64,000 bases of DNA from Arenicola marina (Eukaryota > Annelida > Polychaeta > Arenicolidae): positions 558,001-622,000 of the forward strand of contig OZ025264.1 in assembly GCA_964019135.1 (NCBI GenBank), read 5' to 3'. The notes under the pieces were generated by a model that did no database searches, was not told the DNA's origin, and saw only the letters and a program-made list of their open reading frames with translations. Positions 1 to 64,000 of the stretch are shown here, piece by piece. How positions within the stretch are numbered: position 1 is the first letter of the stretch; the number at the start of each line of letters is the position of its first letter. A program made the translations under genes and the position numbers.

Positions 1-837
1 CTAGTCATATATTGAGCATAAGCTAAAACGACAACTGAGAGAAGTATTGGAAATGACAACAATCCTGTTTTACATGTTGTAAAGCAGTGCCGCTACCTTG
101 TACATTTTACTGCTAGTGAAATGGACTTGTAATATGGAAATTGGTGAACCACAGTATTTTTCGGTTACAGCTAACGTTGCATCCGGGACGAGATTTTAAT
201 CGGCTGTTTTTCGAGTTCTCGTCAGACACCATTATATCTACCACAGCCCGTTAACGGTAAGTGGGAGTTGCCGATCTGCCCGTTTAGTTACAGTTTAACT
301 TCACGGCCCGTTAAAAAGTCCAATTTACGGCGTTTACTTTCTCCTCCCAGGCTCAATGTTTTGTTTAAACAAAATGAGTCATACAAACTACGGCGACCGG
401 CGTCACGTGACCACAACGTGATCTGAATTCTGCCTGGTAGAGATATCCCACGGCGACCGGTTATCTCAGGCACAGCTAGAGTGTCTTCAGTGCACCCCTC
501 CCCATCCGGGTCCCCAGCTCAGCCTCTGTCTGGATCATCTTAGCTGAGGTCGGGTTTAGTTTGTTGATGGAAAGGCCTCAACGGTGGCTATATAGGTTAA
601 AAACCGTCACTACCGTCCCCGTTGGAGCAGGAATAAACCGCACTTCCTCTTATATTGGCTACATTTTCAAATTCAGCAGGAGGCCTATGTCATAGTGTAC
701 TCTCAGATAGTGGCAAATGAGCCATGTTTTTTGGCGACATTTACCAGACAGTATCAGGGCCCAGTTGTGAGGACATGTAGGCTTAGCTCATGACTAAGCC
801 ATCACATTCTGTTTTTATTATTTATAGTGTGACCTAA
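1..837. other. No gene recognised
   Basis: No exon with convincing coding character and splice sites was found on either strand. The sequence is ordinary mixed composition without an obvious tandem repeat. A short minus-strand open frame at 288-473 has no recognisable domain. Confidence 0.5.
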
Positions 838-838
838 T

Positions 839-1685
839 ATCAAATTATAATTACACTCCGAGGAAAACAGGGCACTCCGAGGAAACCAGAACACTCCGAG
901 GAAAACATGACACTAGAGAAAAACAGGACACTAAGAGGAAAACAGGACACCAGAGTAGAACATAACACTCCGAGGAAACCAGGACACTCCGAGGAAAACA
1001 GGACACCCCGAGGAAAACAGGACACTCCGAGGAAACCAGGACACTTAGAGAAAAACAGGACACTCCGAGGAAACCAGGACACTCAGAGGAAAACAGGACA
1101 CTCCGAGGAAACCAGGACACTTAGAGGAAAACAGGACACTCCGAGGAAACCAGAACACTCAGAGGAAAACAGGACACTCCGAGAAAAACAGGACACTCCG
1201 AGGAAACCAGGACACTCAGAGGAAACCAGGACACACCGAGGAAACCAGGACACTCAGAGGAAACCAGGACACTCCGAGAAAAACAGGACACTCCGAGAAA
1301 AACAGGACACTCCGAGGAAACCAGGACACTCCGAGAAAAACAGGACACTCCGAGGAAACCAGGACACTCAGAGGAAAACAGGACACTCCGAGAAAAACAG
1401 GACACTCCGAGGAAACCAGGACACTCAGAGGAAACCAGGACACTCCGAGGAAACCAGGACACTCAGAGGAAACCAGGACACTCCGAGGAAACCAGGACAC
1501 TTAGAGGAAACCAGGACACTCCGAGGAAACCAGGACACTCAGAGGAAACCAGGACACTCCGAGGAAACCAGGACACTCAGAGGAAACCAGGACACTCAGA
1601 GGAAACCAGGACACTTAGAGGAAACCAGGACACTCCGAGGAAACCAGGACACTCCGAGGAAACCAGGACACTCCGATGAGAGCAG
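839..1685. repeat. 19-bp minisatellite, about 45 units
   Basis: The unit reads approximately CACTCCGAGGAAACCAGGA, with common variants CCGAGG/CAGAGG/TTAGAGG and ACCAGG/AACAGG. Because 19 is not a multiple of 3, a 57-bp super-period gives long open frames on both strands (for example plus 907-1716). Those frames are repeat artefacts. No gene context was found. Confidence 0.93.
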
Positions 1686-1766
1686 AAACACTCGGAGTAT
1701 AACACTCGGAGTATAACACTCGGAGTATAACACTCGGAGTATAACACTCGGAGTATAACACTCGTG
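1686..1766. repeat. 14-bp tandem repeat, about 6 units
   Basis: Units of CACTCGGAGTATAA follow directly on the 19-bp array. CACTCGGAG resembles CACTCCGAG of the neighbouring unit, so this probably arose from the edge of the larger array. Confidence 0.85.
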
Positions 1767-1847
1767 AGAGCAGATTTTTTTTTCAGCGGAGAGGAATGCT
1801 ACGCCACGAACGACAGCAACACTGAGCGCGGCGCAGCAACCACACTG

Positions 1848-2319
1848 TGTCACAGGCCGCTGTGTCACAGGCCGCTGTGTCACAGGCCGCTGTGTCACAG
1901 GCCGCTGTGTCACAGGCCGCTGTATCACAGGCCGCTGTGTCACAGGCCGCTGTGTCACAGGCCGCTGTGTCACAGGCCGCTGTGTCACAGGCCGCTGTGT
2001 CACAGGCCGCTGTGTCACAGGCCGCTGTGTCACAGGCCGCTGTATCACAGGCCGCTGTGTCACAGGCCGCTGTGTCACAGGCCGCTGTGTCACAGGCCGC
2101 TGTATCACAGGCCGCTGTGTCACAGGCCGCTGTGTCACAGGCCGCTGTGTCACAGGCCGCTGTGTCACAGGCCGCTGTGTCACAGGCCGCTGTGTCACAG
2201 GCCGCTGTATCACAGGCCGCTGTGTCACAGGCCGCTGTGTCACAGGCCGCTGTGTCACAGGCCGCTGTGTCACAGGCCGCTGTGTCACAGGCCGCTGTGT
2301 CACAGGCCGCTGTATCACA
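1848..2319. repeat. 15-bp minisatellite, about 31 units
   Basis: Near-perfect units of GTGTCACAGGCCGCT, with an occasional GTATCACAG variant. The period is a multiple of 3 and the unit lacks stops in several frames, which explains the plus- and minus-strand open frames here. The variant differs by a single G to A change. Confidence 0.95.
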
Positions 2320-2482
2320 TCAGTTATTAACATTGTGATCTACGATTAAACATAATAATTGATACATTTTTCCTTCTGCTTAGTGCATTGTTATTTGATA
2401 GGCTTAACACCTTATCTCAGATATCACTATCCGTAGGAATAGATGCCCTTTGTCGACAAAGCAACAGTAGCCTTCAGTCAGC

Positions 2483-2590
2483 CCACTCCCCCTAAACCCC
2501 CCCTCTTACCCCCCCCCCCCCCGCCCTCCCCCCCCTCCTCACCCCCCCCCCCTCCGTCGCCCCCCTCCCCCCCCCCGTCACCCCGTCACC
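2483..2590. repeat. C-rich polypyrimidine tract
   Basis: A run made almost wholly of C with scattered T. The complementary strand carries many G-runs. No gene is evident. Confidence 0.8.
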
Positions 2591-2949
2591 GGTCTACACG
2601 GGACGGCTCCGTACGGCGTTCTACACACGCTAGTTCCGCTAGGGCGCCCATTATATCCCATTATATGTATCCCATTATAGCCATTATTACTGGGTGGGCA
2701 TTGTTTATTGCGGCACTGCTCAGCCGCGGCGACGCACGCGGCGGGACCCGGGGTCTTATCACTTTTATTTGCATGATATTATAGTGCTTCAGCAATTCAT
2801 CAGTCCCTTTTTGTTGTAGTCTCGTGGCACTAAGTCCTCTCCCGCTAAAACATTACGCCGGAAAGACAAAAAAAGAAAACACATCCAGATAGCGCTTCAG
2901 CCGACCAATCTGTCGGAGGACGGGAAATTGGGTGTAATTGGTCTCGTGC

Positions 2950-3545
2950 TGAGGCTGGGTGGGGTGGGGGGGGGCTGTGCAAAGGCAGGCGGCAGCAATG
3001 GGAAAGGGGAAGCCCGTGGGGGGGGGGGGGCGTGAGAGGGGGTGACCGAGGGAGGGTGTCACGCTGGGAGGAGGGACCGAAGGAGGGGGTGACTGACGGA
3101 GGGGGTGAGGCCGAGGGAGGGGGCGACCGAGGAAAGGGGGAGGCGGAGGGAGGGGGTGACTGAGGGAGGGGGTCACGCTGGGAGGGGAGACCGAAGGTGG
3201 GGGTGACTGACGGAGGGGGCGAGGCCGAGGGAGAGGGTGACTGACGGAGGGGGTGAGGCCGAGGGAGGGGGTGACCGAGGGAGGGTGTCACGCTGGGAGG
3301 GGAGACCGAAGGCGGGGGTGACTGACGGAGGGGGCGAGGCCGAGGGAGTGGGTGACTGACGGAGGGGGTGAGGCCGAGGGAGGGGGTGACTGACGGAGGG
3401 GGTGAGGCCGAGGGAGGGGGTGACTGACGGAGGGGGTGAGGCCGAGGGAGGGGGTGACTGACGGAGGGGGTGAGGCCGAGGGAGGGGGTGACCGAGGGAG
3501 GGGGTGACGTATCTGAGGAGGGGTGAGCGAGGGAGGGGGTTACGG
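2950..3545. repeat. G-rich minisatellite, about 34-bp unit
   Basis: Repeats of GACTGACGGAGGGGGTGAGG followed by CCGAGGGAGGGGGT; the clearest 34-bp period is at about 3350-3490, with more degenerate units before. The plus strand has dense runs of four or five G, so G-quadruplex formation is plausible. The Pro/Ser-rich minus-strand frames are artefacts. Confidence 0.85.
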
Positions 3546-3599
3546 AGGCAGAGGTCGACCGACCCTTGAACATGTTGAAGGCGTGACCAAGGGATAGGG

Positions 3600-5035
3600 A
3601 GACCATGTTAACGGTAATGGTGAAACTATGGTCCAGGGTAGATCCTGCACAGGGCGTGAAAGGCGGGTTATTATCTGCTTACACGCCACTATCTAAACAC
3701 TAAGCGCACATATCATAGTAAAACCAGCCGATATCCAACACGCCTCATCACCCATAGCTGGCGTGCTTGGCATGAAAATGTGTCGTAAACAGATAATCGG
3801 TGGACCAATGGTCTGGTGGTTAGCGCGCTTCTGCCAGGCCAGCCATCGTGCCGGCGTTCGGGGCGTTGCGCCCCACTGCGAAGCTCTGTGTGAATCGATC
3901 AATAGCTTTCTTATGGGTTTATCAAGAAACTAGGGAGATAGTCAGATCAGATAAGACTGAGTTAGATGAAAATTTAATGAATTGTTGTTTTAGGCCGCTT
4001 TTGTGCACACAAGGGCCTACTGGACCAGGGACCCCACCGGGACGATGAAGAATGCCGCACACTAGGTGTTCAATTGGTGGTAGTGTTGCTATGTTGATGG
4101 GGATGGTTGGAGAGGGATAGTGATGAAATCAAGTTTTCCGGAGAGCCTTGGAGCCTTGGAGAGAAGACTAACCACCGAAATGAAGCGTGTTGCTCGAGCG
4201 ATCCGTCAGCTGCCGTAGACATGACACGTGTCCGGCCTGCCACCGCAGCGACGTCGTTCCCCCTACCGACAACAAACCTTGATCTGTATCATAAAACGTC
4301 TCCCTTCCTCACAGCAGCTTTTCGCCCTGTGCAGCTGCCAAGCCACTGACAACACGCTCGACAGCAATGGTTTGGCAAGGAGCCTAAATGCCGAAATAAC
4401 GCCACAATATGAACAGAATTATTAGTATACCAGAGAGGACGGAAGAGATCCCAATTGCTTATTTGCCCAGCCGCCCAAGGAACATAAATTGCCGATGGTG
4501 GCGGTGATGATGATGTCGATGCTTTTCAGCTTGCTCGTATACAGATATTCAGTCACAGAGTCCGTTTTTTACATGTGGCGAACATCCTGAGGTGCCTGCC
4601 GTCAAGGGCAAGCCTGTCCTTACCCGCCACAGACAGCCCTCCAGAATGTAGGACTCAGATCTGTATATATATATACATGTATATTTATACATATGATTGT
4701 TTGTTGTGGCTACATTTCGAGGTTGATTATCAACATGAACGAATCCATACAGCATGTATAAGCCATATACATATGGCAGGCGCTGGTTTCAATATCCAAG
4801 ATATTGAAACGGGGGAGAGGGAGGTATATAGGTTGTGAAATAGCACAGTCCTGTTGTTTTTGTTTCGGGGTTTGAACAAAAGCGATGGAGAGGGGTCACA
4901 CCGAAGTTCGCTTACATTTTGCAGAGAAAAATTTGGGGGGGGGGGCGGGGTCTGTACAAAAGCGGACCAACCAGATTCTTTGAAAAACAAGAGAGGCCCA
5001 CTTTACGTATAGGTAGTGATGGTGTATCGGCGTCG
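3600..5035. other. No gene recognised apart from a tRNA-like remnant
   Basis: Short open frames on both strands show no domain, no consistent splice sites and no homology I can name. A small TA-rich tract lies near 4660-4700. Confidence 0.45.
3802..3875 (+). repeat. tRNA-like sequence, probable SINE head
   Basis: The stretch after 3802 contains TGGTCTGGTGGTTAGCGCG, which resembles a tRNA A-box and D-arm. A weak B-box-like GGCGTTCGGGGC follows about 45 bases later. The arms do not fold into a complete cloverleaf, so this is read as a decayed tRNA-derived repeat. Confidence 0.35.
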
Positions 5036-5056
5036 CTGGAGAGTGGGGTGGGGGAG

Positions 5057-6356
5057 TATGTGTAGATATAGGTATAGGTGAGTAGTAGTATAGTTGGGTG
5101 GGTTGGGGATTAGGAGAGGCGAGGGGAGAGGGGGGGTATGTGTAGATATAGGTAAAGGTGGGTAGTAGTATAGTGGAGTGGGTTGGGGATTGGGAGAGGC
5201 AAGGGGAGAGGGGGGCGGGGTATGTGTAGATATAGGTAAAGGTGAGTAGTAGTATAGTGGAGTGGGTTGGGGATTGGGAGAGGCAAGGGGAGAGGGGGGG
5301 TATGTGTAGATATAGGTATAGGTGAGTAGTAGTATAGTGGGGTGGGTTGGGGATTGGGAGAGGCGAGGGGAGAGGGGGGTATGTGTAGATATAGGTAAAG
5401 GTGAGTAGTATTATAGTGGAGTGGGTTGGGGATTGGGAGAGGCAAGGGGAGAGGGGGGGGGGTATGTGTAGATATAGGTATAGGTGAGTAGTAGTATAGT
5501 GGGGTGGGTTGGGGATTGGGAGAGGCGAGGGGAGAGGGGGGTATGTGTAGATATAGGTAAAGGTGAGTAGTAGTATAGTGGAGTGGGTTGGGGATTGGGA
5601 GAGGCAAGGGGAGAGGGGGGGGGGGTATGTGTAGATATAGGTATAGGTGAGTAGTAGTATAGTGGGGTGGGTTGGGGATTGGGAGAGGCGAGGGGAGAGG
5701 GGGGGTATGTGTAGATATAGGTAAAGGTGAGTAGTAGTATAGTGGAGTGGGTTGGGGATTGGGAGAGGCAAGGGGAGAGGGGGCGGGGTATGTGTAGATA
5801 TAGGTAAAGGTGAGTAGTAGTATAGTGGAGTGGGTAGGCGATTGGGAGAGGCGAGGGGAGAGGGGGGGGTATGTGTAGATATAGGTAAAGGTGAGTAGTA
5901 GTATAGTGGAGTGGGTTGGGGATTGGGAGAGGCAAGGGGAGAGGGGGGGGGGGGTATGTGTAGATATAGGTAAAGGTGAGTAGTAGTATAGTGGAGTGGG
6001 TTGGGGATTGGGAGAGGCAAGGGGAGAGGGGGCGGGTATGTGTAGATATAGGTAAAGGTGAGTAGTAGTATAGTGGAGTGGGTAGGCGATTGGGAGAGGC
6101 GAGGGGAGAGGGGGGGGTATGTGTAGATATAGGTAAAGGTGAGTAGTAGTATAGTGGAGTGGGTTGGGGATTGGGAGAGGCAAGGGGAGAGGGGGGGGGG
6201 GGTATGTGTAGATATAGGTAAAGGTGAGTAGTAGTATAGTGGAGTGGGTTGGGGATTGGGAGAGGCAAGGGGAGAGGGGGGGGGTATGTGTAGATATAGG
6301 TAAAGGTGAGTAGTAGTATAGTGGAGTGGGTAGGCGATTGGGAGAGGCGAGGGGAG
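5057..6356. repeat. 79-85 bp minisatellite, about 16 units
   Basis: Each unit begins TATGTGTAGATATAGG, continues AAAGGTGAGTAGTAGTATAG and ends in GAGAGGCAAGGGGAGAGG with a variable G-run; G-run length explains much of the size variation. Every plus-strand unit carries a strong 5' splice donor match (AAAG|GTGAGT or ATAG|GTGAGT). The Pro/Tyr/Thr-rich minus frames are artefacts. No flanking exon was identified. Confidence 0.94.
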
Positions 6357-6359
6357 AAC

Positions 6360-7510
6360 TATGTACCTGATTGCGGGCAGCTGCAGCACACAACACACAG
6401 CAACCTCATTAGTCCCGTTGAAAGGCACCCGGCGTGATGGGGTGGGGGGAGTGTGCTGCCAGAACAACATGCCTCCAGGCACGGCCCCTTTACCTCGATA
6501 TCTACACGTCCTTAACTTCATATCCCAGTTAAAGCGTGAAGGACTTGTAGAACGGGGCACTTTATGGCCGCTAACGACCCAGCGTGTCTGAGTCCCCAGA
6601 GACCGCCGCCCCCCTTCTGTGTACAGCGGCATCCAACAGGTCCGTAAAGACCAGCAGGCGCAAACAAATCGTCCGGCAGCGAAGAGGTACAAGAGAAGTT
6701 AGGTGATTTTGACGGCGTGTGTTTCCGTTCTGGCCGACGTATGCCCAAAGGAAGTGTGTTTTTGGCCGGTGAGAGTGGTCAGGAAGCAGCAAAACTGTTG
6801 TCACAATAGATTCCTTTATGTACAATTATAAAGTTAAGAAAATTACAGCGCGGCCGTACATAAAGCCGCAATCTTACAATGGCCAAAGGTGTTTATCTCA
6901 CAGAGCGAGAAAATTGGGACGCCGCAGCAAAGCCACGGAAGTGTCAAAAAAGGCGAGAAAATTATAGCGTAGCAACAAAGCTCACAGTCACATCGGTCTG
7001 CAGAAATTTGAGGTAGCTATGCAAACCGGTGTCGGCCTACGCATTTAACACATTCAATGGATGATCTATATACGTACCAAACCCCACTAAACACACTGAT
7101 AACCACTGCTATGTGGGGTAGTGACCACCCTAGGGGTGAGCTTCGAATCTTCCAAACCTTCTTCCTTTCTTCTCTCCCATTCTCTCTGCTATATATATAT
7201 TCCCGCCGCTGGCACAACTACCAGATGCCACCGCTAGTACTATACGGCCTAGGGACGTGGTTATAGTGTACATAGCCCACGGTATGTACGCTCTATAACA
7301 GAGGTAAGGTCAGGACTGGGGGTCAAACAAATACTGATCGCCCAGTCTCAACTGGGAGGCCCTCATACCACACGCGTTCTTATAATACATCTGCCGCCGT
7401 TCCTTTTACTTGGCGGACACCTCTCAGACACAGACAGACATACCCTGATATCGGCCACAGTAGGCCTATTGGGACATAAGCATCCCCGATATCCCGGGAG
7501 ACGGCGTTCC
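6360..7510. other. No gene recognised
   Basis: A minus-strand frame at 6518-6748 and overlapping frames have mixed composition but no domain or splice context that I recognise. The remainder appears to be non-coding, with a TA-rich tract near 7190. Confidence 0.4.
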
Positions 7511-7516
7511 GCTGAA

Positions 7517-7940
7517 GCTATAGTAGGGCCCCAGGGGGGCTTTTTTAACACGGCGACACGGCGATTGTTAAAATCGACAACTCGACATTGGGGGTGTCTT
7601 AGAATCGACATGCGACATAAGACTTAGCGACACGCGACATGGAACTTTTCTTAAAATCGACATGCGACATGGACCTTTTCTTAAAATCGACACGCGACAT
7701 GGAACTTTTCTTAAAATCGACACGTGACATGGACCTTTTCTTAAAATCGACACGCGACATGGAACTTTTCTTAAAATCGACACGCGACATGGAACTTTTC
7801 TTAAAATCGACACGCGACATGGAACTTTTCTTCAAATCGACACGCGACATGGACCTTTTCTTAAAATCGACACGCGACATGGACCTTTTCTTAAAATCGA
7901 CACGCGACATGGATACTCTTCCTCAGGGGCCCTTATAGTC
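7517..7940. mobile_element. Small TIR element with internal 30-bp array
   Basis: The left end CTATAGTAGGGCCCC is approximately repeated in inverse at the right end, where GGGGCCCTTATAG occurs at about 7925-7937. Inside, about ten units of roughly 30 bp (about 7625-7915) carry CGACACGCGACATGGA and CTTTTCTTAAAAT. The flanking non-repeated part matches a second copy in intron 1 of gene B (about 56920-57055), where a different internal segment has expanded. No transposase frame is present, so it would be non-autonomous. Confidence 0.65.
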
Positions 7941-8111
7941 CCTCTGCCAAATGTCAAATTTAATCATCAGAATGATATGCGGTAGTTGAAAATAAATCTA
8001 ATCATAATTACATTCGAAATCTGGCATCAACTACACTACTCTTTAGCATTTATGGTGCTACTATAATAACTGTCCTGTTCCCCTCACCTCCACCCCCCCC
8101 CACCCCCCACC

Positions 8112-8136
8112 TCCCCCACGCCCTGGATCCGCGCCT
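8112..8136. mobile_element. Solo end of the GGATCCGC element family
   Basis: CCTGGATCCGCGCCTG matches the right terminus of two complete elements at 10310-10475 and 29512-29723. A polypyrimidine tract precedes it, as in the complete copies. No convincing left end was found. Confidence 0.4.
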
Positions 8137-8384
8137 GATACACAAGTTGCTGGCAGCCAGAGAGGTGTAGACTACTCGTATGGTAACATGTCCGCGACCA
8201 CCCCCAGCCCCTCCAGCTCCACTGCCCCGCTGGGACATAATATAACGAAAACATGCCAACCACCAACATGACGAACGTTGTCCTACTTCATCTCACCCAC
8301 AATACACGTCAATTCCCCACCTGGCCCAGTGCACCTGAGTGACCCACGCAGTACACTGTATGTCTCTTCCTGGGACTACCATTT

Positions 8385-8606
8385 GGCGCTATTCTCGCTC
8401 CATTCTCGCGCTAGTCTCGCGCCATTCTCGTGCTACTCTCACGCTGTCTCAGCGCTATTCTCGCACTACTCTGGAGCTACTCTCGCGCCACTCTCGCTCT
8501 ATTCGCGCGCTACTCTCGCGCTAACCTCGCGCCACTCACGCGCAATTCTGCAGCTACTCTCGCGCTATTTTCGCGCTATTCTCGCGCCACTCTCGAGCCA
8601 CTCTCT
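8385..8606. repeat. 10-12 bp minisatellite, about 20 units
   Basis: Degenerate units of CTCTCGCGCTA and CTCGCGCCA. The array is rich in CGCG, giving a local CpG cluster. The open frames it generates are not gene-like. Confidence 0.85.
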
Positions 8607-8699
8607 TCATAAATGTTTCTTCTCTCCTTTGACTTTGCTGTGGGGGCCACAATGTGATCTAGTATGGTAGAGAGCTAGGGTATTGTCGAGTGTGCTATG

Positions 8700-8756
8700 C
8701 TTGGCCGGCCTAAGCAGTGGGTGCGTGGTTCGAGTCACGCCCACGCATATGTATGT
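8700..8756 (+). repeat. tRNA-like T-arm, possible SINE remnant
   Basis: GCGTGGTTCGAGTCACGC forms a five-pair stem around a GTTCGAGT loop, matching a pol III B-box (GGTTCGA). No matching acceptor stem is visible. It is a candidate decayed SINE head rather than a functional tRNA. Confidence 0.3.
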
Positions 8757-9318
8757 TTAAATAAATAATTAAATAATCGCATGTCTTTCTTCGCACGATT
8801 AAGTTGTAGCGGACGTTCTTCCATGTTTGAGTGGACCATCGTTTCACCATAGCTCACGTATTGCTCACACTTGCCATTTATATACTACTACATGGATAAT
8901 ACATGTCGTAGGCTCTGACACGGGCGATGTGCTCCTCCTTACCTGGAGAGTTCTCAATATCGTGAAATAAGCCCGTAAGATAGTACCTTGAACCAACCAT
9001 CAATTTCTTCTCCATTTAGCAACTCTCACTGCCCCCCGCCCCTCCCCCTTTCTCATATCATTGCTCTAGTCCCACCGTCCTCCAGTCCCTCCGCCAATCT
9101 CTCGGTTTACGTCTCTCATACTTCTCCTGTCTCACAAGCCCCCCCCCCCCCGCACCCCCCCCCCCATCCCTCTTAGTCCTCCAGTGCCTCGTTATTATTG
9201 AGTTTCAAGCTAATTAGTCCCATCCACGTGGACTCCCTTTAACCAGGGAAGGCAGGAAATAGGGAATGAAGGAGTGTGTGTGTGAGGGGGGGGGGGGGGG
9301 GGCAAGACGAAGACTTAC

Positions 9319-9499
9319 CAGCAGTGGCAGCAGCTGAGGTCAGCAGGAGTCCCATAGCAACACAGACCAGGAACATCCCTGGATCCAGGGTGAGTCCAGC
9401 ACTCCTCCTCCTTCTCCGGATCACCATAGATGAAACCAACGCGCTCCGGCACGTGGCTAACGCAACACTCGTCCCTCCGTCCGTCGTTCGGCCAGCCAT
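9319..9499 (-). CDS. Probable first coding exon with signal peptide or signal anchor
   Basis: The minus-strand frame starts at ATG 9499 (an upstream in-frame ATG at 9523 is possible) and ends at a strong donor, GCTG|GTAAGT, at 9319. It encodes a basic stretch (IRRRRRS) followed by a hydrophobic segment, MFLVCVAMGLLLTSAAATA. That segment resembles a cleavable signal peptide if translation starts at 9376, or a type II membrane anchor if it starts at 9499. The exon ends in phase 1. No downstream exon could be identified on the minus strand below 9319, so the product is unknown. A poly-G run at about 9283-9302 lies just inside the following intron. Partial gene at best. Confidence 0.5.
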
Positions 9500-9717
9500 G
9501 GTGCTATTTAATATCCGCCTCAAATCTTGATGCGTAATCCTTGAGAGCTGAAGAACAATAACAGTGACGTAAGAACTTACACTTACAGATCATATATATA
9601 TATATATATAGAAACGCACCACTTGTTGTAGCAGTTACATTGTAGCAATAGAGGTATGATCATATAACTGGACATACATAAAATGCCAGAAGTGGAATTT
9701 CAAAATGGAAGTGAAGC

Positions 9718-9933
9718 TGGGCTCGCGTTAGCATTCGCCAATAGCCATTTGGCGAGAAAATTCGGGATTTGGCGATAAGAACGTCCTGGACACTCGCCAA
9801 AATGGCGAATATAAAATTTCAACTACAAACACATAACCAATTTATAACCAATATATTTAGCTAAGTTTGGCTAATGTTTTTCCACGGAATTACCCAAATT
9901 GGCTAATGAAAAAAATATCCTAGCGCGAGCCCA
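9718..9933. mobile_element. 216-bp TIR element (MITE-like)
   Basis: Left end TGGGCTCGCGTTAG (9718-9731) and right end CTAGCGCGAGCCCA (9920-9933) are inverted repeats with one mismatch. GTGAAG occurs on both sides and may be the target-site duplication. The interior repeats TTGGCGA/TTGGCTAA motifs in both orientations. No protein is encoded. Confidence 0.7.
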
Positions 9934-10060
9934 GTGAAGGTCATAGAAATCACGACGTACTTGAATAAGAATATATGACAACAATAAGTGGTGAGTTTCT
10001 TTTTTCCGTGAGTATATAAATAACGTTACTCCACAAACGTCGCGGTGGACTAAGCTTATT

Positions 10061-10547
10061 AAAGGCTAGCTCACACTGTGCCGGTTTTTAGGTCCTGAAA
10101 AACGGGGACTACCTTGGACAACCCTGTGGGCAATGGTCCGAGTCAATCTGCGGTGATCCTGTGTGTACCGTGGTCAACCCTAGGTCGTCCCAGTGCTTTT
10201 GCACTGTTCCAAACTACCGGGAGGAACCGTAGCACCGTAGTATCATCGTGGCCTACTGTTTTCGCGCCAAAATTTGGCGCTATAACCCCCGGTTCGTCCT
10301 CGTATATAGCAGGGCGGATCCAGGGGGGGCGACGCGGATCCAGGGGGGGCGACCCGGACCCCCCCCCCCTTTTAGGGCCAAAATGTATACCATTTAACAT
10401 ATGAAAACCAAAAAGCTAGGCCATTACTCGAAACCGCCCCTCCCCCATTTTCCAGCATATCTGGATCCGACCCTGTATAGACCTGAAAGGACCGGAGAGG
10501 ACCGGTGTAAACCGCAGCCAAAACGGGCACACTGTGAGCTGGGCTTT
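10061..10547. mobile_element. 487-bp TIR element carrying a nested second element
   Basis: The left end (10061-10088, containing GCTCACACTGTGCCGG) is an imperfect inverted repeat of the right end (10520-10547, containing CGGGCACACTGTGAGC), with about four mismatches in 28. A separate element with its own target duplication is inserted inside at 10310-10475, so this one is older. No transposase frame. Confidence 0.7.
10310..10475. mobile_element. 166-bp element with GGATCC ends and 5-bp target duplication
   Basis: It starts CAGGGCGGATCCAG and ends CTGGATCCGACCCTG, flanked on both sides by TATAG (10305-10309 and 10476-10480). Internally it has G and C homopolymer runs and TTTTAGGGCC. A sister copy with the same ends and its own 5-bp duplication lies at 29512-29723. 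The superfamily is not certain; the CAGGG end is reminiscent of hAT, but the apparent duplication is 5 bp rather than 8. Confidence 0.78.
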
Positions 10548-10696
10548 ACGCTCACCGGCTCTAAGCTAGGCTGTTCCTATTAAGGATAAGCACAATTTTA
10601 TGCCATATATCCAGTGTCCACGGTCGATGAAGTACAAAGAAGGATTGCATTTATCAGTGTGAATAAGGTACGACACATTCCTTTCAAGTCTAGTGT

Positions 10697-10786
10697 CTGT
10701 CTGGCAGTGTATGGGATGATACTTGTCTGTCTGGCAGTGTATGGGATGATACTTGTCTGTCTGGCAGTGTATGGGATGATACTTGG
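10697..10786. repeat. 30-bp tandem repeat, 3 units
   Basis: Three near-identical copies of a 30-bp unit containing GTCTGTCTGGCAGTGTATGG followed by GATGATACTT. Confidence 0.9.
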
Positions 10787-10799
10787 GTGCACGGGAGGA

Positions 10800-11670
10800 C
10801 AGTTCGAGTACCCCCTCTAGATTTAAAAAAAGCGAACCACTGCTCTCGCCGACAAAGACCACCCGTGACTCCACGGCACGGGCGATCAGTCAGCTAAACC
10901 CATCGACACCAACTTCAACAAATCTGGTGCATTTATTACCTGCGAGCTGCCACTTTCTACACTTGTTATAAGCCATATATACTAAGTCTGAAATCTATAG
11001 TATAGCAGATAGCGGGTGCAGGATTTCGAAAAACAAGGCGGGGGGAGGGCGGGGGGTGGATGTCCAGTTTGCGTATGCTCAACAAAATAAGGCGCCCTAC
11101 GCAATCGACGGAGAGGTCCATTAAACGCGGGCCTCAACCCTCGTCGGGGGTGGGGGTGCGGGGTCGGACCCCTGAACCCGTCATGCCCGCCCCCCCCCCC
11201 CGCTTGACGAGTCGACAGACAGTGCCATAACCTGTGTAACACCTTTCTTCGCCTTTCCTTGTACCTTGTAGACCGCTCACCTTTATGGCTAAATACTATG
11301 CGGCAGAGACAGGCAATATCACTGACGGCTGCTACCTCATTCAGATGGTGTACACTTATGTCTTGGCTGACTTACCTCACTCACTTATTCCACGATATAT
11401 AACCCCGTAGTCAGTGCGGTATCCTCATAATCCCATTGTGAACACGTCTCAAGTTTTGACGTATTCCGTGTAACAGGTTTTCTGTCCGCTGTCGGCGGTC
11501 CAACAAAACATGTATTTATATCCTATGCACATTTATATAGACATGTGTCTATATCATTTGTTGTGTGTCTTCCGGCGGATTCAGTCTGGAGCAGGTAGGT
11601 AGGTTGGCGAATAGCGCGAATAGCGCGACAGTTATAACTCTGGAAGTGCGAGTGCCTCAGCCTTGTGTGT
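10800..11670. other. No gene recognised
   Basis: A low-complexity G-rich patch lies at 11038-11060 and a C-run at about 11190. Nothing with coding character or paired splice sites was recognised. Confidence 0.4.
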
Positions 11671-11675
11671 TACAG

Positions 11676-11863
11676 GGCCAGGGATAGGAGAGAACTGGCG
11701 ACAAGAGCAGACATCAGACACACTGAACATCAGCCCCACCACTGACAGACAACCCACGCCTCGATCAGCTGCCCGCCCGAGGCCTCTGGTAACACTTTTT
11801 AGCCCTCAGCAGCAGTCGACCCCAGCTACAACATTACCCCACACGCCAAACACAAGCGACTAA
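11676..11863 (+). CDS. Possible terminal coding exon, product unknown
   Basis: A pyrimidine-containing acceptor (GTGTGTTACAG, ending 11675) precedes an open frame that runs to TAA at 11861-11863. It encodes a polar Ser/Thr/Pro/Gln-rich tail with ENWRQEQ near its start and SPQQQSTPATT near its end. An AATAAA at 12072-12077, about 210 bases beyond the stop, is in a suitable place for polyadenylation. No upstream exon was recognised, so the protein family is unknown. It could be chance; transcript evidence would decide. Confidence 0.3.
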
Positions 11864-12840
11864 ACTGCCGGACCGAGCGGCCGGCGTGGGAGCTCCCCGC
11901 TGGAGGAGTAGGTGTATGGAAAGCGGTGTGAAATTAATTCTGTATTTACCATATGTTCAGAAGGGAGTTTGTTTGGACCCAACGATAACTTTGGGTCGGG
12001 GGGATTTACCCTAACATGCTCCAGATTATATAACTTTAAAATCTCGATCCTTGTTAACTTGATATATTTGCAATAAATATGACGCTTCCTTGCTATACTG
12101 GTGGTCTATCTGTGGTTTATTTGTACACTGTAAGTGTTTTCCTCTTCAAATTCACGCTATGTGTTGATACATCCATGACACATGTTTTCGTTATTATAAA
12201 TGAAAGAAAATTACGATTTGTGCCAAATATTTTGTAAATAGCAAATAGACAAAATACCTTAATCCAATCTTTCTCCCCTCCATTTCACTCCCACTATCCA
12301 AAGGAGTTGTGTTGAGTACATGTATCCTATTATGTGGTATATGTCAATATCACGAACTGCATCTCTGCCCCCCCCCCCACCCCAACACACACACGCACCT
12401 TCCACCCTTCTGTTTATTTCCTCTCTGTGACGACAAGATGAGTCGATGCAACAAAACGACAACGTCCAACACGTCTAGTTAATATAGTCGATGCGTCAAA
12501 AAGACCACAGGGTGCAAGTTTGAGTAAATTGTGCACCCGCCTTCCATCTCTAGAATGTCTAGAAATCTCGACAAAGCCCCTCAGCACTGACAACAGGATA
12601 AAGCGCAGTCGCCAAGTCCTTCACACAGCAGCTATCTCCCGTCCCCCCTAACTCAGAGACTTGTCATACACCCCCCCCCCTCCCCTCCCCACCCCGCACC
12701 TTCTCTCCCTCGCTCCCTCCCGCCCACCCCGGGGGCTACCTTCTGACGGTGGGCACTCGGCCATGTCGTTCCGCCAGACAGAAAGTTCCCAGACCCAGGC
12801 TCCGAAGTGACTGCCTCTCCTAACCTCCCCCCCCCCACTC
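11864..12840. other. No gene recognised
   Basis: AATAAA at 12072-12077 may serve the possible exon upstream. C-rich tracts occur at 12369-12380 and 12670-12700. No coding exon was identified. Confidence 0.4.
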
Positions 12841-12844
12841 CTCA

Positions 12845-13010
12845 ACCCCGGGCCCTGCACCTACCCCTACCAACCATAACACCTACCGCCAGGCCCCCCA
12901 CCCACCCTCGGCCCTACACCCACCCCTACCAACCATAACACGTAGCCCCCAGCCCTACCCACCCCCGGCCTTACACCTACCCCTACCACCCATAACACTA
13001 CCCACCGGTG
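12845..13010. repeat. Pyrimidine-rich degenerate repeat, about 3 units
   Basis: ACACCTACCCCTACCAACC-type segments followed by ATAACAC recur at roughly 55-65 bp spacing. The strand is strongly pyrimidine-biased. Confidence 0.6.
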
Positions 13011-13019
13011 CCCTTGCCC

Positions 13020-14200
13020 ATCCACACTGATGTCGCTTCGTCGACATATAAAACATTTTGCAGATCACCCCCAACGCCCAGTCCTCACCCCCCCCCCCCC
13101 CGGCAAACAAAAAATGTACTGCACGCTTTAACACTACTAACCACGAATGACCCCTCCTCACGTCCTCCGGTAGACCCCACCCTTTGACCTGACACCTCAG
13201 GTTCTCTGGTATAACCCCACCCCACCCCGCCTTACCCCTACCCTCAGTCCACCGCGAATGCGTGTCGGGCCAGCATTACCAGGACAACCTACCCCTCTTT
13301 ATTTACAGCTGGGCCATAAAGGGGAACCTGGCAGCTGGTGGAGAGGGTTCGGGGTGTGTGTGGGGGGATTGGGGAGGGGAGGGGGATACACATTATGGCT
13401 GATGAAGGGGGAGGTGCAGATGGGTCGCCGCGGGTTGCAAAGTGCGATTCTTATTACCTTAGATATCAGACATATAGGGATTACCGCACCACTCTTGTAG
13501 TAGCCTTCGGATTATAGTTAAAACTTAAAAGTGTGTCCTGAATCTGTTCAAACAATGAACCTATCATGAGAGTGCAAGTTCATCGGTTCGGGTTCTTTGA
13601 TGCAAGAATGTTCCATTCAAGACTTAACGTGCCCAATGTTGTTAAGTTTTTCCGGAATATACGAAGTACAATACGTTTTTGAAGTTCTTCCCGTCGAACT
13701 TGGACGGTGCAGTATTACGGGCAGGGGTGCGTGTTGGGTGGGGGGGGTGGTAGTGGGATAAAGAGAATGCGACTTAAAAAGACGTTTCGGGGGGGGGTGA
13801 GGGGTGGGGGGTAAAGGCAATTGGACTTATAAATCGACGTAAACGGAAATGTGGCGAACGTATTTAGACATACTGGAAGTAATAGGATTCGCAGCAACAT
13901 GAAAGCAGAGTCGCTACAGGCTGGTGTTGAGCGCATCCTGAGGCCGGACTCGTTGTGTTTGGCGCTTCCTGAAGAGCGTGATGAAGGATGCTATCCAGAC
14001 AGGAGTTTCTGTTTTTCCGGATGTGTTCCAGAGAGGGTGATCCAGGGTTACAACGGGGACGGAAAGCAGCGGAGTCCGGCGCCTCCCCCGGCAGCCTTGC
14101 TGGTGATCCGGATGGACATGGACTCGGGATCGGTTTGCCCGCTTGGCCTTGACCGTGCGGTGGACTCACTGGCGAAGGATGATCCGTGTGGGGTAGCAAG
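13020..14200. other. No gene recognised; one unexplained open frame
   Basis: The plus-strand frame at 13851-14228 has fairly ordinary codon-like composition up to about 14190, where it runs into a G-rich minisatellite. It has no domain I recognise and its minus-strand shadow is equally open. Homopolymer G and C tracts occur at 13090-13101 and 13738-13812. Confidence 0.35.
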
Positions 14201-14204
14201 GGGT

Positions 14205-14575
14205 GTGGGGTGGGGGCGAGGAGGGTAGTGGGGATGGGAACGCGGGGGTGGGGGGCGAGGAGGGTAGTGTGGATGGGAACGGGGAGGTGGGGGCGAGGAG
14301 GGAAGTGGGGATGGGAACGGGGGGGGGGTGGGGGCGAGGAGGGTAGTGGGGATGGGAACGGGGGGGTGGGGGTCGAGGAGGGTAGTGTGGATGGGAACGG
14401 GGGGGTGGGGGCGAGGAGGGTAGTGGGGATGGGAACGGGGGGGTGGGGGCGAGGAGGGTAGTGGGGATGGGAACGGGGGGGTGGGGGCGAGGAGGGTAGT
14501 GGGGATGGGAACGGGGGGGTGGGGGGCGAGGAGGGTAGTGTGGATGGGAACGGGGCGGTTGGGGGCGAGGAGGAT
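14205..14575. repeat. 38-bp G-rich minisatellite, about 10 units
   Basis: Units contain GCGAGGAGGGTAGTGGGGAT followed by GGGAACGGGGGGGTGGGG; starts at 14411 and 14449 give a 38-bp period. Each plus-strand unit has at least four runs of three or more G, so every unit can in principle form a G-quadruplex. The Pro-rich minus frames are artefacts. Confidence 0.93.
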
Positions 14576-15151
14576 AGTGGATAAAAAGGTAATGGGGAGG
14601 GGAGGAGGGTGGGGAGGAGAAGATAGCGAAAAAGGGGGGTGCTTGGGGGGAGGTAGTTGTTCTGGGCAAGGGGAGGGGGAGGGGTAGATCGAGTCACTGA
14701 CGTCTGGAGGTGCCAGAGGGACGGAACCAGATCCACAGCGCTGCAAAATGACGAGCACTTTGGGTGGAGTGACGAATGAGGGCGGGTGGGGGGAGAGACG
14801 TCTGTGTGGAGGTCACAAGGTACCATCTGTGGTGGTCTTCTGAAACACGATGGTAATGTGTGGGCGAGAGTCCAAACTGACAACCACGGCTAGAAGTGGG
14901 AAGCGTAACTTCACCCTCCTCCGCCCCCTCCCGACCACCCTAACCATGCGCACTCCTCGTGTATCTGTAGGACAGCATCTGGAGCGGCGTCTCAGCAAAA
15001 GTAACTTCTTTTGGCGGTTCCCGGGAAGGAGAGTGAGAGGGTGGGGGTGGGGGTGCCCAGGGGACGCGTTCCCTCTAAACGGTCGCCCATTAAATGAACC
15101 GCCCATCCCCCCCTCCCCCCCCTATTAAGTGACTCGCCCCGCCCGCCTTTA

Positions 15152-18100
15152 AAAAGGTCAGTGTAACCCTGTATGGTGAGGTGCGTGCGTCCTCCATTAA
15201 GGTCAGTGTAACCCTGTATGGTGAGGTGCGTGCGCCCTCCGTTAAGGTTTGTGTAACCCTGTATGGTGAGATGCGTGCGCCCTCCATTAAGGTTTGTGTA
15301 ACCCTGTATGGTGAGGTGCGTGCGTCCTCCATTAAGGTCAGTGTAACCCTGTATGGTGAGGTGCGTGCGCCCTCCATTAAGGTTTGTGTAACCCTGTATG
15401 GTGAGGTGCGTGCGTCCTCCATTAAGGTCAGTGTAACCCTGTATGGTGAGGTGCGTGCGCCCTCCATTAAGGTTTGTGTAACCCTGTATGGTGAGATGCG
15501 TGCGCCCTCCATTAAGGTTTGTGTAACCCTGTATGGTGAGGTGCGTGCGTCCTCCATTAAGGTCAGTGTAACCCTGTATGGTGAGGTGCGTGCGCCCTCC
15601 ATTAAGGTTTGTGTAACCCTGTATGGTGAGGTGCGTGCGTCCTCCATTAAGGTCAGTGTAACCCTGTATGGTGAGGTGCGTGCGCCCTCCATTAAGGTTT
15701 GTGTAACCCTGTATGGTGAGATGCGTGCGCCCTCCATTAAGGTCAGTGTAACCCTGTATGGTGAGGTGCGTGCGCCCTCCATTAAGGTTTGTGTAACCCT
15801 GTATGGTGAGGTGCGTGCGCCCTCCATTAAGGTTTGTGTAACCCTGTATGGTGAGGTGCGTGCGCCCTCCATTAAGGTCTGTGTAACCCTGCATGGTGAG
15901 GTGCGTGCGCCCTCCATTAAGGTTTGTGTAACCCTGTATGGTGAGATGCGTGCGCCCTCCATTAAGGTCAGTGTAACCCTGTATGGTGAGGTGCGTGCGC
16001 CCTCCATTAAGGTTTGTGTAACCCTGTATGGTGAGGTGCGTGCGCCCTCAATTAAGGTCAGTGTAACCCTGTATGGTGGGGTGCGTGCGCCCTCCATTAA
16101 GGTCAGTGTAACCCTGTATGGTGAGGTGCGTGCGCCCTCCATTAAGGTTTGTGTAACCCTGTATGGTGAGGTGCGTGCGCCCTCCATTAAGGTCAGTGTA
16201 ACCCTGTATGGTGAGGTGCGTGCGCCCTCCATTAAGGTTTGTGTAACCCTGTATGGTGAGGTGCGTGCGCCCTCCATTAAGGTCAGTGTAACCCTGTATG
16301 GTGAGGTGCGTGCGCCCTCCATTAAGGTTTGTGTAACCCTGTATGGTGAGGTGCGTGCGCCCTCCATTAAGGTCAGTGTAACCCTGTATGGTGAGGTGCG
16401 TGCGCCCTCAATTAAGGTCAGTGTAACCCTGTATGGTGGGGTGCGTGCGCCCTCCATTAAGGTCAGTATAACCCTGTATGGTGAGGTGCGTGCGCCCTCC
16501 ATTAAGGTCAGTGTACTTAACCCTGTATAGTGAGGTGTGTGCGCCCTCCATTAGGGTCTGTGTAAGCCTGTATGGTGAGGTGCGTGCGCCCTCCATTAAG
16601 GTGTGTGTAACCCTGTATGGTGAGGTGCGTGCGCCCTCCATTAAGGTCAGTGTAACCCTGTATGGTGAGGTGCGTGCGCCCTCCATTAAGGTTTGTGTAA
16701 CCCTGTATGGTGAGGTGCGTGCGCCCTCCATTAAGGTCAGTGTAACCCTGTATGGTGAGGTGCGTGCGCCCTCCATTAAGGTCAGGTCAGTATAACCCTG
16801 TATGGTGAGGTGCGTGCGCCCTCCATTAAGGTCTGTGTAACCCTGTATGGTGAGGTGCGTGCGCCCTCCATTAAGGTCAGTGTAACCCTGTATGGTGAGG
16901 TGCGTGCGCCGCCCATGAAGGTCAGTGTAAGCCTGTATGGTGAGGTGCGTGCGCCCTCCATTAAGGTCAGTGCAACCCTGTATGGTGAGGTGCGTGCGCC
17001 CTCCATTAAGGTCAGGTCAGTATAACCCTGTATGGTGAGGTGCGTGCGCCCTCCATTAAGGTCTGTGTAACCCTGTATGGTGAGGTGCGTGCGCCCTCCA
17101 TTAAGGTCAGTGTAACCCTGTATGGTGAGGTGCGTGCGCCCTCCATTAAGGTCAGTGTAACCCTGTATGGTGAGGTGCGTGCGCCCTCCATTAAGGTCAG
17201 TGTAACCCTGTATGGTGAGGTGTGTGCGCCCTCCATTAAGGTCAGTGTAACCCTGTATGGTGAGGTGCGTGCGCCCTCCATTAAGGTCTGTGTAACCCTG
17301 TATGGTGAGGTGCGTGCGCCCTCCATTAAGGTCAGTGTAACCCTGTATGGTGAGGTGCGTGCGCCCTCCATTAAGGTTCGTGTAACCCTGTATAGTGAGG
17401 TGCGTGCGTCCTCCATTAAGGTCAGTGTAACCCTGTATGGTGAGGTGCGTGCGCCCTCCATTAAGGTTTGTGTAACCCTGTATGGTGAGATGCGTGCGCC
17501 CTCCATTAAGGTCAGTGTAACCCTGTATGGTGAGGTGCGTGCGCCCTCCATTAAGGTTTGTGTAACCCTGTATGGTGAGGTGCGTGCGCCCTCCATAAAG
17601 GTTTGTGTAACCCTGTATGGTGAGGTGCGTGCGCCCTCCATTAAGGTCTGTGTAACCCTGCATGGTGAGGTGCGTGCGCCCTCCATTAAGGTTTGTGTAA
17701 CCCTGTATGGTGAGATGCGTGCGCCCTCCATTAAGGTCAGTGTAACCCTGTATGGTGAGGTGCGTGCGCCCTCCATTAAGGTTTGTGTAACCCTGTATGG
17801 TGAGGTGCGTGCGCCCTCAATTAAGGTCAGTGTAACCCTGTATGGTGGGGTGCGTGCGCCCTCCATTAAGGTCAGTGTAACCCTGTATGGTGAGGTGCGT
17901 GCGCCCTCCATTAAGGTTTGTGTAACCCTGTATGGTGAGGTGCGTGCGCCCTCCATTAAGGTCAGTGTAACCCTGTATGGTGAGGTGCGTGCGCCCTCCA
18001 TTAAGGTTTGTGTAACCCTGTATGGTGAGGTGCGTGCGCCCTCCATTAAGGTCAGTGTAACCCTGTATGGTGAGGTGCGTGCGCCCTCCATTAAGGTTTG

Positions 18101-21100
18101 TGTAACCCTGTATGGTGAGGTGCGTGCGCCCTCCATTAAGGTCAGTGTAACCCTGTATGGTGAGGTGCGTGCGCCCTCAATTAAGGTCAGTGTAACCCTG
18201 TATGGTGGGGTGCGTGCGCCCTCCATTAAGGTCAGTATAACCCTGTATGGTGAGGTGCGTGCGCCCTCCATTAAGGTCAGTGTACTTAACCCTGTATAGT
18301 GAGGTGTGTGCGCCCTCCATTAGGGTCTGTGTAAGCCTGTATGGTGAGGTGCGTGCGCCCTCCATTAAGGTGTGTGTAACCCTGTATGGTGAGGTGCGTG
18401 CGCCCTCCATTAAGGTCAGTGTAACCCTGTATGGTGAGGTGCGTGCGCCCTCCATTAAGGTTTGTGTAACCCTGTATGGTGAGGTGCGTGCGCCCTCCAT
18501 TAAGGTCAGTGTAACCCTGTATGGTGAGGTGCGTGCGCCCTCCATTAAGGTCAGGTCAGTATAACCCTGTATGGTGAGGTGCGTGCGCCCTCCATTAAGG
18601 TCTGTGTAACCCTGTATGGTGAGGTGCGTGCGCCCTCCATTAAGGTCAGTGTAACCCTGTATGGTGAGGTGCGTGCGCCGCCCATGAAGGTCAGTGTAAG
18701 CCTGTATGGTGAGGTGCGTGCGCCCTCCATTAAGGTCAGTGCAACCCTGTATGGTGAGGTGCGTGCGCCCTCCATTAAGGTCAGGTCAGTATAACCCTGT
18801 ATGGTGAGGTGCGTGCGCCCTCCATTAAGGTCTGTGTAACCCTGTATGGTGAGGTGCGTGCGCCCTCCATTAAGGTCAGTGTAACCCTGTATGGTGAGGT
18901 GCGTGCGCCCTCCATTAAGGTCAGTGTAACCCTGTATGGTGAGGTGCGTGCGCCCTCCATTAAGGTCAGTGTAACCCTGTATGGTGAGGTGTGTGCGCCC
19001 TCCATTAAGGTCAGTGTAACCCTGTATGGTGAGGTGCGTGCGCCCTCCATTAAGGTCTGTGTAACCCTGTATGGTGAGGTGCGTGCGCCCTCCATTAAGG
19101 TCAGTGTAACCCTGTATGGTGAGGTGCGTGCGCCCTCCATTAAGGTTCGTGTAACCCTGTATAGTGAGGTGCGTGCGCCCTCCATTAAGGTCAGTGTAAC
19201 CCTGTATAGTGAGGTGTGTGCGCCCTCCATTAAGGTCAGTGTAACCCTGTATGGTGAGGTGCGTGCGCCCTCCATTAAGGTCAGTGTAAGCCTGTATGGT
19301 GAGGTGCGTGCGCCCTCCATTAAGGTCAGTGTAACCCTGTATGGTGAGGTGCGTGCGCCCTCCATTAAGGTCAGTGTAACCCTGTATGGTGAGGTGCGTG
19401 CGCCCTCCATTAAGGTTTGTGTAACCCTGTATGGTGAGGTGTGTGCGCCCTTCATTAAGGTCAGTGTAACCCTGTATGGTGAGGTGCGTGCGCCCTCCAT
19501 TAAGGTCAGTGTAACCCTGTATGGTGAGGTGCGTGCGCCCTCCATTAAGGTCTGTGTAACCCTGTATGGTGAGGTGCGTGCGCCCTCCATTAAGGTCTGT
19601 GTAACCCTGTATGGTGAGGTGCGTGCGTCCTTCATTAAGGTTTGTGTAACCCTGTATGGTGAGGTGCGTGCGCCCTCCATTAAGGTCAGTGTAACCCTGT
19701 ATAGTGAGGTGTGTGCGCCCTCCATTAAGGTCAGTGTAACCCTGTATGGTGAGGTGCGTGCGCCCTCCATTAAGGTCAGTGTAACCCTGTATGGTGAGGT
19801 GCGTGCGCCCTCCATTAAGGTCAGTGTAACCCTGTATGGTGAGGTGCGTGCGCCCTCCATTAATGTCAGTGTAACCCTGTATGGTGCGGTGTGTGCGCCC
19901 TCCATTAAGGTCAGTGTAAGCCTGTATGGTGAGGTGCGTGCGCCCTCCATTAAGGTCAGTGTAACCCTGTATGGTGAGGTGCGTGCGCCCTCCATTAAGG
20001 TCAGTGTAACCCTGTATGGTAAGGTGCGTGCGCCCTCCATTAAGGTTTGTGTAACCCTGTATGGTGAGGTGTGTGCGCCCTTCATTAAGGTCAGTGTAAC
20101 CCTGTATGGTGAGGTGCGTGCGCCCTCCATTAAGGTCAGTGTAACCCTGTATGGTGAGGTGCGTGCGCCCTCCATTAAGGTCTGTGTAACCCTGTATGGT
20201 GAGGTGCGTGCGCCCTCCATTAAGGTCTGTGTAACCCTGTATGGTGAGGTGCGTGCGTCCTTCATTAAGGTTTGTGTAACCCTGTATGGTGAGGTGCGTG
20301 CGCCCTCCATTAAGGTAAGTGTAACCCTGTATAGTGAGGTGTGTGCGCCCTCCATTAAGGTCAGTGTAACCCTGTATGGTGAGGTGCGTGCGCCCTCCAT
20401 TAAGGTCAGTGTAACCCTGTATGGTGAGGTGCGTGCGCCCTCCATTAAGGTCAGTGTAACCCTGTATGGTGAGGTGCGTGCGCCCTCCATTAATGTCAGT
20501 GTAACCCTGTATGGTGCGGTGTGTGCGCCCTTCATTAAGGTCAGTGTAACCCTGTATGGTGAGGTGTGTGCGCCCTCCATTAAGGTCTGTGTAAGCCTGT
20601 AAGGTGAGGTGCGTGCGTCCTCCATTAAGGTCAGTGTAACCCTGTATGGAGGGGTGCGTGCGCCCTCCATTAAGATCAGTGTAACCCTGTATGGTGAGGT
20701 GCGTGCGCCCTCCATTAAGGTCAGTGTAACCCTGTATGGTGAGGTGCGTGCGCCCTCCATTAAGGTCAGGTCAGTATAACCCTGTATGGTGAGGTGCGTG
20801 CGCCCTCCATTAAGGTCTGTGTAACCCTGTATGGTGAGGTGCGTGTGCCCTCCATTAAGGTCAGTGTAACCCTGTATGGTGGGGTGCGTGCGCCCTCAAT
20901 TAAGGTCAGTGTAACCCTCTATGGTGGAGTGCGTGCGCCCTCCATGAAGGTCAGTATAACCCTGTATGGTGAGGTGCGTGCGCCCTCCATTAAGGTCAGT
21001 GTACTTAACCCTGTATAGTGAGGTGCGTGCGTCCTCCATTAAGGTTTGTGTAACCCTGTATGGAGGGGTGCGTGCGCCCTCCATTAAGATCAGTGTAACC

Positions 21101-24100
21101 CTGTATGGTGAGGTGCGTGCGCCCTCAATTAAGGTCAGTGTAACCCTCTATGGTGGAGTGCGTGCGCCCTCCATGAAGGTCAGTATAACCCTGTATGGTG
21201 AGGTGCGTGCGCCCTCCATTAAGGTCAGTGTACTTAACCCTGTATAGTGAGGTGCGTGCGTCCTCCATTAAGGTTTGTGTAACCCTGTATGGAGGGGTGC
21301 GTGCGCCCTCCATTAAGATCAGTGTAACCCTGTATGGTAAGGTGCGTGCGCCCTCCATTAAGGTCAGTGTAACCCTGTATGGTGAGGTGCCTGCACCCTC
21401 CATTAAGGTCAGTGTAACCCTGTATGGTGAGGTGCATGCGCCCTCCATTAAGGTTTGTGTAACCCTGTATGGTAAGGTGCGTGCGCCCTCCATTAAGGTC
21501 AGTGTAACCCTGTATGGTGAGGTGCATGCGCCCTCCATTAAGGTCAGTGTAACCCTGTATGGTGAGGTGCGTGCGCCCTCCATTAAGGTCAGTGTAACCC
21601 TGTATGGTGAGGTGCATGCGCCCTCCATTAAGGTCTGTGTAACCCTGTATGGTGAGGTGCGTGCGCCCTCCATTAAGGTCAGTATAACCCTGTATGGTGA
21701 GGTGCGTGCGCCCTCCATTAAGGTCTGTGTAACCCTGTATGGTGAGGTGCATGCGCCCTCCATTAAGGTCAGTGTAACCCTGTATGGTGAGGTGCGTGCG
21801 CCCTCCATTAAGGTCTGTGTAACCCTGTATGGTGAGGTGCATGCGCCCTCCATTAAGGTTTGTGTAACCCTGTATGGTGAGGTGCATGCGCCCTCCATTA
21901 AGGTCAGTGTAACCCTGTATGGTGAGGTGCATGCGCCCTCCATTAAGGTCAGTGTAACCCTGTATGGTGAGGTGCGTGCGCCCTCCATTAAGGTCAGTAT
22001 AACCCTGTATGGTGAGGTGCGTGCGCCCTCCATTAAGGTCTGTGTAACCCTGTATGGTGAGGTGCATGCGCCCTCCATTAAGGTCTGTGTAACCCTGTAT
22101 GGTGAGGTGCGTGCGCCCTCCATTAAGGTCAGTATAACCCTGTATGGTGAGGTGCGTGCGCCCTCCATTAAGGTCTGTGTAACCCTGTATGGTGAGGTGC
22201 GTGCGCCCTCCATTAAGGTCAGTATAACCCTGTATGGTGAGGTGCGTGCGCCCTCCATTAAGGTCTGTGTAACCCTGTATGGTGAGGTGCGTGCGCCCTC
22301 CATTAAGGTCAGTATAACCCTGTATGGTGAGGTGCGTGCGCCCTCCATTAAGGTCAGTGTAACCCTGTATGGTGAGGTGCATGCGCCCTCCATTAAGGTC
22401 TGTGTAACCCTGTATGGTGAGGTGCGTGCGCCCTCCATTAAGGTCAGTATAACCCTGTATGGTGAGGTGCGTGCGCCCTCCATTAAGGTCTGTGTAACCC
22501 TGTATGGTGAGGTGCATGCGCCCTCCATTAAGGTCAGTGTAACCCTGTATGGTGAGGTGCCTGCACCCTCCATTAAGGTCAGTGTAACCCTGTATGGTGA
22601 GGTGCATGCGCCCTCCATTAAGGTCAGTGTAACCCTGTATGGTGAGGTGCGTGCGCCCTCCATTAAGGTCAGTGTAACCCTGTATGGTGAGGTGCGTGCG
22701 CCCTCCATTAAGGTTTGTGTAACCCTGTATGGTGAGGTGCCTGCACCCTCCATTAAGGTCAGTGTAACCCTGTATGGTGAGGTGCATGCGCCCTCCATTA
22801 AGGTTTGTGTAACCCTGTATGGTAAGGTGCGTGCGCCCTCCATTAAGGTCAGTGTAACCCTGTATGGTGAGGTGCATGCGCCCTCCATTAAGGTCAGTGT
22901 AACCCTGTATGGTGAGGTGCGTGCGCCCTCCATTAAGGTCAGTGTAACCCTGTATGGTGAGGTGCATGCGCCCTCCATTAAGGTCAGTGTAACCCTGTAT
23001 GGTGAGGTGCCTGCACCCTCCATTAAGGTCAGTGTAACCCTGTATGGTGAGGTGCATGCGCCCTCCATTAAGGTCAGTGTAACCCTGTATGGTGAGGTGC
23101 GTGCGCCCTCCATTAAGGTCAGTGTAACCCTGTATGGTGAGGTGCGTGCGCCCTCCATTAAGGTTTGTGTAACCCTGTATGGTGAGGTGCGTGCGCCCTC
23201 CATTAAGGTTTGTGTAACCCTGTATGGTGAGGTGCCTGCACCCTCCATTAAGGTCAGTGTAACCCTGTATGGAGGGGTGCGTGCGCCCTCCATTAAGGTC
23301 AGTGTAACCCTGTATGGTGAGGTGCGTGCGCCCTCCATTAAGGTCTGTGTAACCCTGTATGGTGAGGTGCGTGCGCCCTTCATTAAGGTTTGTGTAACCC
23401 TGTATGGTGAGGTGCGTGCGCCCTCCATTAAGGTCAGTGTAACCCTGTATGGTGAGGTGCGTGCGCCCTCCATTAAGGTTCGTGTAACCCTGTATGGTGA
23501 GGTGCGTGCGCCCTCCATTAAGGTCAGTGTAACCCTGTATGGTGAGGTGCCTGCACCCTCCATTAAGGTCAGTGTAACCCTGTATGGTGAGGTGCGTGCG
23601 CCCTCCATTAAGGTTCGTGTAACCCTGTATGGTGAGGTGCGTGCGCCCTCCATTAAGGTTTGTGTAACCCTGTATGGTGAGGTGCCTGCACCCTCCATTA
23701 AGGTCAGTGTAACCCTGTATAGTGAGGTGCGTGCGCCCTCCATTAAGGTCAGTGTAACCCTGTATGGTGAGGTGCCTGCACCCTCCATTAAGGTCAGTGT
23801 AACCCTGTATGGTGAGGTGCGTGCGCCCTCCATTAAGGTTTGTGTAACCCTGTATGGTGAGGTGCGTGCGCCCTCCATTAAGGTTCGTGTAACCCTGTAT
23901 GGTGAGGTGCGTGCGCCCTCCATTAAGGTCAGTGTAACCCTGTATGGTGAGGTGTGTGCGCCCTCCATTAAGGTCAGTATAACCCTGTATGGTGAGGTGC
24001 GTGCGCCCTCCATTAAGGTCAGTATAACCCTGTATGGTGAGGTGCGTGCGCCCTCCATTAAGGTCTGTGTAACCCTGTATGGTGAGGTGCGTGCGCCCTC

Positions 24101-27100
24101 CATTAAGGTCAGTGTAACCCTGTATGGTGAGGTGCCTGCACCCTCCATTAAGGTCAGTGTAACCCTGTATGGTGAGGTGCGTGCGCCCTCCATTAAGGTT
24201 CGTGTAACCCTGTATGGTGAGGTGCGTGCGCCCTCCATTAAGGTCAGTGTAACCCTGTATGGTGAGGTGCCTGCACCCTCCATTAAGGTCAGTGTAACCC
24301 TGTATGGTGAGGTGCGTGCGCCTTCCATTAAGGTTTGTGTAACCCTGTATGGTGAGGGGCGTGCGCCCTCCATTAAGGTCAGTGTAACCCTGTATGGTGA
24401 GGTGCCTGCACCCTCCATTAAGGTCAGTGTAACCCTGTATGGTGAGGTGCATGCGCCCTCCATTAAGGTCAGTGTAACCCTGTATGGTGAGGTGCGTGCG
24501 CCCTCCATTAAGGTTCGTGTAACCCTGTATGGTGAGGTGCCTGCACCCTCCATTAAGGTCAGTGTAACCCTGTATGGTGAGGTGCATGCGCCCTCCATTA
24601 AGGTCAGTGTAACCCTGTATGGTGAGGTGCATGCGCCCTCCATTAAGGTCAGTGTAACCCTGTATGGTGAGGTGCGTGCGCCCTCCATTAAGGTTCGTGT
24701 AACCCTGTATGGTGAGGTGCCTGCACCCTCCATTAAGGTCAGTGTAACCCTGTATGGTGAGGTGCGTGCGCCCTCCATTAAGGTCAGTGTAACCCTGTAT
24801 GGTGAGGTGCATGCGCCCTCCATTAAGGTTTGTGTAACCCTGTATGGTGAGGTGCGTGCGCCCTCCATTAAGGTCAGTGTAACCCTGTATGGTGAGGTGC
24901 GTGCGCCCTCCATTAAGGTCAGTGTAACCCTGTATGGTGAGGTGCATGCGCCCTCCATTAAGGTTTGTGTAACCCTGTATGGTGAGGTGCATGCGCCCTC
25001 CATTAAGGTTTGTGTAACCCTGTATGGTGAGGTGCGTGCGCCCTCCATTAAGGTCAGTGTAACCCTGTATGGAGGGGTGCATGCGCCCTCCATTAAGGTT
25101 CGTGTAACCCTGTATGGTGAGGTGCCTGCACCCTCCATTAAGGTCAGTGTAACCCTGTATGGAGGGGTGCGTGCGCCCTCCATTGAGGTTTGTGTAACCC
25201 TGTATGGTGGGGTGCGTGCGCCCTCCATGACGGTCAGTATAACCCTGTATGGTGAGGTGCGTGCGCCCTCCATTAAGGTCAGTGTAACCCTGTATGGTGA
25301 GGTGCATGCGCCCTCCATTAAGGTCAGTGTAACCCTGTATGGTGAGGTGCGTGCGCCCTCCATTAAGGTCTGTGTAACCCTGTATGGTGAGGTGCGTGCG
25401 CCCTCCATTAAGGTCAGTGTAACCCTGTATGGTGAGGTGCATGCGCCCTCCATTAAGGTCAGTGTAACCCTGTATGGTGAGGTGCGTGCGCCCTCCATTA
25501 AGGTTTGTGTAACCCTGTATGGTGAGGTGCCTGCACCCTCCATTAAGGTCAGTGTAACCCTGTATGGTGGGGTGCGTGCGCCCTCCATTAAGGTCAGTGT
25601 AACCCTGTATGGTGAGGTGCGTGCGCCCTCCATTAAGGTCAGTGTAACCCTGTATGGTGAGGTGCGTGCGCCCTCCATTAAGGTCAGTGTAACCCTGTAT
25701 GGTGAGGTGCGTGCGCCCTCCATTAAGGTTCGTGTAACCCTGTATGGTGAGGTGCGTGCGCCCTCCATTAAGGTCAGTGTAACCCTGTATGGTGAGGTGC
25801 GTGCGCCCTCCATTAAGGTCAGTGTAACCCTGTATGGTGAGGTGCGTGCGCCCTCCATTAAGGTCAGTGTAACCCTGTATGGTGAGGTGCGTGCGCCCTC
25901 CATTAAGGTCAGTGTAACCCTGTATGGTGAGGTGCGTGCGCCCTCCATTAAGGTTCGTGTAACCCTGTATGGTGAGGTGCGTGCGCCCTCCATTAAGGTC
26001 AGTGTAACCCTGTATGGTGAGGTGCGTGCGCCCTCCATTAAGGTTCGTGTAACCCTGTATGGTGAGGTGCATGCGCCCTCCATTAAGGTCAGTGTAACCC
26101 TGTATGGTGAGGTGTGTGCGCCCTCCATTAAGGTCAGTGTAACCCTGTATGGTAAGGTGCGTGCGCCCTCCATTAAGGTCAGTATAACCCTGTATGGTGA
26201 GGTGCATGCGCCCTCCATTAAGGTTTGTGTAACCCTGTATGGTGAGGTGCATGCGCCCTCCATTAAGGTTTGTGTAACCCTGTATGGTGAGGTGCATGCG
26301 CCCTCCATTAAGGTCAGTGTAACCCTGTATGGTGAGGTGCGTGCGCCCTCCATTAAGGTCAGTGTAACCCTGTATGGTGAGGTGCGTGCGCCCTCCATTA
26401 AGGTTCGTGTAACCCTGTATGGTGAGGTGCGTGCGCCCTCCATTAAGGTCAGTGTAACCCTGTATGGTGAGGTGCGTGCGCCCTCCATTAAGGTTCGTGT
26501 AACCCTGTATGGTGAGGTGCATGCGCCCTCCATTAAGGTCAGTGTAACCCTGTATGGTGAGGTGTGTGCGCCCTCCATTAAGGTCAGTGTAACCCTGTAT
26601 GGTAAGGTGCGTGCGCCCTCCATTAAGGTCAGTATAACCCTGTATGGTGAGGTGCGTGCGCCCTCCATTAAGGTCAGTGTAACCCTGTATGGTGAGGTGC
26701 GTGCGCCCTCCATTAAGGTCAGTGTAACCCTGTATGGTGAGGTGCGTGCGCCCTCCATTAAGGTCAGTGTAACCCTGTATGGTGAGGTGCATGCGCCCTC
26801 CATTAAGGTTTGTGTAACCCTGTATGGTAAGGTGCGTGCGCCCTCCATTAAGGTCAGTGTAACCCTGTATGGTGAGGTGCATGCGCCCTCCATTAAGGTT
26901 TGTGTAACCCTGTATGGTGAGGTGCGTGCGCCCTCCATTAAGGTCAGTATAACCCTGTATGGTGAGGTGCGTGCGTCTTCCATTAAGGTCAGTGTAACCC
27001 TGTATGGTGGGGTGCGTGCGCCCTCAATTAAGGTCAGTGTAACCCTGTATGGTGGGGTGCGTGCGCCCTCCATTAAGGTCAGTATAACCCTGTATGGTGA

Positions 27101-28888
27101 GGTGCGTGCGCCCTCCATTAACGTCAGTGTACTTAACCCTGTATAGTGAGGTGCGTGCGTCCTCCATTAAGGTTTGTGTAACCCTGTATGGTGAGTTGCG
27201 TGCACCCTCCATTAAGGTCAGTGTAACCCTGTATGGTGAGGTGCGTGCGCCCTTCATTAAGGTTTGTGTAACCCTGTATGGTGAGGTGCGTGCGCCCTCC
27301 ATTAAGGCCAGTGTAACCCTGTATGGTGAGGTGCGTGCGCCCTCCATTAAGGCCAGTGTAACCCTGTATGGTGAGGTGCGTGCGCCCTCCATTAAGGTCT
27401 GTGTAACCCTGTATGGTGAGGTGCGTGCGCCCTTCATTAAGGTTTGTGTAACCCTGTATGGTGAGGTGCGTGCGCCCTCCATTAAGGCCAGTGTAACCCT
27501 GTATGGTGAGGTGCGTGCGCCCTCCATTAAGGTCTGTGTAACCCTGTATGGTGAGGTGCGTGCGCCTTCCATTAAGGTTCGTGTAACCCTGTATGGTGAG
27601 GTGCGTGCGCCCTCCATTAAGGTCAGTGTAACCCTGTATGGTGAGGTGCGTGCGCCCTCCATTAAGGTCAGTGTAACCCTGTATGGAGGGGTGCGTGCGC
27701 CCTCCATTAAGATCCGTGTAACCCTGTATGGTGAGGTGCGTGCGCCCTCCATTAAAGTCAGTGTAACCCTGTATGGTGAAGTGCGTGCGCCCTCCATTAA
27801 GGTCAGGTCAGTATAACCCTGTATGGTGAGGTGCGTGCGCCGTCCATTAAGGTCAGTGTAACCCTGTATGGTGAGGTGCATGCGCCCTCCATTGAGGTTT
27901 GTGTAACCCTGTATGGTGAGGTGCGTGCGCCCTCAATTAAGATCAGTGTAACCCTGTATGGTGAGGTGCGTGCGCCCTCCATTAAGGTCAGTGTAACCCT
28001 GTATGGTGGGGTGCGTGCGCCCTCCATTAAGGTCAGTGTAACCCTGTATGGTGGGGTGCGTGCGCCCTCCATTAATGTCAGTGTAACCCTGTATGGTGAG
28101 GTGCGTGCGCCCTCCATTAAGGTCAGTGTAACCCTGTATGGTGGGGTGCGTGCGCCCTCCATTAAGGTCAGTGTAACCCTGTATAGTGAGGTGCGTGCGC
28201 CCTCCATTGAGGTTTGTGTAACCCTGTATGGTGGGGTGCGTGCGCCCTCCATTAAGGTCAGTGTAACCCTGTATGGTGAGGTGCGTGCGCCCTCCATTAA
28301 GGTCAGTGTAACCCTGTATGGTGAGGTGCGTGCGCCCTCCATTAAGGTCAGTGTAACCCTGTATGGTGAGGTGCGTGCGCCCTCCATTAAGGTCTGTGTA
28401 ACCCTGTATGGTGAGGTGCGTGCGCCCTCCATTAAGGTCTGTGTAACCCTGTATGGTGAGGTGCGTGCGCCCTCCATTAAGGTCAGTGTAACCCTGTATG
28501 GTGAGGTGCGTGCGCCCTCCATTAAGGTCTGTGTAACCCTGTATGGTGAGGTGCGTGCGCCCTCCATTAAGGTCTGTGTAACCCTGTATGGTAAGGTGCG
28601 TGCGCCCTCCATTAAGGTCAGTATAACCCTGTATGGTGAGGTGCGTGCGCCCTCCATTAAGATCAGTGTAACCCTATATGGTGAGGTGCGTGCGCCCTCC
28701 ATTAAGGTTCGTGTAACCCTGTATGGTGAGGTGCGTGCGCCCTCCATTAAGGTCAGTGTAACCCTGTATGGTGAGGTGCCTGCGCCCTCCATTAAGGTCA
28801 GTGTAACCCTGTATGGTGAGGTGCGTGCGCCCTCCATTAAGCCCGGTGTAACCCTGTATGGTGAGGTGCGTGCGCCCTTCATTAGGCG
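15152..28888. repeat. 45-bp minisatellite, about 305 units (13.7 kb)
   Basis: The unit, starting at CCTCCATTAAGG, continues TCAGTGTAACCCTGTATGG and TGAGGTGCGTGCGC. The period of 45 bp is 15 codons and lacks stops in several frames on both strands. This yields open frames near 2,000 codons in both directions (about 21125-27146). Four-base (around 16515, 18284, 21001, 21230, 27130) and six-base (around 16780, 17010, 18552, 18780, 20765, 27803) insertions break the frame. Higher-order structure is clear: a block recurs at +1769 bp (16478 and 18247), others at +630, +450 and +229 bp. Each plus-strand unit contains donor-like AAG|GTCAGT and GAG|GTGCGT. There is no start context, splice partner or domain, so it is annotated as satellite DNA. 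Confidence 0.97.
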
Positions 28889-28933
28889 GTAAAGCGACGA
28901 GACATTAAAACAGAAGGGTGGTGTTAAGACTTA

Positions 28934-29289
28934 AGCCCGGTTCCCACGATGAAACTTTTCCACGATACTCGAGGCAGGCGACAGGTTTTGCCGAAAATCG
29001 ACAACATCAGAGAGCCGCAGCTGGGTCTGGTCCCGGGTCTGGTTGGTGTCAAGGGACTGCGTGATTCCCTCGCTTTGAGACATGGTTTTGTGTTGTGGTG
29101 AGCATGTGCCCGCTGCGAATATTCGAGAGGGTAGGCCTACCTCAAGAACAGATGGCCAATTTGAAGGTCGTATAAAATCTCGTGGACAAATCTCCTCGTG
29201 TGAACGGAGAATTTTCAGCAGACACATATTCACCAGATATGGTCCAGAAGGCGGGTGTCGTGGAAAAGTTTCATCGTGGGAACCGGGCT
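28934..29289. mobile_element. 356-bp MITE with perfect long TIRs and TTA duplication
   Basis: The 33-bp segments at 28933-28965 and 29258-29290 are perfect inverted repeats. The left begins AGCCCGGTTCCCACGATGAA. TTA flanks both ends (28931-28933 and 29290-29292), the target preference (TWA) known for PIF/Harbinger elements. It carries no transposase and sits about 45 bp beyond the end of the 45-bp array. Confidence 0.85.
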
Positions 29290-29511
29290 TTAGTGAAGTT
29301 TGAGCGGTCCTCTTCGAGGCAGGGAGAAGTATGATTTCTCCACCTGGCACCGCCATCATCACCATAAACATGATACAATCGGTCTTTGCGTACGTTTGGC
29401 TGTCCGGACCTAAACCAAAATGACCTGCGACCTATCGGGGCACGTTATGATCTTACATTTCACCACCGTTAGGCGTACATGGTGTACACGCCAGTGAGAC
29501 GCCGATATCCG

Positions 29512-29612
29512 CAGGGGCGGATAAAGAAAATCTGCGTAGGGGGCCGTTTTAAGGGTCGGATTCAAATATGCTGGACAGGGGGCCGGTTTCGGTTTTCATA
29601 TGTTAAATTATA

Positions 29613-29671
<59 letters not shown>

Positions 29672-29723
29672 TATTTTGGCCCTAAAAGGGCCGCCCCCTA
29701 CCCCACCTCTGGATCCGCTCCTG
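29512..29723. mobile_element. 212-bp element, sister of the one at 10310
   Basis: It starts CAGGGGCGGAT and ends GGATCCGCTCCTG, with ATCCG duplicated on both sides (29507-29511 and 29724-29728). The interior holds a (TA)n tract and CCCTAAAAGGGCC, comparable to TTTTAGGGCC in the copy at 10310-10475. Non-coding. Confidence 0.78.
29616..29665. repeat. (TA)n microsatellite
   Basis: About 25 TA dinucleotides inside the element at 29512-29723. The tract is self-complementary and likely to be length-variable. Confidence 0.95.
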
Positions 29724-30104
29724 ATCCGCACGCCGCCACCTGCCACTCGATATCTATCGCTGTCATATATCCCCTGCAGGGATCATAGTTAAAGAAATAG
29801 CTTTCCGGATTTGTAGTACACGTTTTATTCCACGAGACGAAGATCTTACGGCTTACACCTAAGATGGCGTACGCAAGTCCACCTTTGCCTGGTACCCGAC
29901 GTCGTCCCGGTGTGGCATGCGGAAGTGTCCCCCCATGCGCAGCTGTCCCCCTTATATAAAATACATGATATTGAGACGCTCTCCCCTCCATGTGTTCGTC
30001 TGGCGCCATTATGATATTTACAGGGGGGCCATCTCCGCATGGGGGACAATCCCGCATACCACACCGAGTGTAACCGAGTTGACTTAAACGGACTATTATA
30101 CAAA

Positions 30105-30131
30105 TCTGGTCGGGCGGGGGGGGGGGGGGGT
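30105..30131. repeat. Poly-G tract
   Basis: GTCGGGCGG is followed by an unbroken G-run ending near 30130. A possible assembly or slippage hotspot. Confidence 0.8.
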
Positions 30132-30231
30132 CCGCTACTGCCTATATATAGCGGATATTTTAAAACTTACGAAATGTAAATACCTCATCCGAGAGGACTG
30201 AGCGGATTTTGGAACAGAGATCCAACGGATT

Positions 30232-30736
30232 GGATCTCGGTTCCAGCTAGATATATTTCCCACGGGGGTTTCAAAAAGAATAGGCGCATGTGAGAATTTT
30301 GAATTATCAGGAGTCACACGAGCCAGCTTTTGGTGTCAAATTCTTGCAACAATCAAAAAGAGTTCTCACTAATATCTGTGTTTGGTGCCTGTGAATGTAG
30401 CCTGGTTCCCCCACTTTGTAAACGTGAATTCCCTGCGACAGAGGGCGCTGCTGTTGTCCTTAACTTCAAAGTGCTCTACCGACAGGGGTCTCTAGCAGAG
30501 AGTCGTATGCGCCAAAAACAAACATGGCGCCCAGATTGGAAGTTGGTGCGCCGTAAACCATCTTTACGTAAGTAAGAAATATTTTTGATTCTTTAGAAGA
30601 ATTTAATAGCCAAAAGATCAATCTGTTTGAAAATGTGATATATAGCCGCAGTGTGCCTCTAGATATATCAGAATTTTCCGAACGAGCCTATTATTTTGTT
30701 TTAACCCCCGTGGGTAATACGGGCTGGAACCGAGAC
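30232..30736. mobile_element. Inverted-repeat element, about 0.5 kb
   Basis: GGATCTCGGTTCCAGC followed by CCCACGGGGGTT (30232-30270) is mirrored by AACCCCCGTGGG and GCTGGAACCGAGA (30701-30735). The two arms differ by small indels. No open frame suggests a transposase; the true outer boundary was not resolved. Confidence 0.55.
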
Positions 30737-30898
30737 CAACAGAGTGTGTCTCCTGAGGCTAGATAAGATGGTACTGCAGGTAATGAAAGATAAGTTCAAA
30801 AAGCAAACTCAGATGTAACCAGCCAAACCTAAATATTAGTTTAGTACGGTGTCATATTGATCGGGTACAGATGTAACCAACCAAATATACCGGTATAC

Positions 30899-30909
30899 TT
30901 TATTTTATT
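30899..30909 (-). terminator. Overlapping AATAAA poly(A) signals for gene A
   Basis: TTTATTTTATT on the plus strand gives two overlapping AATAAA hexamers on the minus strand, about 200 bases beyond the gene A stop codon at 31108. The position fits polyadenylation of the gene A transcript. Confidence 0.55.
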
Positions 30910-31107
30910 TCATCTTACGGATTACACATGTTGATCACGCGGCCCGACAGTCTGCCATGGGTCGATAACAATATCAGTCGAATGACATCATACATAATCA
31001 AAATGGCGTCCTTGGTTACCGCAATGTCTCTCAGCATACGATTCAAATGTCGCATGAACGGCTTCAAGCGTGGACATTATAATGGACGGTATATTATTCT
31101 CCAAGTG

Positions 31108-31225
31108 TTATGCCTGTTCCTTAAAGTGATATTGTGGATCCTTGGAATCCATAACAGCGGCCACTCCATTCAACTCCACGTCTCTGTCAATCATCTCGAT
31201 TAGGACGTCAGCTACCCACTCTGGC
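31108..31225 (-). CDS. HPGD-like: Gene A exon 7 (terminal)
   Basis: 118 nt from acceptor ATTGCAG|GCCAG to TAA at 31108-31110. It encodes PEWVADVLIEMIDRDVELNG, then VAAVMDSKDPQYHFKEQA. Its first 22 nt are the first unit of a 48-bp tandem array lying in the upstream intron. Confidence 0.92.
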
Positions 31226-34200
31226 CTGCAATGTTAAATAGTGACCATTACGACGTCAACAACACACTCCGGTCTGCAATGTTAAATAATGTCCATTATG
31301 ACATCAGCCACCCACTCCGGCCTGCAATGTTAAATAATGTCCATTATGACGTCAGCTACCCACTCTGGCCTGCAACGTTAAATAGTGTCTATTACGACTT
31401 CAGCAACACGCTCCGGTCAGCAATGTTAAATAATGTCCATTATGACGTCAGCCACCCACTCCGACCTGCAATGTTAAATAATGTCCATTATGACATCAGC
31501 CACCCACTCTGGCCTGCAACGTTAAATAGTGTCTATTACGACTTCAGCAACACGCTCCGGTCAGCAATGTTAAATAATGTCCATTATGACGTCAGCCACC
31601 CACTCCGACCTGCAATGTTAAATAATGTCCATTATGACGTCAGCCACCCACTCCGACCTGCAATGTTAAATAATGTCCATTATGACGTCAGCCACCCACT
31701 CCGACCTGCAATGTTAAATAATGTCCATTATGACGTCAGCCACCCACTCTGGCCTAACGCAACGTTAAATAATGTCCAATTATGGGCTAATTAGGAAGCT
31801 AGCAATCAACTCCAGAGCTGGTGTGCAATATCGATCTTGGTCAACATCACTTGTCTAACCTATGAGTCTCACATTGAATCAGTAGCTATTGCAATAAAAT
31901 GTATAGATAGTCTAGTAGGAATAGAAGTATTTTCATTCTCCGAAGATTAGAAAGATAACATACTTGATGATTTCTGACTTGGCCCTTCTGTTCTCAATGA
32001 AGGCCTTGTACTCGTGGTAGAACTCGACACTCTCCTCGGTCAGACACTCTGTGATCATATCCGTATCCACGACGGCGGGACACAGAGACATCATCCGGAC
32101 TCCGTGCTTGGCAAACTGCATCCCCGTCTGTAGTAACCGCAACAACAGCATGACGTCACAATGGACTCATATTCCGTTTTCGATTGTCCGAACGAAAAGG
32201 AGAAAACAAGAGTTGTTGGTCTTCCGATATGGTTATTATTCACAATAAATATATTAAAGTCACTTAATGCATACTTCTATTGTTTCTCCGGAGTCGTTGT
32301 TTTGCCGGTAAGGACCTGTGGACCATTCGCCTTATTCACGGAATCGCCATATTGACGCCAAAACGAGGCTGTGCCTGCAAACACAATTTACGTGACTCGC
32401 CCAACGCGTAAAATCTAATGGGAGACACTGCTGCGGGTTCGCTGCGAAATAGCTCCCGGGTGATTTCAGTAATAAAATGACCGATTTCAGGCAGATAAAA
32501 TGGGTGTGTGTGTTCTGGAGCAAGTACATGTGAAAAAGGAGGGTCTTTTGAGGCGAGTATATCTGAAAAAAGTGGGGTATTTCCCGCGGCATGCAGCAAG
32601 GGTCAAGTGAAAGCCCCCCTATATTTTTTAACTCGCTTTCTACGTCAGCTAGGATCTTTGTGCTGTGACATATTAGTCTATGGACCTACTATTGTTTTTG
32701 CTGTTATTATGAGTATTTTTTATTGTATTGAGTGAATCCTATGACCCGGACATTCTTTGCCTACTACTCATGATAACTCATGATAGACCCACGTGAAATG
32801 GCACGATAGGCCTATAGATCTAGCCTTACAAGTGACAGGCTGAAGATGCCGTTAAACTCAAATCAAACCACGTGAAAACTTGTGCACACAAGCGTTGTTG
32901 AACCCCGTGTTTTACCCGGTATTGTATGATCGGAGCATGGTGAGATATTACGCTGGGTATATGGAGTTATGCTGACATATTTTATCTCACGAAGGAACCA
33001 ATGTGGCAATAATTCTACCCTCCCCCCGCCCCCGCCATGCACGTATTGATTGACTGTGCCTGTGCCGTTGCATGAACTAATCGGTCTAATCTTCAAAGAG
33101 TGATCACCACTTTTATGTGAGAATGTGGTTGTTGCACGAAATGCAGGGAAAAAAATAATTGCACCCCTCGAGAATTGAACGCACGACCGCACTATCAAAA
33201 GGGAAGCGCTCTACCGACTGAGCTACACGGTCTTCGACGTTACGCAATGCGTTTCAGTGAATCATATTGTACCTCCAGCAACCATTCCCTGCAAAGTTTG
33301 TAATAAAAACACCATTAACGTTTGATTTAATTTGCCGTTAACTTTCCAATGGACAAATCAACCTATGGACCTTAGCTATCTTCCACTAAGCAGATAAGCT
33401 CTGTTGAAGTGATAGCATCCCACTGCTGGTCGGGGATACCCCCCAGCTGGAGGGGGTCACCCGTTCCGTGTGGCATAGGCCTACACGTTCGGCTATTGTC
33501 AAATGTGCTCGAAAAAGATTAACATTTGCAGAAATAGGTCTTATTTGTTAATTAGTTTGAACAATAATGACCTAACAGACTTAATAGTGACCATTGATGG
33601 CAGGAGAGAAAGGCCCTTGTGCCACTCACCAGGGCCACACATCATACGCACTAGCCATTCGCGCGCAAACTTGCAGGTATAGCTTCGTTCTCGCGAGGGA
33701 ATTCCCAACATGTGAATAAGGCGAATGAGCAGGAGGTCATTATTTTCTCAGAACGGGTCATTATAGTTCCGTCACAATACTGACCCCTTGCTCACATACT
33801 CCAAACAATAGAAATACGCATTAAGCCAGATAAGGAATGAGTTGTAGATCTGTATGTATTAGATAAGGAATGAGTTGTAGGTCATTATTGGGATCGAAGA
33901 ACTTCGAGGCGTAGCCGAGAAGTTGTGAGATCCCAATAATGACCTACAACTCATTCCTTATATGGCTTAATGCCTACTTCTATCGTTTCCTCCGAAGAGG
34001 CGGCGATGGCATGGAGTGTGTGAGCGAGGGGTCATTATTGTGACGGAACTATAATGATCCGCTCTGAGAAAATAATGACCTCCTGCTCATGGCAAAACAC
34101 GACTCCGAGGAAACAATAGAAGTATGCATTAAATCCCATTAATGCATACTTCTATTGTTTCCTCTGAGTCGTCTTTTGCCGGTAAGGACCTGCGGACCGT

Positions 34201-37200
34201 GAGCAGGAGGTCATCATTGTACCAGAGCGGGTCATTATAGTTCCGTCACGATAATGACCCCTCGCTGACATACTCCATGCCATCGCCGCCTCCTCGGAGG
34301 AAACAATAGAAGTATGCATTAAGCCAGATAAGGAATGAGTTGTAGGTCATTATTAGGATCTCGCAACTTCTCGGCTACGCCTCGAAGTTCTTCGATCCCA
34401 ATAATGACCTACAACTCATTCCTTATCTAATACATAAGGACCTACAACTCATTCCTTATCTAATACCCCTCAACTTCTCGGCTACGCTACGCCTCGAAGT
34501 TCTTCGATCCTAATAAGGACCTACAACTCATTCCTTATCTAATACATATCTAGTTTTGTTGCTATTTTTGAATGTCGATTTTGCGCATAAGAACTCAGTC
34601 AGCAGGTGATCAAAAGCGGGAACTGAAATTAGGCTCTTCCACAGCCCCACCTCCGAGCGCTCCATGTGCCAATCTGAGGGAGCGTCTACTGAGGTTTACT
34701 TAGCGGTCGCCCGGCATTTCTCGACCGTCCGACACATCCATCAAGCTTTTAATTGCTACTAGCACCCATTTAGACACCCATGTTGGTGCACCTGTTGCAA
34801 CGATCATTCCGGAGTGTACGTCTGACATTATTGATAGACGTGTTCGATCATTGGAGGGGTAATAAAATGTTACAATGGCTTACAATTAATTAACACCTTG
34901 ATTTTCATTTATTGATGAAGCCTGCATCTTTGTATAAACAACAAAGCCACATCAAAGCAGACGACAATAAGCTTGTAGTGCAAATACTTCTATTCTGAGG
35001 TTCCCATGAATCTCTCATTGTCTGCGCATAGGAACTTCCATGTGATGCTATATATTTGACTTACACTCATCACCCGTGTGTAGTGGACGACTGCTGCCTT
35101 GGAGGCAGAGTAAACTGGCGCCCAGGACCCGCGAGTGCTCACACCTGGAAAACAATACAGTATATATTGATCAACTCATCAATCGTGGGTTCTTTCAAGT
35201 GATTGCAGGGGCAGAGGAATTCAGTTTAATGAAGGGTTGTACGTTTGAGCCCTGAACAATGTTGTTTGTTTCGGTTTATGGATAGAAACCATTTCTCGGA
35301 GTGACCTGCAACACGTGGTCCTCCTGTAGTATTTCTGGTCCCAGGCCCGAATGGACGCCGAAAGTTCTACCCGCAGAGGCGGGTTTCGAACCGGCGACCT
35401 TTCGCATCCCGAGCGAACACCTTACACGTTAGGCCAAAGGGAAATTCCCATTTGGCCCGAGGCGCTTGGTGTCTTTCATCCACCGGGCCTGGGCCGAGAT
35501 ATCACACTCCCAGCGGTCATGAAGAAAACACTGTTAGCCTAATCTGTGTGAATATACGACTAAAATCGGAACATTAGTTCACGTACATATCGTGACGACG
35601 ACAACACATTGACGAAATCTTCATAATGGGTAGGGAACCAGCCAATCCACAGAGCTGGGGTGCGTTGCATATGGGTGTCGACCGTGTGCGCACGCCATCG
35701 GCAACGACTAATAAGGATTTGATCTTGGCGGATTGGTCAAGGACGCGTACAATTTTGAACCGGAAGTGGGGTATGGTTCGCCGCGATCAAGAGCAGTCCC
35801 GCATGATAATATTAAACTCTGGACGACGATTTTTCTCAAATAAGTGAGGATAACCCGTAAATATCGATGCTTTATAGTTATCTTTTATTTAGATTGTGCG
35901 GCTATTTCCAAAGTAAGGACATTTATTTAGTAGATATCCCCGCAACAAATGGAAATAGTTCGATGTGACCAATGTTGTTGCATAGCGAGCTCCGAGTGAC
36001 CAAAAACGTTCGCGGCGGTCGAGCGTGCTCCGCAACTCAACCCAGACTTGCTGGCCTGAACCGGGAACCAGCCAGTTCAGTGAACAGGCTTGCTAGTTTG
36101 GGCCGGGAACCAGCCAGTCCATAGACTAGGCTAGCCACTCTCTGACAGAGGGCCCTCGTTAAAGCTTCAAGAGTGAGTTGTGCAACCGCCCTCTGCTGGG
36201 AGAGTGTGACATAATAGCTTTGGGCCGGGAGCCAGCCTACTCGGCTACCGCAACTGGGTCTGTAAGTGACGTCACAGACAGCGCGCGCTCACCTCTAGAA
36301 ACAACCATTCTGTATGACTTAACTAAACAAGGCTGGGAGTTACCTGCGATGGACCCTGTGTTCACGATGACTCCTCCCTTTCCTCCGACCGACTTGCTCA
36401 TGACCTCCAGGGCTTGCTTCGTTGACTCGATTATGGTCGTCTGCAGAGAAACAAAAAACACTAAGGAAATCTAAATATTGTCATCGATACAAACGCCCGG
36501 AATTTGTTTCCACAGGTTCATCCGTAGTAAATAATCGTATAATGGGTCATGATTTGGTGTATGTAGGTGGGGGAAGCGGGGTGCGATTGTTCACATAGAA
36601 GTATCAAGAATATATGTTGACCTTCACTCACCCCCCTCCAGCTCTCTTTTTTTATAATAATATATATTTATCATATATATTTATAATTTTTTACAAAACG
36701 TATATGTAATTGGCGGAGCTAAACTGCGTCATCCACGTCTATATGTTCACATAGAATAAATAGACTCTCAAAGTTATTATTACGGGTAAATTCTGAAGAG
36801 ACCATTCAAGGGAATGCAGAGGTTCAAGAAGGTTTGTCAACAGATAAAACGTGGGAAAGGGCATTTTGCGGATGCGGAATCTGCCCGTCAGCCAAATGTA
36901 TTCCGTTCATGTGAACTACGTCAAGTTAACTACTCTATGTCTCATTACACGCAATATCCTTGCATCCCAAAGAGTATGGTGTACAAACATAATATAATTA
37001 AACTGTGCATGATTCACGTGTGAACACCAATTACTCACAATGTTGACGTCCAGCGTGTTCCTCCATTGGCCCTCGTGCGCCGTGCCCACGTGGTTGATGA
37101 CAACATCCGGGACTCTCCACATCGCCATCACCCCACTGTACACAGCTGGGACGGGAAAATGGCACGATGTTCATCTGTGACAGTAACTGATGATTTACTG

Positions 37201-40200
37201 GCGCGACCATTTTCATATATTGCGCCTGACCTGCCTCTCACACACCACATAATAATATATGCCAGAACAACAAAGAAAGCCGTGAATATGTGTATCACTA
37301 ACGCTAAAAACTTCAAATAAAAGAACTGTTTGCAACGTTGAAACGTATTTATAGGGGGTAGTCGATTATCGGTCATCATTGTACGATCGGTTTTTAGCCC
37401 AGCATTGTAAATGAAAAAATCGGCGACTAGCTTTTCTTGTTTCATCAGAGTCAGAACATTTTTTTCAGAAAACGTCAGAACGTTTTTATTTTCCTGTTTC
37501 ATTTCAATCTGTGATAAACAGTGTTTTTGAACCATACATGCTTGTAATTCTTTCCTCCATCAAACTAGCTTCGGTCATGTGGTATTCCAACACACGAGAC
37601 GCCCAAATAAATACAGCTTATACAATAAACGAAAATAAGAGCCTTTGGGCTCACTCGCAGTGATGGATCTTACCTTTAACCTCGTCCGGTTTAGTTGCAT
37701 CGCACTTCTGGAAGTAGACTCTGTCGGCGCCGAACTGAGCACTGAGGTCGGTGTGTGTCTGGCGACCCTCGTGCTCCTTGATGTCACAGAAATACACCTA
37801 CAAACACACACAGACCCATATAAAGGCGACCTTCGTGCTCCCTGATGTCACATAAATACAACTACAAACACACACAGACCCATCTCAAAGCAACCCTCGT
37901 GCTCCCTGATGTCACAGAAATACACCTACAAACACACACAGACCCATCTCAAGGCGACCCTCGCGCTCCCTGATGTCACATAAAAACTCCTACAAACACA
38001 CACAGACCCATCTCAAGGCGACCCTCGTGCTCCTTGATGTCACAGAAATACACCTACAAACACACACACCCCCATCTAAAGGCGACCCTCGGGCTCCCTG
38101 ATGTCACATAAATACACCTACAAACACACACAGACCCATCTAAAGGCGACCCTCGGGCTCCTTGATGTCACATGAATACACCTACAAACACACACAGACC
38201 CATCTAAAGGCGACCCACGGGCTCCCTGATGTCACAGAAATACACCTACAAACACACACAGACCCATCTCAAGGCGACCCTCGTGCTCCCTGATGTCACC
38301 GAAAGACTCCTACAAACACACACAGACCCATCTAAAGGCGACCCTCGGGCTCCCTGATGTCACATAAATACACCTACAAACACACACAGACCCATCTCAA
38401 GGCGACCCTCGTGCTCCTTGATGTCACATAAATACGCCTACAAACACACACAGACCCATCTAAAGGCGACCCTCGTGCTCCCTGATGTCACATAAATACA
38501 CCTACAAACACACACAGACCCATCTCAAGGCGACCCTCGTGCTCCCTGATGTCACAGAAATACACCTACAAACACACACAGACCCATCTAAAGGCGACCC
38601 TCGTGCTCTATGATGTCACATAAATACACCTACAAACACACACAGACCCATCTAAAGGCGACCCTCGTGCTCCCTGATGTCACAGAAATACACCTACAAA
38701 CACACACAGACCCATCTCAAGGCGACCCTCGTGCTCCCTGATGTCACAGAAATACACCTACAAACACACACAGACCCATCTCAAGGCGACCCTCGTGCTC
38801 CTTGATGTCACATAAATACACCTACAAACACACACAGACCCATCTAAAGGCGACCCTCGTGCTACCTGATGTCACATAAATACACCTACAAACACACACA
38901 GACCCATCTAAAGGCGACTTTCGGGCTCCCTGATGTCACATAAATACACCTACAAACACACACAGACCCATCTCAAGGCGACCCTCGTGCTCCTTGATGT
39001 CACATAAATACACCTACAAACACACACAGACCTATCTCAAGGCGACCCTCGTGCTCCCTGATGTCACAGAAATACACCTACAAACACACACAGACCTATC
39101 TCAAGGCGACCCTCGTGCTCCCTGATGTCACAGAAATACACCTACAAACACACACAGACCTATCTCAAGGCGACCCTCGTGCTCCCTGATGTCACAGAAA
39201 TACACCTACAAACACACACAGACCCATCTCAAGGCGACCCTCGTGCTCCCTGATGTCACAGAAATACACCTACAAACACACACAGACCCATCTCAAGGCG
39301 ACCCTCGTGCTCCCTGATGTCACATAAATACACCTACAAACACACACAGACCCATCTAAAGGCGACCCTCGTGCTACCTGATGTCACATAAATACACCTA
39401 CAAACACACACAGACCCATCTAAAGGCGACTTTCGGGCTCCTTGATGTCACATAAATACACCTACAAATAACACACACAGACCTATCTCAAGGCGACCCT
39501 CGTGCTCCCTGATGTCACATAAATACACCTACAAACACACACAGACCTATCTCAAGGCGACCCTCGTGCTCCCTGATGTCACATAAATACACCTACAAAC
39601 ACACACAGACCTATCTCAGGGCGACCCTCGTGCTCCCTGATGTTACATAAATACACCTGCAAATAACACACAGACCCATCTCAAGGCGACCCTCGTGCTC
39701 CCTGATGTCACTGAAATACACCTACAAACACACACAGACCCATCTCAAGGCGACCCTCGTGCTCCCTGATGTCACTGAAATACACCTACAAACACACACA
39801 GACCCATCTCAAGGCGACCTTCGTGCTCCCTGATGTCACAGAAATACACCTACAAATAACACACAGACCCATCTCAAGGCGACCCTCGTGCTCCTTGATG
39901 TCACTGAAATACACCTACAAACACACACAGACCCATCTCAAGGCGACCCTCGTGCTCCTTGATGTCACTGAAATACACCTACAAACACACACAGACCCAT
40001 CTCAAGGCGACCCTCGTGCTCCTTGATGTCACATAAATACACCTACAAACACACACAGACCCATCTCAAGGCGACCCTCGTGCTCCCTGATGTCACAGAA
40101 ATACACCTACAAATAACACACAGACCCATCTCAAAGCGACCTTCGTGCTCCCTGATGTCACAGAAATACACCTACAAATAACACACACAGACCCATCTCA

Positions 40201-43200
40201 AGGCGACCCTCGTGCTCCTTGATGTCACAGAAATACTCCTACAAACACACACAGACCCATCTCAAGGCGACCCTCGTGCTCCCTGATGTCACAGAAATAC
40301 ACCTACAAATAACACACAGACCCATCTCAAGGCGACCTTCGTGCTCCTTGATGTCACATAAATACACCTACAAATAACACACAGACCCATCTCAAGGCGA
40401 CCCTCGTGCTCCCTGATGTCACAGAAATACACCTACAAACACACACAGACCCATCTCAAGGCGACCCTCGGGCTCCCTGATGTCACATAAATACACCTAC
40501 AAACACACACAGACCCATCTCAAGGCGACCCTCGTGCTCCCTGATGTCACTGAAATACACCTACAAACACACACAGACCCATCTCAAGGCGACCCTCGTG
40601 CTCCCTGATGTCACAGAAATACACCTACAAACACACACAGACCCATCTAAAGGCGACCCTCGTGCTCCCTGATGTCACAGAAATACACCTACAAACACAC
40701 ACAGACCCATCTAAAGGCGACCCTCGTGCTCCCTGATGTCACATAAATACACCTACAAACACACACAGACCCATCTCAAGGCGACCCTCGTGCTCCCTGA
40801 TGTCACAGAAATACACCTACAAACACACACAGACCCATCTCAAGGCGACCCTCGTGCTCCTTGATGTCACATAAATACACCTACAAACACACACAGACCC
40901 ATCTCAAGGCGACCCTCGTGCTCCCTGATGTCACATAAATACACCTACAAACACACACAGACCCATCTCAAGGCGACCCTCGGGCTCCCTGATGTCACAT
41001 AAATACACCTACAAACACACACAGACCCATCTCAAGGCGACCCTCGTGCTCCCTGATGTCACTGAAATACACCTACAAACACACACAGACCCATCTCAAG
41101 GCGACCCTCGTGCTCCCTGATGTCACAGAAATACACCTACAAACACACACAGACCCATCTAAAGGCGACCCTCGTGCTCCCTGATGTCACAGAAATACAC
41201 CTACAAACACACACAGACCCATCTAAAGGCGACCCTCGTGCTCCCTGATGTCACATAAATACACCTACAAACACACACAGACCCATCTCAAGGCGACCCT
41301 CGTGCTCCCTGATGTCACAGAAATACACCTACAAACACACACAGACCCATCTCAAGGCGACCCACGGGCTCCCTGATGTCACAGAAATACACCTACAAAC
41401 ACACACAGACCCATCTCAAGGCGACCCTCGTGCTCCCTGATGTCACCGAAAGACTCCTACAAACACACACAGACCCATCTAAAGGCGACCCTCGGGCTCC
41501 CTGATGTCACATAAATACACCTACAAACACACACAGACCCATCTCAAGGCGACCCTCGTGCTCCTTGATGTCACATAAATACGCCTACAAACACACACAG
41601 ACCCATCTAAAGGCGACCCTCGTGCTCCCTGATGTCACATAAATACACCTACAAACACACACAGACCCATCTCAAGGCGACCCTCGTGCTCCCTGATGTC
41701 ACAGAAATACACCTACAAACACACACAGACCCATCTAAAGGCGACCCTCGTGCTCTATGATGTCACATAAATACACCTACAAACACACACAGACCCATCT
41801 AAAGGCGACCCTCGTGCTCCCTGATGTCACAGAAATACACCTACAAACACACACAGACCCATCTCAAGGCGACCCTCGTGCTCCCTGATGTCACAGAAAT
41901 ACACCTACAAACACACACAGACCCATCTCAAGGCGACCCTCGTGCTCCTTGATGTCACATAAATACACCTACAAACACACACAGACCCATCTAAAGGCGA
42001 CCCTCGTGCTACCTGATGTCACATAAATACACCTACAAACACACACAGACCCATCTAAAGGCGACTTTCGGGCTCCTTGATGTCACATAAATACACCTAC
42101 AAATAACACACACAGACCTATCTCAAGGCGACCCTCGTGCTCCTTGATGTCACATAAATACACCTACAAACACACACAGACCTATCTCAAGGCGACCCTC
42201 GTGCTCCCTGATGTCACAGAAATACACCTACAAACACACACAGACCTATCTCAAGGCGACCCTCGTGCTCCCTGATGTCACAGAAATACACCTACAAACA
42301 CACACAGACCTATCTCAAGGCGACCCTCGTGCTCCCTGATGTCACAGAAATACACCTACAAACACACACAGACCCATCTCAAGGCGACCCTCGTGCTCCC
42401 TGATGTCACAGAAATACACCTACAAACACACACAGACCCATCTCAAGGCGACCCTCGTGCTCCCTGATGTCACAGAAATACACCTACAAACACACACAGA
42501 CCCATCTAAAGGCGACCCTCGTGCTACCTGATGTCACATAAATACACCTACAAACACACACAGACCCATCTAAAGGCGACTTTCGGGCTCCTTGATGTCA
42601 CATAAATACACCTACAAATAACACACACAGACCTATCTCAAGGCGACCCTCGTGCTCCCTGATGTCACATAAATACACCTACAAACACACACAGACCTAT
42701 CTCAGGGCGACCCTCGTGCTCCCTGATGTTACATAAATACACCTGCAAATAACACACAGACCCATCTCAAGGCGACCCTCGTGCTCCCTGATGTCACTGA
42801 AATACACCTACAAACACACACAGACCCATCTCAAGGCGACCCTCGTGCTCCCTGATGTCACTGAAATACACCTACAAACACACACAGACCCATCTCAAGG
42901 CGACCTTCGTGCTCCCTGATGTCACAGAAATACACCTACAAATAACACACAGACCCATCTCAAGGCGACCCTCGTGCTCCTTGATGTCACTGAAATACAC
43001 CTACAAACACACACAGACCCATCTCAAGGCGACCCTCGTGCTCCTTGATGTCACTGAAATACACCTACAAACACACACAGACCCATCTCAAGGCGACCCT
43101 CGTGCTCCTTGATGTCACATAAATACACCTACAAACACACACAGACCCATCTCAAGGCGACCCTCGTGCTCCCTGATGTCACAGAAATACACCTACAAAC

Positions 43201-46200
43201 ACACACAGACCCATCTAAAGGCGACCCTCGTGCTCCCTGATGTTACATAAATACACCTACAAATAACACACAGACCCATCTCAAAGCGACCTTCGTGCTC
43301 CCTGATGTCACAGAAATACACCTACAAATAACACACAGACCCATCTAAAGGCGACCCTCGTGCTCCCTGATGTTACATAAATACACCTACAAATAACACA
43401 CACAGACCCATCTCAAAGCGACCTTCGTGCTCCCTGATGTCACAGAAATACACCTACAAATAACACACACAGACCCATCTCAAGGCGACCCTCGTGCTCC
43501 TTGATGTCACAGAAATACTCCTACAAACACACACAGACCCATCTCAAGGCGACCCTCGTGCTCCCTGATGTCACAGAAATACACCTACAAATAACACACA
43601 GACCCATCTCAAGGCGACCTTCGTGCTCCTTGATGTCACATAAATACACCTACAAATAACACACAGACCCATCTCAAGGCGACCCTCGTGCTCCCTGATG
43701 TCACAGAAATACACCTACAAACACACACAGACCCATCTCAAGGCGACCCTCGGGCTCCCTGATGTCACATAAATACACCTACAAACACACACAGACCCAT
43801 CTCAAGGCGACCCTCGTGCTCCCTGATGTCACTGAAATACACCTACAAACACACACAGACCCATCTCAAGGCGACCCTCGTGCTCCCTGATGTCACAGAA
43901 ATACACCTACAAACACACACAGACCCATCTAAAGGCGACCCTCGTGCTCCCTGATGTCACAGAAATACACCTACAAACACACACAGACCCATCTAAAGGC
44001 GACCCTCGTGCTCCCTGATGTCACATAAATACACCTACAAACACACACAGACCCATCTCAAGGCGACCCTCGTGCTCCCTGATGTCACAGAAATACACCT
44101 ACAAACACACACAGACCCATCTCAAGGCGACCCTCGTGCTCCTTGATGTCACATAAATACACCTACAAACACACACAGACCCATCTCAAGGCGACCCTCG
44201 TGCTCCCTGATGTCACATAAATACACCTACAAACACACACAGACCCATCTCAAGGCGACCCTCGGGCTCCCTGATGTCACATAAATACACCTACAAACAC
44301 ACACAGACCCATCTCAAGGCGACCCTCGTGCTCCCTGATGTCACTGAAATACACCTACAAACACACACAGACCCATCTCAAGGCGACCCTCGTGCTCCCT
44401 GATGTCACAGAAATACACCTACAAACACACACAGACCCATCTAAAGGCGACCCTCGTGCTCCCTGATGTCACAGAAATACACCTACAAACACACACAGAC
44501 CCATCTAAAGGCGACCCTCGTGCTCCCTGATGTCACATAAATACACCTACAAACACACACAGACCCATCTCAAGGCGACCCTCGTGCTCCCTGATGTCAC
44601 AGAAATACACCTACAAACACACACAGACCCATCTCAAGGCGACCCTCGTGCTCCTTGATGTCACATAAATACACCTACAAACACACACAGACCCATCTCA
44701 AGGCGACCCTCGTGCTCCCTGATGTCACATAAATACACCTACAAACACACACAGACCCATCTCAAGGCGACCCTCGTGCTCCCTGATGTCACAGAAATAC
44801 ACCTACAAACACACACAGACCCATCTCAAGGCGACCCTCGTGCTCCTTGATGTCACATAAATACACCTACAAACACACACAGACCCATCTAAAGGCGACC
44901 CTCGTGCTACCTGATGTCACATAAATACACCTACAAACACACACAGACCCATCTAAAGGCGACTTTCGGGCTCCTTGATGTCACATAAATACACCTACAA
45001 ATAACACACACAGACCTATCTCAAGGCGACCCTCGTGCTCCCTGATGTCACATAAATACACCTACAAACACACACAGACCTATCTCAGGGCGACCCTCGT
45101 GCTCCCTGATGTTACATAAATACACCTGCAAATAACACACAGACCCATCTCAAGGCGACCCTCGTGCTCCCTGATGTCACTGAAATACACCTACAAACAC
45201 ACACAGACCCATCTCAAGGCGACCCTCGTGCTCCCTGATGTCACTGAAATACACCTACAAACACACACAGACCCATCTCAAGGCGACCTTCGTGCTCCCT
45301 GATGTCACAGAAATACACCTACAAATAACACACAGACCCATCTCAAGGCGACCCTCGTGCTCCTTGATGTCACTGAAATACACCTACAAACACACACAGA
45401 CCCATCTCAAGGCGACCCTCGTGCTCCTTGATGTCACTGAAATACACCTACAAACACACACAGACCCATCTCAAGGCGACCCTCGTGCTCCTTGATGTCA
45501 CATAAATACACCTACAAACACACACAGACCCATCTCAAGGCGACCCTCGTGCTCCTTGATGTCACATAAATACACCTACAAACACACACAGACCCATCTC
45601 AAGGCGACCCTCGTGCTCCTTGATGTCACAGAAATACACCTACAAATAACACACAGACCCATCTCAAGGCGACCCTCGTGCTCCTTGATGTCACTGAAAT
45701 ACACCTACAAACACACACAGACCCATCTCAAGGCGACCCTCGTGCTCCTTGATGTCACTGAAATACACCTACAAACACACACAGACCCATCTCAAGGCGA
45801 CCCTCGTGCTCCTTGATGTCACATAAATACACCTACAAACACACACAGACCCATCTCAAGGCGACCCTCGTGCTCCTTGATGTCACAGAAATACACCTAC
45901 AAACACACACAGACCCATCTCAAGGCGACCCTCGTGCTCCTTGATGTCACATAAATACACCTACAAACACACACAGACCCATCTCAAGGCGACCCTCGTG
46001 CTCCTTGATGTCACAGAAATACACCTACAAATAACACACAGACCCATCTCAAGGCGACCCTCGTGCTCCCTGATGTCACAGAAATACACCTACAAACACA
46101 CACAGACCCATCTAAAGGCGACCCTCGTGCTCCCTGATGTCACAGAAATACACCTACAAACACACACAGACCCATCTAAAGGCGACCCTCGTGCTCCCTG

Positions 46201-49200
46201 ATGTCACAGAAATACACCTACAAACACACACAGACCCATCTCAAGGCGACTTTCGGGCTCCCTGATGTCACATAAATACACCTACAAATAACACACAGAC
46301 CCATCTCAAGGCGACCCTCGTGCTCCCTGATGTCACAGAAATACTCCTACAAACACACACAGACCCATCTCAAGGCGACCCTCGTGCTCCCTGATGTCAC
46401 AGAAATACACCTACAAACACACACAGACCCATCTCAAGGCGACCCTCGTGCTCCCTGATGTCACATAAATACACCTACAAACACACACAGACCCATCTCA
46501 AGGCGACCCTCGTGCTCCTTGATGTCACTGAAATACACCTACAAACACACACAGACCCATCTCAAGGCGACCCTCGGGCTCCCTGATGTCACAGAAATAC
46601 ACCTACAAACACACACAGACCCATCTCAAGGCGACTTTCGGGCTCCCTGATGTCACATAAATACACCTACAAATAACACACAGACCCATCTCAAGGCAAC
46701 CCTCGGGCTCCCTGATGTCACAGAAATACACCTACAAACACACACAGACCCATCTCAAGGCGACTTTCGGGCTCCCTGATGTCACATAAATACACCTACA
46801 AATAACACACAGACCCATCTCAAGGCGACCCTCGGGCTCCCTGATGTCACAGAAATACACCTACAAACACACACAGACCCATCTCAAGGCGACTTTCGGG
46901 CTCCCTGATGTCACAGAAATACACCTACAAACACACACAGACCCATCTCAAGGCGACTTTCGGGCTCCCTGATGTCACATAAATACACCTACAAATAACA
47001 CACAGACCCATCTCAAGGCGACCCTCGTGCTCCCTGATGTCACTGAAATACTCCTACAAACACACACAGACCCATCTCAAGGCGACCCTCGTGCTCCTTG
47101 ATGTCACTGAAATACACCTACAAACACACACAGACCCATCTCAAGGCGACCCTCGTGCTCCCTGATGTCACAGAAATACAACTACAAACACACACAGACC
47201 CATCTCAAGGCGACCCTCGTGCTCCCTGATGTCACAGAAATACACCTACAAACACACACAGACCCATCTAAAGGCGACCCTCGTGCTCCCTGATGTCACA
47301 GAAATACACCTACAAACACACACAGACCCATCTCAAGGCGACCCTCGTGCTCCTTGATGTCACATAAATACACCTACAAACACACACAGACCCATCTAAA
47401 GGCGACATTCGGGCTCCCTGATGTCACAGAAATACACCTACAAACACACACAGACCCATCTCAAGGCGACCCTCGTGCTCCCTGATGTCACAGAAATACA
47501 CCTACAAACACACACAGACCCATCTCAAGGCGACCCTCGTGCTCCCTGATGTCACAGAAATACACCTACAAACACACACAGACCCATCTAAAGGCGACCC
47601 TCGTGCTCCCTGATGTCACAGAAATACACCTACAAACACACACAGACCCATCTCAAGGCGACCCTCGTGCTCCTTGATGTCACATAAATACACCTACAAA
47701 CACACACAGACCCATCTAAAGGCGACATTCGGGCTCCCTGATGTCACAGAAATACACCTACAAACACACACAGACCCATCTCAAGGCGACCCTCGTGCTC
47801 CCTGATGTCACATAAATACACCTACAAACACACACAGACCCATCTAAAGGCGACCCTCGTGCTCCTTGATGTCACATAAATACACCTACAAACACACACA
47901 GACCCATCTCAAGGCGACCCTCGTGCTCCCTGATGTCACTGAAATACACCTACAAACACACACAGACCCATCTAAAGGCGACCTTCGGGCTCCCCGATGT
48001 CACAGAAATACCCCTACAAACACACACAGACCCATCTCAAGGCGACTTTCGGGCTCCCTGATGTCACATAAATACACCTACAAATAACACACAGACCCAT
48101 CTCAAGGCGACCCTCGTGCTCCCTGATGTCACTGAAATACTCCTACAAACACACACAGACCCATCTCAAGGCGACCCTCGTGCTCCTTGATGTCACTGAA
48201 ATACACCTACAAACACACACAGACCCATCTCAAGGCGACCCTCGTGCTCCTTGATGTCACTGAAATACACCTACAAACACACACAGACCCATCTCAAGGC
48301 GACCCTCGTGCTCCCTGATGTCACAGAAATACACCTACAAACACACACAGACCCATCTCAAGGCGACCCTCGTGCTCCTTGATGTCACTGAAATACACCT
48401 ACAAACACACACAGACCCATCTCAAGGCGACCCTCGTGCTCCTTGATGTCACTGAAATACACCTACAAACACACACAGACCCATCTCAAGGCGACCTTCG
48501 GGCTCCCTGATGTCACAGAAATACACCTACAAACACACACAGACCCATCTCAAGGCGACCCTCGTGCTCCCTGATGTCACAGAAATACACCTACAAACAC
48601 ACACAGACCCATCTAAAGGCGACCCTCGTGCTCCCTGATGTCACAGAAATACACCTACAAACACACACAGACCCATCTCAATGCGACCCTCGTGCTCCTT
48701 GATGTCACATAAATACACCTACAAACACACACAGACCCATCTAAAGGCGACATTCGGGCTCCCTGATGTCACAGAAATACACCTACAAACACACACAGAC
48801 CCATCTCAAGGCGACCCTCGTGCTCCCTGATGTCACAGAAATACACCTACAAACACACACAGACCCATCTCAAGGCGACCCTCGTGCTCCCTGATGTCAC
48901 TGAAATACACCTACAAACACACACAGACCCATCTCAAGGCGACCCTCGTGCTCCTTGATGTCACTGAAATACACCTACAAACACACACAGACCCATCTAA
49001 AGGCGACCCTCGTGCTCCTTGATGTCACATAAATACACCTACAAACACACACAGACCCATCTAAAGGCGACTTTCGGGCTCCGTGATGTCACATAAATAC
49101 ACCTACAAACACACACAGACCCATCTCAAGGCGACCCTCGTGCTCCCTGATGTCACTGAAATACACCTACAAACACACACAGACCCATCTCAAGGCGACC

Positions 49201-52200
49201 CTCGTGCTCCCTGATGTCACAGAAATACGCCTACAAACACACACAGACCCATCTCAAGGCGACCCTCGTGCTCCCTGATGTCACATAAATACACCTACAA
49301 ACACACACAGACCCATCTCAAGGCGACCCTCGTGCTCCCTGATGTCACAGAAATACACCTACAAACACACACAGACCCATCTCAAGGCGACCCTCGTGCT
49401 CCCTGATGTCACAGAAATACACCTACAAACACACACAGACCCATCTCAAGGCGACCCTCGTGCTCCTTGATGTCACAGAAATACACCTACAAACACACAC
49501 AGACCCATCTCAAGGCGACCCTCGTGCTCCTTGATGTCACTGAAATACACCTACAAACACACACAGACCCATCTCAAGGCGACCTTCGTGCTCCCTGATG
49601 TCACAGAAATACACCTACAAACACACACAGACCTATCTCAAGGCGACCCTCGTGCTCCCTGATGTCACTGAAATACACCTACAAACACACACAGACCCAT
49701 CTCAAGGCGACCCTCGTGCTCCCTGATGTCACAGAAATACACCTACAAACACACACAGACCCATCTAAAGGCGACCCTCGTGCTCCCTGATGTCACAGAA
49801 ATACACCTACAAACACACACAGACCCATCTAAAGGCGACCCTCGTGCTCCTTGATGTCACAGAAATACTCCTACAAACACACACAGACCCATCTCAAAGC
49901 GACCCTCGTGCTCCTTGATGTCACAGAAATACACCTACAAACACACACAGACCCATCTCAAGGCGACCCTCGTGCTCCTTGATGTCACATAAATACACCT
50001 ACAAATAACACACAGACCCATCTAAAGGCGACCCTCGTGCTCCCTGATGTCACAGAAATACACCTACAAACACACACAGACCTATCTCAAGGCGACCCTC
50101 GTGCTCCTTGATGTCACAAAAATACACCTACAAACACACACAGACCCATCTCAAGGCGACCTTCGGGCTCCTTGATGTCACATAAATACACCTACAAATA
50201 ACACACACAGACCTATCTCAAGGCGACCCTCGTGCTCCCTGATGTCACAGAAATACACCTACAAACACACACAGACCTATCTCAAGGCGACCCTCGTGCT
50301 CCCTGATGTCACAGAAATACACCTACAAACACACACAGACCCATCTAAAGGCGACCCTCGTGCTCCCTGATGTCACAGAAATACACCTACAAACACACAC
50401 AGACCCATCTAAAGGCGACCCTCGTGCTCCTTGATGTCACAGAAATACACCTAAAAACAGCCACAGACCCATCTCAAAGCGACCCTCGTGCTCCCTGATG
50501 TCACAGAAATACACCTACAAACACACACAGATCCATCTCAAGGCGACCCTCGTGCTCCTAGATGTCACAGAAATACTCCTACAAACACACACAGACCCAT
50601 CTCAAGGCGACCCTCGTGCTCCCTGATGTCACATAAATACACCTACAAACACACACAGACCCATCTCAAGGCGCCCCTCGTGCTCCCTGATGTCACAGAA
50701 ATACTCCTACAAACACACACAGACCCATCTCAAAGCGACCCTCGTGCTCCCTGATGTCACATAAATACACCTACAAACACACACAGACCCATCTAAAGGC
50801 GACCCTCGTGCTCCTTGATGTCACAGAAATACACATACAAACACACACAGACCCATCTCAAGGCGACCCTCGTGCTCCCTGATGTCACAGAAATACTCCT
50901 ACAAACACACACAGACCCATCTCAAGGCGACCTTCGGGCTCCCTGATGTCACAGAAATACTCCTACAAACACACACAGACCCATCTCAAAGCGACCCTCG
51001 TGCTCCTTGATGTCACAGAAATACACCTACAAACACACACAGACCCATCTCAAGGCGACCCTCGTGCTCCTTGATGTCACATAAATACACCTACAAACAC
51101 ACACAGACCCATCTAAAGGCGACCCTCGTGCTCCCTGATGTCACAGAAATACACCTACAAACACACACACCCCCATCTAAAGGCGACCCTCGGGCTCCCT
51201 GATGTCACTGAAATACTCCTACAAACACACACAGACCCATCTCAAAGCGACCCTCGTGCTCCTTGATGTCACAGAAATACACCTACAAACACACACAGAC
51301 CAATCTAAAGGCGACCCTCGGGCTCCCTGATGTCACTGAAATACACCTACAAACAACACAGACCCATCTCAAAGCGACCCTCGGGCTCCCTGATGTCACA
51401 GAGATACACCTACAAACACACACAGACCCATCTCAAAGCGACCCTCGTGCTCCCTGATGTCACAGAAATACACCTACAAACACACACAGACCCATTTAAA
51501 GGCGACCCTCGGGCTCCCTGATGTCACAGAAATACACCTACAAACACACACAGACCCATCTAAAGGCGACCCTCGTGCTCCCTGATGTCACAGAAATACT
51601 CCTACAAACACACACAGACCCATTTAAAGGCGACCCTCGGGCTCCCTGATGTCACAGAAATACACCTACAAACACACACAGACCCATCTAAAGGCGACCC
51701 TCGTGCTCCCTGATGTCACAGAAATACTCCTACAAACACACACAGACCCATCTCAAAGCGACCCTCGGGCTCCCTGATGTCACAGAAATACATCTACAAA
51801 CACACACAGACCCATCTCATGGCGACCCTCGTGCTCCCTGATGTCACAGAAATACTCCTACAATCACACGCAGACCCATCTCAAGGCGACCCTCGGGCGC
51901 CCTGATGTCACAGAAATACACCTACAAACACACACAGACCCATCTCAAGGCGACCCTCGTGCTCCCTGATGTCACAGAAATACACCTACAAACACACACA
52001 GGCCCATCTCAAGGCGACCCTCGGGCTCCCTGATGTCACATAAATACACCTACAAACACACACAGACCCATCTCAAGGCGACCCTCGTGCTCCCTGATGT
52101 CACAGAAATACACCTACAAACACACACAGACCCATCTCAAGGCGACCCTCGTGCTCCCTGATGTCACAGAAATACACCTACAAACACACACAGACCCATC

Positions 52201-53530
52201 TCAAGGCGACCCTCGTGCTCCCTGATGTCACAGAAATACACCTACAAACACACACAGACCCATCTCAAGGCGACCCTCGTGCTCCCTGATGTCACAGAGA
52301 TACTCCTACAAACACACACAGACCCATCTCAAGGCGACCCTCGTGCTCCCTGATGTCACAGAGATACTCCTACAAACACACGCAGACCCATCTCAAGGCG
52401 ACCCTCGGGCGCCCTGATGTCACAGAAATACACCTACAAACACACACAGACCCATCTCAAGGCGACCCTCGTGCTCCCTGATGTCACAGAAATACACCTA
52501 CAAACACACACAGGCCCATCTCAAGGCGACCCTCGGGCTCCCTGATGTCACATAAATACACCTACAAACACACACAGACCCATCTCAAGGCGACCCTCGT
52601 GCTCCCTGATGTCACAGAAATACACCTACAAACACACACAGACCCATCTCAAGGCGACCCTCGTGCTCCCTGATGTCACAGAAATACACCTACAAACACA
52701 CACAGACCCATCTCAAGGCGACCCTCGTGCTCCCTGATGTCACAGAAATACACCTACAAACACACACAGACCCATCTCAAGGCGACCCTCGTGCTCCCTG
52801 ATGTCACAGAGATACTCCTACAAACACACACAGACCCATCTCAAGGCGACCCTCGTGCTCCCTGATGTCACAGAGATACTCCTACAAACACACACAGACC
52901 CATCTCAAGGCGACCCTCGTGCTCCCTGATGTCACAGAAATACACCTACAAACACACACAGACCCATCTCAAGGCGACCCTCGTGCTCCCTGATGTCACA
53001 GAAATACACCTACAAACACACACAGACCCATCTCAAGGCGACCCTCGTGCTCCCTGATGTCACAGAAATACACCTACAAACACACACAGACCCATCTCAA
53101 GGCGACCCTCGTGCTCCCTGATGTCACAGAGATACTCCTACAAACACACACAGACCCATCTCAAGGCGACCGTCGTGCTCGTTTATAATTAATGTATATT
53201 TCACCAATATTTGATAATCGTTTTTTTTTCCATCAATATGTTGTTGTTACTTTGACTGTACTATAGGCCAGAGGCCTGAAGTAATACAGCTATCAATGAT
53301 TAACTATTATCTAAATAAAGTTCATGAACACAAAATCCCGCCCAGCTCTATTTCATTGTAACCAGAAGGTTTCGAGGCACAGCTCACTTTTGTCCACACA
53401 CAAGTGGTCTAAAACCCCAATGTGATAAGGCCGTTACCTTGGCCCCCTGGTCCAGCAGCGCTGTGCAGAAGGCGCGCCCCATCCCGCGGGCTCCACCAAA
53501 CACCACCACGACACTCCCAGACAGCTTCAT
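31108..53530 (-). CDS. HPGD-like: Gene A: HPGD-like short-chain dehydrogenase/reductase, 7 exons
   Basis: The coding exons, in transcript order, are 53438-53530, 37674-37797, 37039-37145, 36344-36440, 35065-35144, 31964-32127 and 31108-31225. They total 783 nt, or 260 residues plus TAA, all with GT-AG introns and consistent phases (0,1,0,1,0,2). The protein fits a cytosolic NAD(H) oxidoreductase of the classical SDR family, closest by eye to 15-hydroxyprostaglandin dehydrogenase (human 266 residues). Seen: N-terminal nucleotide loop FGGARGMG (residues about 10-17), acidic NAD-type residue in YFCDI, PDVVINHVG, VNTGSIAG (catalytic Ser), PVYSASK (catalytic Tyr-x3-Lys) and CPAVVDTDM. Odd points: NNAG is replaced by NHVG, and the Gln three residues before the catalytic Tyr (HPGD Gln148) is Ala. 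Intron 1 is 15.6 kb and almost wholly minisatellite. Divergently oriented to gene B, its 73% identical paralogue. The family is secure; the substrate is not. Confidence 0.9.
31204..31792. repeat. 48-bp minisatellite spanning the exon 7 acceptor of gene A, about 12 units
   Basis: CTGCAATG recurs at 31226, 31274 and 31322, then as CTGCAACG at 31370: a 48-bp period. On the minus strand each unit contains ACATTGCAG followed by a copy of the first 22 nt of exon 7 (GTGGGTGGCTGACGTC), plus 26 nt of intron. Only the lowest-coordinate unit continues into real coding sequence. Many units also carry the palindrome TGACGTCA. The last units near 31750-31790 are degenerate. Confidence 0.95.
31964..32127 (-). 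CDS. HPGD-like: Gene A exon 6
   Basis: 164 nt between acceptor CTACAG|ACGGGG and donor ATCAA|GTATGT. It encodes TGMQFAKHGVRMMSLCPAVV and continues through DTDMITECLTEE to NRRAKSEIIK. CPAVV stands where most family members have CPG. It ends in phase 2. Confidence 0.92.
32262..32350. repeat. Fragment of the fold-back repeat family
   Basis: TTAATGCATACTTCTATTGT, TTTTGCCGGTAAGGACCTG and a nearby GTGGACC match parts of the larger palindromic cluster at 33728-34550. It lies in intron 5 of gene A and is isolated from the main cluster by about 1.4 kb. Confidence 0.7.
33160..33232 (-). repeat. tRNA-like SINE head or tRNA pseudogene
   Basis: The minus strand starts GACCGTGTAGCTCAGTCGGT with AGAGCG next, a very good tRNA D-arm and A-box. 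GTGCGTTCAATTCTC lies at the B-box position. The acceptor strands do not pair and the T-stem is broken, so it is not a working tRNA. Located in intron 5 of gene A. Confidence 0.55.
33728..34550. repeat. Fold-back (palindromic) element cluster
   Basis: Arms of about 165 bp (33728-33895 and 33929-34091) are inverted copies around a 33-nt centre. The innermost 33 bp (33863-33895 versus 33929-33961) pair perfectly. A second hairpin with 42-bp arms follows (34091-34132 and 34139-34180; one mismatch seen). A third copy of the same arm plus centre occupies about 34200-34550. Located in intron 5 of gene A; no protein is encoded. Confidence 0.88.
35065..35144 (-). CDS. HPGD-like: Gene A exon 5
   Basis: 80 nt between acceptor TTTTCCAG|GTGTG and donor ATGAGT|GTAAGT. 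It encodes GVSTRGSWAPVYSASKAAVV and HYTRVMS, and carries the catalytic Tyr and Lys (YSASK). The Ala before Pro-Val-Tyr replaces the Gln expected in HPGD. Confidence 0.92.
35374..35441 (-). repeat. tRNA-derived SINE head
   Basis: The minus strand reads TGGCCTAACGTGTAAGGTGT, then TTCGC-TCGGGAT-GCGAA (a perfect anticodon-like stem and seven-base loop) and CCGGTTCGAAACC (B-box). The acceptor stem is absent and the T-stem imperfect. It lies in intron 4 of gene A, upstream of exon 5 in genomic coordinates. Confidence 0.5.
36344..36440 (-). CDS. HPGD-like: Gene A exon 4
   Basis: 97 nt between acceptor CTCTGCAG|ACG and donor GCAG|GTAACT. It encodes IIESTKQALEVMSKSVGGKG and GVIVNTGSIA; the Ser of GSIAG aligns with the catalytic Ser. 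It ends in phase 1. Confidence 0.92.
36640..36700. repeat. A/T-rich simple sequence in gene A intron 3
   Basis: A short run of TATATTTATCATATATATTT-type sequence. It lies about 200 bp upstream (in transcript sense) of exon 4 and has no further recognisable structure. Confidence 0.5.
37039..37145 (-). CDS. HPGD-like: Gene A exon 3
   Basis: 107 nt between acceptor CGTCCCAG|CT and donor AACATT|GTGAGT. It encodes AVYSGVMAMWRVPDVVINHV and GTAHEGQWRNTLDVNI. The classical SDR NNAG tetrapeptide is NHVG here. The FG pair preserved in gene B (SLFGVPD) is WR in this copy. Confidence 0.92.
37674..37797 (-). CDS. HPGD-like: Gene A exon 2
   Basis: 124 nt from acceptor TTGTAG|GTGTATTTC to donor AAAG|GTAAGA. 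It encodes VYFCDIKEHEGRQ at the start and QKCDATKPDEVK at the end. The acidic residue in YFCDI is the usual mark of NAD rather than NADP preference. Its first 37 nt form unit 1 of the 64-bp array that fills the upstream intron. 30 of 41 residues match gene B. Confidence 0.93.
37760..53181. repeat. 64-bp minisatellite spanning the exon 2 acceptor of gene A, about 240 units (15.4 kb)
   Basis: The period is 64 bp (for example GGCGACC at 52141 and 52205), with 65-67 bp variants where AAACAC becomes AAATAACAC. On the minus strand every unit holds TGTGTTTGTAG|GTGTATTT, that is, the intron 1 acceptor plus a copy of the first 37 nt of exon 2, then 27 nt of intron-like sequence. Unit 1 is the real exon start at 37797. 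Since 64 is not divisible by 3 the array is not openly coding. Higher-order copies are visible: blocks recur at +3147/+3086, +2383 and +512 bp. The array fills about 98% of intron 1 and stops about 256 bp from exon 1. Confidence 0.97.
53438..53530 (-). CDS. HPGD-like: Gene A exon 1
   Basis: Thirty-one codons from ATG (53530) to AAG|GTAACG. It begins MKLSGSVVVVFGGARGMGRA and holds the first beta strand and the nucleotide-binding Gly loop. It ends in phase 0. The start is chosen because gene B begins at the equivalent codon; 26 of 31 residues match gene B exon 1. Confidence 0.92.
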
Positions 53531-53734
53531 CGCTCGCACCTTAGGAAGATCAACAACACTAGTAATACGGCGATGTTACCAATCCCTAAGTATTGTCTAG
53601 CTGTGGGTGGTTGTTGGTGATTATGGTGTCGGGTATCTGGCAGCTCCTACAGACTAGTCCTACTTCTCAACGTCTCCAGCGCAGTCCGGCTTTTTGTTGG
53701 TGACGGGTATGCACAAAGTAGCCAAGTGTATTTG

Positions 53735-55230
53735 TATGGCAAGCCAAATTGGACTTCCAAATATTTGCAGATCTTTAATTCATTTAGAGATAACTGTAAT
53801 TCGACCTTATTAAACATATCTGCAATTGATTTGAACATATCTAAATGACTAAGAGATATCTCTAAATGAATTAAAGATAACAATAATTCAATTATGCACA
53901 TGTTCAAATGGATTGAAGATACCAGTAATTAGAAGTAAAGATATCTTTAATTAGAAATAAAGATATCTCTAATTCGAATTGAAGATATCTCTAATTCGAA
54001 CTACTGTTATCTTTAACATTCGAACCTGGTTGAAATCATTTACAGCAGTTTTAAATGCCAAAACCAGAAAATAAATATTCTGTATTAACTCCCTGCATCG
54101 ACTCCCCACCTCAACCTCATACCGCGCCTCTTCGAACATATCACCTCACCTCCCCCCCTCCCCCCGCCCCAGTTCCTCACGTCGACCCCAACACCCCACC
54201 TAAACTCCCCACCACGAACCCTCACCTCGAAACCACACCTAATCTTGCCACCACGACTCCTCACCCCGAGCCCCACCTCGACTCCCCACCTCGACTCTCC
54301 ACCTTCAAGGGTGGATCAAGGGGGGGGGGGCAGGGCGTCCTGACCCCCCCCCCCCCTCTTTTGAGGAAGAATGCCGTTTCTCAATGCAAAATTTAGACTA
54401 TCCGAGGCGTAAACCCCCCCCCCCCCCCCACTGTCTTGAAGAAGAACGCTATCTGAGGAGCGTGGCACCATCCCCCCGTTCGTCAGTGGGAATTTTGTTC
54501 AGAACCCCCCCCCCCCCAACTCGGTCGCCAGTTTGGAGCTCCCCTTCTCCAATTGCTGTATCCGCCCATGCACCTCGAACCCCAATATCGAACCCTCACA
54601 TAGAACGCAACCTCGACTCCCCAGCCCAATTCCCCACCTCGAACCCCCACCTTGACTTGGTAATAGTCTTTCTATCGGGAGTACGAGGAAGTATCGTATT
54701 TCAACTTTGTTGGAATGTTATTTCCCGGTGGGGACATTAAAAACCCTGTGTTTCTTTATGGCTGTGGCGCGCCAAGCAACTTGCATCCGGGTACCGCTTC
54801 AATTATAGTTGTCCAATTTAATTCAATTTAGACATATAAGTAACTCATTTAAAGATATATTTAATTCATAGAACTCTCTAAGTGAATTGGAGACAACAGT
54901 AATTAAATTTTACATATGTCAAAATCGGCAGGATGTGCACATACCAGTTATTGAATTACTGATATGTAAAATTTAATTATTGTTATCTTTAATTCATTCA
55001 GAGATATGTGCAAATACTGAGCATAAGCACGGCGAATCAACGATTTTTTTAAAATTAATTAAAGTTATCTTTAAATTATTTAGAGATATCTTTAAATCAT
55101 TTGCACATGTCTTTAAATCATTTGCACATATCTTTAAATATTTGAAGTTATATTCGATTATTTAAAAATATGCGTAAATATTTAGACATATGTGCAAATA
55201 CTACATTAAAGTCCAATTTGGCTTGCCATA
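53735..55230. mobile_element. 1.49-kb TIR element with TA target duplication
   Basis: The left terminus TGGCAAGCCAAATTGGACTT (53737-53756) is the exact reverse complement of the right terminus (55209-55228). TA flanks each end, as in Tc1/mariner-type insertion. Long AT-rich subterminal regions (53757-54020 and 54820-55205) are full of AGATATCTCTAATTC-type motifs in both orientations. The middle has C/G homopolymers and AGGGTGGATCAAGG (54305-54318), resembling the GGATCC-ended family. No transposase frame. It sits between the divergent start codons of genes A and B. Confidence 0.85.
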
Positions 55231-56300
55231 TATTTTGGTAGGGGGTGGGATGTCGTTTAAGGGGGAGAAGGGTTATGTAGGCTCGTTATCGGGGTGTACT
55301 TTGGTCGTGTACTTTGCATGGCCACCATAAAAAAGGTCGCCAAACCTGTATTTTGGGATCGCCTGTAACTCCTCAATGCAACAACATCAATATTTAGAAC
55401 AGTTACTGTATTTATAACTTGATGCACACTCAGCCCCAGACAGTAGGCCTCCAATGAACCGCCACTTGCCCTCATCCTGACCAAAAGTAGGCGGTTTCTG
55501 GCCATGTGTAATTCCCACCCAATAACATACACCCCACCCCTTTCCCCACCAGTGGCTGATCCAGGCCTTCATGTTTGAAGCTTTGGGTGCCATTCACCCA
55601 CCTCTAAGGCCCACCAGCGCCCACACTCTCCACCATCCATACCGAGGCGATCCAACTAAAGCCAAATTCTTCGATCCGCCCTTACTTTTTCAATAATTAC
55701 ATTTCAATACAAATGTCACCCGCAATGAATAATGACTAAGATGAGATGTGCGCATGGAAAGTAATAATCCCGGAGGGTCGGGGGGTGGGGGCACTATTAT
55801 TATGATACAAATCTGGTGGGGTGGGGGGGGGGGGGTCCACGAGTGCCTCTTGATGCCTGAGAGAGAAGACGTTTGCGTTGAAAAAGATACCCCTATATTT
55901 ACGTTAGTTGAACGAAAAGAAATTGGCGGTGAAAAAAGGGAAGGCTTTATTCCTACCGCGGAACCCTCGCCCCCCCCCCCCCCCCCCCAAGGTAGCACAA
56001 AGTGCATAACATATTACCATGACAACTAGTACGAAATTCCATTGACAATACAACAGTATTTTCACAATTGTGCTAAGCTCTCTGTGGGTGACCGGTTTGA
56101 CCTACTCAAAACTGTACAGCGGGACGAACCACGTGGTCAGCGATGATATCTCCTTCGATTTCACCCAGGTCTGGGAGACAAAGGCATATCTAAAATAGAT
56201 ATCGCAATCAGTTAAGGCAATAAATACTTCACCTCTGCTAAAACCATGACATCTAAGCCAAATCGGTAACACATTTATAATCAACGGCAAGAAAAAGTTG
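55231..56300. other. Intergenic region between genes A and B, no gene recognised
   Basis: It holds G-runs at about 55818-55834 and a C-run at 55971-55988. Open frames on either strand have no domain. Upstream regulatory sequence for gene B may lie here. Confidence 0.4.
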
Positions 56301-56303
56301 TAT

Positions 56304-56315
56304 TGCGCATGCGCA
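56304..56315. promoter_or_regulatory. Perfect NRF1-type motif upstream of gene B
   Basis: TGCGCATGCGCA is a full palindromic match to the NRF1 consensus, 202 bp before the gene B start codon. A CACGTG E-box follows at 56346-56351. No TATA box is evident near it. The palindrome has no strand preference, so it could also serve divergent transcription. Confidence 0.5.
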
Positions 56316-56459
56316 CTTGGGCAGCCGATCGCGATCTGCTCCATATCACGTGATTTTTCTATTTTTCTCCACGTCGCCGATTTCATAATACGGGTCTTCG
56401 CCTGCAACTATCTCTGTATCTCAGCTCGTCACCCCTACCATCGCGCTAGCTGGCCCCGG

Positions 56460-56480
56460 ACAGACAGACAGACAGACGTG
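56460..56480. repeat. (GACA)n short repeat in the 5' region of gene B
   Basis: GACAGACAGACAGACAGACG, starting at 56459, lies about 40 bp before the start codon, probably in the 5' untranslated region. A weaker GACAGACAG occurs at 56501-56509. Confidence 0.6.
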
Positions 56481-56516
56481 GTATAGTTAATGAGGAGAGA
56501 GACAGACAGAGGAACC

Positions 56517-56609
56517 ATGAAGCTCAATGGGAGTACCGTGGTGGTGTTCGGTGGGGCCCGGGGAATGGGGCGAGCTTTCTGCCAGGCCTTCCTCCAACAA
56601 GGTGCCAAG
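56517..56609 (+). CDS. HPGD-like: Gene B exon 1
   Basis: Thirty-one codons from ATG to CCAAG|GTAAGA, encoding MKLNGSTVVVFGGARGMGRA, then FCQAFLQQGAK. The nucleotide loop has Phe where the family usually has Thr before the first Gly. It ends in phase 0. Confidence 0.93.
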
Positions 56610-59600
56610 GTAAGAGAACGATATGTGAGATATATATATCTGTGAGATACGCAGATAAATACAAAATATATATTTATTTTTAATCGAATTGATTTTTGAC
56701 ATTCCGTCGACGTTATTCCAGTGTGTGCATGTGTAGTGTGGATCGCTGACGGTGGCCTACCTGGGTTCGAATATTGACACATGTATGGTATAGGTAACTT
56801 ATATGTTAGACAGATAAACAGTTCATTAACAATAAATACTACGAAACAACCCACCGATATCGTACTGTACCTGAGGGGCATGGTCTCATCTCATCCCACC
56901 ACCAAGAGCTCCATTGGCCCCAATATCCCATTTAGGGCGACACGACGATTTTTTAAATCGACAATGCGACATTGGGGCTGCCTCAAAATCAACATGCCAC
57001 CTAAGACTCAGCAACACGCGACATAAATATCTTCTGAAAATCGACATGCGATATGGCTACCCTCAGGGGTCCTTCATTGGGCCAACGATATGGCTACCCT
57101 CAGGGGTCCTTCATTGGGCCAACGACATGGCTACCCTCAGGGGTCCTTCATTGGGCCAACGATATGGCTACCCTCAGGGGTCCTTCATTGGGCCAACGAT
57201 ATGGCTACCCTCAGGGGTCCTTCATTGGGCCAACGATATGGCTACCCTCAGGGGTCCTTCATTGGGCCAACGATATGGCTACCCTCAGGGGTCCTTCATT
57301 GGGCCAACGATATGGCTACCCTCAGGGGTCCTTCATTGGGCCAACGATATGGCTACCCTCAGGGGTCCTTCATTGGGCCAACGATATGGCTACCCTCAGG
57401 GGTCCTTCATTGGGCCAACGATATGGCTACCCTCAGGGGTCCTTCATTGGGCCAACGATATGGCTACCCTCAGGGGTCCTTCATTGGGCCAACGATATGG
57501 CTACCCTCAGGGGTCCTTCATTGGGCCAACGATATGGCTACCCTCAGGGGTCCTTCATTGGGACAACGATATGGCTACCCTCAGGGGTCCTTCATTGGGC
57601 CAACGATATGGCTACCCTCAGGGGTCCTTCATTGGGACAACGATTCATGCACGTCGTTCCTTCCTTCCATTATAGGTGTATTTCTGTGACATTCGAGAGC
57701 CTGAAGGACAGCAAACACAGACGGAGCTGGCTACGGAGTTCGGTGCTGACCACGTCCGCTTCAAAAAGTGTGACGCAACCAAACCGGATGAAGTAAAAGG
57801 TAAGACAAACACGACAAATTTCTGATTACTGCTCATTTCATCCGGAGTCAAAATTAATTTTAACTTTTCAGAAATTCACTAGGAGAATATACGTTTAAAT
57901 GATTGCTTCGTTTTAACTATGTATTCTTTAATGACTGTTGATTTAGTCGTGCATTCTTTAATGATTGTTGATTTTGGCTGTGTATTCTGTAACTGTTTTT
58001 TTTTTGCGTTTATTCTTTAATGGTTGTTGGTTTAGCCGTAAATTAACTAATGGTTCTTGGTTTTAGCCGTGTTTTCTTTAATGATTGTTTGGTTTAGCCG
58101 TGTATTCAATGGCTTTTGGTTTTAACCGTGCATACTTTAATGCTGTGGTTTGGCTTGCAGTTTATTCCTATTATGGTTATTGGTTTTAGCCGTCTATTAA
58201 CTTGTTTAGTTTTAGCCGTGTATCCTTTAATGGTTGTTCATTTTAGCCGTGTGTTCTTTAATGGTTGTTTGGTTTTAGCCGTGCAATCTTTAATGGTTGT
58301 TGGTTTTAGCCGTGTATACTGGCGTGAAGTCCCTGTTCGGTGTCCCAGATGTCGTTGTTAACCACGTGGGTATCATGCACGAGGGTCAGTGGAGGCTGGT
58401 GCTGGACGTCAACATTGTGAGTTCTCACAAATTAACCCTAATTCCAGTTTTCTCATAAATACGCAAATTTCGGTTACACCGTGTCATTATTATGGCTAAA
58501 ATATAGCTTTGCAATCTATAGTATATGCGTTACTAGAGTTTGAAATGCTAGAAATAAGATATGGTATTATCACATCAATGATGCAATATGGTGCAACATA
58601 AACAAAATGGCTACTTTATTCCTAGTCTAAAGATGTCACTACTTAGACAAGCAAAATAAGATGAAAGACAATGGTTGAACCTAAACTGAACGATACTCGC
58701 TTTGCAATCTGGTCGAAGCATCGAACATGTGACACGATATGAAACTGATTGACAAAAAACAAGCATTTGATCTATATCTTACAATGCAGGCGCTAATAAT
58801 TCAAATTTTATCCAGCAAACTGTGATAGAGTCCACCAGACAGGCTCTGGAGTACATGAGCAAGTCCGTCGGTGGTAAAGGAGGCGTTATTTTTAACACGG
58901 CATCCATTGCAGGTAAGCATATAAACAAAATCCCTTAAAGGCTATCTGCAGAACTGCATTTGGCCGAGTCATCACTTTTGTGTGAATTATACATACCAGA
59001 AATGAAATGATTATTGTTTTAGCCAGCGGAGGGTTCACCTAGGCCAAAGAACCTAAGCGTATACATAGCAGAGTAATTTAGTACGGACATCATAATAGCG
59101 GCCTCAAGATCTTGATATAATGTTAGATATCTCGCGCATCTGTCTGTTACATGATTTTAATTCCTTTGCCCGTTTTGGACAATATGTGTACACAGGCGGC
59201 CTAAAATCACTTTATCCAATCAATATGCAGACCCGCAGGATATTTATAACGCATAATGACGTCATAGGGCAGCACACTTTTCACATACATAAAACAAAAG
59301 CAAACAACACGCAATGACGTCATAGCTGGGCAGGCGTTTTGGAGTAAAGAATACATTCTTGACACGTTCTCATACCATTATTATCCACAACCCGTGGATA
59401 TTTCAGCACATAGTTCAGCACAGCCCGTGGATATTTCAAGATTTCAGATTTCTCGACGTATTTGACCCGCTCTCATGACCCTGTTCTCCACACCCCGTGG
59501 ACATTTTCGGGTAGATTTCTCCAAATGTTTAATCTGCTCTCATGCCATTGTTATCCACATCCATGGATATATAAGGGCTGATTTCTCCGCATGTTTGACC

Positions 59601-61081
59601 CGCTCTCATGGCCCTGTTCTCTACAGTCCATACGTATTACAGGACAGATTTGTCCACATGTTTGACCCGCTCTCATGCCCCTTTTATTCACAGCGATCCT
59701 CGCCCGAGGTTCCTGGGCCCCAGTATACGCGGCGTCCAAGGCGGCCGTCGTCCACTACACCAGGGTCATGAGTGTCAGTGTCACAGTGATTGCATAGCAT
59801 GTCGCAAATAGCTTCCTGAGTCAGATTTTCATAATTAATTCCTTCTTCGACACCGTCCTGAAGCGTATACCTTTATAGATAAGGGATTGGAGATAACGCT
59901 TCCGATCCCCTCGATTGACATCCTGGCGTTCGATTGTCGCTTGGAATTTGTGAGGGATAATTTCTGCAAATTCTTAACTTAATCCTGAAGACCCTTTGCT
60001 TGCTTAGATTTGATATTGCTCTCATTACTTTTTGGGTATTCGTGATTCAGAGGTGGCAGTCGAGTGTCTCTTTATACGTCTATAAATAACATGTTGGTAA
60101 GACTACTTTAGTAACGAAAACTTATCAGCCATCAATCAATACTTTAACGTAAAATACCTCATTAGTTACTCATTACCGTTATTTGCGCCACCGTCCGGTC
60201 TTATATTTCGCTGTAATAAATTTGAATTATTTTTCGCTATTACCATGCCACATATCACAATCCTTTTTCCGTTGCCATGGTTACCACAGACGGGGATGCA
60301 GTATGAGAAGCACGGAGTCCGCATGATGTGTATCTGTCCCGCCATCGTGGCCACCGACATGATCACTGAGTGTCTGACGGAAGACAAGGTCGAGTTCTTC
60401 CCCAAGTACAAGGTCTTCATGGAGAACCGGAGGGACCAGTCTGCACTGCTTCAGTGAGTAGTACTGAGTACCCGCCTAGCTTACTTAATAATTACCATAG
60501 GTTTAGAGACCGCCTACTTGTAATGACCATTTTCTATTGACCTGGATGTCCATGTGATACGGACGTTGTACAATAAATAGATAAAAGTATATACATAAAT
60601 CAAGGTAATAGTCGACTAGTGAGAGGGACGATTCAGATGTTCTTTTCAGAATTTTTTATGGTCGTCTGAATGACGATTTATTGTCACCAAAATGACGATT
60701 GATGGCCGACAAACTGACGATTTATGGTCGCCACAATGACGATTTATTGTCACCAAAATGACGATTTATTATCGTCAGAATGAATTTATTGTCAAAATGA
60801 CGAATTATTGTGATAAGGATGCTGTTGTATAATGACCGGAACGACGCGGAAACCTTAACTGGATGTGTCTCAACCACCACGACAAGTTTCTAGCGATGCT
60901 AAACTTGTGCTGTCAGGATCTCATTCCATATGACGTCATAATTCACCTTGTTTCACATTACAGGCCAGAGTGGGTTGCTGACGTCATGATTGATATGATT
61001 GACCGAGATGAAGAGATGAACGGAGTGGCCGCTGTCATGGAAACCAAAACACCGGAGTATTACTACAAAGAATCCTCATGA
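56517..61081 (+). CDS. HPGD-like: Gene B: HPGD-like short-chain dehydrogenase/reductase, 7 exons
   Basis: The exons are 56517-56609, 57676-57799, 58310-58416, 58816-58912, 59694-59773, 60290-60453 and 60964-61081. They total 783 nt (260 residues plus TGA), with the same exon lengths and phases as gene A. The predicted protein is a classical SDR oxidoreductase, probably cytosolic and NAD-linked: FGGARGMG loop, YFCDI, KKCDATKP, PDVVVNHVG, FNTASIAG, WAPVYAASK and CPAIVATDM in order. Catalytic Ser, Tyr and Lys are present. As in gene A, NNAG is NHVG, HPGD Gln148 is Ala and CPG is CPA. No signal peptide or membrane segment. Introns 1, 2, 4 and 6 each contain a tandem array; those in introns 2 and 4 repeat the acceptor region. 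Probably an intact gene. An HPGD-type 15-hydroxy-eicosanoid activity is an inference that the altered residues weaken. Confidence 0.92.
56920..57055. mobile_element. Second copy of the CGACA-type element, in gene B intron 1
   Basis: CGACACGACGATTTTTTAAA, CGACAATGCGACATTGGGG and CACGCGACATAA follow the same order as in the element at 7517-7940. The copy runs into a 37-bp array built from its own right-hand part (CCCTCAGGGGTCCTT). Outer boundaries are uncertain. Confidence 0.6.
57043..57650. repeat. 37-bp minisatellite in gene B intron 1, about 16 units
   Basis: Nearly identical units contain GATATGGCTACCCTCAGGGG followed by TCCTTCATTGGGCCAAC. The 37-bp period makes 111-bp super-units open in all three plus frames, which explains the overlapping open frames. 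The array ends about 25 bp before the exon 2 acceptor and does not include it. Confidence 0.95.
57676..57799 (+). CDS. HPGD-like: Gene B exon 2
   Basis: 124 nt between acceptor CATTATAG|GTGTA and donor AAAG|GTAAGA. It encodes VYFCDIREPEGQQTQTEL to KCDATKPDEVK. The acceptor is immediately followed by GTGTAT, the same AG|GT junction as in gene A. Confidence 0.93.
57890..58320 (+). repeat. About 30-bp array of acceptor copies before gene B exon 3, about 14 units
   Basis: Degenerate units contain TTGGTTTTAGCCGTGTATTC and TTTAATGGTTG. TTTTAG|CCGTGTAT is exactly the 3' splice site and start of exon 3, so about half the units (for example near 58066, 58185, 58216, 58245, 58275) carry a decoy acceptor. 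Units are more diverged than in the gene A arrays, suggesting greater age. Only the last is followed by coding sequence. Confidence 0.88.
58310..58416 (+). CDS. HPGD-like: Gene B exon 3
   Basis: 107 nt between acceptor GGTTTTAG|CCGTGTAT and donor AACATT|GTGAGT. It encodes AVYTGVKSLFGVPDVVVNHV and GIMHEGQWRLVLDVNI. The acceptor was chosen because it gives the same length and phase as gene A; many near-identical acceptor copies precede it. Confidence 0.88.
58816..58912 (+). CDS. HPGD-like: Gene B exon 4
   Basis: 97 nt between acceptor ATCCAG|CAAAC and donor GCAG|GTAAGC. It encodes QTVIESTRQALEYMSKSVGG and KGGVIFNTASIA. The Ser of ASIAG is the expected catalytic Ser. Confidence 0.93.
59360..59693 (+). 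repeat. About 67-bp array abutting the acceptor of gene B exon 5, 4-5 units
   Basis: TTTGACCCGCTCTCATG or TTTAATCTGCTCTCATG recurs at 59461, 59528, 59594 and 59661 (spacing 66-67). In each unit it is followed by a pyrimidine tract and CCACA or TACAG/CACAG at the position of the true acceptor, so each unit reproduces the polypyrimidine tract and often a near-acceptor. One unit (TTCTCTACAG at about 59617-59626) has a complete decoy AG. A more degenerate unit lies at about 59360-59400. Confidence 0.8.
59694..59773 (+). CDS. HPGD-like: Gene B exon 5
   Basis: 80 nt between acceptor TATTCACAG|CGATCC and donor ATGAGT|GTCAGT. It encodes ILARGSWAPVYAASKAAVVH, with catalytic Tyr and Lys in YAASK, then YTRVMS. 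The frame joins exon 4 through a split Ala codon. Confidence 0.92.
60290..60453 (+). CDS. HPGD-like: Gene B exon 6
   Basis: 164 nt between acceptor TACCACAG|ACGGGG and donor CTTCA|GTGAGT. It encodes TGMQYEKHGVRMMCICPAIV to ENRRDQSALL and ends in phase 2. Confidence 0.93.
60650..60815. repeat. 22-bp minisatellite in gene B intron 6, about 7 units
   Basis: Units contain GTCACCAAAATGACGATTTA and TT, with CCGACAAAC and CGCCACAA variants. The array lies about 150 bp before exon 7 and does not contain the splice site. Confidence 0.85.
60964..61081 (+). CDS. HPGD-like: Gene B exon 7 (terminal)
   Basis: 118 nt from acceptor CATTACAG|GCCAG to TGA at 61079-61081. It encodes PEWVADVMIDMIDRDEEMNG and ends TPEYYYKESS. 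A (CAT)n run follows the stop in the 3' untranslated region. Confidence 0.93.
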
Positions 61082-61299
61082 TGACCTCATCATCATCATC
61101 ATCATGAGTTGTCTGCTATGGTCATCAGTGGCGGATTTCACGAAGGCAGTTAAGGCGGAGGCGGGGTTAATCGGTTAAAGTTACCATGTAAATGATGGGC
61201 GATTTCAGTCGACTAAGCCCCGCAGCCGGCTAAACTATGTACGTGAAATAGGCTACTGGTTGTCTTTAGATGGTTGGATTGTACATTTCGTAGGCTAGA

Positions 61300-61305
61300 A
61301 ATAAA
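61300..61305 (+). terminator. AATAAA poly(A) signal of gene B
   Basis: The canonical AATAAA hexamer lies about 219 bases beyond the gene B stop codon, with a T-rich stretch shortly after. It is the first good candidate downstream of the gene. Confidence 0.65.
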
Positions 61306-61309
61306 CTAA

Positions 61310-63225
61310 TGCAGAAAAAGTTATTAGTTTGTCTCTTGTGTTTCCCACAAAGATAGACCGCCACTTCGTTTTGATGTCAAGATTAATATTCTCGTCTGGA
61401 GTAGTATTTGCATTTGGAGAGATCTATTCATGTCTGGTGTAATATGACGGTGTCAATATGAAGGAACAAATAACTAGGCAGGTACTTGACGTGTTGCCAA
61501 AATAAATATGTTGATTGTAGATATCAGAAGTATTCCTGTCAATGTACAAAGATAAAGACAGTGGCCGCTTTCGTCTGCTCTAAAGATATCACTATCAGAT
61601 ACGCACGTCGATAAGACACGATGGTTGAATCTAACACGAGGGAGATAAAGTGTCAGTCTGCTTAATAGATCAATTAGTATCCACGATTACTACAATTTAG
61701 TTCATTAAGAAAGGCGCTCGCATTGAGTGCTCTGGTCACCTGAGGGCCTAACAGCGCGTGGGTGGGTAGTTCGCCATGTCTGTGTGGTCGCAGGATAAAG
61801 ATCCCTTGTCTTTCTTCGTAATGAGTAGGGGAACCCCCTGGGACATGGCTCTACTCTCTGTTCCTTCTGCCATTGACGAGATATGACCAAAAGTGGTTAA
61901 AGCGTCCTGAATAACCAACCGATCATTAAAAAAGAGTTCAAACTTGTTTTCCAGCTCCAATGTGTTGAGACACTACCTCACTAGCCGGAAGGTAGAATCT
62001 ACTCTAAGTTAAACGGTGGGGTGGGAGTGAATTAACTTATTGCATGTGAAACTATATAAAGTCCAGCATTCGGGTTCAAATAACATTTCAAGATAAAAAT
62101 ACCAATTTATTTTGCCATACAAATATACTAAAAATTATATCAAATATCTGACAAAATATAACATAGCACGCATGAAGACATAGATAGTTAAGAGAGGCAA
62201 TCATTCGACGTCTCGTGACGTATATGGGGGGCGGGGCAAGGGGTATTTAAGTTCCTCGGGAGCGGGCTTTTCATTTCACCGTGAATTAGGAATGACGATA
62301 ATAATTCTTCGTGAGCTGGGAATGAGATATATGCCGACTGTCGTGATCAATGATTTTCATTAATCGTGTACTGAGAATTTTAATACTAAATAACCGTGAA
62401 TTGGGAAATCGCCAATCTATATGTATCCGCCGTGTCAATATTTTTATGCGGGAATTTCTGCATTTAATTCATCGTGACCTGGAAATTCATCGTGATTAGG
62501 GAACACGACCCCCTATTCACCCCCTTTTGGATAAATCCTTCGCCTGCCTATAGTTAGCATGATGAACAATTCATCCGGAACTTGCGTCTACGTCACTTGG
62601 TACTAAAAATCCGTTTCAGAGTTAATGCCTGAGTTTGTGGAAATATAATCAGATAAAGAACGTTTTGTATTAACCTGACAACTCATTACTCCTCAAATAA
62701 GATTTGGTTTATGTATAAAAATGCCACATTACAACTTATACGTGTGTGTCTACCATATCTATGTTTGATTTAGTTTACTTCTACCCTTGATGCCATTATA
62801 CGTTTATGTGAATGATATATATTTCAACGATCGCTGATAGTACTCAAAATAAAATGTATTCTTCACCCCTGAGGGGTACCTAATGCATTGCTGGGTTTTG
62901 TGGGGGTTCAGCGGCCTAATTGTACTTATTCGTTCACCCATAGGCTGCCTTTTAACATGCTATATCTAAAGCGTATGACGTCACAGACTTTGCCAGGATC
63001 ATGTGACAGTTAAAAGGAATGCTAGTATAGGGCACACATTGTGTTAAAGGGACCCTCAAAGGACAAGATACGACGGTTGATCCGGTACATTTGTACATAA
63101 ATTGTGTAGATGTGGAAAACGATATGAATTTAAAACTAAATTATCTTTATTTCACGTGAACTCGTCATATTAAGCCTATCAAAACCCTGTCCAGATCCCT
63201 CATATCACCATGGGACCGAGTCGGA
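61310..63225. other. No gene recognised
   Basis: Open frames such as minus 61748-61960 have no domain. GGGGCGGGGC (62229-62238) with TATTTAAG shortly after is promoter-like but no gene follows on the plus strand. Degenerate CGTGAATTGGGAA-type repeats occupy about 62278-62510. No further SDR exon was found here. Confidence 0.4.
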
Positions 63226-63230
63226 CTGAC

Positions 63231-63354
63231 CTGTTATATCTTCTGGTTTACTGACGTCACACTTCTGAAAGAGAACGCGGTCGCCGCCATATTGAATAAT
63301 GATCTCGAAACACGTGACTTGACCTTGGGTGTCCCGGATGTTGCACACACACGC
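63231..63354 (-). pseudogene. Fragment C: isolated exon-2 homologue of the SDR genes
   Basis: The minus strand from 63354 to 63231 is 124 nt, the same length and phase as exon 2 of genes A and B. It encodes CNIRDTQGQVTCFE, then QYGGDRVLFQKCDVSKPED. It aligns with CDIREPEGQ and GADHVRFKKCDATKPDE in gene B. The donor ACAG|GTCAGT is intact. The acceptor AG expected just before 63354 is missing (the sequence reads CTTATGC). No exon 1 was found between 63355 and 64000, nor exon 3 down to 61100. It is either a decayed partial duplicate or one exon of a more dispersed gene running off the window. Confidence 0.7.
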
Positions 63355-63394
63355 GCATAAGGAGAGTTGTCATCGTCAGGGTATTGGGCCCCCA

Positions 63395-63640
63395 ATAAGG
63401 CAATATCGGTCACCCGTTTGGCAATATAGGTCACCCGTTTGGCAATATAGTCACCCTATGTGACTATGGGTCACCAATATAGATCACCCATGTGACAATA
63501 TATGTCATCACATATTGCCATAGGTCATCACATATGACAATATAGGTTACTCCATATGGCAATATAGATTACTTCATATGGCAATATAGATTACTTCATA
63601 TGGCGATATAGATTACTTCATACGGCTCACCCCATATGAC
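63395..63640. repeat. About 22-24 bp degenerate minisatellite, about 10 units
   Basis: Units vary around GGCAATATAGATTACTTCAT and GGTCACCCGTTTGGCAATAT. The array begins about 40 bp beyond the position of the lost acceptor of fragment C. Confidence 0.8.
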
Positions 63641-64000
63641 ATTATGATGATTATAAGTACATCATATTTTAACCAATGCCGCTGTTTGAGATATATCCTG
63701 GCAGGTGAAAAATATGAGTATCTTTGATACATTATATAGTGGCTTATAGAACAATGATCAAGAGAGAATCGAGTGAATAAAACTCCTCTTCTAATTCTTT
63801 ACGATACAAACGGGCTTCGGTATCAAACATACTCAGCGCCAGTTTTTCATCTGTTTTTTTGTTGTCGGTCAGTGGCGCTTGTGCTAATCTTTATTGTGGA
63901 CTTACAAACACCGACGATAAATAAAGGTTAGTTGCAAAGACTCCTGTTCACTTCTCTGCGTTACCACGTAGGTTACAACATTCTTTCAAATTTTAATCGT
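63641..64000. other. No gene recognised at the window end
   Basis: AATAAA hexamers on the plus strand (near 63776 and 63919) might belong to an unrelated transcript. No exon 1 homologue of the SDR genes is visible on the minus strand. Confidence 0.4.

Follow-up and report, generated by a model that had tools for sequence, protein, structure and literature searches.

Minisatellites that carry tandem copies of an exon-intron boundary have been described in amphioxus as 'mirage' minisatellites, in the Adh3 gene, in the globin genes BflGb6 and BflGb9, and in PGBD5 (PMC3087553, PMC3902484; available portions of both). The Adh3 data and the globin RT-PCR suggest, in the available portion of PMC3087553, that splicing is regular despite the mirages. 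Another known arrangement is the recursive splice site of very long fly introns, in which an acceptor and a donor are juxtaposed around AG/GT (PMC6110457, in its available portion). Here, I analyzed a stretch of 64,000 nucleotides (the window; C19:558001-622000) of the 867-Mb assembly of the polychaete Arenicola marina, in which the first intron of a dehydrogenase gene consists almost entirely of repeats of the 3′ splice site in which it ends. With a probability of roughly 60%, this array (array 1) is a neutral or near-neutral mirage minisatellite, and exon definition directs exon 1 to the last acceptor.

The gene in question (gene A) looks, from its sequence, like an intact HPGD-like short-chain dehydrogenase (SDR) gene. 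It has seven exons with a stop-free frame of 260 amino acids and GT-AG at six of six introns, and it is placed head-to-head with a paralogue (gene B). The positions below are those of the window.

53438-53530, minus strand: gene A exon 1, 93 nt, from ATG to CCAAG/gtaacg; equal length in genes B and C
37674-37797, minus strand: gene A exon 2, 124 nt, donor gt at 37673-37672; its first 37 nt are the truncated last unit of array 1
37039-37145, minus strand: gene A exon 3
36344-36440, minus strand: gene A exon 4
35065-35144, minus strand: gene A exon 5
31964-32127, minus strand: gene A exon 6
31108-31225, minus strand: gene A exon 7, including the stop codon
56517-61081, plus strand: gene B, seven exons with lengths identical to those of gene A

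A third paralogue, gene C (L031), lies just outside the window and has the exon lengths of gene A except for the last exon (112 vs 118 nt). The junction between the first two exons is homologous in genes B and C, and this favors 37797 as the genuine beginning of exon 2. The A and B proteins are identical at 191 of 260 residues, and the dN/dS values are 0.166 for A-B, 0.208 for A-C, and 0.178 for B-C. When gene C is taken as the outgroup, A has 19 residues of its own and B has 26; at 22 places, all three proteins differ. Since the dN/dS values are in the purifying range and there is no excess change in A, gene A evolves like a working gene. The view of the original prediction that the gene looks intact thus agrees with the 260-aa frame and with splice positions matching those of both paralogues.

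Exons 1-2 of gene A match the Pfam family adh_short. Among solved structures, the best match is human 15-hydroxyprostaglandin dehydrogenase (8fd8, E 2.9e-41); the alignment covers residues 2-256 and includes the N, S, Y, and K of the SDR active site. The likeness to HPGD and to SDRs thus consists of the family match and the catalytic residues. The usual short-chain dehydrogenase motif is NNAG, whereas genes A, B, and C have NHVG in exon 3; dehydrogenase copies on contig C9 read NHAG at this place. A protein search with gene A gave 216 relatives; the 120 that were listed have at most 39% identity, and where the name gives an organism, it is bacterial. None of the best 25 of 204 NCBIfam models reaches its cut-off, and neither Rfam (at the gathering threshold) nor ARAGORN gave a match in the whole window.

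Array 1 occupies nearly the whole of the first intron.

37761-53180, minus strand: array 1, period 64 bp, 240.2 copies, 95% matches
37798-37861, minus strand: last complete unit of array 1, with the true acceptor inside; the sole unit with T at position 42 (TTTATATGGG)

Its unit combines 27 nt from the 3′ end of intron 1 with 37 nt from the 5′ end of exon 2, and is numbered here so that positions 1-37 are the exon 2 start and positions 38-64 the intron 1 end. The array accounts for 15,383 nt (98.4%) of the 15,640 nt of intron 1 (37798-53437). The original prediction had claimed that the 3′ splice site is repeated in tandem about 240 times over 15.4 kb, in an intron that is about 98% decoy acceptors, and both figures were reproduced. 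It had also claimed that every 64-bp unit has the same junction and 37 exon bases; the exon bases were found as described, but the units are less uniform than that. The acceptor is followed by GTGTAT in 211 of the 240 cases, by GAGTAT in 19, and by another sequence in 10, while 29 units have insertions (1 nt in 21 units and 3 nt in eight). The AG is intact at 239 of the 240 acceptor positions when the true one (37798) is counted, or at 238 of the 239 decoys. A 33-base piece of the unit has 80 matches in the 867-Mb genome, with every listed place within array 1, and its reversed-pattern control has none. As had been noticed at the outset, the unit nearest exon 2 is the only one whose acceptor leads into a full exon with a donor (exon 2, 37797-37674, and gt at 37673-37672). 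In summary, array 1 resembles a mirage in that the unit spans the exon-intron boundary and copies the splice site, and in that the terminal unit runs on into the real exon 2 of an intact gene.

Could the array be a product of the assembly? Array 1 is known from the assembly alone, and a second allele is missing there for comparison; a probe from intron 2/exon 3 of gene A matched only itself and gene B. However, when tiled with wraparound, the array falls into 241 units, of which the outermost two are partial, with as many as 79 distinct sequences; the longest run of identical units is 18 (1.15 kb), and long arrays are frequent in this genome. It is thus very unlikely that an assembler created array 1 or gave it a wrong size.

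Arrays of the same kind, beyond the one originally noticed, were found at exon 7 of gene A and in both paralogues. The arrays at or near splice sites in genes A and B are as follows.

31199-31784, minus strand: array 2, 12.1 copies of 48 bp across the acceptor of gene A exon 7; AG in 10 of 12, the true one included
57898-58317, plus strand: array 3, 13.8 copies of 31 bp across the acceptor of gene B exon 3 (58309/58310); AG in 10 of 15, the true one included
59445-59693, plus strand: 3.7 copies of 67 bp, ending exactly at the AG before gene B exon 5; no exon copied
57049-57644, plus strand: 16 copies of 37 bp inside gene B intron 1, clear of the acceptor (57675)

In gene C, a 58-bp array starts from the exon 6 donor and supplies five further GTAAGA donors and one ATAAGA, with little exon copied. 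Elsewhere in the genome, arrays of this kind were found in two of the 19 other SDR exons that were scored out of 320 candidates. At one locus (L069), the true donor GAG/GTCGGTATGG is followed by 27 decoy donors CAG/GTCGGTATGG, and at another (L058), a 115-bp duplication lies in two copies across an acceptor. A 32-bp array at a further locus (L066; C12:8228792-8229058) starts about 9 nt past the exon donor without exon copies; the exon match there sits in a reported open frame of 2418 codons. In the C9 dehydrogenase copies, the arrays flanking exon 3 on both sides copy no splice site, as judged by eye.

Array 1 may have started as a tandem duplication of 27 intron and 37 exon nucleotides at the boundary of intron 1 and exon 2. 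Ordinary minisatellite turnover in a minisatellite-rich annelid genome would then have raised it to about 240 copies, and the array would have been tolerated because a definable exon follows the last acceptor and no other. Does such an origin call for a mechanism that aims duplications at splice sites, for example at AG/GT proto-splice sites, so that the arrays are made there rather than met by chance? The seven intronic arrays of genes A, B, and C with at least three copies were each collapsed to one unit and dropped randomly in the shortened intron, the donor array of gene C being counted as crossing a splice site and the 67-bp array of gene B as not crossing. Four of the seven cross a splice site, while such random seeding in short introns expects 2.03 (P 0.10), and thus no boundary-seeking mechanism is needed. 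The observed four of seven speak for targeted duplication, as does the two-copy case of L058, which likewise has TAG/GT. On the other hand, donor as well as acceptor sides are affected, and AG/GT is absent from the true junction in array 2 as well as in array 3. Targeting is quite unlikely, and it was set aside as unnecessary.

The exon pieces in array 1 vary as if neutral, regardless of coding. Their variant types comprise four synonymous, 25 missense, and one stop, where 20, 83, and five, respectively, are possible. This pattern gives no support to a coding use of the units, and it is extremely unlikely that they serve as alternative in-frame cassette exons of 20 codons. It is true that 137 of the 239 units lack stops, have a length divisible by three, and terminate with a donor-like GTAGGT site. 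However, 57 of the 239 contain an in-frame stop, the variants look neutral, and the insert would probably repeat part of the nucleotide-binding fold. The donor-like TTT/GTAGGT of the consensus unit scores 4.1 with a home-made matrix; the 18 real donors on which this matrix is based, those of genes A, B, and C, have leave-one-out scores between 2.2 and 11.3. Since 4.1 lies inside this range, pseudo-exons are possible.

How might the last acceptor be chosen? The last 20 nt before the acceptor are common to 187 of the 240 array 1 acceptors, the true one included. Since the acceptors are too alike to explain the choice, and since a 124-nt exon with a good donor follows the last one alone, exon definition would be the simplest selector. 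Judging from the sequence, exon definition is the likeliest way in which the last acceptor is picked, and splicing probably uses the acceptor at 37798. A real donor and a complete exon are found downstream of only this acceptor, and exon 1 would be joined there. The decoys may also be weak, having a TG-rich pyrimidine tract and no yUnAy branch point. On paper, the exon start at 37797 is the only one to give 260 amino acids, and each of the 239 decoys, when joined and read through into exon 2, is predicted to meet a stop after 37-78 residues.

Those early stops at every decoy position, together with the close paralogues B and C that adjoin gene A, would fit a gene that is poorly spliced, with most of its transcripts degraded, and that survives by the backup of B and C or by tolerance of low output. 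This is doubtful, given the purifying selection, a protein change in A that is no faster than in B, and the intact exons and splice sites of gene A.

I also compared the acceptors for a branch point, defined as a TNAY motif that lies 15-45 nt upstream and is not followed by an AG farther than 9 nt beyond it; the AG-free requirement follows the AG exclusion zone described in the available portion of PMC1431707. Just one of the 240 array 1 acceptors passes this test, namely the true one, via the T at position 42, a contrast that is post hoc in that the change was noticed before the test and that the array units are not independent. Among the real acceptors of genes A and B, 11 of 12 pass, including the true site of array 1, while that of gene A exon 4 fails. 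The contrast depends on the motif: the looser TNA passes all 239 AG-intact acceptors of array 1, whereas the stricter TNAC and T[AG]AY pass none, the true one also failing. When U2 pairing is scored instead, three others among the 239 equal the true site, whose score then comes from a different adenine. In array 2, all ten AG-intact acceptors pass the TNAY test. In array 3, nine or ten of ten pass, or six of ten, the true one excluded, at a minimum distance of 18 nt. A branch-point rule was thus rejected as a general explanation, as arrays 2 and 3 show no contrast and the case is weaker under the U2-pairing score.

Exon 2 starts with GTGTAT, and therefore joining exon 1 to a unit would remake AAG/GTGTAT in 211 of the 240 cases. 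This junction might act as a new donor and be respliced downstream until exon 2 is reached; the decoys would then serve as ratchet points, and wrongly joined transcripts would be put right by the process itself. The juxtaposition of AG and GT is kept at the junction of the same 211 units, and the regenerated donor (AAGGTGTAT) scores 3.2, which is within the range of the real donors, near its bottom. However, the motif has neither the A at +4 nor the G at +5 of most donors here, and the intronic TAG/GTGTAT scores 0.2, far from the strong donor half of a recursive site. Moreover, the true exon 2 would bear the same donor, with a risk of skipping, and the true unit has AG/GC in array 2 and AG/CC in array 3. 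Such recursive re-splicing is unlikely. It is a long shot that the spliceosome steps down the array as on a ladder, some 210 decoys rebuilding the donor and the right mRNA resulting; from the sequence, stepwise splicing down array 1 is possible but not indicated.

The original prediction had regarded the size of array 1 as striking, which was overstated, since arrays of about 5 kb or longer are common here. The minisatellite share is 47% in a small sample of two contigs, namely eight random 5-kb pieces (L039-L046) that comprise the first four draws from C9 and the first four from C19. Three of the eight are wholly or almost wholly array, essentially one array each, and in this respect the size of array 1 is ordinary in this genome. 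Much of the genome size of 867 Mb may be owed to minisatellites.

The window itself contains a second giant array downstream of gene A (15154-28884; 304 copies of 45 bp, 13.7 kb), which is open in several frames over thousands of bases, with up to 2013 codons on the minus strand. Many more minisatellites are found at 1-15150, with units of 19, 15, 164/248, 30, and 38 bp. On C9, a related dehydrogenase gene exists as two similar inverted copies 1.39 Mb apart, L035/L036 (from C9:17196541) and L037/L038 (from C9:18592420), whose listed aligned pieces are 91-98% identical. The copy numbers of their arrays differ, being 6.8 vs 25.8 for a 45-bp unit and 9.6 vs 51.0 for a 20-bp unit. Thus, array length changes fast between similar gene copies.

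The host lineage was assessed with the mitochondrial contig C762 (15,942 bp), which carries COX1. At positions 5001-13000, with the genes named by eye from translations, the order on one strand is ND1, ND3, ND2, COX1, COX2, ATP8, COX3, ND6, CYTB, and then ATP6, with tRNAs I, K, S, N, D, Y, G, Q, and W between genes. By eye, and against conserved residues, the contig reads well with AAA as Lys, ATA as Met, and AGA as Ser. A GFP-family search gave no match, but its controls were equally silent, and this negative carries no weight. The gene order is of the annelid type (PMC2639372), and annelid mitochondrial genes are described as lying on one strand (PMC4505326, PMC4735579), according to the available portions of these papers. 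The host is therefore very probably an annelid and not an amphioxus, the latter having been ruled out by the mitochondrial code and the annelid gene order.

Array 1 places 239 near-identical competitor acceptors before one real acceptor in a gene under selection. It can thus reveal what the spliceosome uses beyond the acceptor sequence, be it exon definition, branch point, position, or re-splicing. The splice-site-copying minisatellites are extended here from lancelets to an annelid, in which several more were found; such arrays may arise generally as a by-product wherever a genome is rich in minisatellites, and they might supply new introns. No splice-site-copying array of an annelid was found among the matches listed from the available portions of the open-licence literature. 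Intron 1 of another annelid gene, earthworm metallothionein (PMC12783039), likewise contains a large minisatellite; its monomers average about 180 nt, and the available portion of the report does not mention splice-site copying. Fly recursive sites resemble 211 of the 240 array 1 units in having an acceptor directly followed by GT (AG/GT) in a long intron; in contrast, array 1 has a weak donor half and a tandem layout. The likeness to exon-boundary minisatellites of amphioxus that was drawn at the outset is apt, these being the mirages of PMC3087553 and PMC3902484. In the available portions of both papers, the mirages are likewise tandem copies of an exon-intron boundary, on the donor or the acceptor side, and many units of the globin mirages keep AG/GT. 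Those mirages belong to a cephalochordate and have, in these portions, two to seven copies, whereas array 1 belongs to an annelid and has about 240 copies over 15.4 kb.
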